DNA of 64,000 nucleotides, taken from Nephrocerus scutellatus. Its lineage: Eukaryota; Arthropoda; Insecta; Diptera; Pipunculidae. The stretch lies in assembly GCA_947095585.1 (NCBI GenBank), contig OX352761.1:52440019-52504018 (forward strand), written 5' to 3'. A program made the translations under genes and the position numbers. Of the stretch, positions 1 to 64,000 are shown one piece after another (within the stretch, counting starts at the first letter, position 1; each line of letters starts with the position of its first letter). The notes under the pieces were generated by a model. It did no database searches. It was not told where the DNA came from and saw nothing but the letters and a program-made list of their open reading frames with translations.

Positions 1-189
1 ATAGACCGGTTTTCAATTTTAAGGAAAAGTACAGTGAGAATTTTATTAAGTTAAGTATGCATTTTAGTTTAGTGTGGAAAAATAAAATAAAATCAGTTCA
101 AGCCTCCATTTTTTTTGAATTGGCGAGTATGGCCATACAGTACAAGTATATATACAAAAACTTAATTTATTTTGTCGTTTACAAAAAAA

Positions 190-700
190 ACTTATTTTTG
201 CTCCCTTTAGGAAGGTTAGTATTAACAGAGGAGGCATTAATCCAGGCTTACAAAAACTTGAATTTGTCGAATTAATTGTGAGACAAATGAAATGATCACA
301 TTTCCTATTATTAGGAAGGTGGGCATGGTTATATAATTCATATATATATATCAAAAATATAGGTATTAATATCAAAACTTTAAATATAACAATCAATGGC
401 GAAAGAAAATTTTCCTTTCCTTAGCAAAGGCGAGTATCGTTAAAAATATGTACTAATAGTATATGTATGTATATCAACGTCTTAAGTAATAAAAGTAATA
501 AAAAAAAAATTTTCTCTTTTCTTATCGACGGTGAGTATGATTATATATACATAGTGTAAGAGAAAAATTAGGTGTATCAAAACTTTAATCAATAAAACTA
601 GATGCAATAAGAACAAAATTTTCTTTTCTTATCGAATTCTTATCGTATGGTTATATATATATATATATGTGAAATAAGAGCATATTTATGTATAAAAAGC
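190..700. repeat. Degenerate ~110-bp tandem repeat, AT-rich
   Basis: About four imperfect copies of a block carrying AAAATTTTC-TTTCTTA, then a GGCGAGTAT-like core, then TA-rich sequence and AAAACTTTAAT. The cores lie near 300-330, 400-440, 510-545 and 610-650. Copies are strongly diverged, so this is an old local amplification. No coding potential was recognised; the small open frames here are low-complexity. Confidence 0.5.
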
Positions 701-2690
701 TTTAATCATCAAATTAGTTACAAGAAGAAAATAATTAAATTTCCCTTTCAATTTAATTTAATTAGATTTTAATCTACTAATTTTACTTATTATTTATTTA
801 ATTTAACCAACAAAAGAAAAAAAAACTCTCATTTTTAAAACGAACTTTACAGAAATGACTATTTCTTTCAGTGTCCAATCGTTTGGGAAAAAAAAACTTA
901 TTCAACCTCCGTGAGAGAAAAGAAATGCACCTTTACTTGCAAATCCGCCATATGATCCGAATAATATGAGAAATGAAAAAAAAACTTCGAATCTCCGACT
1001 TACTTGCATTTTTTTTCTGTGCAAACGTTAAATATTAGGTGCACCTAGCAAATCCACCGGCAGCGCTGTCGACGAAGATGCGAAGAGCTCCACCTGCAAC
1101 ATTAAATTTATATATTAAGAAAATACCTGCGGAGGAAACTCTCTCTCTCTCTCTCATAGTTGTTCCAAAAAAAACAGGGTATTTCAAATTTTTTTTTTCT
1201 TGCTGACTGTATGTTAGAATTAAGGAAAAGAACAATTCTTAAATTCTTAAAATTTATAAAGAGAAATATTATCTTAATTTCCGCCACGAGGTTTAAAAAA
1301 AAATTAAAGCGCACCGAGGCAAAGAGGAAGAAAGAACGATAACTGTAAATATGTTATTTCAACATTTCACGAATAAAAAAAATTCTGCCGCGTCTTCGTG
1401 GTGATGGAACAGATTCCCCTGACGAAAGTCAAACTACCGGTCCCACGTCGCAGTCCTCTTCCAAAGCATGAGTTATTGCCGCTGATGCTGCTGCTGCTGA
1501 ACTGGATTTAGCATTTGTTGTTGCCCTTGCTTGTTGGTTTTGGTTAAATTGCTTTTCAGGTTAATATCCAAAGAAGAAAAAAAAATGGCTGACTACAAGC
1601 AATTCTTGCAGACAACCGAAAACTATTCTTGCTTGACAATGTCTACTGCAACTGTATCCATAGGCTTCAGATGAAGAGTCGTGAGAAAATTACGAAACCG
1701 TAATTCCAGGGTATAAGCCTGTCTATTGAGCAGCGGCACTTTTAAAATTGTTAAATTGTAAAATTTATTTATTTTTTTGTTCTAGTCGAATCGAACTTTG
1801 GTTTTCAGACTCTTACTAGATATGGATAAAAATGGGCGTTTGTTTCACTGTTCACAAACACATGCAACGATTTTGTGGTTATTACGCTTACACTCTAGCG
1901 CAAGCACTTTTGCTTTAATTGCTTCACTTCCATTATAAAAAGAAATGCACTTGAATTTGATTTTCGCTACTGCGATCTAATATCAAATTGGAACATCCTA
2001 GACACTATGAGAATTTGCAATAATCTTCATGTTTGTGCAAAAAAAAATCCAGCAAAAACATGCGGCTGCCGCGCTGGCGGCGGCCACCGGTTTAAAGTTA
2101 CTCCAAAGATGGACTTCCGCTGTGGTGTTTTTTATTTGAACCAACCGAAACCACATTTATAAATAATTACAAATGGTTTAACAATTACAATAAAAAACCG
2201 ATAAAATGATCACATCCTCACACGGCACAGAGTTATTCGAAAAAAAAAACAACTTAAACAAAGAAAAATTTTGGCTGTACAACTCAGGCGAGAAGCGCAT
2301 TAAGTCAGTGTCGACTCGTCCTTGATGAAAATCCAACTCGACTGACTCGTTACTCTCGCACGAACTCCAGTCGTAACTTCGCAAGTTAGTCATATTTTTT
2401 TTTGGGCCAACAACAAAACGAAAGGAATGTTTTGGCTGCAGCGTATTTAGAACGCATACCGACCTATTGGTTATACATACCTATAGGGTGGCGTGAGCCT
2501 ACGGTATCGTTCCAGCTACGTGTATCATTTGTTTTCTGCTAAATGCATGTACTGACGAAATCGTATGATTTTTTGAGATGCCAGATCATGCGAGAAAGGG
2601 TGACGGAAAGTGACGCCGCAAAACCCACGCCGAGAGTTATGTACAATCATAAGGATATTACATTAATAGGATTATTATATAGAGAGAAGA
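701..2690. other. AT-rich stretch with no recognised gene
   Basis: I see no supported gene. Visible are a short CT microsatellite near 1140-1157, a GC-richer patch at 1385-1520 with a GCTGCTGCTGCT run near 1490, and another GC-rich patch near 2060-2090. Short open frames on both strands have no recognisable domain. Part of it may be leader or LTR of the BEL-type element next door, but no terminal signatures were found. Confidence 0.4.
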
Positions 2691-2744
2691 ATTATGCATG
2701 GTATTATAGGGTTGCCAGCGGTATTCTTTATACAAAACAAAAAT

Positions 2745-3645
2745 TTCCTACGTGTCCATTACAGGCCGTGGCAAGCAATACTATCCCTTCGTCATTTGTA
2801 GTAGCTGCGGTAGCAAATCCCGTCGTTGTTACCTTTTTTGATGATTTCTTGGCCTCGAGTCTCGCAGGAATTTCTCCTTGTGGGACGTGAAGTAACGAAT
2901 TATGCCGCCTTGTACATATTTTGCATCCCTTTTTCGTCGGATATCCTTTGCATCATGTTCATCCCTCAAGCAATTAAAACACAGCTTCGATCTTCAAACC
3001 AAGTCCTTTCGGCTTTTTACGTTCATGTTCAAAAACCGTTTGCAGCTGAATAGATAATGAGATTCGCTGCAAAGTATGCACCTCGGTCGTAAAACTGTCG
3101 TCAAATAGCTTTTAGAAACTGTTGACTTTTCACGGTTGAGTTGGTGACTGCCTTCCAGTCCTCTGAATCTACTTTCGATAAAGTCGAAAAATTCACTTAG
3201 TTTTGGAATTTCTGTTGAATTTCCTCTTGATTGTTGGTATCATTTCCTGGATTCAGGGTCAAGTTTTGGTAGCACCAACTGAATGACTAGCGGATCCCAT
3301 GAGCTAACATCGACTCCCAAATTCTTAATGCCATACAGGACTTCCCTTGATGTGTCCATGATGTTTTTAAGTCGAATGCACTATCATTTCTAACTGTTTT
3401 AAGTGTAAGCAAAGTCTGAATGTAATTGTTGACTAATGCTTCTAAATTTTGGAACCGCTTCCGAAGCAGTTCTACCGCCGTTGCATAATTTGTTGACGTT
3501 GGTGACAGATGGTTCACAATTCTCGCTGCTTCTCCACGAAGATTCCCCTTTAGGTATTGAATCCGTTCGACATCATCTAATGACTCGTTCTGGTGCACTA
3601 CTATTTTCCAAAATTAACTTCGAACAGTTGTGACAGAACTGTCAA
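2745..3645 (-). pseudogene. BEL/Pao retrotransposon gag remnant
   Basis: The minus-strand translation shows the Gag domain typical of BEL/Pao elements (Pfam DUF1759 type), including DDVERIQYLKGNLRGEAARIV at 3500-3590 and a following LLRKRF segment. Further downstream on the same strand, in shifted frames, is a BEL-type zinc knuckle (CFNCLRDEH, then CKICTRRHNSLLHV) near 2905-2985. After that comes VLLATA, the usual start of the BEL protease region, near 2770-2790. Several frameshifts and stops separate these parts, and nothing of protease, RT or integrase follows. A dead, truncated copy. Family assignment is confident; edges are approximate. Confidence 0.8.
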
Positions 3646-3960
3646 ACCATTTGCTGGAGAAAAAAAAAGTCACATGCTTTGCATATGGGATATTTCTCGA
3701 AAGAACACGTGTATTTAAACGATCTGTCAGTTGCAGACGTCGCCGAAATGGATGCAACGGTTCTATGGACCGAGCCGTTAAGTACTAAACGGATATGAAA
3801 GCTTAATGGGGATAATCAGATAAAAACAGATGAACAGATGAGTAAAGATGATATTTTTAACGTACGTGAGTTATATATGCACCAGAACTCCCACATACAA
3901 CAAAGCAAGATCAGCATGATATCATATTCAACCACAGACATACAACAAAGAGAACAAAGG

Positions 3961-4137
3961 AATGATGACTCAAATAAACGACTTCGAAGCCAACGCGCAA
4001 TTCAAGCAGACAACAAAGGAATGATGACTCAAATAAACAACTTCGAAGCCAACGCGCAATTCAAGCAGACAACAAAGGAACGATGACTCAAATAAACAAC
4101 TTCGAAGCCAACGCGCAATTCAGGCAGACAACAAAGA
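3961..4137 (+). repeat. 59-bp tandem repeat in the 5' LTR (3 units)
   Basis: Units start at 3961, 4020 and 4079, each beginning AATGATGACTCAAATAAAC or a one-base variant, with CTTCGAAGCC in the middle. The 3' LTR carries only two units (10621 and 10680). They lie upstream of the TATA-like boxes, the usual enhancer position in the U3 of an LTR. Confidence 0.9.
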
Positions 4138-4173
4138 GAACAAAGGAAAGACGTTAATGTATTATGACTAAGA

Positions 4174-4199
4174 AATATATAAAACAGAATCTATATAAA
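4174..4199 (+). promoter_or_regulatory. TATA-like motifs of the errantivirus LTR
   Basis: ATATATAAAAC and CTATATAAATAAG lie about 120-140 bases before the end of the 5' LTR. An AATAAA signal follows at 4267-4272. Position and order fit an LTR promoter and polyadenylation signal. The start site itself cannot be seen. Confidence 0.5.
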
Positions 4200-4314
4200 T
4201 AAGAACTTGAATTGTATTCAAAGCAGAACTTAAGTAGACTTGAAACACATCAGTCGTAGGTTTTCAAATAAAAATAATTTTTAAAAATACTTTTTGTATT
4301 TTCAATAATTAAAT

Positions 4315-4332
4315 TGGCGCAGTCGGTAGGAA
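4315..4332 (+). promoter_or_regulatory. Primer-binding site (tRNA-Ser type)
   Basis: TGGCGCAGTCGGTAGGAA overlaps the last T of the 5' LTR. This is the form known for the 17.6/297/Tom group, which primes reverse transcription with a serine tRNA. A PBS overlapping the LTR end is also characteristic of that group. Confidence 0.85.
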
Positions 4333-4611
4333 AGTCACTATATTTGTGCTATCCAAGTAAAAACCAACGTTCCGTTTTTAAATAGTGAATTTACTTTTTC
4401 AAACAAAAGTTTCTAAAATTAACTACAGTTTGAAGTAATAACTATAAAATTCGGTATCGCTAAACAAACTTTAAAGTGAAATAAAAACGTACAAAAATCG
4501 ACGGAAATAAAAACACTTTAAAATAAATTCAGTGAATTATCAATTCGAAAGGATCAATTAATAGCTCAATCCAACGCATATGGTAATGCTATAAAATTCC
4601 GTAGAGGAAAA

Positions 4612-5953
4612 TTGATTCTTGAATGGCAAAACTGGCTACTGGTTTACCCATTACCAACTATACTCTCAACAAAATTACTAAAGAAGAAAAGACAGCTTCG
4701 AGTCTTAATGATCAAAAAATTCAGAAAGAAGAAGTTACAGGAGGCAAAGACCAGATCTACAAACGAAGAAAACAGTTCATCAGAAGAGGACCTTCAATTG
4801 TACAACATTAGGAATCAGCCGATTCCTGAAGAATTACGTAAGAATAAGAACAAAGATAACATTAAAGAGTTATATATTAATATAGAAGAATTTAATTTAG
4901 AAAATAATAATCTTAACAGTAATATTTTTAACATGATTTTGGGTAGTAATAATTAAGGCCTCTACACATTCTTAACAATCGTAGATGATATCATCCCTAC
5001 ATTGCTAGAACACAATGCACAATCGCAGAGAATGTGTATAAAAATTCTCAAATCTAAATTTATCGGCAAGGCAGAACGTTGTATTGAGATTCATTCTCAC
5101 CTGCAAAAATGGCAGGACATAAAGCAAATGCTAGTAAACAATTTTGGAGGATTTAAAAACTCTTTCCAGCTGTACGAAGACCTTCGTCAGACCAGCTTCA
5201 AAGGTGATGTTTTAGGATTCTATAATAATATCCAAAAAAATCCTGTGTGATTTAAATCAGAAAAGCGTTCAGGAAAATAAAAAACACGAAGTAGAAAATA
5301 ATAACCTCACTGCTTTAAACATTTTTAAAGAAAAGGTTCCAACTCATATGAGGACTATCCTCTATGCTTTAAAGCCAACAAGCTTACAACAAGCTCTCTA
5401 CGACCTCACACAAACAGGATTCGTCAATTCAAGTCCTCTCGAAGAAAGGATACAAAAACCTCAAAATACCCAAAATAAAAACTTTCAACCAAGAATTTAT
5501 TATCCTCAACAGCAAGGACTTATACCAAACTTTCAAAATCAGGGACTATTTAGAAATAACTTTAATAATAATAATTTTAGACCACAACAAACGTTCAGAC
5601 CCCCGTTTAACCATTATAACAACAATCAGAATAACAATAATTTCAGACCTCAAAATAATTTGAATAATAATAGGAACTATTATAACAATTATAATAATCA
5701 AAGGCCACAACCCATGGATGTAGATCCTGGAAGTAGCCAACTACGGCGAATAGCGCCTCGACAAATGAACTACACGAGAAAAAACCATAACAATGAATAT
5801 TATACAAACGAAAGGAACAATCCTGTGGGATCAAAAGAAATAAAAATTAACCAAGAACATGATACAAATTTTCGGGCACAGGCCTCGGAAACAAATCAGG
5901 ACTTCCCTATCTCAGGATCGAAAAAAACGGAAAATGTATTAGAATGCTCATAG
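4612..5953 (+). pseudogene. gag: Errantivirus gag, frameshifted
   Basis: Gag forms the particle shell. The reading is split into open segments at about 4612-4956, 5002-5250 and 5348-5953. The last segment ends in a long Asn/Gln/Pro-rich tail with repeated NNFRPQ-like pieces (about 5560-5740), as in Gag of 17.6/297-type elements, and has no CCHC knuckle. The first part is Lys/Glu-rich and the middle part resembles a capsid-like helical domain. The segments need at least two frame changes; one lies next to an A7 run at about 5234. The true start codon is uncertain. Confidence 0.7.
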
Positions 5954-6105
5954 ATACTGGAGCAACAAACAGTATCATCAATAAAAAAGATACACCTCCA
6001 CAATACATTTTAAAAAGAAATACTCCTTTACAAATCAATACAGTAGGAAATCCTGTCACAGTGACAGAAGAAGCAACTTTCCCTAAAGAAAAATTCACTA
6101 CCAGC
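5938..6105 (+). pseudogene. pol: Errantivirus protease segment
   Basis: In a frame shifted from gag, the retroviral aspartic protease motif IDTGATNSIIN reads at about 5947-5980, with its catalytic Asp in D-T-G. This starts pol right after gag, as in the family. A TAA at about 6104-6106 ends the segment early, so the protease is cut off from RT. Polyprotein cleavage would be lost if the stop is real. Confidence 0.75.
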
Positions 6106-6130
6106 TAAGACAGATTGCACATTTCAAATC

Positions 6131-7210
6131 ATGAGCTTTAGTGAAAATTATAATGGATTAATAGGAAACAATATTTTAATGACAAATAATGCAAAAATTT
6201 ACTATAAAACAAAAACACTTGAATTAAACGACATAAAGATTCCCATATTTTTTGATGAAACCGATGAGCAAGAATATGCCATGGTAATTCATCACCTAAA
6301 TGGCTTAACGCCATATGACTCAATATTCGACGAATTCGAAGAAAAAAATACAAACCATATGAATACAGAAGAAAAAAGCATATTATTTAAAACACTTAAG
6401 GAATATTCAGCTGTCTTCTTTCACAAAGGAGATGATCTATCCTTCACTTCACATGTGAAACACAAACTTCCAGTAACTGATACTTCCCCAATATTTACAA
6501 GGATATATAGATATCCTGAAGTTCACAAAAACGAAGTCAATAAACAGATCCAGGAACTTTTAGATCAAAAAATAATTAAACATTCCACTTCACCATATAT
6601 GCTCCAATTTGGGTCGTTCCCAAAAAAGAAGACAAAATGGGAAACAAAGAATGGCGAATTGTCATTGACTATCGCAAATTAAATAAAATTACGAAGGAAG
6701 ATAAATTCCCTATTTCTCTCATCGAGGACATATTAGATAAAATGGGTAGAGCAAACTATTTCTCTACGTTAGATTTAACCAAGGGTTTCTATCAAATAGA
6801 AATTAACTCAGAAGACCGTGAAAAGACGGCCTTTTCCACATTATCAGGCCATTATGAATGGATACGTATGCCTTTCGGGTTAAGAAATGCACCCGCTACC
6901 TTTCAACGAATGATGAATGAAGTCTTAGGAGACTTCATCGGAAAAATTTGTTATGTATATCTTGATGATATCATAATCTTCAGTACTTCACTTCAGGAAC
7001 ACATTCTCCACTTAAGAATGATATTTGAAAGACTTCGTAAAGTTAATTTAAAAACAAATTGAACAAATGCGATTTCCTAAAAAAGGAATCAGAATTTTTA
7101 GGACATATCATCACGCCAGAAGGCATAAAACCCAATCCTTTAAAAATACAAACTATAAAAGATTTCCCCATACCTAAAACTGTAAAAGAAATACATCATC
7201 ATTTCTCGGA
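6131..7210 (+). pseudogene. pol: Errantivirus reverse transcriptase segment
   Basis: The RT domain copies element RNA into DNA. The connection and fingers are at 6131-6650, with a defective stretch [13 protein letters not shown]. Palm motifs follow in a second frame (6637-7062): [11 protein letters not shown] with a catalytic Asp, [16 protein letters not shown], and the catalytic box YVYLDD at about 6955-6972. A third frame, about 7063-7205, carries [15 protein letters not shown] (thumb). Three frames for one domain means at least two or three indels. All catalytic residues are still visible. Confidence 0.88.
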
Positions 7211-8407
7211 TTGACCGGTTATTACCGCAAATTCATTCAAGATTATGCAAAAATAATCAAACCAATGACTCTCTATTTGAAAAAAGATACTAAAATTGAT
7301 CTAAATAATGAAAACTATATCGAAGCATTCGACAAACTAAAAATAATAATGACAGATACCTTGATAAACAAACATCCAGAATTTAATAAAGAATTCCTAT
7401 TAACAACTGACGCTAGCACTTTCGCTATTGGCGCTGTATTAAGCCAGTCCAATGGACCACTTTATTTTGCTTCACGCACACTCAATAAACATGAATGCAA
7501 CTACTCTACAATAGAGAAAGAATTACTCGCAATTGTCTGGGAAACCAAACAATTCCGCCACTACCTTTACGGAAGATTTAAAATAATTACGGACCATAGA
7601 CCTCTCGTATGGCTCCATAATTTAAAAGAACCCAACTCAAAACTCCAACGATGGAAAATAAAATTAGAAGAATTCGATTTCAATATCGAATATATCCAAG
7701 GAAAAGAAAACAAAGTGGCAGACGCCCTTTCAAGAATTAAAATAGATCAAATAAATGCATTAGAAGAAGACCTAGTCTCTACTCAACATTCAGTAGAATC
7801 TGATAGTACAGATTTAATTTCTATAACTGACAAACCGTTAAACATGTTTAAGAGACAAATCATAATAAAAAAGACAGACATTGATTCAGACAAAAATACA
7901 TTCCCATACAAAGGAAAAAGATTAATTACTATCACTCGAATAGACTTTACAGACAAAGACTTTGAATTCATAATCTCAGAGTGTGACACAAACATTACAA
8001 ATTCTATATTTTTTAATAACGATGAGATATCTCTAAAAATATACGAGACAGAAGACGAACTCTTCTTAAAATACCAGAACTATTGGAAAAAACATCACAA
8101 CGGACAAAAGCTATTTAGAACAATGACAAATTTAATAAATGTATACCCTCCAAGAACGGAAGACGAAATATTAAAAGTACACAAATCACATAATCACATA
8201 GGCATAGAAAAAACCTATTTAGAAATAATTAGAAAATTCTATACACCAAATCTGAGAGAATTAATCAATAAAATAATTAATAATTGTGAAATTTGCAACT
8301 TCAAAATTGAACGAAACCCAATCAAACTCCCATACGAAAAAACCCCCACACCTCAAGGTACACACATACATTACCACATGGATTTATATATCGTACAAAA
8401 AAAATAA
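7211..8407 (+). pseudogene. pol: Errantivirus RNase H and integrase N-terminus
   Basis: A 398-codon open segment. It starts in the RT thumb (GYYRKFI), then RNase H with LTTDASTFAIGAVLSQ (first catalytic Asp near 7409), STIEKELLAIVW (Glu) and ITDHRPLVWL (Asp). After a linker ending GKENKVADALSRI comes the integrase zinc domain (HKSHNHIGIEKTY ... CEICN; His-His-Cys-Cys) at about 8175-8300. The frame ends at an A8 run, 8398-8405, in the integrase core just after the first catalytic Asp (HMDLYIVQ). It was probably one frame with the next segment before a single-base indel. Confidence 0.88.
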
Positions 8408-9155
8408 AACCATTCTAACTTGTATAGACAAGCTTTCAAAATTTGTGTCAGTGGAGAAAACAGAATCCAAGAATCAATTAGATGTTCTAAATGCTATGAT
8501 AAAAATCTTTAGTTATATGACCAGACCAAAACTCTGTACAATAGACAATGATACAACATTTGGTTCTCCGACGATAACCAAATATCTCACAGAAAACGAA
8601 ATACTCACTCATACCACTACACCTTATCGACACACAGGAAACTCAGACATAGAACGATTCCATAGTACTCTAAACGAGAACCTTAGACTCTTTGAAAGAG
8701 AAAAAAACAATTTAGTCGACAATTTAGCGCGATCAGTAGAAGTCTACAATCGGACAATACATCTAACTACATTAGAGAAACCCAACGATGTACATTTCGG
8801 TAAAGTGAATCCAATAAAAATTTATGAAAGAATAGAAAAAGTAAAAATCAAAAATACATTTAAAATCAATAAAGGTAGAAACAACTGTGAAATAAATCCA
8901 GAATTTACGAATTGTAATCCCATAGGAATTGACAAATTAAAGACAAAACATATAAAAGTAAAAGTGCTAAAAACAAGTGGAAATAAAATACTAATACAAC
9001 CCCGGATCAAGAAACAAACGCTACATAAAGACCAGTTTAGAAAAAGAAAAAAATATACGAAATTAATAAATATCCCAGGTGACAATAGCAACAATAAAAA
9101 TGACACCCCTAACCCTATTAGTGACATTGACTCTATGGCAGTCAATACCGGTTAA
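8286..9155 (+). pseudogene. pol: Errantivirus integrase core and C-terminus
   Basis: Integrase inserts the DNA copy. This frame continues from about 8408. The second catalytic Asp is in CTIDNDTTFGS (about 8548) and the catalytic Glu in SDIERFHSTLNENL (about 8650). A basic C-terminal domain with KTKHIKVKVLKTS follows. The first codons of the open frame (8286-8400) overlap the previous segment out of frame and are not native. The stop at 9153-9155 overlaps the start of env, the usual arrangement where env comes from a spliced RNA. Confidence 0.87.
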
Positions 9156-10758
9156 AACTCAGGAAATACAAGTGTACGAAATAAATAAAGAATTTGTATT
9201 AATAGAATCAAGACCAGTACATCTGATTAAAGATTACTCTAACATTTTACACATTATCAATCTAACTAAATATGACGAAATAGTGAACGAACTAAAAACC
9301 CAGTATAGACAAATTCCTAATAAAAGTTACAAAGAACTCAGTGAGCTCACAAAATTAGAAAACAAAATAAACACAATAATCCCTCATAAAATTGTAAAAA
9401 GAGGACTAATTAACCTAATAGGTTCAGGCATGAAATTCCTGTACGGAACAATGGACGATGATGATCGTCAAGAAATTGAAAATAAATTAAAAGAATATGA
9501 AACAAATAATAAACAATTATTAAATAATAATAAACAACAAGTAAAGATTAATGAACAATTCAATAAACAGTTTAAAAAGTTAACAGAGATAGTTAACATA
9601 GGTACAACTACAATAAACGAACTTAAAAATCAGAAAAATGATATCAATGACTTAAGAATAGAATTAGAATTTAATGACCAAATAAAAGAAGTAAAACATA
9701 ACATCGAACTCATTGAAGATGTAGTGCTTAACGCACGAACAGGCGTTTTAACTCATAATATCTTCACGTTGGAAGAAATTCAGGAATACAATTTAACATT
9801 TGAAACTTTAGAACATTTAAAAATGCATTTAGCCATATACAACGAAAATATTTTAATAATAATTTCTATACCACAGTTCACAAAAGAACCCTATGATAAA
9901 TATTACCTACAGGATTTCCCAATAAAAAATAAAACAATAAATCTAATAACTAACGAAGTATATAGATTAAACAATAGTTTATACTATCCGAGTACAGAAA
10001 CAAAGAATTTAACAGAAATAAATGATGAATGTATTAATAATATAATCTTAAGAAATGACCCAAACTTTTGTAAAATAAAGAATCTGAATGAAACCATTGT
10101 AAAAGAATTAGGAGAATATTTGATTCTAAAAAATGTTAAACAAATTAATCTTACACAAAATTGTAATAAAAATAATTACAGCCTAAATGGCAATTATTTA
10201 ATAAAGTTTAAAGAATGTAAAATATATTTAAACAATAAATCCTTTAATAGGAAAGAATATAAAGGAGATTTAATAATTCCTACATTAAATTTTAATTATG
10301 AAAACAATAAAGATATCGAAATCGTGGATTTCAAACCTATTGAAAATATTAAAATATTAAAATACATAGAGGTGTCTCCTCAACAACTAACCTTTAGTAT
10401 TACGACTATAATCATTGTAACTATTATAATAATAATATTATATATATATATGAAAAAGAGAAATAACAGACCACACAACAATATAGCCGTGAATCTACCA
10501 TCAGTCAAATTTCACCAGATGGACGATTCAAGAGGGGGAGGAGTTATATATGCACCAGAACTCCCACATACAACAAAGCAAGATCAGCATGATATCATAT
10601 TCAACCACAGACAACAAAGGAATGATGACTCAAATAAACGACTTCGAAGCCAACGCGCAATTCAAGCAGACAACAAAGGAATGATGACTCAAATAAACAA
10701 CTTCGAAGCCAACGCGCAATTCAGGCAGACAACAAAGAGAACAAAGGAAAGACGTTAA
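9079..10758 (+). CDS. env: Errantivirus envelope protein (intact reading frame)
   Basis: 559 codons without interruption, similar in length to Env of 17.6/Tom-type errantiviruses, which is related to baculovirus F proteins. A signal peptide is likely at residues 8-28 (second Met, then TLLVTLTLWQS). A furin-like site (VKR) precedes the fusion-peptide region GLINLIGSGMKFLYGTMDD at about 111-130. A Lys/Asn-rich coiled-coil stretch follows (about 135-205), with many N-glycosylation sequons. One membrane anchor lies at about 436-458 (FSITTIIIVTIIIIILY), followed by a basic tail. The frame runs through the PPT and ends in the 3' LTR. It starts inside the 3' end of pol in another frame. The best-preserved gene of the element. 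Confidence 0.9.
   Translation: MTIATIKMTPLTLLVTLTLWQSIPVKTQEIQVYEINKEFVLIESRPVHLIKDYSNILHIINLTKYDEIVNELKTQYRQIPNKSYKELSELTKLENKINTIIPHKIVKRGLINLIGSGMKFLYGTMDDDDRQEIENKLKEYETNNKQLLNNNKQQVKINEQFNKQFKKLTEIVNIGTTTINELKNQKNDINDLRIELEFNDQIKEVKHNIELIEDVVLNARTGVLTHNIFTLEEIQEYNLTFETLEHLKMHLAIYNENILIIISIPQFTKEPYDKYYLQDFPIKNKTINLITNEVYRLNNSLYYPSTETKNLTEINDECINNIILRNDPNFCKIKNLNETIVKELGEYLILKNVKQINLTQNCNKNNYSLNGNYLIKFKECKIYLNNKSFNRKEYKGDLIIPTLNFNYENNKDIEIVDFKPIENIKILKYIEVSPQQLTFSITTIIIVTIIIIILYIYMKKRNNRPHNNIAVNLPSVKFHQMDDSRGGGVIYAPELPHTTKQDQHDIIFNHRQQRNDDSNKRLRSQRAIQADNKGMMTQINNFEANAQFRQTTKRTKERR
10531..10541 (+). promoter_or_regulatory. Polypurine tract
   Basis: AGAGGGGGAGG lies directly before the 3' LTR start (AGTTATATATG at 10542). 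It is the expected primer for plus-strand DNA synthesis and fixes the 3' LTR boundary. Confidence 0.9.
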
Positions 10759-10916
10759 TGTATTATGACTAAGAAATATGTAAAACAGAATCTATATAAA
10801 TAAGAACTTGAATTGTATTCAAAGCAGAACTTAAGTAGACTTGAAACACATCAGTCTTAGGTTTTCAAATAAAAATAATTTTTAAAAATACTTTTTGTAT
10901 TTTCAATAATTAAATT
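10542..10916 (+). repeat. 3' LTR of errantivirus (375 bp)
   Basis: Same start and end as the 5' LTR and followed by CGTG, the target duplication. It carries two 59-bp units instead of three. Substitutions against the 5' LTR are few, for example ATATGTAAAAC versus ATATATAAAAC and CAGTCTTAGG versus CAGTCGTAGG. Confidence 0.93.
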
Positions 10917-10968
10917 CGTGTGACAGTAACGCACATGTATAATATTTTATTCTAATTTCATATTGTGA

Positions 10969-11180
10969 TTTTTCACGGTCCCACCTCTCGCGAATGTCTG
11001 ACAAACATCCCCGAGTAATAACTTGTCACGGTAAGTTTCTCAATTTGACGTTCGAATACGGCATTAAATTGTAGGTCTCTTCCATTTGTGTACAAAAGTC
11101 AACATGCACAACACAAATGGTTGATAGAAGCCGCAAGACCGCAACGGTCTGTTGCGCCGAACATTATTATTATTATATGC
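10969..11180 (+). repeat. SINE-like dispersed repeat, copy 1
   Basis: Matches 15656-15880 in the same orientation. Shared blocks are TTTTTCACGGT, CCCACCTCTCGCGAATG, GTAATAACTTGTCACGG, AAATTGTAGGTC and CCTTGTG-like pieces, ending in a short (ATT)n tail. A simple-repeat tail is typical of SINEs and LINE 3' ends. The other copy is preceded by a pol III B-box-like sequence. Confidence 0.6.
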
Positions 11181-11269
11181 CATATGCGATGAGTAGATAA
11201 GATTTTAATAATTTAATAATTTTTCAAATTACGCTACCGAGCTTGAAAAACAAATATTTCTTAAAATAA

Positions 11270-11860
11270 ATTTGGGCTAAAGTGCGTTTTAGGGGCCAAA
11301 GGGTAACGGCTTTCGGACATCCCCCTTCTGAAAGTCTTTATTGAGCATACCTCGAAAATCGCAATCTTGTATCTTGGGCGTAGGCCTGCCTGGTTCATGT
11401 GGTTTTTCATATAATTGAGTGAAATATCATATGATTGAGTTGTTCCCATACAAAAACAGGTATGTGTTACAATTAATTGGTATCATATAAAAGGTAATAA
11501 AAATACCTTTCATCCGATAAAAAACTGGATTCAATCCAACCCCCCTAGGCAGAGTTAGAGCCAAAAATTACTTTCTCATTTAAGTTCAGCAGGGGGCGTG
11601 TTTAAAAGTGGGCGGTTTTGTGGTTTTTCATATATTTGAGTGAAATATCATGTGATTGAGTAATCCCATACAAAAACAGGTGTTATATAGCAAAGTGCAT
11701 TATAGGGCTTACGCGGTTAGGGCTTTCGGTCACTGATTTTTGTAATTCGTTTGATGGATGTTAGGGGGTTAATTAGTATCATATAAAAGGTAATAAAAGG
11801 AGCGTGTCTAAAAGTGAGTGGGTATAAATATTGGTATCAAATGAAAGGTGGAAATTACTT
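11270..11860. repeat. Internally duplicated non-coding repeat
   Basis: A ~70-bp block with TGTGGTTTTTCATATA, GAGTGAAATATCAT and CCCATACAAAAACAGGT occurs at about 11398 and again at about 11620. GTATCATATAAAAGGTAATAA occurs at about 11481 and 11778, with a related GGTATCAAATGAAAGGT at 11833. This points to a ~220-300-bp duplicated module. No coding frame. Confidence 0.55.
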
Positions 11861-11861
11861 C

Positions 11862-12180
11862 TGCACAGCCACACCATTTGCAATTGGGCCCAATTTTATC
11901 TTTAAAATTTATACAATAAAATGCCAAGTGCAATTAAGTACTTGGCAGTACATTATAAATAAAACGGAATTTATATGAAAGACAAATAAACATATCTAAC
12001 ATTTCTGAAATTTTTGTTTTAATTTATGTTTAGATAAAAGCTTTACACAGACATACCATTTGCAATTGCGTGGCCCTATTTTCTCTTCAAAATTTATATA
12101 ATAAGATGCCAGGTGCAATAAAGTACTTATTAGTATATTATAAATATAACGGATTTTTTATGAAAGACAAATAAATATAT
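11862..12180. repeat. Tandem duplication, period ~180 bp
   Basis: Two diverged copies of a block with CACAG-CA-ACCATTTGCAATTG, AAAATTTATA, AATAARATGCCARGTGCAAT, AAGTACTT and ATGAAAGACAAATAAA lie at about 11862-12000 and 12042-12180. The second runs directly into the LTR-like sequence at 12181. Non-coding. Confidence 0.65.
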
Positions 12181-12487
12181 TGTAACGAAATTCAGCCTTT
12201 CGAGTTCGTAAAGGATTTTGCAAATAAAACACAACACAACTTTATTAATTTACAAATAACAACTTTAATTAATAGACTGTAAAAACAATACAAGTTCAAA
12301 ATTTATACTGGTGATAACTTTAAATGTTCACTTATTACTTGTACTTTACAATATTTCTACAAGCAAGAGCTTTTCAACTGCACTGGTTACATTCCAATTA
12401 ACTAAAAATTTCTCTGCAGCGAACGACACCTTTTATACTCATTGAAAAGGGCGTAACGGTCAAAATCCCTTAAAACCTTAAAACACA
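12181..12487 (-). repeat. Probable solo LTR
   Basis: Read on the minus strand this ~307-bp segment starts TGTGTTTTAAGG and ends TTTCGTTACA, giving TG...CA termini. It holds GTATAAAAGG (TATA box) near 12432-12441 and TTAATAAAGTTG (poly-A signal) near 12240, in correct order. No PBS, coding sequence or second LTR lies beside it, so a solo LTR is the simplest reading. A clear target duplication was not found, and the low-coordinate edge lies against an unrelated duplication. Confidence 0.5.
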
Positions 12488-12621
12488 TATTGGCCAAAAT
12501 TTGCTTTTTTGCAATGGTTGTCATCTGTGATAACTGTTGTGAATTGAAAGGGAGAAAAAAGCGAAAGAAAATGTGTTTGACTCAACTAATGTAGGCTTAT
12601 TGATTCGAAAAATGTTTTCTA

Positions 12622-13512
12622 ATTTTTTAAATTCTCTATATTAACTTCACTTGCCCGTGGGTCGTCGGTCGGTCGTCTGTCGTGGATTCTTGCGATCAAT
12701 TTTTAACCCACTTCCCATGGCCCGATTTTATTGAAATTTTGCACACATGTGTATTTCCGGAGACAACACTTTCTATTAAATTTTGAGGCCCCTCGGGCTG
12801 CGGGGTCTGGGGGCTCCCAAACAAAAATTTTAAAAAATTTACCCGATTTTCTTCAAATTTTACACACATGTGTATACCCAATAAACAATACTTTTTCGAA
12901 TTTGGAATTTGGTAGTGATCGGGTCGGGTTCGGCCGCAAGGCCCTTATACATTTTTTAAATATCTGTACTGGCATCAGATATTCGTCGCCCTTTATGGAC
13001 TGTGTGCGGTGTGTGCTGCGCAGTCGGCTGCGCTGCCTGGTTTTGGTGCTGGTGGAGAGAGAGAGAGAAATCTTAGCGCACGCACAAATGAACCCAGCAA
13101 ATGAAACGAGACATACATGTTTTATGCTTACTTCAACTTACATTTTTATTTACTGAATTGTATTTTTATTGATGTCGTTTTTTTTGTTGTCGATATCAAC
13201 TTACAGAACAACAAGTTTTCACAATATTCTGTCATTTGGCGTTTTCATAAATTAGTTCAGATCAGTCAAAGAGTTCTCAAGATAAATGTTCGTGTTTCTT
13301 ATTTGCTCAGAGTATGAGCGTGCTCTAAGTGCTCAGAATAAAATGATCTGAGCTTTTTCAATTTTAACATCTGATGTCAAATGTTTGTTTCGATGATTTT
13401 CTCCTACAATAAAAAAAAATGGCCCAGGATCGAGGGGCTCCCATATCAATTTCTGCGATTAGAGAATTTAGATGAAAAATTTTAATTTTTATGGGTTGTT
13501 TTTTTTTGCTTA
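12622..13512 (+). mobile_element. Family M element, copy 1 (long form, ~0.9 kb)
   Basis: A non-coding interspersed element with a second long copy at 56644-57532 (inverted) and short relatives at 14430-14838 and ~20500-20738. One end is TTTTTAAATTCTCTATATTAAC; the other ends TTTTATGGGTTGTTTTT. AAATTCTCT occurs near both ends in inverted orientation. Inside are CCCACTTCCCATGGCCCGAT, a GA microsatellite (13054-13068) and a TGTGCGGTGTGTGCTGCGCA block. No open frame matches a known transposase. Superfamily unknown. Confidence 0.75.
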
Positions 13513-13549
13513 CACTTTTCGTTATCTTATTGAGTAAGTAAGATGAGAT

Positions 13550-14275
13550 CTACATTATGTTTTCGATTTCAGTGAAATGAAAAATAACCCCACATTCTGA
13601 CGCAACACGCTCCCATTTTTGCACTAGATTTCCTGTTGTTCTTATGATGTGTGTAAGAACTTTTTTTGGTAGCCTTTCTTCCTCCAGTAAAATCACTTTT
13701 ACTATGTAATTAAAATACATTTTTAATGTGTTTAGAAACATAGGGGGCGTTCCCGTTTCTAAATGTAGCATGTAATTCGGAGTGCTAATAGGTAATCAAA
13801 ATAATCGCTTCAGAAAATATCGTATGAACTTCTCAACGGTTGCCAAAAAACAGTATCCCCACACTTGGACTCCATATAAAAGAATTGCAGCTGCAGTTGA
13901 TCGGAAAAACCTATGCTATCCACTGTGGCTTACATGTTCATTACTAATACATTTGCCCCAAACTGAACCGATTGCGCGTTTAGCTTGTTTGAAGGTGGTT
14001 ATTAATGTTTACATTTGGGGTGATGAGAACTCCAAGATACTTGAATTCTCGTACAATTTCCTTGCAACGTCCACTTTTCACTTCGACGGTATCCCACCCA
14101 CCAACTGTTTCTGAAGATCATCTTCGACTTTGTTAAGTTTATTGATAGATCCTAAGTTTTGCAATAGGTATCTAGCCTGTTAACCATTCGCTGCATGCAG
14201 TTGACAGTATCTGCGAGGAAGACAATATCATCTGCAAATATGAGAGCAGGGATATTTGTTTGGTCTAGCTAAATC
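13550..14275 (-). pseudogene. Non-LTR retrotransposon RT fragment
   Basis: On the minus strand the catalytic RT box reads FADDIVFLADTVNCMQRM near 14190-14250. LSINLTKSKMIF and, in a shifted frame, FKYLGVLITPNVNI (about 14000-14045) follow, then a 73-codon frame (13550-13771) with LETGTPPMFLNTLKMYFNYI, the usual region after RT in these LINEs. At least two frameshifts. No endonuclease and no 3' tail are visible. A 5'-truncated dead LINE. Confidence 0.8.
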
Positions 14276-14429
14276 CCACCTTTAACAGTATCTGTTATAT
14301 TTATGTTATAATTTATGTATAAATTCAACTGTAGTGTACTCAATTAAAAAATTTCAAAATACCTTAAAACGTTATAATTCTTCTTTTATAAAAATGTCTC
14401 ATTTGTATGATACCCCACGTTTGAAATAT

Positions 14430-14838
14430 AAAATAAAAAACAACCCATAAAAATTAAAATTGTTAATGTAAATTCTCTAATAACCAAAAGTATACTGAAT
14501 TCCACTATAAATGCCGAAATATAAAAACACATACGAAGCACTGCAAACCAAAAACCAATCTGCTTTATGATTGCTACTCACAATACACAACGCACACAGA
14601 ACACAGTCATTATAATATGAAGTGATCTGATGTCGGGGAAAAAAATTTGTATGGGAACGGCCCGATCACACTCAAATTTTATTAGAATGTATTGTCACCG
14701 AAAATATACATGTGTGCAAAATTTCATAAAATCGTGCTTTAGGAAGTGCGTTAAAAATTGATCACAAGATTCTGCCCACCAACCAGCCAGCCACTGGCAC
14801 GCGAAGTTAATATAGAGAATTTAAAAAATTACACACAT
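14430..14838 (-). mobile_element. Family M element, copy 2 (short form, ~0.4 kb)
   Basis: Starts ACAACCCATAAAAATTAAAA and ends GAAGTTAATATAGAGAATTT, matching both ends of the long copies but lacking the middle ~500 bp. It keeps AAATCG-GC-TT--GGAAGTG-GTTAAAAATTGATC near the end. A deletion derivative of the long form. Confidence 0.7.
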
Positions 14839-14839
14839 T

Positions 14840-15430
14840 TTTAGTCTCTGATTCAGTCACCATAAAGTGAGGATAAAACTGTTGGTAAAAAAAATCATCG
14901 ATAGATTTTCTGATTTAGCATCGTTCATACAATGCAAACTACGCTATATCAGAGGATTCATCATTTAACCTCGTTCATACAATCGGGCCTTAAGGGCCCA
15001 GCCCATAGAATCCGTGGCGTACGTTGCGGGGACGTATTCAACTGACAGATCGATTATATACACGCGTTCTTATGAGGGCTATCCCATAGAAAAAGCATGT
15101 GACGGAGGCAACGCAAAAAGTTCGTTTGATACGAAGATGGATGAAAACATCAGTTTGCCTGCGCCAGTAGTCAGCAGTTTTCTTGACTGCATTATGTCTT
15201 CTAGTGAAAAAAGTCAGTCCTAAATGGATATGCCATAAACATCACGTAAAGGCAAAGAAAATGAACGGGAATGAACAGTAACACAGCGGTTTGACACCCT
15301 GATGGGTGCTGTAACTGATTGGCGACAAACAAGCAAAAAACCTTAACGCGGATTTTTTTAATGTGTTGGATGGATACCTTCGCAAATTTAATGAAGATAA
15401 ATAAAACCAATTAAAAGTAAACATTATAAA
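14840..15430. other. No recognised gene
   Basis: A 69-codon open frame at 15014-15223 has no recognisable domain. TCGTTCATACAAT occurs twice (about 14922 and 14970). The stretch ACGTTGCGGGGACG near 15020 is GC-richer than its surroundings. I see nothing that supports a gene. Confidence 0.4.
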
Positions 15431-15527
15431 CATGGTGTTAAATGAACCAAATCATTTATTTGGATCAGAATCGTGATATTTCATGATTTTTTGCATTGAT
15501 TTTTGGTTGTCTCAATGTATTTTGGAT

Positions 15528-15617
15528 ATAGTAACAATTGAATTGTATCAATGTTTTTTGTATTTTGTTAATATATACAAAATACATTGATACAATGCAA
15601 TTATTATTGTTACTATA
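15528..15617. repeat. Long imperfect hairpin beside the SINE-like repeat
   Basis: The left arm AGTAACAATTGAATTGTATC (from 15528) pairs with the right arm ending GATACAATGCAATTATTATT (to about 15609), and the inner part TTTGTATTTTG pairs with CAAAATACA. The loop is short and TA-rich. Arms are about 38 bases with a few mismatches. Confidence 0.75.
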
Positions 15618-15628
15618 AAATAATAATC

Positions 15629-15880
15629 GTGGTTCGAATCCTAGTAGCACCAAAAGTATTTTTCACGGTATCCCACCTCTCGCGAATGGGTGACAAACGT
15701 TCCGAGAGTAATAACTTGTCACGGAAAGCTTCTCAATTCGCCGTTCGGAGCCGGCCTTAAATTGTAGGTCCCTTCCATTTGTGTTCAAAACTATAAATGC
15801 GCAACACAAATTGTCGCAAGTAGCTTGGCCTTGGACCACAATGGTATGTCGCGCCGAAATTATTATTATTACTAAATACG
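15629..15880 (+). repeat. SINE-like dispersed repeat, copy 2, with B-box-like head
   Basis: GTGGTTCGAATCCTAGTAGC at about 15630 contains GGTTCGAATCC, a match to the pol III B box and to a tRNA T-arm. It is followed by a body matching 10969-11180 and by an ATTATTATTATTAC tail. A tRNA-derived head, unrelated body and simple tail make a SINE likely. No A box or cloverleaf was found, so it is not a tRNA gene. Confidence 0.6.
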
Positions 15881-16039
15881 AACCTCGCTATATGTAATAT
15901 TGGGCAAGAGCCCGATGTAACTCTCGTATCAGACTTTATAGCATATAAGGTAAGAGAATGGACGGTTTTTTTTTTATACTTATTGCCAAGGGAGGACTCC
16001 CTGAATGACTTGCGTCATGGCAATAAGTTGCAAAAACAC

Positions 16040-16470
16040 GCTCATTCTCAGACCATCGCTATTTAATCTTCAAGTTAGACATCAATCCTGCCCTTCGTGA
16101 GTCCTTTATAAATAAGAAAAGGGCAAACTGGGGTATCTATAGGGAGATGATAGGGAACCTAATACCGGTGGCTCCAAAGCCACCAGTCACTATGGAGGAG
16201 AAAGATACCATGGTAGATACTGTAACAAGTGCCATGAATCGCTCCTGTCCTGTGATAAAACCAAGGGGCAAACAAATGCCAAGTTGGTGGTCCGCGGATT
16301 TAGAGACATATCAGAACGCAAGCAGGAAAGCATTTAATACAGCCAAAAGAACGGGACAGGCTCTGGAATGGGATTCCCACAAGGAACATCTCAGAATTAT
16401 AAGAGGGAAATCTCACTCGGTTCAAACGAAAGGGATCGCGAACAAAACGCGAATCCAGTGGGCGATAAGC
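16040..16470 (+). pseudogene. Non-LTR retrotransposon fragment (endonuclease end and linker)
   Basis: In one plus frame SDHRYLIFKLDINPALRESF (from about 16042) gives the SDHR end of an AP endonuclease. It continues to NKKRANWGIY and into the ORF at 16147 with PRGKQMPSWWSADLETY (about 16260-16310), the linker before RT in R1/I-type LINEs. The match fades after about 16470 and no RT follows. Truncated on both sides. Confidence 0.75.
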
Positions 16471-16479
16471 GGTTTCAAA

Positions 16480-17880
16480 CCCTTTTGTGACAAGTGGCAT
16501 AGCCCTCGCCACATACTTTACAATTTATGGCATATGGCTATGCCATATGACAGAACAATCATTTCCTTTTGATGAACATGAGGAGGAAGAAAGAGAAGAG
16601 AAAAGAAAAGAAGAGGACGAGACCGTCTTCCTTTCGCTTTTGAATGGTGAACGAACAAGTCGTGTTTTTGCTTTTGCGACATTAAAATTTATAATTCTTC
16701 CTTCAAATTCACTTTTAATAAGTTTCTTTTTCATTATTGTACGCGTTTAAACAAATTAATGTATCCCATCTAAACTTAAATATAAGCTACACCTCGATGG
16801 TGAAAAAGGAAAACGTGGACGCGACATCTTTTCACGTATTGGCATTTTTGTTAGAAATCCGCATATCGTGGTTTTTTTATCGGTTCAGTGTAAATTGGTT
16901 AAATGGCAATACATTTAAACCAAAAATATTAGATTTATTATTAGTAGTATTACACCGGTTACTCGTACCACTGTGCATCGTTTCCTTCTAATTTTGAAAT
17001 ATTATAAAATTTTAAATTATAATATCTAATATTATAAAATACATAATATAATTACGTAATCGTTAAGTACCTAAACACAAAAAGAATTTAAAACGTATAC
17101 ATTGATATTAAGGGGCGTTCGTTTTCGTTTGGTTCGTCGCCATCGCTAAATTCGCCATCTACTCGGACCCAAAAGTCACGGAGTTCGCGTGAGAGAATCG
17201 AATTATAAATTGAAGGTGAAGGTGCTCAGCAAAATCCTTGGCAGTTCTAACAGGAGTCAGGAAAGAAGAATTGAAAAATTTTTATTTGCCGAAGTTTCGA
17301 AATTCGTTGTGAAAACGGAAATTTGCGTTCCAATCTTAGTAATACATTCGGTCTGCGATTTACATTCAGTGGTATTCGGTGAAGAAGTTCTCTCTGCAAA
17401 CGAGGAGGGTTGTTGCTAACTGGTTGTTTTTGCTTACGTTATTTGCAGTGTTAAATTAATTTGTCATAATTTTTCACAAAAATATATGGAAAAGTTGCAG
17501 TATTTCTACCTTTAAAATGAATTTTTGTTAATTTGTTCACGCGTCGAAGGCCATTTTCATGTGAAGTGAAAAGTAGTCTGTACAGTGCAAATTTTTTTGT
17601 GCGAACATCATAGAAAGGGAGAAAAAGTGCATCGTACTCATTTCTCCCAAGATAATACAACATAAAAACTATCAATTTCTTCGCTGCAGTCAACACAAAC
17701 AAGTCGTCGCTCGTCGGTCTGTTAAATTCGTTTCGCTTAAAGTTTGAAGGGCTAAGAGGATTTTCGTATTTTATGAATGACTAGCAACACTATACAGTGA
17801 ATAAGAATCTCTTGTCCGCGGGGAGTCTCGAATCGTACGTTCTATACTATAATTAAAAATTTATCTGAACTGACTGACGA
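16480..17880. other. No recognised gene
   Basis: AT-rich with several open frames of 60-87 codons on both strands; none shows a domain. The purine-rich run at 16580-16620 is simple sequence. The GC-richer 17110-17420 part could be an LTR or leader but no termini were found. Confidence 0.4.
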
Positions 17881-17889
17881 ATACGCCAA

Positions 17890-18100
17890 TGCGGTACATC
17901 TTGTCATCATCGTCATCAAATCATCATTGCCAGCCTCAACAGCATCGTCATCAAACCGTCGTTGTCAGCCTCAGCAGTATCATCAGTCAAAATCACCGTT
18001 CAACCATCATCATTAATTCATCATTGCCAGCCTCAGCAGCATCGTCATCGAATCATCATTGTCAGCTTCGGCAGCGTCATCATCATCATCAACAAGTATT
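17890..18100. repeat. Degenerate minisatellite (CATCATTGCCAGCCTCAGCAG-like)
   Basis: About five imperfect units of roughly 35-45 bp carry GCCAGCCTCA-CAGCATCGTC or close variants, ending in a CATCATCATCATC run. It creates Ser/His-rich open frames (17889-18283) that are only by-products of the repeat. Confidence 0.7.
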
Positions 18101-18617
18101 GTAATTTTAAGTAATAAGGTATATTTTTTTCTTTTTTATATACATACAGCATATATATATAGTACACATAAGTTTGGATTAATTAGTATAATTGATAATA
18201 TATATAATATAATTGATGGCTGGTGCACCAACTCCCCGTATCTTTTCTTCCGTTACTTTCTTATATTATACTATCCTATATGACGATATTATCTTTAAAA
18301 TTATATTTAAGGCTATATCTTAGTTTATATTACAATAAAAGGAAACAAAAACGCAAGGTTTAATTTTTCATTAGTTTTTTTTTTTGTCGTAAGACGTGAG
18401 TGATTGCCATCTAGGCGCAGTCCATTGAGGGTGAGGTCGCGCAGGGCATGCGGACCTCGGTAGGCTAGAGCAGAGCGTTGCACCCGTTTTCCTGCCCCTT
18501 TTCATTCCTGCGGTCTTCTCAAGACCCGTGTTATGCCCCGCAAGAACCCTGACCTTCCCTGAGAGGTAGCCGGCAAATCAGACCGCGCGGGACCCATGCA
18601 TAACAAGGGTAATTCTG

Positions 18618-18712
18618 TCAACTGAGTGGATGTGGGACTTTGTCCAATCTATTTCGTTACAGTCCGCCCAAGGTGGGGCTTTGCCCAATCCATTTCGTTA
18701 CAGTAGCGCCCA
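18618..18712. repeat. Short direct duplication with CCGCCCAAG / GCGCCCAAG
   Basis: GGGACTTTGTCCAATCTATTTCGTTACAGT-like sequence occurs twice, ~48 bp apart, each followed by CGCCCAAG. The second reads TTACAGTAGCGCCCAAG, which resembles an LTR end (TTACA) plus a primer-binding site of GCGCCCAA type. A retroelement LTR end is possible but unsupported by a second LTR. Confidence 0.4.
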
Positions 18713-18773
18713 AGTCCTGTGTGTGTATAAAAGCTATCCTTCAAGTATCATTTCTTTGTTGCTATAATTCAAA

Positions 18774-19075
18774 CAGCATGCATGTCCGGCTTAGTAACGC
18801 CGTTTGACTCATGTATGCAAGTTTGATTTTAAAGCTTGTCAAATTTCATTTGTCCAGCATGCATGTCCGGCTTAGTAACGCCGTTTGACTCATGTATGCA
18901 AGTTTGATTTTAAAACTTTTCACCTTTTATTTGTCCATCATGCATGTCCGGCTTAGTAGCGACGTTTGACTCATGCGTAGTTGTTTGATTTTTTTTTTGT
19001 TCCAAGATTTCCGTTTGTTCAGGCGGCATACTTGTCCAGCGTGGCAAAGCCGTTTGACTCATGAATGTGCGTGAT
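18774..19075. repeat. ~81-bp tandem repeat, four units
   Basis: Units start at 18774, 18855, 18936 and about 19024 (periods 81, 81, 88). Each has CATGCATGTCCGGCTTAGTA or a variant and CGTTTGACTCATG. The first two are almost identical and the fourth is the most diverged. Units are contiguous without variable spacers, so this is a minisatellite and not a CRISPR array. Confidence 0.85.
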
Positions 19076-19079
19076 CATA

Positions 19080-20490
19080 AAGAGTGTAAAGTTTAGGCGT
19101 TTCTATGGTATCCGTAAAAACGGTATTTTTATTTTTTTAAAGATGACTTATTACATATGAGTATGGTAATTTGTAAATAAGGGAGTAAGATCACAATTTT
19201 CTGGTCTTTTCTCGATATTTATGTTTAAAGATTGGAAGTTTCTGGAAACTTTTCAATGAGTACAAATAGAGGCGTTTGGCCGAATTAAGTTAGTAGTTAT
19301 ATTCAACCAGGTAAGCTGATAAAGTTCTTGCAAAGAAATACTGCCACAATCTAATAGAATTATAGTGAAATACAAAAGTTGTTGCAATAAGTCTAATTTT
19401 AAGCCTTAATTTCGTAACAATAGATTAACTAAGGGTGTGTAATCATGACACTGAATATTTATTTTTGCCCTGCGTGAGGAGGTGGGCCGGTATCATCTGG
19501 AATTGCAAGTAATTTGGCGTCCACTACCGAATTTTTGACAAATGTTCCTGGGTTGTTTAATTTCGTCCGGAAATACAGGTGATCTGGCGATTGACTGCTA
19601 AGCACTTGACCGATGATTCATATTAAATTTTATCTTACGCTGACTCAATCAAAGTTCGTTTCAAATTGTCCTTTCGGTCTTGGATCTATGCAGGGTAGAC
19701 GCGGAGTTGTAGGATGTGCTTAAGCGTTGACTTCATACCTAACCGGTCATATGCTTGACACTCTGGCGTAAGACTGCCGGAAACTTGAACGATGTCACTA
19801 TTTAAATTTAAATCTTTGAAAGTTATCTTCAGTAAATCCTATTTTGTTTTCCTTTAGACCTTTTGGGTTTGGAACTGTCTGGGGCTGACCTGGAATTGCA
19901 GGATTTGTGACCTTGGCGTTATACCTGAACAGTTAAATCTCCATAGTTCGGTGAAAGGTTAACTTGTAACCCACTACCTTTTCTCTTTTCAGTATTGTTC
20001 TTGCCCAAGACGTTGGTTAGATTGGAAAATTGTACAAGGTGGGCTGAAAGGCTAAGCAGGCTAGTGAGACTTGTTCTCAGACTCTGTTAAATATCGAACT
20101 TAGTTATTTGTAATTATTTGGATTGGATACTAATAGAACATTTTTTTTTGTGACGTTAGATGTCTTCTTTGTGCAGTTATCCAAACATTGTGCGGCAATG
20201 AAGATGCCCTGAGCAACGGAAGAACAAGGAGGTGAAGGAGAGGGGGGGTAGAGAGAGAGAGAGAGAGAAAGATGCTCCGTTAAACTCGTTTTTTTATTCA
20301 TCATCATATTTGGCTCTACAACCAGGTTTGGTCCTGGCCTCCCGCAAAAAGTCTACATCGGTCCCGATTTTGAGCCGATATCATCCAGTTTTGCATCCCT
20401 AAACTCTGGGCGTCCTGGTCTACGCCATCCTTCCAGCATAGGCTTGGCCGGCCTTGCTGTCGTGTTTGTTATGGAGAGGGTCCCATCCAT
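19080..20490. other. No recognised gene
   Basis: No open frame with a recognisable domain. A (GA)n tract lies at 20252-20270. The stretch 20305-20480 (TTTGGCTCTACAACCAGG, GGTCCTGGCCTCCCGC) is GC-rich and may be a transposon end, but I could not place it. Confidence 0.4.
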
Positions 20491-20499
20491 CCATCGAAG

Positions 20500-20738
20500 A
20501 CACACATGTCTACAAAATTTAAAGAAAATCGGGTAAATTTTTGAAAATATTTGTATGGGATCCCCCCGAACCCGAGGTCCGAGGGGCCTCAAGTTTTAAT
20601 AGAATGTATTGAAATATACATTCGTGCAAAATTTCAATAAAATCGGGCTATGGGAAGTGGGTTAAAAATTGATCAGAAAATCTGACCAGCCAGCAAGCCA
20701 GCCACGTGCACGCGAAGTTAATATAGAGAATTTAAAAA
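20500..20738 (-). mobile_element. Family M element, copy 3 (partial)
   Basis: Keeps TTTGTATGGGATCCCCCC, AATTTCAATAAAATCGGGCT, GGGAAGTGGGTTAAAAATTG and the end GAAGTTAATATAGAGAATTT. The other end of the element is absent. Directly followed by family X LTR sequence. Confidence 0.7.
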
Positions 20739-20744
20739 AAGGAA

Positions 20745-23100
20745 CCGGATAGGTAGGAAAAGGGAAGGATGTCCTCTCAATCCAGTTGCACTCAGGTCGT
20801 TCCTTTACTTTCTTAACACTAAACCTATAACTATACTAATCTAAGTTAACCTATATAAAAATTTAAAATTAAAAGAAAGTTATTCTTTTTCTTTTTAGAA
20901 AGAATTTTATTTCTTTAATATCCTACTTATCTATAACCTAACCTATCGTAGAAGGAATGACCTGGTTGCATCTGCACCGAGGCATCGCAGAACCATCAAG
21001 GAAGTGGTTGACTTTATTCAGTCTATCAGTCCACAGTTCGTCAGGTCATCCTCTGAAAAGCGGAAGGATAAAACCACCACGGGATTATCGATCCCTGCCA
21101 CACACCTTCAGCCATTACGTCTACTAACTCATGGTGAGGACGGATACAAAATGTAATTCAAAAAGGAATATGCCTCACACCCCCAATGGGCCACTGCAAT
21201 GAAAAGTCACGTTGTTGTCTTTTCAAATTTTATATACATGTATTACTTTTATTAATAAAAAACTTCAAATTTAAAATGAAATATGAAAATTAAAATCAAA
21301 CGAGGTATATAATGTAGGTATGTTTAAGAAAAGTTATGAGTATAATGAAATGTAAAAATTATTCAAAAAAAAAAATGGAAATTATCTTTATTCATAAAAA
21401 AAATTATTTAAAAACTGTTTCTTTTCTCCTTTTTTTATACTGCGCTTAGTATTAAAAAACATTGTGTATAATATAATAAGCAATTGACACTTACTTGGTT
21501 TTTCTCAATGAAATCCTGCCGGCATGATGTCGTTGAAACCTGAGTAAAGCTGTGGTAATTTATTGTCAACTACTAAAGGCAGTTTACAATAAAAGTAATT
21601 CAAAAATTTAATAAAACTCAGCAAAAAAACTCGATTTTAAATTCAATTCACCAAAAAACTCAATTTTAAATTAAATTCAAAAAAAAAACTAAAAGAAGTA
21701 AAAAAAAACTCAATTTTAAATTAGATATCAATTCGATTTAATTTGGAACAGAATTCGATTTTAATTTCAAGTGATAGAATAGAAAAAAACTCTAATTTTA
21801 AATGAAATAACTCAAAAAAAAACTCCGAAAGGTAAAACTCAATAATCGAATGAAATTAATCTCAATTAGAAAGTTTGATCCACGGTTTGGGAAGCACCCT
21901 CCTTTCTTTTTTTTGAAATTTATGCGAAACTCAATCACTTAAGCTTTGGTAGTTTGAGGGTTTTTGTCTCTGATGAATTGGGGTTAACACTGACACTGGC
22001 ACGAAGATTGTTAATGGAGCTTTATAAGTTTCGTAAGCTTTTGTCATAAATGCTTTAACACTAATGGTATAAATTATTCTTATTATGCATGACGCCTATT
22101 TTAACAACTTAGCGCACTCTATTGTTTCAGTAGAGACTCTTAATATGTGAAAATTACGGTTTTAACTCCGCTGGTTCAACACGTCGTGTTCTAAAAATTG
22201 ATTGGTGCACTCGGACTTTCTCGCTTTAAAAATATTATTTCTACTGGTGAAAAATTTTTCTTATTTGAAATTCTTTTTTTAAATCTTTGATATTATATAA
22301 AGAAATATAGGCGATTAACGCATTTGCACTACTTCACATTCAAAAATGGGATTTCCACTTATAAAAATTTTCTTTGATTTGTAAGTCCCCGGTTTTATAA
22401 TCAAAATGGCGTTTTTTACTGATGAAGATTTCCTTTTATTTCAGATCTTTTGACCTTTATGATAGAAATATGGCGTTTTTACTGATAAAGAACTTTAAGA
22501 TTTCAAATCCCTGGGTCCACGCAAAAAATTTTAGTGTTTAGCGCACTTGCACTTCTTTTACCCCCAATTGTGCCGCACACGAAACCTTTAAGAAAATTCA
22601 AATTTTCTTTCATTCCACTATTTCCACCAATAAAAATTTTTTTAGAACTTAAACTTTTTTTTGTATATGGCCTCTGCTCTTTAAAAAAAAAATTCTTTTA
22701 CTTAAAAAAACTTTTCTCACAAAATTATTAGACTTGAATACTATCGCCGTTGATGATAATGATGATTTTCAACTAAACTCCTCGAAGCTATTCTTCGACT
22801 CCCTATCTCCCTCATCGACCGACTACCACAACCCGTTTTTCGCCATCAAACATTCTCGAAATTATTTATGCGTCAAGTATTATTCTGTCCTTTGTATTCT
22901 CCTTTTTGTCCGTAAATAGTGCGTAAGCCATATCTTATTTCTGTCCTTTTTTAAACTAAAAATCACAATTACTAATAAACATTAAACATGAATAACGATC
23001 ATACAACACTTAAACAATTATTACTATACACACATCAAACACTCAAACCAATTTCCAGTAAGATAATTATTTAAAATCCCTATGCTTCCCCAACCTTTGC
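20745..23100 (-). repeat. Family X long LTR-like repeat, copy A (diverged, truncated)
   Basis: Parallel to 26540-28560, with patches such as GATAGGTAGGAA, GGAATGACCTGGTTGCATCT (20957), CACACACCTTCAGCCA, ATCCTGCCGGCA (21511), ATCGACCGACTACCACAACC (about 22815) and CAATTTCCAGTAA (about 23049). The TGTTATG terminus seen in copy B is missing, cut by the adjacent family M copy. Between the patches it is very AT-rich. Orientation is set by comparison with the LTR end at 48724. Confidence 0.6.
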
Positions 23101-23380
23101 CATTCCAAATATTCCAGTCAATTCTGAACAGCTGATTTATGTCAACCTATTGCCTGGCAGATATTAGTCAATAATTTGTTTTGGTGTCAATTGTCAAATA
23201 TTGAGTGTCGACTTTTGAGTTTTGTGTTTTGTTTGTTTTTCTGTTTCTTTATTTGTTCTTTTTTTATTTATTTATTTTATTAATTATATCGGGTTTGTGA
23301 AATTTGCAAAATATAGTGTCGATAGGGCTGGGGGAATATCCAGCCCCTAGCCCTGAATTCAATTGGACGGACAAAATGCA

Positions 23381-23735
23381 ATGCATTTACATGCATGCAG
23401 AAATAGTGGATTTGCTGCTGTGAAAAATCAACAGGTAAGTGTAAGTATATAATATAGAGGCGCGATTTCTGCCTTTTCCAAAAAGAATATTTATTTGGGA
23501 AATAGATATCGCATCGCGTCTCAGTTTTAAATTTTGTCGTAGTAGAATATTATATCTTTTTTTCTTGTTTTATTTTCTCGGCACGTACCTTCGACGTCGA
23601 AGTCAGCTGAGGATTATGTCATTGTACAGGTAAAGTTGAGGCTTCTGCTTTTGTTTTCTTTTTCAGATGCCATCGTTACAATGCTGCGTCGCTGCCAACG
23701 TCGACTTGTTAGGATTTAAAAGGGGTGAGTGTTTA
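23381..23735 (+). other. Exon-intron-exon-like module, copy 1
   Basis: AAAAATCAACAG|GTAAGTG (donor-like, near 23432) is followed by a block shared with 63756-64000. There, TTGTACAG|GTAAAG and TTTTCTTTTTCAG|ATG bound a 37-nt intron-like gap (23630-23666). The ATG at 23667 opens a 58-nt frame (MPSLQCCVAANVDLLGFKR) running to GGTGAGTG, another donor-like site at 23725. A 37-nt intron is shorter than usual insect minima. The second copy has a 56-nt version. Possibly the 5' part of a duplicated host gene or of an element with a spliced leader. Confidence 0.4.
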
Positions 23736-23814
23736 TCAAATATTAAATATGTTTTTTTGTTAATTTTGTGCTGGACGTGGGCGTAACGACGTGTTGGACG
23801 TGGACGTAACATGT

Positions 23815-24290
23815 TGCATAAATCCTACCGCAAAGGACTTTCCGAGCAGGATCCTCTTCGTTCTTGCGAGCTAGGTGTCCAGCACACCAGAGCCTACCGA
23901 GCTTAATTCTCTTCACGATGTCGACATCGCGGTAACGCTCGTAGATCTCATCATTATAGAGTCTCCGGAATCGTCAGTGTGGACCAATGATTGACTTTAG
24001 AGTATGGTGCTATCCTTTCTTAATGGATAGAGGAGAAAACCTTATACGCTGTACTCAACAACGTTATACCACGATAACTGCTGCATTTTTGATATCTTCT
24101 TATGTATGGTGCACAGGATGCCTCTTCGCCAGTCTTCTGGCATCGCTTCTTCCTCCCATACATTGTTGCATTGCTCAGTACGCAACATTCTTACGTTCAA
24201 TCGCTAGCTTAAATTCGTCATCGAACCAGTCGTTTCGATCTCTACTAAGATGGAGTCAGCAGTACTAATGACAGTGTTATTAAGGCGTGT
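23815..24290 (-). pseudogene. Non-LTR retrotransposon remnant (minus strand)
   Basis: Three conserved LINE pieces occur in order on the minus strand. RNDWFDDEFKLAIERKN (about 24190-24240) is the linker before RT. VWEEEAMPEDWRRGILCTIH (about 24105-24165) is RT motif 0/1. LYNDEIYERYRDVDIVKRI with GRLWCAGHLARKNEEDPARK (about 23830-23970) is the region after RT. The RT catalytic core between them is deleted. Clearly dead. Confidence 0.8.
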
Positions 24291-24299
24291 CCGTTTCTC

Positions 24300-24897
24300 G
24301 AAGTCGCAGCCGTTGGTTGACCGCCATCAGCCATTCATTGGGTTGATTTTTTTTTCTCGGTTGTTATTTTTTATTTTTTGCTTAATTATCATGGGAAAGA
24401 TAGATTATTCTTGTGTGCTACAAATTACTACTAAAAATATGCCACATAAGATAATAAAGCGAGCTTCTCAGCTCGTTATATGAATAGTTGTAATTCAGTC
24501 TAAACACTACATTATCTTAAAAGCCCAATAGGAACCACCTAATTCACAAAATTCTTAACAATTTTTTTTTGGGAATTTTTTTTCTGTAAAAAAAAAAGAT
24601 TTTTTGGGAAATTTTTTATTTCTTAAAAAAACTTTCTTTAATTTTAAAAAAAAACTTTCTTTTTTTTTATAAAAAAGTTTTTTAAAAAATAAGATTCTTA
24701 AAAAAAAGTTTTTAAAAAAAAAAGTACCAACAAGTTTCCACTACTATAGACACACGAGCTAATGTATTCTGCTGTGCAAGTGACCTCACAGACCCGTGAT
24801 GTATGTATAATTAGTTGTAATTCAGTCTAAAGACTAATTTCGATGCGTAGATTGAGTATTTTTTCAGTTTTCTCTGGGGTAACTATTAATGAAAAAA
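24300..24897. other. AT-rich stretch with poly-A/poly-T blocks
   Basis: From about 24555 to 24722 the sequence is almost only runs of A and T (for example TTTTTTGGGAAATTTTTT and AAAAAAGTTTTTTAAAAAA) that can pair with each other. TTAGTTGTAATTCAGTCTAAA-like sequence occurs on both sides (about 24486 and 24810). No gene. Confidence 0.5.
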
Positions 24898-26340
24898 TTA
24901 CAGAGCGCTAACCAATTGTTTTAAAATAAGTCCCATCAAATTTTGACTGGTAGAAGCCGACACGGCAAACAAACGTGCAAGCGTATAATCATACAAATGT
25001 ACAAATGTACACACGTTCGCTGAAATAATTTTCATGTCCTCTGAATATAAGCTTCGCCCTTCGGGCTCGCAATTAGTATTGTAAGCATCGGCTGCTCGTC
25101 GTTTTAAATGTAATGATGTAAAATGTGTTATCGTGATATCGCACGACACAGTGACCTGTGAGAAAATCACTAGCTTTCTGATGCTATCCTTGCCAAGATC
25201 AAGGATTTCCTTATTGGAAAAGGGCCTGATTAACCGTTTGGACTGTCTAAGCCCTGGGGTATTATCCCAGTGGGCCAGACGAAGTTTTCTTTCCCAATTA
25301 TTAATCATCGCTGTGGTGGTAGCCTAGCTAACACCACAGTATGGTTCCGGTCCTAAGAACGTAGATTCTGAGCCAGCCCTTGCCAGTTCATCTTCATATT
25401 CGTTGAAACACCCTGGTGACCAGGGACCCAATCGAGTTTTACCCTGTTGAGCCCTGCCGGGGAGCGCTGTGCATCGTAGCACCATTTAACTGATTTAGAG
25501 TCCATTATGCTGGACGATAACGCTTTCAGTGTTGCCTGACTATCTGAAAAGATGTTAATCGTATCGAAACTTTGGTGTTGGGTCCATATACCCCAGCGCC
25601 AACTCCAGAATCCATCTTCGATCCGTCCGTGTCCCACGTAGTCACCTTGTTTGTACCCATATTCTAGTTGCAGCTTGATAGCGCATATAGCGGCCGTCTT
25701 CCTAATGAAGATTTGCAGGTGTGAAATCCCTACAACAGCTTATAATGCAGTCGTAGGGCAGGTACGTATGGCAGGTACTTGTACCAAAAAGGCAATTCTT
25801 TGTAGATTCTGAAGCTTAATTACCGTTGTCCGTTTAAGAACTTACAGCCACCATATGATGGTACGTGATAATTGGTCTCACCATTATGGTATACATCCAA
25901 TGTATCATTTTAGGATTAAGACTCTACAGGCCCACAAAGCCCTAGTGGCACGTTCAATAGCTTGATACGAGAATTCCAGTTTAGTCGTTTATCAAGGATG
26001 ACTCCGAGATATTTAACCTTACTGGAATGTTCTAATGTAGTCCAATTTTGGACAATCTACGTTTCGTGAAAGGCACTAGAACGGTTTTGCTAGGATTTAT
26101 GGAAAGTCCTTCTCTACTGGACCATTCTAAGATGTGAAGTTACGCACCTTGCATGACATTTGTTATGGTCGTGCTGTACTTACCACTAATAATAATCGCC
26201 AAATCATCAGCGTAACCAATGGCAATGTAGCCCGATCTATATAGATCGGCTAGAAGGTTGTCTATGAGAAGTGACCATAGAAGGGGCGAGAGTACGCCTT
26301 CCTGCGGGCAGCCCTTAGCTGCTGTCACCGACACAGACAC
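24898..26340 (-). pseudogene. Non-LTR retrotransposon ORF2 fragment (RT and RNase H)
   Basis: From the high-coordinate end on the minus strand: RT motifs GCPQEGVLSPLLWSLLIDNL (about 26250-26310) and catalytic IAIGYADDLAIII (about 26190-26225), then thumb KYLGVILDKRLNWNSRI (about 25970-26020). RNase H follows with TDGSK in one frame (about 25620) and INIFSDSQATLKAL (about 25520-25560) plus VPGHQG in another. A C-terminal segment lies at 24898-25308. An I/R1-type order of domains. Frameshifts break the frame several times. The 5' side is cut at 26341 by the family X terminus. Confidence 0.85.
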
Positions 26341-28575
26341 TGTTATGTAGCGAGGTCCCACTGGGGGTTCTGCCACTGGCAAGGACGTCGCGACACGCTC
26401 GCGGTTGCTCGGCTAAGCTTTTTGGACGGGTGGTCCCTGTCACTTACCAGTGATACCTCGTCATGAACAAATTTTTTTTTATCGTGTCGACTTATGAGAA
26501 AATGGAAAAGGGGAAAGGAAGGTATATGAGATAGGTAGGAATGAGGAAAAGAGGATCTCTCGGTCTACATGCAGTCAGGTCATTCCTTTTTAAAGACTTA
26601 TATCTAAACTATATATATATATATCCTATAACTACGTTAAAACTATGAATATTACTATACCATAAAAAGGAATTTTCTTCATTTTTCCTTCAGAGAAAAT
26701 TTTTGCCTACAATCTAATAACTAAAACTAAAAGGAATGACCTGGTTGCATCTACGCTGAGCCTTCACAAGACCATCGAAAAAAGGTCGACTTCGATTAGT
26801 ACATCAGTCCACGGTTCGTCAGGTCATTATCTGAAAGACGTTGAGAGAAACCACCGCAGGATCATCGACCCCAATCACACACCTTCAGCCAAATCGTCTA
26901 CTCGCTCATAGTGTTAACACTATTAACAAGTACCAAAACCAATAAAAAAAATACCTCCAACCCGCTGGGCGAAGGCAGAAAGAACTCAGGTCTTATTCTT
27001 TTCAACTTCACAATTCATTCGTTTATTTTATATCAATTCAAGAAAATGTTAACAATGTATGATATAATATATATATAATTCAGATAAAAAAATATAAATG
27101 ATAAATGAAATTTATGATGTAAAAATTGCTTAAAAAAATTTCTACTGCTTTTAGTAGCGCAAAGTGGTTAACTCTCAATATAGAACAATATAAAGAAACG
27201 TTACGCTCTTTCAAGGAGATCCTGCTAGCAGAAGTCGATGAAGTGCTGTAAACATTTTTTTAAATCTTTCCACTACTATAGCAATTCACAGCAAAAAAAA
27301 TTAAAATTGTGAAATTAATTAGACCGAATAGATTAATTAGAAATAAAAAAATGGATTTCAAAATTAAAAATGTTACACTGATGTTAATTTGCTCTTGAAT
27401 TAATATTCACAGATTATTAAACTAAAGGTATTGAAAAATTCGATAAACAAAAAAAAATGGAGTACGCAAAGTAAAATTTTAAATTTCAAAATTAAATAAA
27501 ATGTTGATGAAAAACAGTTTGGTGGTCACTGATGGTTCCACTGTCGGAGAAATCTTCGTTTGCTTGTTCCACCCCCGTCTACTCAAACATCATACAATTT
27601 ATAGGCTTTTTCTTTTCTTTTAGATATGCTATATAAGCTGTATTTTATTTGGAATCCGAATAAGGAATTCGAATGTCAAAACCAGCCAAACAGCCGGTTT
27701 TAAAAATCCAAAGAAGGAATTCGACAGTGCAATTGTGTTGTAATTTCTTATTCCTGGGCAATTAAAATACAGCTATAGTTGAATAGCTTTCGACTTTCGT
27801 TTTAAAAAAATTCTTTTGGAAACTGTTTTCTAAACCAAGATGGCAGTGGGTGATTGCAAAAATGAATTATTTAAGCATTTCGTTTTCCATTAATACAAAT
27901 CTCTTTAACTGCACTTTGATGCACTTTTTGCAAGTTAAAATTTTATCAAAAATCAATTATAGTTTGAAAAAATGTTTTCACTGAATTTAAAAATTGTTTT
28001 CCCAAAGAAATTTTATTAAAGAAAATGATTTGATAATTTCTCGGAAATTTCGTTTTTTATCAATCCATTTATTGTTAACTACACTTTGGTGCACTTTTTG
28101 CAAGTTAAAATTTAATTGAATTTCAATTGAAAGTTTACAGAAATGTTTTTCACTGAGTTTAAAAATTATTTTCCACAGAAATAAATAAAAAATGGATTCT
28201 TCGTTTTTAAAGAAGCGCCTTGGATTTTAAACACTTGCTAATCTCCTGATTGCCAATCTTCGAACCTCCTATCTCCTTCATCGACCGACTACCACAACCC
28301 GTTTTTCGCCATCGAATATTCTAGAAATATTTTCGGCGCTAAAATATCATTCTGTCCTTTGTCTTCACCTTTTTGTCACTATTTAATTGCGCGTAAGCTA
28401 TGTCAATTCCGTCCTTTTATTAAAACTAAAAATCACAATTACTAGTAAACTTTAAACATGAATAACAATCATATAACACCTACAATTATTAATACACATA
28501 CATCAAACACTCAAACCAATTTCCAGTAAAATAATTGTCTAAAATACCCCTATGCTTCCCCAGTACCCTCTGTTG
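26341..28575 (-). repeat. Family X long LTR-like repeat, copy B
   Basis: Starts with TGTTATGTAGCGAGGTCCCA, the reverse complement of the LTR end at 48724 (GGGACCTCGCTTCATAACA). Similarity to 48080-48724 continues through CGTCGCGACACGCTCGCGGT and GTCACTTACCAGTGA. It interrupts the LINE RT at its exact terminus, so it was inserted there. It continues, parallel to copy A, to about 28575; its last 400 bp are also the first part of tandem unit 1. No PBS lies next to the terminus, so it is a solo or 3' LTR. Confidence 0.7.
26577..26742. repeat. Inverted repeat inside family X LTR (AGGTCATTCCTTTT)
   Basis: AGGTCATTCCTTTT at 26577-26590 and its perfect complement AAAAGGAATGACCT at 26729-26742. The same arrangement occurs in the copies at 48346-48487 and about 20793-20965. 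Its conservation in diverged copies suggests a structural or binding role. Confidence 0.75.
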
Positions 28576-28784
28576 CTGAGCAACATAACAATTAATTTCC
28601 CACGAATGTAGTTTTTTATTTTGGGCGGTTGAGGAGGGAGCTACTCGCTAAATGCCTATGTCAAATCAAGTTGTAGGTCAGTCGGTATTTTTCTTCAAAA
28701 TGTTGTGTGCATTTTTGTTTTGTTTGTTTTTGATTTTCTTGTTTTTTTTTATTTTTAAATATGTTAAATAATAAATATCGCGCG

Positions 28785-29204
28785 AGTTAAAAAACGAATT
28801 TATCAAAAAATATATTTATTTTGACCATTCGGTCTGAGTTTAACAATGCAAGTGAAAAGTTTACAATTCAAGATCAATAATCATACCTAACTTGCCAAAG
28901 TTAATTCCATGAACTTGAAAAGTGCCGGAAACATTCCAGACGCTGGCTCATCAAGTTTTTTGATTCGCTTGGGCAATTACAATGAAAATACATAATTGGC
29001 AGAAAATAGAAATGCATAATTGACAAAAGTTGAAATACATAATTGACGAAAATAGAAATGCATAATTGACAAAATTGGGAATACATGATTGCAGGTGTAT
29101 CCGGTTATATGTGCTGGTGGTGGGAGTTGTTGACTTTTACGTAGGGTAAAGGTGAAGCTGCGCTGCTGTGGTGAGAGGGGCGTTAAGGTGAAGGCGACGT
29201 AACT
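28785..29204 (-). repeat. Z-element 3' LTR, array copy 1
   Basis: On the minus strand it begins AGTTACGTCGCCTTCACC directly after the purine tract AAGGGGGGAGG (29205-29215) and ends TTTTTTAACT at 28785. AGTTA and TAACT-type ends are typical of errantivirus LTRs. CGCG lies outside it at 28781-28784. It holds short subrepeats of CAATTATGCATTTCTATTTT type (28985-29070). No TATA box was clearly seen. Confidence 0.75.
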
Positions 29205-29340
29205 CCTCCCCCCTTAGAGTAGAGTGACGGTCACAATGACGTCAGTGGGGTTTGAACGAAGGATTGAAGCTGGGGCAAATCTTGCTTTCGGGATCTTCTT
29301 TTTGTGAGGACGATAGTTGTTGCAGCTGAGGATTAAATTT

Positions 29341-29831
29341 TTAGGTAGTGTAAGACCTTTGTTTTTGTGTCGAGGATTCGCAGTTTTGATTCAGCCAGGA
29401 AGTTGTAATCCTTAAGTATTTTTTTTTTAAGTTGAGTACGTCGTTAATGTGTGTTGCGTGAATCTGATTATTCGGCGAAGGTGGTAGGTGGATGTCATCC
29501 CAGAAGATTGCGGGGTCGTCTTCGTAGGTTATTCCGTTAACTTCGATGTTGCATCTTAGAAAATGCATAAGGGCTTTTCCTTCGATTAGGCCAGTTTTGG
29601 TGCTGCAAGTGGAGTTAAAGACAACTTGTGGAAAATTAATAAAAAGGATAAAGTTGGGCTCGGGTTGGGTTCTTGTTTCGAGTTTCCCCACATTGTCAAA
29701 GGCGCCATGCATCCCATGCATCTGGATTCTTCTGTTTTTTCTTCCAGTTCTGGTGGCATACAGATGTGTGTTCCTGCTATTTTGGGGGCAAGGTGTGCTA
29801 AAGTATTGAATATTGTGATCATTATATGCAA
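29341..29831 (-). pseudogene. Z-element env C-terminal remnant, array copy 1
   Basis: A 126-codon minus-strand frame with INFPQVVFNSTCSTKTGL, then EGKALMHFLRC and NIEVNGITYEDDPAIFWDD, resembling the region before the membrane anchor of errantivirus Env. It lies between the integrase remnant and the PPT/LTR, where env belongs. The upstream part continues in another frame (29586-29831). No membrane anchor or fusion site remains. Identification rests on position plus weak motif resemblance. Confidence 0.55.
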
Positions 29832-30508
29832 TATAAGGTCAGTGGAAGTAATTTGTATTTCTTGGTCATTGAGTTTTTTATGTATAAGTTCTAGTATTAG
29901 TATTTTAGTATTAAGTAAAAACTTGGGTATTACATTTTATTTGTTTCAGTGCTTCAGTGATATCGGTAAGTGTGGTAAGTGGTAAGATAGAGGAAAAGGT
30001 TTGTTAGAAAAAATAAAAATGTCTTTTGAATGAGACAGAGTTTATAAGTTAATTTAGAGGGAGGAATGTTTAATTCTGAAGGGTTAAATTTGAAATGTGT
30101 TTTTTAAGACTATATGATTAAAGTACTGAATAGCTAAAAATGGAATAATTACTTTTTTTTTTTTTTTTTGAATTGATAAAAATTTTTCGGTAAGGGTTTG
30201 CTACAATCACGCCATGCTCTGATTGCGCATTCTCTTTTTCGTTTATTTATTTAAATTCTGGAGTGCCCAGCAGTAGGGATCGCAGAAATATTTGTTTCTT
30301 ATTAATTTATTTAAATTCTGGAGTGCCCAGCAGTAGTGATCGCAGAAATATTTGTTTCTTATTTACTATCTTATATTTAACGTGTTGGTCTTATTAAAAT
30401 AATTATTGAAATAAAAAATAATAAGAAAATTAAATGATTGGAAGTCATATATACTTAGTTGTATTATATAAATTTATACATATATATATGGTATATATAG
30501 TGTTAAAA

Positions 30509-30999
30509 TTAGTTGTTAAGTTTATATATAGAAGGTGAAAGTTCATACACGAAGGTAAAGAGGAAAATACTAGAGGAGTATAGGTGGAAAATTAGTGGTT
30601 TGGTTTTTCTTCGAAGTTTACATTTATGGATATTTTTGTCTTTTCTTGTAATTATTGTGAAATTATTGTTTTTCTTAAATGTCTGTTTTGAGAACCTGGG
30701 TGTTATTTTATTTCGTCTAACCTCTTTTCTGAAAACGCTTTCGCCAACTTGTAGTTCCTGCGGTTCTTCTCTTTCTTCATTTAAATGCTCAATTCTACTT
30801 TTAGTGATAGTTTCGTCATTATCCTGTATTTTAGGGTATAAGTTGTCAAGAAACTCATTGAGTTTAGACAAATACTCGTGTTCGTTTGAGAACGTAAGGG
30901 TTTTATAAAATTTATATGGTCTGCCGAAGAATAATTCGGATGGTTATGTTTGGTTACCGAGTGAATTGCATTATTATAGGTGATTAATATGAATTGCAT
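30509..30999 (-). pseudogene. Z-element integrase C-terminal remnant, array copy 1
   Basis: Minus-strand ITYNNAIHSVTKH (about 30950-30990), then after a one-base shift PSELFFGRPYKFYKTLTF, then LNEFLDNLYPKI. The C-terminal DNA-binding domain follows with QVGESVFRKEVRRNKITPRF and KNNNFTIITRKDKNIHKCKL (about 30620-30760). This is the end of an errantivirus-type integrase. The catalytic residues are gone because the element is truncated at about 31000-31050. Confidence 0.8.
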
Positions 31000-31019
31000 T
31001 ATTATAGGTGATTAATGTT

Positions 31020-32416
31020 TCTGCCAGTATTTATTTCTGAGTGGTCTGTACCGACGCCGACGACGTTTCTACACAATTCACATGTGCACGTCGTATGCAA
31101 TTTTTTTTTTGCAAATTTCCACTATCTTTCACAATCTTTATATTCTGAAATACTAATATCGCCCCTGGAATCTGAAGCAAAAACGCCGGTTGGTTATCTC
31201 ATCAGCGTTTGAACTCCAATCCCAATCCAACGATAACGTTAACAATTTATGACATCCTGTATTAAGATCGAGATAAGACTGTATCGCTAGTTTGTCATTT
31301 GCTAAAGCAAAAAAATTCCATTTGGCCTAGAGCATTTGCTGTAGCCAAAATTGGTACTTCACCGTTTGTCAGATGTAACCATTTTATGCCCAGAAGTTCG
31401 GCTGTCTCAATGCGATGCATTTCCAGAAAAAAATTTGTTACTGGTTCAAATTTAAGAAGATATATTCGATCCTTTTAACGACAAGGTGGAGATGTCGACT
31501 CTGCACTGTTGCCCTCTATCTGATATGTTCCACACACAAAGTATGAAAGATAATCGGAAGAGGACAACATTCAATCGAATCAGAAGAATGCTCTGTGTAA
31601 AGGGTATTCTTCACTATCTCTCACCTTTAATAATTGCTTTAAACAATTAATATTTTAGCACACTTCACAAACAATAACAATAATAAATGAACTATTGACT
31701 GACTTACATCTGTCAGTCTTACAACAGAAAATATACTCGTCTTCAGCAACCGAGTACTTCTCGTTGTATTATCTGTTTGTCTTAACTATCCACGCGTAAC
31801 CGCGCTCGTTTTGACAAACAGATGGAACTAGAGAAATATAAATGATCGTAAATAATAATCTGGATATTTATTTAAATCTTTTGTGCAATACTGGTTGGTG
31901 TGCCAGATAATTATTATAAGGGTTGTATGTTTTTGTGTTTTTTTGTTCAATGTTCAATGATCTGTTCAAGTAAAAATAAAGGATTAGATCAAACAAGTTA
32001 GAACGGACAAATAACAAAGAAAGAAATAGACGGGGGAAAAGAAAAGAGAAAGAAAGGTGGACGATAGGTTCGAAATATTTCAGCGCCATAAAATTTGATA
32101 GGAAAAATCAGAATTAGATAGCGACCTTGGCCGGCCGACAAAAAGGGACAAACATGTAGCAACAACAAGAAATATTAGAAAAATAGAAAGGAAAGGAGAA
32201 AGATGTTCGCGCCAAAAATCGTTCGAGAAAAAAACCCTTTAAGTCTTTTAAAAATCTCTATATTCAAAACTTGAATTGATTAGCAAGTTGAAATTTAACA
32301 GTTCTAAAAGAAAAGGTGCTAATTCAAGAAAACTCTGTTGTTCGTAGACCTATTCACTTTAACAAAGAAGAATTAACTCGCAAGCTGAAAAATTTAACAT
32401 TCGTTGGTGTGGTGGT
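31020..32416. other. Right part of array unit 1, no recognised gene
   Basis: Non-coding sequence present in all four units. It contains an inverted repeat TCTGTTTGTC / GACAAACAGA (about 31765-31825) and the empty TA target (31915-31916) that is occupied by a transposon in unit 4. The last ~200 bp (AAAAGGTGCTAATTCAAG, TTAACTCGCAAGC) resemble the sequence that follows unit 4 at 46416-46500. Confidence 0.6.
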
Positions 32417-33023
32417 GAAATAAATAAAAAATGGATTCTTCGTTTTTAAAGAAGCGCCTCGGATTTTAAACACTTGCTAATCTCCTGATTGCCAATCTTC
32501 GAACCTCCTATCTCCTTCATCGACCGACTACCACAACCCGTTTTTCGCCATCGAATATTCTAGAAATATTTTCGGCGCTAAAATATCATTCTGTCCTTTG
32601 TCTTCACCTTTTTGTCACTATTTAATTGCGCGTAAGCTATGTCAATTCCGTCCTTTTATTAAAACTAAAAATCACAATTACTAGTAAACTTTAAACATGA
32701 ATAACAATCATATAACACCTACAATTATTAATACACATACATCAAACACTCAAACCAATTTCCAGTAAAATAATTGTCTAAAATACCCCTATGCTTCCCC
32801 AGTACCCTCTGTCGCTGAGCAGCATAACAATTAATTTCCCACGAATGTAGTTTTTTATTTTGGGTGGTTGAGGAGGGAGCTACTCGCTAAATGCCTATGT
32901 CAAATCAAGTTGTAGGTCAGTCGGTATTTTTCTTCAAAATGTTGTGTGCATTTTTGTTTTGTTTGTTTTTGATTTTCTTGTTTTTTTTTATTTTTAAATA
33001 TGTTAAATAATAAATATCGCGCG

Positions 33024-33443
33024 AGTTAAAAAACGAATTTATCAAAAAATATATTTATTTTGACCATTCGGTCTGACTTTAACAATGCAAGTGAAAAGTT
33101 TACAATTCAAGATCAATAATCATACCTAACTTGCCAAAGTTAATTCCATGAACTTGAAAAGTGCCGGAAACATTCCAGACGCTGGCTCATCAAGTTTTTT
33201 GATTCGCTTGGGCAATTACAATGAAAATGCATAATTGGCAGAAAATAGAAATGCATAATTGACAAAAGTTGAAATACATAATTGACGAAAATAGAAATGC
33301 ATAATTGACAAAATTGGGAATACATGATTGCAGGTGTATCCGGTTATATGTGCTGGTGGTGGGAGTTGTTGACTTTTACGTAGGGTAAAGGTGAAGCTGC
33401 GCTGCTGTGGTGAGAGGGGCGTTAAGGTGAAGGCGACGTAACT
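33024..33443 (-). repeat. Z-element 3' LTR, array copy 2
   Basis: Same 420-bp LTR with CGCG before it and the purine tract after it. Confidence 0.75.
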
Positions 33444-33579
33444 CCTCCCCCCTTAGAGTAGAGTGACGGTCACAATGACGTCAGTGGGGTTTGAACGAAG
33501 GATTGAAGCTGGGGCAAATCTTGCTTTCGGGATCTTCTTTTTGTGAGGACGATAGTTGTTGCAGCTGAGGATTAAATCT

Positions 33580-34070
33580 TTAGGTAGTGTAAGACCTTTG
33601 TTTTTGTGTCGAGGATTCGCAGTTTTGATTCAGCCAGGAAGTTGTAATCCTTAAGTATTTTTTTTTTAAGTTGAGTACGTCGTTAATGTGTGTTGCGTGA
33701 ATCTGATTATTCGGCGAAGGTGATAGGTGGATGTCATCCCAGAAGATTGCGGGGTCGTCTTCGTAGGTTATTCCGTTAACTTCGATGTTGCATCTTTGAA
33801 AATGCATAAGGGCTTTTCCTTCGATTAGGCCAGTTTTGGTGCTGCAAGTGGAGTTAAAGACAACTTGTGGAAAATTAATAAAAAGGATAAAGTTGGGCTC
33901 GGGTTGGGTTCTTGTTTCGAGTTTCCCCACATTGTCAAAGGTGCCATGCATCTCATGCATCTGGATTCTTCTGTTTTTTCTTCCAGTTCTGGTGGCATAC
34001 AGATGTGTGTTCCTGCTATTTTGGGGGCAAGGTGTGCTAAAGTATTGAATATTGTGATCATTATATGCAA
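33580..34070 (-). pseudogene. Z-element env remnant, array copy 2
   Basis: Same env-like remnant as in unit 1, with a few substitutions (for example MHEMHGTF at the start of the frame and LSPSPNNQ in place of LPPSPNNQ). Confidence 0.5.
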
Positions 34071-34751
34071 TATAAGGTCAGTGGAAGTAATTTGTATTTC
34101 TTGGTCATTGAGTTTTTTATGTATAAGTTCTAGTATTAGTATTTTAGTATTAAGTAAAAACTTGGGTATTACATTTAATTTGTTTCAGTGCTTCAGTGAT
34201 ATCGGTAAGTGTGGTAAGTGGTAAGATAGAGGAAAAGGTTTGTTAGAAAAAAAAAAAATGTCTTTTGAATGAGACAGAGTTTATTAGTTAATGTAGAGGG
34301 AGGAATGTTTAATTCTGAAGGGTTAAATTTGAAATGTGTTTTTTAAGACTATATGATTAAAGTACTGAATAGCTAAAAATGGAATAATTACTTTTTTTTT
34401 TTTTTTTTTTTTGAATTGATAAAAATTTTTCGGTAAGGGTTTGCTACAATCACGCCATGCTCTGATTGCGCATTCTCTTTTTCGTTTATTTATTTAAATT
34501 CTGGAGTGCCCAGCAGTAGGGATCGCAGAAATATTTGTTTCTTATTAATTTATTTAAATTCTGGAGTGCCCAGCAGTAGTGATCGCAGAAATATTTGTTT
34601 CTTATTTACTATCTTATATTTAACGTGTTGGTCTCATTAAAATAATTATTGAAATAAAAAATAATAAGAAAATTAAACGATTGGAAGTCATATATACTTA
34701 GTTGTATTATATAAATTTATACATATATATATGGTATATATAGTGTTAAAA

Positions 34752-35242
34752 TTAGTTGTTAAGTTTATATATAGAAGGTGAAAGTTCATACACGAAGGTA
34801 AAGAGGAAAATACTAGAGGAGTATAGGTGGAAAATTAGTGGTTTGGTTTTTCTTCGAAGTTTACATTTATGGATATTTTTGTCTTTTCTTGTAATTATTG
34901 TGAAATTATTGTTTTTCTTAAATGTCTGTTTTGAGAACCTGGGTGTTATTTTATTTCGTCTAACCTCTTTTCTGAAAACGCTTTCGCCAACTTGTAGTTC
35001 CTGCGGTTCTTCTCTTTCTTCATTTAAATGCTCAATTCTACTTTTAGTGATAGTTTCGTCATTATCCTGTATTTTAGGGTATAAGTTGTCAAGAAACTCA
35101 TTGAGTTTAGACAAATACTCGTGTTCGTTTGAGAACGTAAGGGTTTTATAAAATTTATATGGTCTGCCGAAGAATAATTCGGATGGTTATGTTTGGTTAC
35201 CGAGTGAATTGCATTATTATAGGTGATTAATATGAATTGCAT
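34752..35242 (-). pseudogene. Z-element integrase remnant, array copy 2
   Basis: Protein-identical to the unit 1 remnant, including the one-base shift after SVTKH, so the break predates the amplification. Confidence 0.78.
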
Positions 35243-37266
35243 TATTATAGGTGATTAATGTTTCTGCCAGTATTTATTTCTGAGTGGTCTGTACCGACGC
35301 CGACGACGTTTCTACACAATTCACATGTGCACGTCGTATGCAATTTTTTTTTTGCAAATTTCCACTATCTTTCACAATCTTTATATTCTGAAATACTAAT
35401 ATCGCCCCTGGAATCTGAAGCAAAAACGCCGGTTGGTTATCTCATCAGCGTTTGAACTCCAATCCCAATCCAACGATAACGTTAACAATTTATGACATCC
35501 TGTATTAAGATCGAGATAAGACTGTATCGCTAGTTTGTCATTTGCTAAAGCAAAAAAATTCCATTTGGCCTAGAGCATTTGCTGTAGCCAAAATTGGTAC
35601 TTCACCGTTTGTCAGATGTAACCATTTTATGCCCAGAAGTTCGGCTGTCTCAATGCGATGCATTTCCAGAAAAAAATTTGTTACTGGTTCAAATTTAAGA
35701 AGATATATTCGATCCTTTTAACGACAAGGTGGAGATGTCGACTCTGCACTGTTGCCCTCTATCTGATATGTTCCACACACAAAGTATGAAAGATAATCGG
35801 AAGAGGACAACATTCAATCGAATCAGAAGAATGCTCTGTGTAAAGGGTATTCTTCACTATCTCTCACCTTTAATAATTGCTTTAAACAATTAATATTTTA
35901 GCACACTTCACAAACAATAACAATAATAAATGAACTATTGACTGACTTACATCTGTCAGTCTTACAACAGAAAATATACTCGTCTTCAGCAACCGAGTAC
36001 TTCTCGTTGTATTATCTGTTTGTCTTAACTATCCACGCGTAACCGCGCTCGTTTTGACAAACAGATGGAACTAGAGAAATATAAATGATCGTAAATAATA
36101 ATCTGGATATTTATTTAAATCTTTTGTGCAATACTGGTTGGTGTGCCAGATAATTATTATAAGGGTTGTATGTTTTTGTGTTTTTTTGTTCAATGTTCAA
36201 TGATCTGTTCAAGTAAAAATAAAGGATTAGATCAAACAAGTTAGAACGGACAAATAACAAAGAAAGAAATAGACGGGGGAAAAGAAAAGAGAAAGAAAGG
36301 TGGACGATAGGTTCGAAATATTTCAGCGCCATAAAATTTGATAGGAAAAATCAGAATTAGATAGCGACCTTGGCCGGCCGACAAAAAGGGACAAACATGT
36401 AGCAACAACAAGAAATATTAGAAAAATAGAAAGGAAAGGAGAAAGATGTTCGCGCCAAAAATCGTTCGAGAAAAAAACCCTTTAAGTCTTTTAAAAATCT
36501 CTATATTCAAAACTTGAATTGATTAGCAAGTTGAAATTTAACAGTTCTAAAAGAAAAGGTGCTAATTCAAGAAAACTCTGTTGTTCGTAGACCTATTCAC
36601 TTTAACAAAGAAGAATTAACTCGCAAGCTGAAAAATTTAACATTCGTTGGTGTGGTGGTGAAATAAATAAAAAATGGATTCTTCGTTTTTAAAGAAGCGC
36701 CTCGGATTTTAAACACTTGCTAATCTCCTGATTGCCAATCTTCGAACCTCCTATCTCCTTCATCGACCGACTACCACAACCCGTTTTTCGCCATCGAATA
36801 TTCTAGAAATATTTTCGGCGCTAAAATATCATTCTGTCCTTTGTCTTCACCTTTTTGTCACTATTTAATTGCGCGTAAGCTATGTCAATTCCGTCCTTTT
36901 ATTAAAACTAAAAATCACAATTACTAGTAAACTTTAAACATGAATAACAATCATATAACACCTACAATTATTAATACACATACATCAAACACTCAAACCA
37001 ATTTCCAGTAAAATAATTGTCTAAAATACCCCTATGCTTCCCCAGTACCCTCTGTCGCTGAGCAGCATAACAATTAATTTCCCACGAATGTAGTTTTTTA
37101 TTTTGGGTGGTTGAGGAGGGAGCTACTCGCTAAATGCCTATGTCAAATCAAGTTGTAGGTCAGTCGGTATTTTTCTTCAAAATGTTGTGTGCATTTTTGT
37201 TTTGTTTGTTTTTGATTTTCTTGTTTTTTTTTATTTTTAAATATGTTAAATAATAAATATCGCGCG

Positions 37267-37662
37267 AGTTAAAAAACGAATTTATCAAAAAATATATTTA
37301 TTTTGACCATTCGGTCTGACTTTAACAATGCAAGTGAAAAGTTTACAATTCAAGATCAATAATCATACCTAACTTGCCAAAGTTAATTCCATGAACTTGA
37401 AAAGTGCCGGAAACATTCCAGACGCTGGCTCATCAAGTTTTTTGATTCGCTTGGGCAATTACAATGAAAATGCATAATTGACAAAAGTTGAAATACATAA
37501 TTGACGAAAATAGAAATGCATAATTGACAAAATTGGGAATACATGATTGCAGGTGTATCCGGTTATATGTGCTGGTGGTGGGAGTTGTTGACTTTTACGT
37601 AGGGTAAAGGTGAAGCTGCGCTGCTGTGGTGAGAGGGGCGTTAAGGTGAAGGCGACGTAACT
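37267..37662 (-). repeat. Z-element 3' LTR, array copy 3 (396 bp)
   Basis: Same LTR lacking one internal subrepeat of CATAATTGRCA type; ends and flanks are unchanged. Confidence 0.75.
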
Positions 37663-37798
37663 CCTCCCCCCTTAGAGTAGAGTGACGGTCACAATGACGT
37701 CAGTGGGGTTTGAACGAAGGATTGAAGCTGGGGCAAATCTTGCTTTCGGGATCTTCTTTTTGTGAGGACGATAGTTGTTGCAGCTGAGGATTAAATCT

Positions 37799-38289
37799 TT
37801 AGGTAGTGTAAGACCTTTGTTTTTGTGTCGAGGATTCGCAGTTTTGATTCAGCCAGGAAGTTGTAATCCTTAAGTATTTTTTTTTTAAGTTGAGTACGTC
37901 GTTAATGTGTGTTGCGTGAATCTGATTATTCGGCGAAGGTGATAGGTGGATGTCATCCCAGAAGATTGCGGGGTCGTCTTCGTAGGTTATTCCGTTAACT
38001 TCGATGTTGCATCTTTGAAAATGCATAAGGGCTTTTCCTTCGATTAGGCCAGTTTTGGTGCTGCAAGTGGAGTTAAAGACAACTTGTGGAAAATTAATAA
38101 AAAGGATAAAGTTGGGCTCGGGTTGGGTTCTTGTTTCGAGTTTCCCCACATTGTCAAAGGCGCCATGCATCCCATGCATCTGGATTCTTCTGTTTTTTCT
38201 TCCAGTTCTGGTGGCATACAGATGTGTGTTCCTGCTATTTTGGGGGCAAGGTGTGCTAAAGTATTGAATATTGTGATCATTATATGCAA
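37799..38289 (-). pseudogene. Z-element env remnant, array copy 3
   Basis: Same env-like remnant; it carries MHGMHGAF as in units 1 and 4. Confidence 0.5.
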
Positions 38290-38969
38290 TATAAGGTCAG
38301 TGGAAGTAATTTGTATTTCTTGGTCATTGAGTTTTTTATGTATAAGTTCTAGTATTAGTATTTTAGTATTAAGTAAAAACTTGGGTATTACATTTAATTT
38401 GTTTCAGTGCTTCAGTGATATCGGTAAGTGTGGTAAGTGGTAAGATAGAGGAAAAGGTTTGTTAGAAAAAAAAAAATGTCTTTTGAATGAGACAGAGTTT
38501 ATTAGTTAATGTAGAGGGAGGAATGTTTAATTCTGAAGGGTTAAATTTGAAATGTGTTTTTTAAGACTATATGATTAAAGTACTGAATAGCTAAAAATGG
38601 AATAATTACTTTTTTTTTTTTTTTTTTTTTGAATTGATAAAAATTTTTCGGTAAGGGTTTGCTACAATCACGCCATGCTCTGATTGCGCATTCTCTTTTT
38701 CGTTTATTTATTTAAATTCTGGAGTGCCCAGCAGTAGGGATCGCAGAAATATTTGTTTCTTATTAATTTATTTAAATTCTGGAGTGCCCAGCAGTAGTGA
38801 TCGCAGAAATATTTGTTTCTTATTTACTATCTTATATTTAACGTGTTGGTCTCATTAAAATAATTATTGAAATAAAAAATAATAAGAAAATTAAACGATT
38901 GGAAGTCATATATACTTAGTTGTATTATATAAATTTATACATATATATATGGTATATATAGTGTTAAAA

Positions 38970-39460
38970 TTAGTTGTTAAGTTTATATATAGAAGGTGAA
39001 AGTTCATACACGAAGGTAAAGAGGAAAATACTAGAGGAGTATAGGTGGAAAATTAGTGGTTTGGTTTTTCTTCGAAGTTTACATTTATGGATATTTTTGT
39101 CTTTTCTTGTAATTATTGTGAAATTATTGTTTTTCTTAAATGTCTGTTTTGAGAACCTGGGTGTTATTTTATTTCGTCTAACCTCTTTTCTGAAAACGCT
39201 TTCGCCAACTTGTAGTTCCTGCGGTTCTTCTCTTTCTTCATTTAAATGCTCAATTCTACTTTTAGTGATAGTTTCGTCATTATCCTGTATTTTAGGGTAT
39301 AAGTTGTCAAGAAACTCATTGAGTTTAGACAAATACTCGTGTTCGTTTGAGAACGTAAGGGTTTTATAAAATTTATATGGTCTGCCGAAGAATAATTCGG
39401 ATGGTTATGTTTGGTTACCGAGTGAATTGCATTATTATAGGTGATTAATATGAATTGCAT
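38970..39460 (-). pseudogene. Z-element integrase remnant, array copy 3
   Basis: Protein-identical to units 1 and 2, with the same frame break. Confidence 0.78.
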
Positions 39461-41484
39461 TATTATAGGTGATTAATGTTTCTGCCAGTATTTATTTCTG
39501 AGTGGTCTGTACCGACGCCGACGACGTTTCTACACAATTCACATGTGCACGTCGTATGCAATTTTTTTTTTGCAAATTTCCACTATCTTTCACAATCTTT
39601 ATATTCTGAAATACTAATATCGCCCCTGGAATCTGAAGCAAAAACGCCGGTTGGTTATCTCATCAGCGTTTGAACTCCAATCCCAATCCAACGATAACGT
39701 TAACAATTTATGACATCCTGTATTAAGATCGAGATAAGACTGTATCGCTAGTTTGTCATTTGCTAAAGCAAAAAAATTCCATTTGGCCTAGAGCATTTGC
39801 TGTAGCCAAAATTGGTACTTCACCGTTTGTCAGATGTAACCATTTTATGCCCAGAAGTTCGGCTGTCTCAATGCGATGCATTTCCAGAAAAAAATTTGTT
39901 ACTGGTTCAAATTTAAGAAGATATATTCGATCCTTTTAACGACAAGGTGGAGATGTCGACTCTGCACTGTTGCCCTCTATCTGATATGTTCCACACACAA
40001 AGTATGAAAGATAATCGGAAGAGGACAACATTCAATCGAATCAGAAGAATGCTCTGTGTAAAGGGTATTCTTCACTATCTCTCACCTTTAATAATTGCTT
40101 TAAACAATTAATATTTTAGCACACTTCACAAACAATAACAATAATAAATGAACTATTGACTGACTTACATCTGTCAGTCTTACAACAGAAAATATACTCG
40201 TCTTCAGCAACCGAGTACTTCTCGTTGTATTATCTGTTTGTCTTAACTATCCACGCGTAACCGCGCTCGTTTTGACAAACAGATGGAACTAGAGAAATAT
40301 AAATGATCGTAAATAATAATCTGGATATTTATTTAAATCTTTTGTGCAATACTGGTTGGTGTGCCAGATAATTATTATAAGGGTTGTATGTTTTTGTGTT
40401 TTTTTGTTCAATGTTCAATGATCTGTTCAAGTAAAAATAAAGGATTAGATCAAACAAGTTAGAACGGACAAATAACAAAGAAAGAAATAGACGGGGGAAA
40501 AGAAAAGAGAAAGAAAGGTGGACGATAGGTTCGAAATATTTCAGCGCCATAAAATTTGATAGGAAAAATCAGAATTAGATAGCGACCTTGGCCGGCCGAC
40601 AAAAAGGGACAAACATGTAGCAACAACAAGAAATATTAGAAAAATAGAAAGGAAAGGAGAAAGATGTTCGCGCCAAAAATCGTTCGAGAAAAAAACCCTT
40701 TAAGTCTTTTAAAAATCTCTATATTCAAAACTTGAATTGATTAGCAAGTTGAAATTTAACAGTTCTAAAAGAAAAGGTGCTAATTCAAGAAAACTCTGTT
40801 GTTCGTAGACCTATTCACTTTAACAAAGAAGAATTAACTCGCAAGCTGAAAAATTTAACATTCGTTGGTGTGGTGGTGAAATAAATAAAAAATGGATTCT
40901 TCGTTTTTAAAGAAGCGCCTCGGATTTTAAACACTTGCTAATCTCCTGATTGCCAATCTTCGAACCTCCTATCTCCTTCATCGACCGACTACCACAACCC
41001 GTTTTTCGCCATCGAATATTCTAGAAATATTTTCGGCGCTAAAATATCATTCTGTCCTTTGTCTTCACCTTTTTGTCACTATTTAATTGCGCGTAAGCTA
41101 TGTCAATTCCGTCCTTTTATTAAAACTAAAAATCACAATTACTAGTAAACTTTAAACATGAATAACAATCATATAACACCTACAATTATTAATACACATA
41201 CATCAAACACTCAAACCAATTTCCAGTAAAATAATTGTCTAAAATACCCCTATGCTTCCCCAGTACCCTCTGTCGCTGAGCAGCATAACAATTAATTTCC
41301 CACGAATGTAGTTTTTTATTTTGGGTGGTTGAGGAGGGAGCTACTCGCTAAATGCCTATGTCAAATCAAGTTGTAGGTCAGTCGGTATTTTTCTTCAAAA
41401 TGTTGTGTGCATTTTTGTTTTGTTTGTTTTTGATTTTCTTGTTTTTTTTTATTTTTAAATATGTTAAATAATAAATATCGCGCG

Positions 41485-41904
41485 AGTTAAAAAACGAATT
41501 TATCAAAAAATATATTTATTTTGACCATTCGGTCTGACTTTAACAATGCAAGTGAAAAGTTTACAATTCAAGATCAATAATCATACCTAACTTGCCAAAG
41601 TTAATTCCATGAACTTGAAAAGTGCCGGAAACATTCCAGACGCTGGCTCATCAAGTTTTTTGATTCGCTTGGGCAATTACAATGAAAATGCATAATTGGC
41701 AGAAAATAGAAATGCATAATTGACAAAAGTTGAAATACATAATTGACGAAAATAGAAATGCATAATTGACAAAATTGGGAATACATGATTGCAGGTGTAT
41801 CCGGTTATATGTGCTGGTGGTGGGAGTTGTTGACTTTTACGTAGGGTAAAGGTGAAGCTGCGCTGCTGTGGTGAGAGGGGCGTTAAGGTGAAGGCGACGT
41901 AACT
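41485..41904 (-). repeat. Z-element 3' LTR, array copy 4
   Basis: Same 420-bp LTR as in units 1 and 2. Confidence 0.75.
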
Positions 41905-42040
41905 CCTCCCCCCTTAGAGTAGAGTGACGGTCACAATGACGTCAGTGGGGTTTGAACGAAGGATTGAAGCTGGGGCAAATCTTGCTTTCGGGATCTTCTT
42001 TTTGTGAGGACGATAGTTGTTGCAGCTGAGGATTAAATCT

Positions 42041-42531
42041 TTAGGTAGTGTAAGACCTTTGTTTTTGTGTCGAGGATTCGCAGTTTTGATTCAGCCAGGA
42101 AGTTGTAATCCTTAAGTATTTTTTTTTTAAGTTGAGTACGTCGTTAATGTGTGTTGCGTGAATCTGATTATTCGGCGAAGGTGATAGGTGGATGTCATCC
42201 CAGAAGATTGCGGGGTCGTCTTCGTAGGTTATTCCGTTAACTTCGATGTTGCATCTTTGAAAATGCATAAGGGCTTTTCCTTCGATTAGGCCAGTTTTGG
42301 TGCTGCAAGTGGAGTTAAAGACAACTTGTGGAAAATTAATAAAAAGGATAAAGTTGGGCTCGGGTTGGGTTCTTGTTTCGAGTTTCCCCACATTGTCAAA
42401 GGCGCCATGCATCCCATGCATCTGGATTCTTCTGTTTTTTCTTCCAGTTCTGGTGGCATACAGATGTGTGTTCCTGCTATTTTGGGGGCAAGGTGTGCTA
42501 AAGTATTGAATATTGTGATCATTATATGCAA
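42041..42531 (-). pseudogene. Z-element env remnant, array copy 4
   Basis: Same env-like remnant as in unit 3. Confidence 0.5.
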
Positions 42532-43208
42532 TATAAGGTCAGTGGAAGTAATTTGTATTTCTTGGTCATTGAGTTTTTTATGTATAAGTTCTAGTATTAG
42601 TATTTTAGTATTAAGTAAAAACTTGGGTATTACATTTTATTTGTTTCAGTGCTTCAGTGATATCGGTAAGTGTGGTAAGTGGTAAGATAGAGGAAAAGGT
42701 TTGTTAGAAAAAATAAAAATGTCTTTTGAATGAGACAGAGTTTATAAGTTAATGTAGAGGGAGGAATGTTTAATTCTGAAGGGTTAAATTTGAAATGTGT
42801 TTTTTAAGACTATATGATTAAAGTACTGAATAGCTAAAAATGGAATAATTACTTTTTTTTTTTTTTTTTGAATTGATAAAAATTTTTCGGTAAGGGTTTG
42901 CTACAATCACGCCATGCTCTGATTGCGCATTCTCTTTTTCGTTTATTTATTTAAATTCTGGAGTGCCCAGCAGTAGGGATCGCAGAAATATTTGTTTCTT
43001 ATTAATTTATTTAAATTCTGGAGTGCCCAGCAGTAGTGATCGCAGAAATATTTGTTTCTTATTTACTATCTTATATTTAACGTGTTGGTCTTATTAAAAT
43101 AATTATTGAAATAAAAAATAATAAGAAAATTAAATGATTGGAAGTCATATATACTTAGTTGTATTATATAAATTTATACATATATATATGGTATATATAG
43201 TGTTAAAA

Positions 43209-43699
43209 TTAGTTGTTAAGTTTATATATAGAAGGTGAAAGTTCATACACGAAGGTAAAGAGGAAAATACTAGAGGAGTATAGGTGGAAAATTAGTGGTT
43301 TGGTTTTTCTTCGAAGTTTACATTTATGGATATTTTTGTCTTTTCTTGTAATTATTGTGAAATTATTGTTTTTCTTAAATGTCTGTTTTGAGAACCTGGG
43401 TGTTATTTTATTTCGTCTAACCTCTTTTCTGAAAACGCTTTCGCCAACTTGTAGTTCCTGCGGTTCTTCTCTTTCTTCATTTAAATGCTCAATTCTACTT
43501 TTAGTGATAGTTTCGTCATTATCCTGTATTTTAGGGTATAAGTTGTCAAGAAACTCATTGAGTTTAGACAAATACTCGTGTTCGTTTGAGAACGTAAGGG
43601 TTTTATAAAATTTATATGGTCTGCCGAAGAATAATTCGGATGGTTATGTTTGGTTACCGAGTGAATTGCATTATTATAGGTGATTAATATGAATTGCAT
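43209..43699 (-). pseudogene. Z-element integrase remnant, array copy 4
   Basis: Protein-identical to the other three copies, with the same frame break. Confidence 0.78.
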
Positions 43700-44616
43700 T
43701 ATTATAGGTGATTAATGTTTCTGCCAGTATTTATTTCTGAGTGGTCTGTACCGACGCCGACGACGTTTCTACACAATTCACATGTGCACGTCGTATGCAA
43801 TTTTTTTTTTGCAAATTTCCACTATCTTTCACAATCTTTATATTCTGAAATACTAATATCGCCCCTGGAATCTGAAGCAAAAACGCCGGTTGGTTATCTC
43901 ATCAGCGTTTGAACTCCAATCCCAATCCAACGATAACGTTAACAATTTATGACATCCTGTATTAAGATCGAGATAAGACTGTATCGCTAGTTTGTCATTT
44001 GCTAAAGCAAAAAAATTCCATTTGGCCTAGAGCATTTGCTGTAGCCAAAATTGGTACTTCACCGTTTGTCAGATGTAACCATTTTATGCCCAGAAGTTCG
44101 GCTGTCTCAATGCGATGCATTTCCACAAAAAAATTTGTTACTGGTTCAAATTTAAGAAGATATATTCGATCCTTTTAACGACAAGGTGGAGATGTCGACT
44201 CTGCACTGTTGCCCTCTATCTGATATGTTCCACACACAAAGTATGAAAGATAATCGGAAGAGGACAACATTCAATCGAATCAGAAGAATGCTCTGTGTAA
44301 AGGGTATTCTTCACTATCTCTCACCTTTAATAATTGCTTTAAACAATTAATATTTTAGCACACTTCACAAACAATAACAATAATAAATGAACTATTGACT
44401 GACTTACATCTGTCAGTCTTACAACAGAAAATATACTCGTCTTCAGCAACCGAGTACTACTCGTTGTATTATCTGTTTGTCTTAACTATCCACGCGTAAC
44501 CGCGCTCGTTTTGACAAACAGATGGAACTAGAGAAATATAAATGATCGTAAATAATAATCTGGATATTTATTTAAATCTTTTGTGCAATACTGGTTGGTG
44601 TGCCAGATAATTATTA

Positions 44617-44640
44617 ACGGGTGTTTTTTTAAGAGGTTGC
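44617..44640 (+). repeat. Left terminal inverted repeat
   Basis: ACGGGTGTTTTTTTAAGAGG directly follows the TA target. 18 of its first 20 bases match the complemented right end. Confidence 0.9.
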
Positions 44641-44722
44641 CGATTTTTTTTTTGAATAAAACACATATAAAATTATGAAATGACCAAAATTTTTTTTTAT
44701 TTGGTAGATAATTTTTTGGCAT

Positions 44723-45808
44723 TTAACATTTAAACACAATTTCTGGCATATGGCTACCACGACTATTTTTCACAAATGTCATTCTGGAGGTCCAATTTTC
44801 CAGCACTTTTTCAAGCATTTGAGGGCGTATGTCAGCAATGACACGTTGAATATTGGTTTCCAAAGCGTCAATCGATTGAGGTTTATCCACATAAACCAAT
44901 GACTTCACGTATCCCCACAAAAAGTAATCGAGTGGCGTCAAATCGCACGAACGCGGAGGCCAATTCACCGGACCATTTCTCGAAATAATGTTGTCGTTGA
45001 AAGTTTCTTTCAATAAGTCGATTGTTTCACGTGCTGTATGGCAAGTGGCACCATCTTGTTGAAACCACATTTCATCCATATCCATATCTTCAAGATTTGA
45101 CAACAAAAACTCATTTAACATGGTTCTGTATCGATTTCCATTCACGGTAACGCGTCGTCCTTCCTCATTTTTAAAGAAATATGGACCGATGATCCCACCA
45201 GCCCATAGACCGCACCAAACAGTACATTTATCAGGATGCATTGGTAATTCTTGAACGGCGTGTGGATTATCTTTGCTCCAAATGCGACAATTTTGTTTGT
45301 TGACGTATCCATTTAACAAAAAATGCGCCTCATCACTGAAGAGAATTTTACGGTAAAAAAATGGATCTTCGTTCAATTGATTTAACGACCAATCACTGAA
45401 TTCACGGCGCAAACGATGGTCGTGTGGCTTTAATTCTTGCACCAATTGAATTTTGTATGGCACCAAACCCAAATCTTTACGTAAAATTTTCCATAAAGTC
45501 GATGGACAAAGTCCAATTTGCTGAGCACGACGACGAATCGATAAATTGTCGTTTTCTTCGACACTGGCCTCAACGACAGCAATATTTTCTTCTGTACGAA
45601 CTCTTCTCATTCTTGTCGGTGGCTTGGCATCCAAAAGAGTGAATGTAGACCGAAATTTGGTAATTACGTTCTTTATGGTGGTCTCTGACGGACGATTATG
45701 TGCACCATAAAATTCACGAAGTGCTCTATAAACATTTTTAATTGAACACTGATTTTGAAAATAAATTTCCACGATTTGAAAACGTTGTTCTGGAGTTAAC
45801 CTATTCAT
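44723..45808 (-). CDS. Tc1/mariner-type transposase, 361 aa, catalytic DD36D
   Basis: A cut-and-paste transposase that acts on its own inverted repeats and inserts at TA. The N-terminal helix-turn-helix (residues 1-50, LTPEQRFQIVEIYFQNQ; Pfam DUF4817-like) is followed by a second HTH at about 88-120 (IRRRAQQIGLCPSTLWKIL). The RNase-H-like core has D159 in ILFSDEAHF, D252 in FQQDGATCH and D289 in SCDLTPLDYFLW; 36 residues separate the last two. No stop or frameshift. The frame is open upstream to 46084, but that part lies outside the element, so the Met at 45806-45808 is chosen, in front of LTPEQRF. Length fits the family. The spacing differs from classic mariner (DD34D), so a separate family is likely. 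Confidence 0.93.
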   Translation of the reverse strand: MNRLTPEQRFQIVEIYFQNQCSIKNVYRALREFYGAHNRPSETTIKNVITKFRSTFTLLDAKPPTRMRRVRTEENIAVVEASVEENDNLSIRRRAQQIGLCPSTLWKILRKDLGLVPYKIQLVQELKPHDHRLRREFSDWSLNQLNEDPFFYRKILFSDEAHFLLNGYVNKQNCRIWSKDNPHAVQELPMHPDKCTVWCGLWAGGIIGPYFFKNEEGRRVTVNGNRYRTMLNEFLLSNLEDMDMDEMWFQQDGATCHTARETIDLLKETFNDNIISRNGPVNWPPRSCDLTPLDYFLWGYVKSLVYVDKPQSIDALETNIQRVIADIRPQMLEKVLENWTSRMTFVKNSRGSHMPEIVFKC

Positions 45809-45885
45809 AAACAATACTGAGTAGAAATGCCACTTTGAGCTGTCAAAACAACTGTCATAAAATAAAACGACATCTATCGGAAAAA

Positions 45886-45909
45886 CAAACCTCCTAAAAA
45901 AACACCCAT
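45886..45909 (-). repeat. Right terminal inverted repeat
   Basis: CCTCCTAAAAAAACACCCAT directly before the TA target duplication; complement of the left end with two mismatches. Confidence 0.9.
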
Positions 45910-46460
45910 TATAAGGGTTGTATGTTTTTGTGTTTTTTTGTTCAATGTTCAATGATCTGTTCAAGTAAAAATAAAGGATTAGATCAAACAAGTTAGAACG
46001 GACAAATAACAAAGAAAGAAATAGACGGGGGAAAAGAAAAGAGAAAGAAAGGTGGACGATAGGTTCGAAATATTTCAGCGCCATAAAATTTGATTGGAAA
46101 AATCAGAATTAGATAGCGACCTTGGCCGGCCGACAAAAAGGGACAAACATGTAGCAACAACAAGAAATATTAGAAAAATAGAAAGGAAAGGAGAAAGATG
46201 TTCGCGCCAAAAATCGTTCGAGAAAAAAACCCTTTAAGTCTTTTAAAAATCTCTATATTCAAAACTTGAATTGATTAGCAAGTTGAAATTTAACAGTTCT
46301 AAAAGAAAAGGTGCTAATTCAAGAAAACTCTGTTGTTCGTAGACCTATTCACTTTAACAAAGAAGAATTAACTCGCAAGCTGAAAAATTTAACATTCGTT
46401 GGTGTTTTTAAAAAAAAAGGTGTTTAACCAGAAAGTTCTGTAGATCGTCGAACTATCCAC

Positions 46461-47263
46461 CCTAATAAGGGAAAATTAGATAACAAGCAAAATTTGTACA
46501 TAAGTATCGGATTCAGAAAAAGGCGGTAATTTAACACTTGTGTGTACTGGAGTCAGCCATAAGTGATTTTGAAGCGGCTAATGGTGATCGTCTTAGGGCA
46601 GCGCTTTAGCATCTCAAGTAAATTTTAAATTCACCAAAACTAGAAGAAATTAACGACTGCGCAGTCAGCCTGGAGTCTGGAAGATCTTTTAATATAGCGT
46701 CGTATTGGTTTGAAATTTTTAGAAATTATTTCCTTTCATAGTTTCATTATATAAGAAAATTATATATTATATAAAATTATATAAAAAAAGAGCAACAAGC
46801 TTTACATGATAAATTTAATGATTTGATTTTTTTTGGAGAACTTAATGGTATTTTTTTTCTTTTAATTTAGTAACGGGCATTAAATACATGACTTGTAAAA
46901 TGTTTTTAAAGGGAGATAACATAACATTTAATCTTATTAAAGCAGCTACTTACCCTCCTGAATACTTCTGCCGGCAGGATTCGTTCTGGATAAGCAGTGT
47001 TATAAACGAGGAATTAACTAAGTAAGTTTCTTTTTTGAATTTCTTTATTCTCGTTAAGAACAGTAAAAGAATCGGTAGAATTCCGTCCTATTTAACATTG
47101 ACATCATTATTTGCACGTACATACCTATAATGGAGGTAAATTGTTAGATATAGAATTTAAATTAAATCTGGTTTTGTTTTTAACTTTAAAATTATAGAAA
47201 GAGTTTTGAGAATTTTTAAATTTATGAAATTTTAAAAATGAATAAAAATTGTGAATTCAGTAA
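46461..47263 (+). repeat. ~803-bp tandem duplication, copy 1
   Basis: Starts CCTAATAAGGGAAAATTAG and ends GTGAATTCAGTAAC; almost identical to 47264-48067, with one base of difference in an A run near 46790. The sequence just before it (46405-46460) resembles the end of the 4.24-kb unit. Confidence 0.93.
46871..47021 (+). other. Exon-like segment, copy 1
   Basis: A pyrimidine tract and TTTAATTTAG precede it and GTAAGT follows it. One frame is open through all 151 bases and includes NITFNLIKAATYPPEYF and QDSFWISSVINEE. This looks like an internal exon. However, related sequence in family X copies at about 21490-21560 and 27210-27250 (ATCCTGCYRGCA core, opposite strand) does not keep the frame, so it may only be part of the repeat. 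Confidence 0.3.
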
Positions 47264-48067
47264 CCCTAATAAGGGAAAATTAGATAACAAGCAAAATTTG
47301 TACATAAGTATCGGATTCAGAAAAAGGCGGTAATTTAACACTTGTGTGTACTGGAGTCAGCCATAAGTGATTTTGAAGCGGCTAATGGTGATCGTCTTAG
47401 GGCAGCGCTTTAGCATCTCAAGTAAATTTTAAATTCACCAAAACTAGAAGAAATTAACGACTGCGCAGTCAGCCTGGAGTCTGGAAGATCTTTTAATATA
47501 GCGTCGTATTGGTTTGAAATTTTTAGAAATTATTTCCTTTCATAGTTTCATTATATAAGAAAATTATATATTATATAAAATTATATAAAAAAGAGCAACA
47601 AGCTTTACATGATAAATTTAATGATTTGATTTTTTTTGGAGAACTTAATGGTATTTTTTTTCTTTTAATTTAGTAACGGGCATTAAATACATGACTTGTA
47701 AAATGTTTTTAAAGGGAGATAACATAACATTTAATCTTATTAAAGCAGCTACTTACCCTCCTGAATACTTCTGCCGGCAGGATTCGTTCTGGATAAGCAG
47801 TGTTATAAACGAGGAATTAACTAAGTAAGTTTCTTTTTTGAATTTCTTTATTCTCGTTAAGAACAGTAAAAGAATCGGTAGAATTCCGTCCTATTTAACA
47901 TTGACATCATTATTTGCACGTACATACCTATAATGGAGGTAAATTGTTAGATATAGAATTTAAATTAAATCTGGTTTTGTTTTTAACTTTAAAATTATAG
48001 AAAGAGTTTTGAGAATTTTTAAATTTATGAAATTTTAAAAATGAATAAAAATTGTGAATTCAGTAAC
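47264..48067 (+). repeat. ~803-bp tandem duplication, copy 2
   Basis: Second copy, directly adjoining the first. It contains the same exon-like segment (47674-47824). Confidence 0.93.
47674..47824 (+). other. Exon-like segment, copy 2
   Basis: Identical to 46871-47021, including both splice-like borders, as part of the 803-bp duplication. Confidence 0.3.
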
Positions 48068-48079
48068 TTTTAAAAATAA

Positions 48080-48724
48080 TTGTTGCCTTGGCCAATTGGG
48101 GTTCAAGGTGAACGGTTCTACTAATAAACATTACTTTCCGCTCACCAGGTTGAATAATCACCATGAGTGAGTAGGAAACTTTGGCATGGGGTGTGGCTGG
48201 GGTCATTGATCTACGTGTGAGTATCCAACGCCGGTCCAAAATGACTTAGACTGACACGACATTCAGACCGATTTTCAAACCGGTGGACAGAACACATTTG
48301 GTCAAATCCTTAGCGTTCGTTTGAGGCTTCGGTACAACTTCATATAGGTCATTCTTTTCATAGTTTTTAGTTTAGATTTAGGATAAACACTCTTATGAAA
48401 TACAGATATTTCATAAAAAAAATTAGCTTGTAAAAATAGATTTAATTTAACCATAGTTTAGTGTAAGTTACCAGAAAAGAATGACCTGCATGAACTTGGA
48501 CCGAAGGACATTTCGTTATACCCCTTCCTCTTTTCTAAATTCTCTCATTTATCCCTACCCTTTTTACATAACAGACACGATAAAATTAAAATTTTTGTTA
48601 ATGACGAGGTGTCACTGGTAAGTGACAAGGACCACCCGTCCGGCTAGCTTAGCCGAGCAACCGCGAGCGTGTCGCGACGTCTTTGGCAGTGGCAGAAACC
48701 CTAGTGGGACCTCGCTTCATAACA
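48080..48724 (+). repeat. Family X LTR end (5' LTR of Ty3 element X), copy C
   Basis: Ends GGGACCTCGCTTCATAACA directly before a primer-binding site. Complementary to the start of copy B at 26341. It contains the perfect inverted repeat AGGTCATTCTTTT / AAAAGAATGACCT (48346-48358 and 48475-48487). The left edge is unclear because the tandem duplication and array lie there. Confidence 0.7.
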
Positions 48725-48726
48725 AA

Positions 48727-48740
48727 TGGCGCCCAACGAA
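48727..48740 (+). promoter_or_regulatory. Primer-binding site of element X
   Basis: TGGCGCCCAACGAA begins two bases after the LTR end CATAACA. TGGCGCCCAACG-type sites are known in Ty3 elements of the mdg3/blastopia group. Confidence 0.75.
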
Positions 48741-49592
48741 GAGCTCTACCAATTGTCCTCAAAAGGCAGGAATTTCCTTAAGGAAGTTCCTGGCTTTTGA
48801 CAGATAATGGTAGCACTGTACATCTAACACATAGACTCCCCAATTTTCCTTTTTATTTCATTTTTTTTTCTCAAAGTTTTGTTTTCTTTTAATTTTAAAT
48901 TTTCCAACAATTCCTATCCTTTAACCCTCATCAATAGTAGACAGGATAGGACAGTACAACACATATATCTACTGCTCTCCCGGGAAGTTGGCAATTCCAA
49001 TTCATGGAATTTATTTATTCCTGAATCTCGTGGGGCTAACTTTCTTGGAGACAAAAGTAGTCACTTACAAAATTTCGGTTGGGGTTGATTGGAGTCAGAC
49101 TCTAGTCAGCCTGACCACTGAAATGACAAGAACGCGACAGGGGAGCAGAGGGCAGCCGTTACAACCGTACAATTAGTACGTGTAAGCGTGGGCCAACTGT
49201 CCCTTTTGCATTTATGTGGGGTTATTCCTATTCATGGCAGGTCGGCCTCATCATAGAGGCTCCTCGCCATTGCTTTGAGCTGCGATCTGCCGAGATGGGA
49301 ATAAGCCTCCAGTGACGACAGACCACAAGAGCGTTAAGAGAGCCGACTGTGATTTGACGGACAGGACAAAGACTGACAATTATTGGAACTGGAGCGTTGG
49401 AGGCGAGCACGGGTAATTACTCTAGCTACATACCAGTCCACTAAAATTTCTAATTTAAATTCTTTTTAAAACCATTTACTAAAGTAAAGAATAAAGACTC
49501 AAAATCAATCGGGTTTTAAATTTGTTTCTTTAAAAGGAAAGGAAGGGAATAAATAATAAATCTAAAGTCAAGAATAAATTGTTTTTTTATAC
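48741..49592 (+). other. Leader of element X
   Basis: Region between PBS and gag, with no open frame that looks coding. Length (~850 bp) is generous for an untranslated leader. Confidence 0.5.
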
Positions 49593-50861
49593 ATGCCTAG
49601 TAATAGGAAAACTGGGGCTATCCCGAAAGATCTTCCTGACATAGGGCAGGGATTGCGAACGAGGCAAAGAACTCGTGAGCTCCTAGACCAAAGGGGCACT
49701 TATGGTCAAAATGGTAACAGGTTAGGTAGACAAGAATCCGAGCGTCAGGGCGAGTTCTTACTAGGCCAAACTGAGGAGCCTTTAGACTCGATAATTGACG
49801 CAAGGCCCAACGATGCTACTTTACACAAAAATAGGCAAGCAGAAGTAGGGCAAGGTAATGGAGAAGTTATGTTGTTCAACCTGATTAACCGGAACAATTT
49901 TGACGATAAGGGGGCTACAGCGAATCCAATCCCTCGTAAGACTCAAAGAGCTGTAGCGCCAGACGTGAGTAGTGATCTAGTAAGTCTTATTCAGGAGGCA
50001 GTCTCGGGCGTGGTCCAAAGGGATCAAATAAAATTGAGTTCCATTTTCTCAAAAAAGCTGGAAGAAATAAACACCAGCTTGAACGAGAAGCTAGAGATGT
50101 TGTCTCACAAAGTTGAAACGCTTGAGTTGCAACAGAATTATGGGGAGAATAGGCGTGCTCCTCAAGGGTCTACCCCTAGAATCCAGCCACCATCAAGACA
50201 CGTCCAGACCCAAAATAACAGGTTACCGATCAGCGAGAACTCTACCGGCGTTGAATTTTCGCGTCCAAAGTGTGATTTACACAAATGGAACATAAAGTTC
50301 AATGGGACAAAAAAATCGATGCCGGTAGAGAGCTTCATTTTCCGCATCGAAACGATGCAGCGGAGATTAAGCGTCTGCGAGGAACAATTGTTCAACCAAG
50401 TCCACTACCTTCTGTCCAGAGTAGCCGAGAGATGGTACTGGCAGTTCCTCGAGGAACACGCCGACGACCACTTTCTGAACTACTTCGACCTCAAAAGGGA
50501 ATTATTGCGGCAGTTTAGGGAATCGGGCTCAGACCATGAGATAATGCGGGAAATCATGGATAGAAAGCAGATGCCTGGCGAGACGTGTGACGAGTTTTTC
50601 GCAAATGTGAAATCCCTCGTGCTCCAAATGCGAAACAAGCTACCTGAAAGGGAACTTGTAACCATCCTCAGGCAAAATCTCCGCGACAAAATTGCAACTT
50701 TGATTTTCGGCTGTTCTCTGTTCTCTCTTTCCGATTTACAATCGGCTTGTCGGAGAGCAGAGAAAAATTTCGACGCAAGAGAAAGCCATAATAAAAAAAA
50801 TATGTTAATGAAATGCAGTCTGAAACCAGGGATGACGAATGTACTAACAGAGACAACATAG
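49593..50861 (+). CDS. gag: Gag of Ty3 element X (422 codons)
   Basis: An uninterrupted frame. The N-terminal ~110 residues are polar with a short coiled-coil-like stretch at about 150-185 (KKLEEINTSLNEKLEMLSHK). The capsid region at about 225-400 has KWNIKFNGTKKSMPVESFIF, LLSRVAERWYWQFLEEH, LRQFRESGSDHEIMREIMD and FANVKSLVLQM, all typical of Ty3 Gag. The zinc domain follows in another frame, so the natural C-terminus is probably cut by a frameshift near 50800. Starts with ATG at 49593 after a long leader. Confidence 0.85.
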   Translation: MPSNRKTGAIPKDLPDIGQGLRTRQRTRELLDQRGTYGQNGNRLGRQESERQGEFLLGQTEEPLDSIIDARPNDATLHKNRQAEVGQGNGEVMLFNLINRNNFDDKGATANPIPRKTQRAVAPDVSSDLVSLIQEAVSGVVQRDQIKLSSIFSKKLEEINTSLNEKLEMLSHKVETLELQQNYGENRRAPQGSTPRIQPPSRHVQTQNNRLPISENSTGVEFSRPKCDLHKWNIKFNGTKKSMPVESFIFRIETMQRRLSVCEEQLFNQVHYLLSRVAERWYWQFLEEHADDHFLNYFDLKRELLRQFRESGSDHEIMREIMDRKQMPGETCDEFFANVKSLVLQMRNKLPERELVTILRQNLRDKIATLIFGCSLFSLSDLQSACRRAEKNFDARESHNKKNMLMKCSLKPGMTNVLTETT

Positions 50862-51148
50862 AGGCATGTACGGATATGTGTGCATTAAAAACTAACTACC
50901 ACAAAAATAAAGTAAATACAGTTAACAACAAGAATACTAACGGTAGAAACAATGTGTGTGGTGATGGCTCAAATCCTTGTTCGTCCAGTTTTCACTCTTT
51001 AGTCTGTTTTCAATGTGGCTTGTCCAATACATCAGTGTTTGTATGTCCTTCGTGTAAAGCCAAAGCGGAAAACACGCTGATGGGCGATGCATCCGTCCAT
51101 CAGACAAGCTCCTGGAGGACAAGAACCAAATGCAATAAAAAATTTTAA
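50813..51148 (+). pseudogene. Element X nucleocapsid zinc region
   Basis: The frame holds LVCFQCGLSNTSVFVCPSC (about 51000-51060), paired CxxC motifs as at the end of Gag in this lineage. It is out of frame with gag, with which it overlaps by 49 bases, and ends at 51146-51148. Confidence 0.7.
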
Positions 51149-51229
51149 ATGATTAGACTTAGGCGACAAAGAAAAGATAGACATACAGACAATACCAACC
51201 AGAAAGAGTCTCCACAGGCATATCCTCGA

Positions 51230-51560
51230 ATATGAAGAAGCGCGTAGAAGGATCTTCTTTGAAGATCCTGAACTAGATGAAACAAAAAAGAAAAATGTTA
51301 GTAAAATTAGGAGACTACGCGAAAAATTTAAAGAAAAAAGAAATAGGTTTAGGAGTCTAGAGGCCACTGTCCTACAGACAGACGACGATAACCGACCATA
51401 CGCGAAGGTCAAATTACTAGACGAAATGGTGTTAGGTCTTTTGGACAGTGGCGCATCTGTAAGTTGTTTAGGGAAGGGGGCAATAAAGTTTATCGAAGAC
51501 AATAGTCTTCAGATCAAAACAATTAATTGCAATATACGGACAGCGGAAAGAGACAAAATA
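51230..51560 (+). pseudogene. Element X protease segment
   Basis: One frame without an ATG reads EYEEARRRIFFEDPELDE, RPYAKVKLLDEM and the protease motif LLDSGASVSCLGKGA (catalytic Asp at about 51447). It ends at a TAA near 51560. Equivalent to the Y protease at 61150-61190. Confidence 0.8.
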
Positions 51561-51658
51561 TAATAGGCACAGTGACCATTCCAATAGCCTGGAGGAACAG
51601 AACAGAACATTTAGAATTTTATGTTGTTCCGTCTCTACAACAAGCACTTTAACTCGGA

Positions 51659-52501
51659 GTGAATTTGTGGAAAACCTTTAAAGTTGCTCCGGATATCATC
51701 TCCGAGATAGATATTCCAGACACGACGACGAACACAGACCCGATGATGCGGACTCTCTCGCCAGCACAAACGGAGGCACTACAGGCGGTGAAGGCTAAGT
51801 ACCCGTCCTACGCAAAACTTGGCATCGGAGAGACAAGCCTGGAGGAGCATGTGATCGAGACCGCCGAAGTGGAGCCGATCAAACAGAGGCACTACCCAGT
51901 GTCTCCGGCGATCCAGGAGCTTCTCTTCGACGAGCTCGATCGTATGATTTCTTTGGGAGTAATCGAACAGAGTCAGAGTGCGTGGAGTTCTCCGGTTGTG
52001 CTGGTCAGAAAACCTGGCAAAAACAGGCTGTGCCTAGACTCGCGTAAAGTTAACGCGGTTGCAAAAAAAGACGCGTACCCGTTGCCCCATATTGAAGGGT
52101 TGTTGAGCCGCTTGAAAGACACTCGGTTTATTTCGGGGATCGACCTGAAGGACGCCTTCACAGTCCCTGGGCGGCCACTGTATCAATTTACAGTGATGCC
52201 ATTTGGACTGTGCAATGCTGCCCAGAGAATGTGTCGGCTTGTGGACAGGGTGATACCGTCAAGGCTCAAGGTCAATGTTTTTGTGTTCCTTGACGATCTC
52301 CTTGTCTGCTCTACGGACTTCGAAAACCATATGGGTTTGCTAGAGGACGTCGCTGAGTGTCTTCGTAATGCTGGCTTAACAATAAACGTAGAGAAAAGCA
52401 AATGCTGCCGGAAAGAAATAAAATACCTTGGGTATATGGGCGACGGGTGCTTTAGGACGGATCCAGCAAAGGTTACCAGTGGAGGAGTTTCCAGTTCCTA
52501 A
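51659..52501 (+). pseudogene. Element X reverse transcriptase, with palm deletion
   Basis: 280 codons. Fingers with SAWSSPVVLVRKPGKNRLCL and DAYPLPHIEGLL; palm with GIDLKDAF, then TVPGRPLYQF without the ~15 residues (WQIPL...KTAF) normally between them, an in-frame deletion. MPFGLCNAAQRMCRLVDRVI and the catalytic box FVFLDDLLV (about 52280-52306) follow, then KYLGYMGDGCFRTDP. After 52490 the frame shifts. RT would probably be inactive without the deleted strand. Confidence 0.88.
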
Positions 52502-52559
52502 TACTCCGAAAAAACTCAGACGGTACCTGGGAATGACGGGATGGTAGCGCAGGTTCATC

Positions 52560-53048
52560 CCAAACTTTTCATCGATGACTGCTCCAATGACAGATTGTCT
52601 GAAAAAAGGCAAAGACTTTAGAATGACTGACATGGCAATTAAAGCATTTGACGAGCTCAAACAGCACTTGATTACGGCACCGATTTTGACTAACCAAGAT
52701 TTTTCAAAACATTTCTACATTCAATGTGATGCATCCACAACAGGCGTCGGTAGTGTCCTTTTTCAGATCGACACAGAAGGAAGAGAGAGGCCAATAGCCT
52801 ATATCTCACAAAAGCTCAACTCTGCACAGAGGAATTATAGCGTCACTGAGTTAGAGTGCTATGCGGCAGTCCTCAGTGTCCAAAAATTCCGTGCTTACGT
52901 TGAATTGCTACCCTTCACTATAATAACGGACCATGCTAGCTTAAAGTGGCTGATGTCGCAAAAGGATGGAGTCTGAAGCTACAAGCATTCAATTTTTCCA
53001 TTGAACACAGAAAGGGCACTCAAAACGTTGTTCCCGACGCTCAATGAC
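52560..53048 (+). pseudogene. Element X RNase H
   Basis: The frame 52575-52976 has FYIQCDASTTGVGSVLFQ (catalytic Asp near 52731), AYISQKLNSAQRNYSVTELE (Glu) and TIITDHASLKWLMSQ (Asp). It ends at a TGA, but the next frame continues the domain end (IEHRKGTQNVVPDA) to 53042. One frameshift at about 52970. Confidence 0.85.
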
Positions 53049-53340
53049 AATTGACGTTAACAATTTTATTAAGGACTGTGATACATGCAAGGCCTGCGGT
53101 CTACTCACCGCAGGCCAATGCCTCAGAGCGTGTGAACCGTAGCGTACTGACTAAGATCCGTTCGTACCTTGGAAGTGACCAACGCGACTGGGACAAGCAT
53201 ATTAGCTTTGCGGCATTTTCATTGCGAAGTGTTGCGCACGAAGCTACGAATCTAGAGCTGTATTATGCTGTGTTCGGCTTCCAAATGGCACAGAATGGAT
53301 CTGCTTTCGACCTAATGCGACGGTTAAACGAAGTTAAAAA
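53049..53340 (+). pseudogene. Element X integrase fragment
   Basis: Starts with the end of the zinc domain (NFIKDCDTCKA in one frame), then jumps to the end of the catalytic core: VYSPQANASERVNRSVLTKI with the catalytic Glu near 53129, then DWDKHISFAAFSLRS and LYYAVFG. Both catalytic Asp positions are deleted. The frame runs on into the LINE fragment. Confidence 0.85.
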
Positions 53341-54300
53341 CTCAGACCACCAGCAGCACTAGAAAAACTACTAGGACTCATACCTCTTCACTTACACATA
53401 AAAAGTGAAGAGGGAGCAAGAGCCATTTCACTCAAGGTAACCAACCAACTCAAAATCAACAGACTAGGACATACAAGCATCATCACCAAAATCAATTTGG
53501 GAAGCGAATTTTTCCTCCAATCAGATTCAATGATAAAAACAACTAATTTCCAAAGGAACTTCTCAATTAAAGTACCGGACCGTAATCAAGTTGAAAATAT
53601 CATAAATAATCTTTCCAATCATGCATCTATCTGGTACACAGATGGATCCAAAACAAACTCAGGAACAGGGGCAGGGGTATTCGGACCCAGAATCAAATTA
53701 CGTATACCCCTAGGAAAATCCCCAACCATTTTCCAGGCAGAAACAACAGCATTAGAAGCCTGCACACTAGAATGTATAAAGAGAAAATATAGGAGAACCG
53801 AGATCTATATGATCTCCGATAGTCAGGCCGCTTTACTAGCGCTGAAAGGCCCGGTTTTCAATTCAAAAATAACGTGGAGCTGCTACTGCCACCTAAACGA
53901 ACTGGCAAAAACCAACAAGGTCAACCTGATGTGATCCCCAGGTCATTCAGGCATTTATGGGAACGCGACAGCAGACCTCTGCGCAAAAGAAGGCGCGGAA
54001 GAGACCTTTACTGGCCCCGAGCCAAGCATAGCCTTCAACAAAAGCCACCTAAAAAATAAAATAAAGAAGTGGGCCAGAACACATACTATTTATATGTGAT
54101 GCCCTCACCCGGAAAAGACTTCAATACCTCAAGGCTCACACAGTTCTATGGCAGAATGCCAGACCTATCGATATATTGGCATTCATAAGAGGACTAGGCC
54201 ACCACATAATGTGGTAGACATCTGGGACGCACAATAGACATTAAGGTCGCAGTGCACAAGGCTCTAAAGCCCACAAACAATAACATAACATAACATAAAT
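53341..54300 (+). pseudogene. 5'-truncated non-LTR retrotransposon (RNase H end, TAACA tail)
   Basis: From 53341 the plus frame reads PAALEKLLGLIPLHLHIK (region before RNase H), then SIWYTDGSKTNSGTGAGVFG (first catalytic Asp near 53640), FQAETTALEAC (Glu) and YMISDSQAALLALKG (Asp). A TGA at 53932-53934 replaces the expected Trp before SPGHSGIYGNATADLCAKEG, which continues in frame. The 3' end is a short (ACATA)n run at about 54278-54298. The 5' truncation and simple-repeat tail are standard for an inserted LINE copy. Confidence 0.87.
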
Positions 54301-54835
54301 CTCTGACAAGAGAGGCTTCGGTTCTCTTATCAGAGTAGTGGAGTATAAGGTTTTCTTTTATACTATCCCAGATCATAGGAGTCCCATACATGTTGAGAAC
54401 CTCGTTTGCCTGGCGCACGACTTTGTTCCTTATTGCTCTTAGCAGAATCTGTCCATATGGGGTGCTATCTGTTCCCCTGATATAGAGTAGGATCTCCTCG
54501 ACATTCCTGAGGAATTCGTACAATAGTCGTGGGTCACCATCGAACCTTGGGATGTCTTTGATAGCATCGGGAATTCTAAGTGAATTGAAAATATCCGTGT
54601 GATTAACGGGAATTTGGGCAGAGCCAGCGGTTGCGGGTGGGTTTTGTGAGCCCGAAGTGTTAGGGTATTCGGTATTCATAATGTCAGCGAACGATCCAGA
54701 GGAAGTGGAGTTGGAGGAATCGTCTTTTTCATATATCTCTCTAAGAGACGTTATACTTCTATGTATGTTTCTGTGTATGGTTCTAAGATTGTATGGAAAA
54801 CTTTTCTTTTGCCTATCTTTGGGTTGCTTAGTCAT
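54299..54835 (-). pseudogene. Errantivirus/gypsy-type gag, truncated
   Basis: On the minus strand from an ATG at 54833-54835: a Ser/Asn-rich N-terminus, then DIPRFDGDPRLLYEFLRNVE, AIRNKVVRQANEVLNMYGTP and LILHYSDKRTEASLVRDL, the capsid core of gypsy-type Gag. The similarity ends where the LINE tail begins (about 54299), and the open frame beyond that is only LINE antisense. Its pol is absent. Could belong to the same lineage as the Z remnants, which lack gag, but this cannot be tested here. Confidence 0.8.
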
Positions 54836-55619
54836 CTAGATTTTATTATTTTTTTGTTCAGTTTAATGTTTCATTTATTTTTGTACAATATAGAATATAT
54901 GTGAATGGAGGGTGAAATTATATTGCATATAAAAATCAACGACTTACATGCACCCAAAAAGCAGGAACATCATCTTATGGTTGTTTTAATTTGGTCCCCT
55001 CTGGTAATTTCTGGTGATGTTTGACGTCGAGCAATTAGAGTTGGTGGATCTTTCTTAGCTGGTAAGCTTTCTTTGTGATTCGAACCGAGAGATTTCGATT
55101 TCATGTGATGGTGGAAAAATACTGTAAATTTTGTACGCTTTTGCAAAATTACAATTTGTCCTTCTTATTTTTGCTTAGCTAAAATCATTTATGAATTGCG
55201 GTGCACCGAAAACAGAAAGAACGAATCTGAATATTCAACTCGTACGTCGTAGACGATTTGCGACAAATAGCTGTACTCTTAAATTATATTGAAATTTGTT
55301 TCACTTTTTGCATAATTTTTTTTTCGATTTTGGATTATTTTACGGAATTTATTCTCTTAGCAATTAATTTACCGAAAATCTACGTCAAAAAGAGTTAATT
55401 AAATTTACATTCACGCACTCTGTTGTTTTTCGCTCTAGTCGCACTGCTTATGACTGAGGTTGGCTTTTAACTTTTCTCTATTCACTTGGACTTGCACAAT
55501 TTTGATTTGCGAAATGCAATTTAGAAAACTAGTTCTCTTTTATAGTTCATTAAATTTTTTTTTTGTTAAGTGATTCGAGATTCGATGATAAAGGGTTAAA
55601 ACCCACGGTTTTTATGATT
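54836..55619. other. AT-rich, no recognised gene
   Basis: Probably includes leader and perhaps LTR of the minus-strand gag element, but no TG/CA or AGTT/AACT termini with a matching partner were found. Confidence 0.4.
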
Positions 55620-55695
55620 TTTGATGCATGCATGCAGAAGTAGTGGCAAATTCCAGTGTGCTGTGCTGTGCAAAATCAACAGGTAAGTGTAAATC
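55620..55695 (+). other. Donor-like module, second copy of 23381-23440
   Basis: TGCATGCATGCAGAAGTAGTGG ... AAAATCAACAG|GTAAGTGTAA resembles the start of the module at 23381. In that copy the next block follows at once; here the next block (63756-64000) lies ~8 kb away. Confidence 0.5.
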
Positions 55696-55699
55696 TATT

Positions 55700-56248
55700 T
55701 TAATAAAACTTGTTGTTAATCTCCTTGATCAACAAAAGGCGACCATCGGACCTTGCTTAGTTAGTTCTCAGCCGTAGGCTGATGCACGCCTAGCTTTGTG
55801 CGCTGATCTAGCTCAGGGGAGTTGCGCCTACAACCTCGAAGCTGAAATTATTACAAAAATTGTGCGTGCATTAGAGAGAGAGAGAAAAAAAACGGAACGA
55901 TCTGGTTGGAATAGGGTCGCAATCAGCTGCCTCGGACGGACCGGACCGTCTGTTTGCCTACCGGACGGACAGACGGATCTACCAACTACTGTGGAGAAAA
56001 CCATGGAAAAGAAAAAAAAATTTACCCTAGACCACTTAGAGATGGTTCACAGGAGCGCCCTTCGCCGACTGTCTGCTGTCTCACCCAGGCATGCCAGATA
56101 ATAATTAACAAAGAGTTGTCATTTTTAGTTTTAGTGGTTTAACCAACAACAATCTTTTTATTTTTGTATGTGCAATATTTCATTTTGTCCTTATTTTTTT
56201 CCTTTTTTTTTTCTTTTCCTTAACCTAGTTAACAAATACTTCAAAGAT

Positions 56249-56250
<2 letters not shown>
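55700..56250. other. No recognised gene
   Basis: A 101-codon open frame (55796-56101) has no domain. A short GA tract (55874-55886) and GC-rich GGACGGACCGGACCGTC (about 55933) are visible. Confidence 0.4.

Positions 56251-56251
<1 letters not shown>

Positions 56252-56305
<54 letters not shown>
56252..56305. repeat. (AT)27 microsatellite
   Basis: A pure AT dinucleotide run of 54 bases. Confidence 0.97.
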
Positions 56306-56308
<3 letters not shown>

Positions 56309-56399
56309 GGCATGTGCAAGAAAATAAAATTTAGAGATATTAAATGAAGTATAAATTATCTGAGTGGGAGTTATAAGTAAAGAATCAAAAATAATCAAT

Positions 56400-57840
56400 C
56401 AATCAATTTCCAAATTTAGGGAGAAAAAGAATAGGGCTAAAACTAATTATCAATTATAAGAAAAGAATTAAAAATGTAATCAATTTCTAAATCCTTTTCT
56501 TTTTTGAGAAAAAAAACTAAAACTAACTATTAATTATAAGAAGAGAATGAAAATTAGAACCAATTTTAAAATCTTTTTTTGGAAGAAAAAAAATAAGACT
56601 AAAACTAATTATTAATGATAAGAAGAGAATAAATAATTCGTAAAAACAACCCATAAAAATTAAAATTTTTCATCTAAATTCTCTTATCGCAGAAATTGAT
56701 ATGGAAGCCCCATGATCCTGGCCCATTTATTTTTTATTGTAGGAGAAAATCATCGAAACAGACATTTGACATCAGATGTTAAACTTGAAAATGCTCAGAT
56801 CATTTTATTCTGAGCACTTAGAGCACGCTCATACTCTGAGCAAATAAGAAACACGAACATTTATCTTGAGAACTCTTTGACTGCTCTGAACTAATTTATG
56901 AAAACGCGAAATGACAGAATATTGCGAAAACTTGTTGTTCTATCTGTAAGTTGATATCGACAACAAAAAACGACATCAATAAAAATAAAATTCAGTAAAT
57001 AAAAATGTAAGTTGAATTAAGCATAAAACATTTATGTCTCGTTTCATTTGCTGGGTTCATTTGTGCGTGAGCTAAGATTTCTCTCTCTCTACCACCAAAA
57101 CCATGCAGCGCAGCCGACTGCGCAGCACACACCGCACACAGTCCTTAAAGGGCGACGAATATCTGATGCAGTATAGATATTTAAAAAATGTATAAGGGCC
57201 TTGCGGCCGAACCCAGGACCCGATCACTACCAAATTTTCGAAAAAGTATTGTTTATTGGGTATACACATGTGTGTAAAATTTGAAGAAAATCGGGTAAAT
57301 TTTTTAATTTTTTGTATGGGAGCCCCCCGACCCCGCAGCCCGAGGAGCCTTAAAATTTAATAGAAAGTGTTGTCTCACTTTCTCACTCACTTACGTTACA
57401 CATGTGTGCTAAATTTCAATAAAATCGGGCCATGGGAAGTGGGTTAAAAATTGATCGCCGATTCCACGACAGACGACCGACGACCGACCGACCCACGGGC
57501 AAGTGAAGTTAATATAGAGAATTTAAAAATAGAATCAACTCTTAAATCTTTTCTTTTTTTTTCTTTTGAGAGAAAAAAAACTAAAACTAATTATTAATGA
57601 TAATTATTAATTATTATAAGAGAATTTAAAATAGAATCAATTTATGAATCTTTTTTTTTGGGAGAAATAAAAATAAGACTAAACTAATTATTAATGATAA
57701 GAAAAGAATAAAAATAGAATCAACTCTTAAATCTTTTCTTTTTTTTTTCTTTTGAGAGAAAAAAAAACTAAAACTAATTATTAATGATAATTATTAATTA
57801 TTATAAGAGAATTAAAAATACAATCAATTTTTCGAATCAT
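56400..57840. repeat. AT-rich subrepeat array (Y LTR-associated), split by family M
   Basis: Repeated units contain AACTAAAACTAATTATTAAT, GATAAGAA-AGAATAAAAAT and AATCAATTT-TAAATCTTTT, at about 56410, 56475, 56560, 57530, 57640 and 57717. A single related unit lies at 62826-62945 beside the 5' LTR of element Y. The family M copy 56644-57532 sits between two units. Confidence 0.75.
56644..57532 (-). mobile_element. Family M element, copy 4 (long form)
   Basis: Inverted counterpart of 12622-13512 along its whole length, from AACAACCCATAAAAATTAAA to GAAGTTAATATAGAGAATTT. Uninterrupted units beside it (57690-57715, GAATAAAAATAGAATCAACT) show the likely empty site. Confidence 0.75.
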
Positions 57841-58011
57841 TTTTTATTGCTTTGCCAAGGGAAAAAGATTTAAGAGGATTTAGTGTGAAGCAATTTGACG
57901 GTAATGGTAATTTTTCCTTTGGTATAAAGGAACATATCTCGTTTTTAGAAATAGATTATGATAAAATAAGTAAAATTAGAGGTATGGATATTAATATTAT
58001 AACAAGTGCAA
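57838..58011 (+). pseudogene. rplE: Bacterial ribosomal protein L5 (rplE) fragment, probable endosymbiont transfer
   Basis: One plus frame of ~57 codons reads [32 protein letters not shown] and [19 protein letters not shown], the C-terminal domain of bacterial L5 (about residues 105-160 of ~180), where R-G-S-FDG-GN-GIKE-EI-YDK-RGMDI is the family signature. L5 binds 5S rRNA in the bacterial ribosome. There is no stop or frameshift. The N-terminal half and the last ~20 residues are missing; both edges run straight into Y-type repeat sequence. Animal mitochondria do not encode L5, and the cytosolic counterpart L11 is quite different. The AT-rich codons suit a Wolbachia/Rickettsia-like donor. 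Family is sure; donor is inferred. Confidence 0.85.
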
Positions 58012-58018
58012 GCCGAAA

Positions 58019-58632
58019 AGTTGGTGCTCCTTTGACAATGCGTGAAATCACATGTAACAATTTTTGGCGTGTGCAAAAAAAATATGGCGGCGGATGCTCC
58101 GTTGGCACTTTTCGCAATCAAACACAAAATTAAATTGCGCAGGTGCTCCGCTGACACTGCGTGTAATCACATGTAACAATTTTCGGCGTGGGCAAAAAAA
58201 AATATGGCGGCGGATGCTCCGCTGGCACTGTTCGCAATCACACACAAAAATAAATTGCGCAGGTGCTCCGCTGGCACTACGTATAATAACATAAAATAGT
58301 TGGTGCTCCTTTGACAATACACACAACTGCTCGCTCGGGTTGAATAAAAGAATAGACCCTTAGTTTTAATAATTAAAAAAAAAAATCTGACGAACGCAAC
58401 GACAATTTTAAAACAAATTTACTCCCTGAGCGCACGTCTGAGCACGACCAAGACAAGTTAAACAAGAAAGAAGCAAAAAGGAACACGCATCTCTCAAGAC
58501 TTTTTCTTTTGCAAAGCAAAAGGACAGCACGAGTCTCTCGAGTCTCGGTCTATTGTGTTGTCACTATTCGTTTATACGTGGCCTGAGACTTTCTTAACGA
58601 ATCAACCACGTTGCGAATTGCGACCATTACAA
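58019..58632 (-). repeat. 3' LTR of element Y
   Basis: Matches the 5' LTR, including CTGACGAACG, CTGAGCACGACCAAGAC and GCAAAGCAAAAGGA and the end GCGACCATTACA. The low-coordinate half is a minisatellite of ~120-bp units (58022, 58142, 58262) with GGTGCTCCGCTGACACTGCG and ATGGCGGCGGATGCTCCG. The 5' LTR shows the same units in different number. The L5 fragment abuts it. Confidence 0.8.
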
Positions 58633-58708
58633 AACAGATTATTATGGTTGCTACGGCAAACAGAATAAGCTGGGAGATGGTCCAATTACCTTCGGATGTC
58701 TTTAGCAT
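58550..58708 (-). CDS. Small membrane-protein ORF across the Y pol/LTR border (52 aa)
   Basis: On the minus strand an ATG at 58706-58708, overlapping the last codons of integrase in another frame, opens 52 codons. They are SEGNWT (one N-glycosylation sequon), one strong membrane segment ISQLILFAVATIIICFVMVA at residues 11-30, then a basic tail ending TTQ. The second half lies inside the 3' LTR. It looks like the anchor and tail of a lost envelope protein or a small accessory protein. Expression is unproven. Confidence 0.45.
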   Translation of the reverse strand: MLKTSEGNWTISQLILFAVATIIICFVMVAIRNVVDSLRKSQATYKRIVTTQ

Positions 58709-59580
58709 GGCAGATCCCTATTTTCTTCCCACCTAAATTCTCTAACTCATAGTAACTATTCCCTATTTTCCTAGCTATCCGCGACTTAATAAACTTCGGG
58801 GCCAGTTTGGCATTGAAATTATTTCCCTTTTTACTTAAAGCGAAGTTCCTTCTGAAGATCTCTTGTCCCGGTAGATAATTAACTTTCGTTGCTCTGGTAT
58901 TATATACCTTGCAATTGGACTTATATGCTTTCCTCTGATGCTCTTGTACACTTAATGTACTCGGGCACGCCAAAAGTGTTAAAGACGTGTTCCTCCAGGA
59001 ACTTACATATAGCGTTCGAGGAGAACTTCCGCAGTGGTTTCAGTAACGGGAACTTTGTTAAGTGTTCCAAGACAATTAACATTCCGATGTTACCACTCTT
59101 GGATCGGGGATAAGGCCCCAAAAAATCCATGAAGTGCTTTTGAAAAGGTCGGTCAGAAGTCGCTTGGTTACCCATCGGGGGACGCAAAATTGTGTTAGGG
59201 GCTTTTGTCTCTTTGCAAACCTCGCATTTTAGGACGAAATATCGTACTTCTTTGGTCATACCTGGCCAAAAAAGATTCCTTTTAAGTTTTTCTAACTTTT
59301 TTGAGATCCCGCCATGAGCCGAGGTTGGCGGACAGTGTGAGCTAGTGATAGCCTTATTGGTGAGGGCATTAGGCAACCAGAGTTTCCAATCAGGTACACA
59401 GCTCTTATTCCGGAGTATATTCTCGCGCAAATTCGTATATTCGATAGAATCAAAATGTATGGAATCGAGATCTATCTCGGGTGCTAAATTTTCTATGATA
59501 GACTCGATACTGACTCTTGAAAGGGCGTCCGGAACCACGTTCAAGCTGCCCTTGCTGCGACCACCGAGCGAGCCTCCCAT
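58686..59580 (-). pseudogene. Element Y integrase, catalytic core deleted
   Basis: The N-terminal part (58921-59580) has the zinc domain HCPPTSAHGGISKKLEKL ... CEVCK and the first catalytic Asp in HFMDFLGPYPRSKSGN (about 59117). It ends at FLEEHVFNTFGVPEY, where the second Asp should follow. The next frame (58686-58973) jumps to the C-terminal domain: VNYLPGQEIFRRNFALSK, KLAPKFIKSRIARKIGNSYY and GICHAKDIRR. Second Asp and Glu are deleted. Confidence 0.87.
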
Positions 59581-60352
59581 TAAGATCCGATTGACGCATA
59601 AGCCATTGCAAACTGGCGTGATCTGTTACGACCTTAAATGAGTGTCCTTCGACACATGCACGAAATTTCTTTATACTTAGTATGGCGGCTAGACACCCTT
59701 GCTCTGTGACGGAATAGTTTCGCTGGGCGCTGTTTAATTTTTGCGACATATACGCCACTGGTACTTCTACTCCATCTGGATCTACTTGTAGAAGGACGCC
59801 TCCTACTCCTATTTGGCTGACATCGCACTGAATCACGAATGGACGATTAAAATCCGGATTGGATAGCACTGGAGCTGTTGTAAGTTTTTGCTTCAACCTC
59901 CCAAAGGCACTTTGAGCTTCGTCCGTCCATTGAAAGGATTTGGCCTTTTTTAGTAGGTCAGTTAAATGTGATGACAGTTCCGTGAAATTCCCGATCCATC
60001 CCGCCATTCCCAAAAAACGTCGTACTTGCCGAACGGTTTTAGGGGGTGGATAATTGGCAATCGCAGAAACCTTTTCCGGGTCTGTTCGTAAACACCCCTT
60101 GCCTACAATGTATCCGAGATACTTCACTTCGCGTAAACAGAACTTACTCTTGTCGATATTCAATGTCAAACCTGCCTTACGTATTTGCCCTGACACTTCT
60201 ATTAGCAGCTCAATGTGACTGTCAAAATCTTCCGATATGAGAAATAAATCATCCAGATAAACAAACAACCGATCTTTCAGTTTAGGCGGAATAACTCGGT
60301 CCATAAGGCGACACATAGTTTGCGGAGCGTTACAGATCCCGAATGGCATCAC
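59450..60352 (-). pseudogene. Element Y RT palm/thumb and RNase H
   Basis: MMPFGICNAPQTMCRLMD, catalytic FVYLDDLFL (about 60258-60285), KYLGYIVGKGCLRTDPEKV and RRFLGMAGWIGNF. RNase H follows with FVIQCDVSQIGVGGVLLQ (Asp near 59826), AYMSQKLNSAQRNYSVTEQG and KVVTDHASLQWLM. The domain end is then lost through a frameshift near 59570. It begins in a different frame from the fingers segment. Confidence 0.88.
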
Positions 60353-60671
60353 TGTGTACTGGTAGAGGGGACGATTTGGTACCGTAAAAGCGGTCTTGTC
60401 TCGCGAGTTTTTTTTCCAGAGGTATTTGCCAAAAGGCGTCCTTTAGATCTAAGGAGGAAATGAATTCAGCCTGCGATAGGCTAATTAAAATGCCATCGAT
60501 TTGTGGAAGCGGATAGGCATCTTTCACGGTAACACTTTTGACCTTTCTAGACTCAAGGCATAATCTTACTTTATTCGGTTTCCTGACCAGAACCACTGGA
60601 CTGCTCCAGGAACTTTGAGCTTCCTCGATTACACCTAGTTCGAGCATGCGATCGATTTCTGCATGTGTCAA
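60330..60671 (-). pseudogene. Element Y RT fingers segment
   Basis: SSWSSPVVLVRKPNKVRLCL, DAYPLPQIDGIL and SLDLKDAFWQIPLEKK with the first catalytic Asp near 60447. The frame is lost at a T8 run on the plus strand (60410-60417), the only visible cause of the break from the next segment. Confidence 0.87.
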
Positions 60672-60675
60672 TCTC

Positions 60676-61317
60676 TCAATTGCCGACGAAATTTGGAAAA
60701 AATCTTTGCTTAATGGGTCTAGCTTCTTTGTTGATCTCGATAACGTCGGTATTCGGTATGGTCTTCCCTAAGCCTTGTTTCGCAAATGAGGGAAATAACG
60801 CTATGGCACTTTGTAACCGGGATAATTGCTGACACGGTAGTGAGTGTGAATCGACTAAGTCAGATCTAGTGTCTATCGCTAATTCGCCTACGATGTCGGA
60901 AGCTAAATCGAACGTTACCCAAAAATCCACTCCCAAATAGAGATCCTGTGATAAACTTGGATCTAAGAAAATTTTGACCGGTTTCGTTTGGTTGCGGAAG
61001 GTTACCTCGGCCATAAAGCTACCCTGAATGCTTTGAATTGTTCCGTCGGAGGTCGTTAGAGAGGTACGACATGTGGCAAACGGCTTCCTCTCCTCCAGAA
61101 AGGTTTTGGCCGCCTTGCCACCCAGACACGAGATCGACGCACCACTATCCAACCGTCCAGACATGCGCCTACCAAGCAACCGTACTTTCGCATAAGGCCG
61201 TATGTCATCCTCGCGTTTATAGATCGTGGATATAGCCTCTTTTAGTACCTGGCGACTGCGGAGTACTCTCGACCAAAAGCTTCTAAGTCTGCTGGTTGAT
61301 CGTTTTGGGGATTTCAA
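60676..61317 (-). pseudogene. Element Y protease segment
   Basis: 213 codons. RPYAKVRLLGRRMSGRLD leads into LDSGASISCLGGKAAKTF (catalytic Asp near 61155), followed by EVTFRNQTKPVKIFLDP and LYLGVDFW, typical Ty3 protease and linker. It runs to the start of RT (QRFFPNFVGN) and breaks by frameshift just before 60671. RT residues follow within a few bases. Confidence 0.85.
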
Positions 61318-61639
61318 AACAGGTATCTTACAGGCAATATCAACGGAATTTATCTGATTCTCAAAAAATATTCTACTCTTTGCTTCCTGTTATTCCCTAA
61401 GATAGGGTTTAATACTATTGGGAAAGCCGTCTTTCGTCCAATTGAACGGCTCCTTTTGGACTGAAATTTTGGGTATAACTACTAGCGGCCTGTGGTTACT
61501 TAAGGAGTCAGTTTGGGGGGGATGGAAAAGATCTTTGAGTGGGTCCGTCAAATGGCAGCCGTCTAATTTGGTATCGGGCGGAAGTTGCTGCTCTTCCTGC
61601 TCACGCCCGACTGACTGTTTTCTGGGTTACATCTTACGC
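61318..61639 (-). other. Element Y gag-protease junction, no open frame
   Basis: Between the zinc region and the protease frame; probably degraded coding sequence. Confidence 0.5.
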
Positions 61640-62698
61640 AATGAGGCTTGTACACCCTTGGCAATCTGCACCCATAACTGAAAACCGTCCTCTCCGCCAC
61701 GCAGTCGAAATAGCGATGACCCTCTTTACGACAGTTCCATCAAACTTTTGTCGAATTAGGTTCCTCACGCGTTTTGCTCGTTTCGCTGATAACCATTTCC
61801 TCGTCCGATACTTCACTGATTTGTCTACGATAGGGTCGAGAATTGCTAACGAGACCGTTGTCTCCTAAATCACCACCTAATGCTTCTCTCCGCAAGCACA
61901 GATGCCGTAGTTGAGAAACAGAGTTAATGTCTAAGTAAAATAATTCCCGTTGCTGTCCTGCTCTGTCCTGTCCTGTTGCTTCCTATCCCTCATCATTTCC
62001 CTAATGTCGGTGTCAGTCAGGTGATTTTGGAAGTGTAGTTTCAACGCTTCACAAAGAGAATGCCACTCAATTCTATCTACGGTTCGCCTATATCTCCAAT
62101 ACCACTCCTTGGCTTTCCCGTTAAAGAGTAAATGGCTATGCTCACTTAGCGTTCGAAAATCACCTCCTAAGCTATCGTGTGTCAATGAGTTGGTCTGATA
62201 TATAAATTTCTCTGCTGTACCATTAAAAGTAACATTCCATCCCTGAATAATGCTAGAAACCCGGCTCGTATTGCCCAAAGCATATGCCAAAAGTCGAGGT
62301 AACTTTGTTTGCCTGCAGTCCGGCATTCTGCGCCACGATTGTGGCTAGAACCTTGTCCGAAGATAGCTCCAAACTCTGTGGAAAGAACCCACCGACGATG
62401 TGTGGTTTGGGGAATGATCCTTCTTTCACCAGCATACCGCCGCTATCGGTCATCTCAATTGAGGTGTCAATAACTGCCTCCTGGAAAAGAGCCAGCCTGA
62501 CAGCACTAGCCACTTGACTGAAAGTGGGTATTTCAGGTGTAGTTTCCGTTTTTTTTTGGGTGGTGTTTGATCCTCAGATCTAATCCGCTTATTATCGCAT
62601 TGTTTAGGGGGACCGGTTTTGGAATATTCGAGAGCACTCTCTCCACTCTTGCCAGTGCGTAAAGCATGTCTAATCCGCCTTTTCTTAAGCGAGCTCAT
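61640..62698 (-). pseudogene. Element Y gag with zinc knuckle
   Basis: N-terminal part in one frame (62450-62698, basic: KKRRIRHALRTGKSG), a middle part in another (62253-62513), and the capsid core in a third (61931-62326: GWNVTFNGTAEKFIY, LLFNGKAKEWYWRYRRTV, LKLHFQNHLTDTDIREMM). A zinc knuckle, CRKEGHRYFDC, followed by a second Cys pair, lies near 61640-61735. At least three frame changes. Confidence 0.82.
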
Positions 62699-62825
62699 AT
62701 TGATGAATCCACCCTTTTGTTTCTGTATCTGTAGTTCATCTAATGCCTTCCAAATAGAAGAGCAACCGGATTTCTCCGAGATGACGCTACAGACTTCAAC
62801 AAGTGTGGATGTGTCAGAATCAAAA

Positions 62826-63753
62826 TGTAATCAATTTTTAAATCTTTTTTTTTTCTTTTGAGAGAAAAAAAAACTAAAACTAATTATAAATGATAATTAT
62901 TAATTATTATAAGAGAATTAAAAATAGAATCAATTTTTGAATATTTTTTTTTATATCAATTATAAGGAAAAATTCAATACTAAATTAGGTAATAATTGTA
63001 AGGGCTCCGTTGACACTGTGTGAAATCACATGTAATAATCTTCGGCGTGTGCAAAAAAAAAATGGCGGCGATGCTCCGTTGGCACTGTTCGCAATCAAAC
63101 ACAAAAATAAATTGCGCTGGTGCTCCGCTGACGCTCCGTGTAATCACGTAAAATAGTTGGTGCTCCTTTGACAATGCGTGAAATCACACTGTTCGCAATC
63201 AAACACAAAAATAAATTGCGCAGGAGCTCTGCTGACACTGCGTATAATCACGTAAAATAGTTGGTGCTCCTTTGACAATGCGTGAAATCACATGTAACAA
63301 TTTTTTGCGTGTGCAAAAAAATTATGGCGGCGGATGCTCCGCTGGCACTGTTCGCAATCACACACAAAAATAAATTGTGCAGGTGCTCCGCTGGCACTAC
63401 GAATAATCACATAAAATAGTTGGTGCTCCTTTGACAATACACACAACTGCTCGCTCGGGTTGAATAAAATAAAAGACCCTTAGTTTTAATAATTCCAAAA
63501 AAAAAATCTGACGAACGAAACGACAATTTTAAATCAAATTTACTCCCCGAGCGCACGTCTGAGCACGACCAAGACTAGTTAAGCAAGAAGGAAGCAAAAA
63601 GGAACACGCATCTCTCAAGACTTTTTCTTTTGCAAAGCAAAAGGAGAGCACGAGTCTCTCGAGTCTCAATCTATTGTGTTGTCACTATTCGTTTATACGT
63701 GGCCTGAGACTTTCTTAACGAAACAACCACCTTGCGAATTGCGACCATTACAC
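62826..63753 (-). repeat. 5' LTR of element Y with AT-rich lead-in
   Basis: Plus-strand termini TGTAAT (62826) and ATTACA (63753) are complementary. The part from about 62999 matches 58019-58632, with the same ~120-bp minisatellite units but different number and order. The part 62826-62945 matches the AT-rich units at 57530-57840. The L5 fragment is absent here. Confidence 0.65.
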
Positions 63754-63755
63754 TA

Positions 63756-64000
63756 TGATATAGAGGCGCGATTTCTGCCGTTTCCAAAAAAAAAGAAAAT
63801 TTATTTGAGAAATAGATATCGCGTCTCAGTTTTAATGTTTGTCGTAGTAGAATGCTATTTCTATTTTTTTTGTTTTACTTTCTCGGCACATACATTCGAC
63901 GTCGACGTCAGCTGAGGATTATCTCATTGTACAGGTAAGTGAAGTTTATTTTTATGAAGTTGAGGCTTCTGCTTTTGTTTTCTTTTTCAGATGCCATCGG
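63756..64000 (+). other. Exon-intron-exon-like module, second copy (continues past window)
   Basis: Matches 23447-23680: ATAGAGGCGCGATTTCTGCC, AAATAGATATCGC and TCAGCTGAGGATTAT. TTGTACAG|GTAAGTG and TTTTCTTTTTCAG|ATGCCATCG bound a 56-nt intron-like gap (63935-63990), a normal minimal size for flies. The matching copy at 23.6 kb has lost ~19 nt of it. Confidence 0.5.

Follow-up and report, generated by a model that had tools for sequence, protein, structure and literature searches.

Two copies of a short Wolbachia rplE (L5) fragment among host repeats, very probably a nuclear transfer without function

We analysed a 64-kb stretch of DNA (hereafter the window), which lies at G000:C1:52440019-52504018 in an assembly of 613,391,848 bases in 9 contigs, C1 being 142,240,654 bases long. 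On the plus strand, a stop-to-stop frame of 105 codons (57816-58133) contains the C-terminal domain of ribosomal protein L5 (PF00673 in a Pfam search, E 2.5e-20; score 72.8 bits, cut-off 27.8). The NCBIfam L5 model NF000585 also matches this frame (E 4.3e-24), with 85.3 bits, below the model's cut-off of 186, which applies to the full-length protein, and so do chains of bacterial L5 from solved structures (best E 1.9e-19). Within the frame, 165 of 166 bases are those of a Wolbachia genome (G031, locus L101). The bacterial L5 C-terminal signature that the initial annotation had read in an uninterrupted frame is thus borne out by both the domain match and the DNA match. Rfam and tRNA scans of the window gave 0 and 0 matches. 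The features at the locus are as follows.

57524..57848, plus strand: AT-rich host repeat units of the left flank, in tandem units of ~90 bp, of which the last extends up to 4 bp into L5; 57705-57848 and 62816-62952 share 89.6% identity
57845..58010, plus strand: Wolbachia rplE (L5) fragment of 55 codons, residues 104-158 of 177, carrying the PF00673 match, with homology ending on both sides
58011..58015, plus strand: 5 bp between the end of the Wolbachia match (58010) and the start of the host-repeat match (58016) at the right junction, possible filler
58016..58631, minus strand: LTR-type repeat of the right flank, opening with satellite-like units of ~120 bp (tandem units at 58023-58292); 88.7% identical to 63152-63752
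58921..60442, minus strand: Ty3/gypsy-like pol frames, antisense to the L5 piece, with an integrase zinc-binding domain and with reverse transcriptase and RNase H
62816..63752, plus strand: paralogue of both flanks without L5, made up of AT-rich repeat, a different sequence of ~50 bp, satellite-like units and LTR-type repeat
51765..64000, plus strand: colinear duplicated stretch of ~12 kb, with gaps, recurring at G000:C1:52508807-52520952, where it carries a second L5 copy

The homology to Wolbachia DNA is gapless across the 166 bp, and the fragment is without residues 1-103 and 159-177 in the numbering of the Wolbachia protein P0016. Similarity stops at 57845 and at 58010 in every one of the 31 Wolbachia rows shown, in an alignment that takes in 30 more bases before and 60 after. 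The limits first proposed, 57838-58011 with ~57 codons, were roughly right and a few bases too wide. The window holds one copy of the fragment. The fragment is not a complete, working bacterial gene on a replicon, since the L5 is only partial and host sequence stands immediately on both sides.

The right flank is retroelement sequence. Frame 58921-59625 matches PF17921, and frame 59450-60442 matches PF17917, PF17919 and PF00078 in Pfam; the named arthropod matches of the gypsy frame are insects, which makes an insect host likely. The repeat at 58016-58631 would be an LTR by its position, a paralogous repeat lying at the opposite side of the gypsy frames, and frames and LTR-type repeats together read as a worn Ty3/gypsy-type element. 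The initial annotation had described retroelement repeats on both sides and had named them Y-element. This description holds for the right side, with its antisense Ty3/gypsy domains and LTR-type repeat; the left side is an AT-rich repeat, another copy of which lies beside the gypsy element, and we found no support for the name. The paralogue of both flanks lacks L5 and has a different sequence of ~50 bp at 62952-63004; as an ancestral empty site it is uncertain, since it differs in this interval and in the number of satellite units. Elsewhere in the window, a 459-codon antisense frame at 44723-46102 presumably resembles a mariner-type transposase, and four near-identical units of ~4.2 kb occupy 29341-43643, with the same 165- and 144-codon frames at 29341, 33580, 37799 and 42041.

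We then investigated the donor. Among the 80 bacterial loci listed, the top DNA match is a 6.2-kb locus (L008) of a metagenome-assembled genome (MAG), which matches 57845-58010 with 95.2% identity. We take this MAG to be termite-associated from its isolate name. The 80 loci seemed to miss lineages, so the whole genus of this genome was then searched (41 genomes). The fragment is matched by 40 of the 41 Wolbachia genomes, with 81-99% identity, and the best match is G031, with a single mismatch in 166 bases (99.4% identity, E 2.2e-81); a chance match is therefore excluded. In a tree of 33 rows built on the 166 bp, in which 4 of 22 inner branches are well supported, the L5 piece falls nearest to G031 but outside any well-supported group. 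The protein ranking covers 120 of the 2311 proteins with E at most 1e-5. Identity is 73-95% for the top 32, and the 20 of them with an organism name are from Wolbachia in 19 cases and from a 'Rickettsiales bacterium' in the other. After these 32 come named Anaplasma and (Neo)ehrlichia proteins, with 70-73% identity. A scan of viral contigs for the L5 piece gave 12 pattern matches, 0 of them confirmed. The comparisons with Wolbachia genomes and proteins identify Wolbachia as the donor of the fragment. The initial annotation had proposed lateral transfer from an alphaproteobacterial endosymbiont, to be checked by whether the best protein match was a bacterial L5. Wolbachia L5 proteins are indeed on top, and the donor, rightly placed, is now narrowed to Wolbachia by the protein ranking and the 40 genomes. 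A separate observation concerns protein P0103, of 100 residues, from a 12,250-bp JGI contig. In it, unrelated residues are fused to a worn L5 C-terminus of Wolbachia type, and it could be another nuclear Wolbachia transfer (nuwt) in another host.

A PF00673 search of the assembly found three places, namely the window's L5, C1:52514784 and C2:40322782. The last of these reads as what we take to be an RPL11-like (eukaryotic uL5) exon. The second is another copy of the fragment, at C1:52514785-52514927, 16.9 kb downstream of the first; these two, in one duplicated segment, are the L5 copies found among the matches listed. The duplicated stretch covers at least 51765-64000, its right end being the window end. 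The right junction is identical in place in both copies, and the 5 bp at 58011-58015 are present in the second copy too, with one change at 58013. The left junction of the second copy is gone, and its L5 starts at the base equivalent to 57868. The L5 piece appears to reside in a host nuclear chromosome: its contig measures 142 Mb, host repeats lie to either side of it, and its right junction recurs in the duplicated copy. Further partial copies of gypsy-like elements, 90-99% identical and without an L5 match, lie nearby at C1:52504536-52507724 and 52521469-52524594, and may represent a nest of repeated insertions or duplications.

The duplicates differ at 70 of 6125 aligned bases (1.1%) to the right of the breakpoint and at 43 of 1737 (2.5%) to the left. 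Because of this disparity, a single simple date for the duplication would not fit. Relative to G031, there is one private change per copy, Phe to Leu at 57872 in the window copy and Ser to Thr at 57939 in the other. Since each copy departs from G031 by one private change, the 143 bp that they share probably equalled today's G031 at the time of duplication. A Drosophila-like mutation rate is ~2.8e-9 per site and generation, at which the 1.1-2.5% between the copies would correspond to about 2-4 million generations, as an order of magnitude only.

The L5 part of the two copies differs at 2 of 143 bases, against 70 of 6125 (1.14%) in the right-hand flank (P of two or more = 0.49), a comparison in which 143 bp have little power. 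Each of the two private changes within L5 is an amino-acid change, and a pair of changes does not suffice to test formally for purifying selection. In the window copy, the first in-frame ATG lies inside L5, at 57984, leaving about nine L5 codons, with none before about residue 150; likewise, the first in-frame ATG of the second copy is within L5, about nine codons before the L5 end. No frame was found that unites a start codon with host coding sequence: the L5 frame contains no host gene and continues into the satellite-like repeat, and the piece itself lacks a start codon, a stop codon and the N-terminal domain. The fragment is thus most likely non-functional and inert, as judged from its sequence. 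The initial annotation had taken the intact frame to be either recent or too short to show decay. The latter is the better half of that statement, in view of the divergence between the duplicates and of the amino-acid replacement that each private change in L5 causes.

We then investigated other Wolbachia-like sequences in the host assembly. Within the window, a comparison with 12 blocks of 20 kb from G031 (240 kb of its 1.68 Mb) gave L5 as the sole match and no second nuwt. Across the assembly, the L008 locus has eight host matches with 77-95% identity, and two 20-kb blocks of G031 have 16 and 41, of which 12 + 10 = 22 are at least 80% identical, 46-664 bp long and located on C1-C5. The count of 22 leaves out 4 of the 16 and 31 of the 41 matches, which are under 80% identity, and it includes both L5 copies; one block, L134, was picked because it holds L5, so the sample is not a random one for density. 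The longest host match from the two blocks, 664 bp with 96% identity to L134, is at G000:C1:76054713-76055376. At G000:C2:83443337-83444660, adjoining Wolbachia-like matches keep the same order across an interruption of ~950 bp and may represent a single older nuwt that an insertion has divided. Of the 31 matches under 80% from the second block, 27 are ~102 bp long, 75-76% identical and on contig C6, and they are probably an array of a conserved RNA gene. For matches with at least 90% identity to Wolbachia over at least 100 bp, an origin other than Wolbachia would be hard to explain, while the density and the Wolbachia specificity of the scattered matches are provisional. Scaling the 22 matches to the 1.68-Mb Wolbachia genome gives roughly 900, if 2 of 84 possible blocks are typical. 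The host chromosomes may thus be peppered with hundreds of Wolbachia scraps (~50-660 bp, from 99% to below 80% identity) that were captured over a long time and form a layered record of past infections, with the L5 piece among the youngest; we consider this picture evenly balanced between true and false.

Our explanation of the locus, which we hold with high confidence, is that the L5 piece is a nuwt, captured at a repaired break, then duplicated and now drifting without function. A short piece of Wolbachia DNA would have been taken up during the end joining that closed a break in a repeat-rich part of the host chromosome. We infer end joining from the junction anatomy alone, because the ends are abrupt, the left one overlaps the repeat by up to 4 bp and the right one has 5 unmatched bp. 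A segment of ~12 kb that holds the L5 piece and the gypsy element came to lie twice, 16.9 kb apart, as the two copies attest. By comparison of the copies, a deletion removed the left junction and 23 bp of L5 from the second one, presumably in this order of events. The L5 piece would now be drifting without function, having no start or stop codon of its own, no N-terminal domain and a rate of change close to that of its flank.

Alternatively, capture might have been mediated by RNA, the reverse transcriptase of the neighbouring LTR element having switched template to a Wolbachia transcript, so that L5 entered within a cDNA. The L5 piece abuts an LTR-type repeat, and retrotransposition is raised for nuwts in a discussion passage on Brugia malayi (PMC3849323). 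However, L5 is antisense to the gypsy frames, where sense orientation would be expected of a template switch, and many other Wolbachia pieces are scattered elsewhere. Capture by the retroelement's own machinery is weakened by these observations, and we regard it as improbable.

We give only a very slim chance to a chimeric contig or Wolbachia contamination, in which an assembler joined the L5 piece to insect sequence, as might be suspected of a piece nearly identical to a living Wolbachia genome. The second copy lies in a ~12-kb duplicate that has diverged; its right junction is that of the first copy, its left breakpoint differs, and it carries a private change. Further Wolbachia pieces lie on C1-C5 with identities down to 80% and below. 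The fear that the junction was a one-off chimera is laid to rest by its recurrence 16.9 kb away in the duplicated segment, and contamination is rejected on the strength of this diverged duplicate.

It is just as unlikely that the fragment has been domesticated, its frame having turned into a host exon or a small chimeric gene. Arthropod chimeras from horizontal gene transfer (HGT) are on record (PMC13389597), and the open frames reach 105 codons in the window copy and 159 codons in the second. These frames, however, run on into satellite-like repeat, neither copy has an in-frame ATG before the last nine or so L5 codons, and both private changes replace an amino acid at a rate that matches the flank; a working host gene is rejected for its lack of an earlier ATG and this flank-like rate. 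Mistaking host uL5 (RPL11) or a mitochondrial sequence for bacterial L5, which is conceivable in that PF00673 covers eukaryotic uL5 as well, is refuted by the 99.4% DNA identity to Wolbachia, the eukaryote-like exon at C2:40322782 being a clearly different sequence, and has practically no probability left.

Our preferred reading, a nuwt captured at a repaired break, has parallels in described systems. The nuwts of Brugia malayi (PMC3849323) are gene fragments, mostly of 100-200 bp, with a continuous range of divergence and many in multiple copies. The L5 piece is likewise a short gene fragment with more than one copy, whereas its host is apparently an insect, the assembly being 613 Mb; both copies are readable in sequence here, something that the Brugia paper says was not reliably possible for its multi-copy nuwts. 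Chromosome 4 of Drosophila ananassae is described (PMC4299567) as carrying large Wolbachia insertions that are duplicated and contain host retrotransposons. Both cases have duplicated Wolbachia DNA in an insect chromosome with retrotransposons, but that account has much of the Wolbachia genome moved, against 166 bp here and a longest match of 664 bp in two 20-kb samples. The arthropod HGT chimeras (PMC13389597) also combine bacterial and host sequence in a single open frame, while the L5 frame has no start codon, no sign of selection in the 143 bp compared and no host gene.

The L5 insertion is genuine but ordinary, as short nuclear Wolbachia transfers are common and already published. The Darwin Tree of Life survey of Wolbachia describes it as common for endosymbiont fragments to reach the nuclear genome, and screened such fragments out (PMC9894559). 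Nuwts like this one can pass for infection or contamination, or be screened from assemblies. The single case adds another instance of short Wolbachia pieces that enter host chromosomes and are later multiplied by ordinary chromosome rearrangement. If it is true that hundreds of such scraps with a spread of ages exist, they could be used to date past Wolbachia infections of the host.
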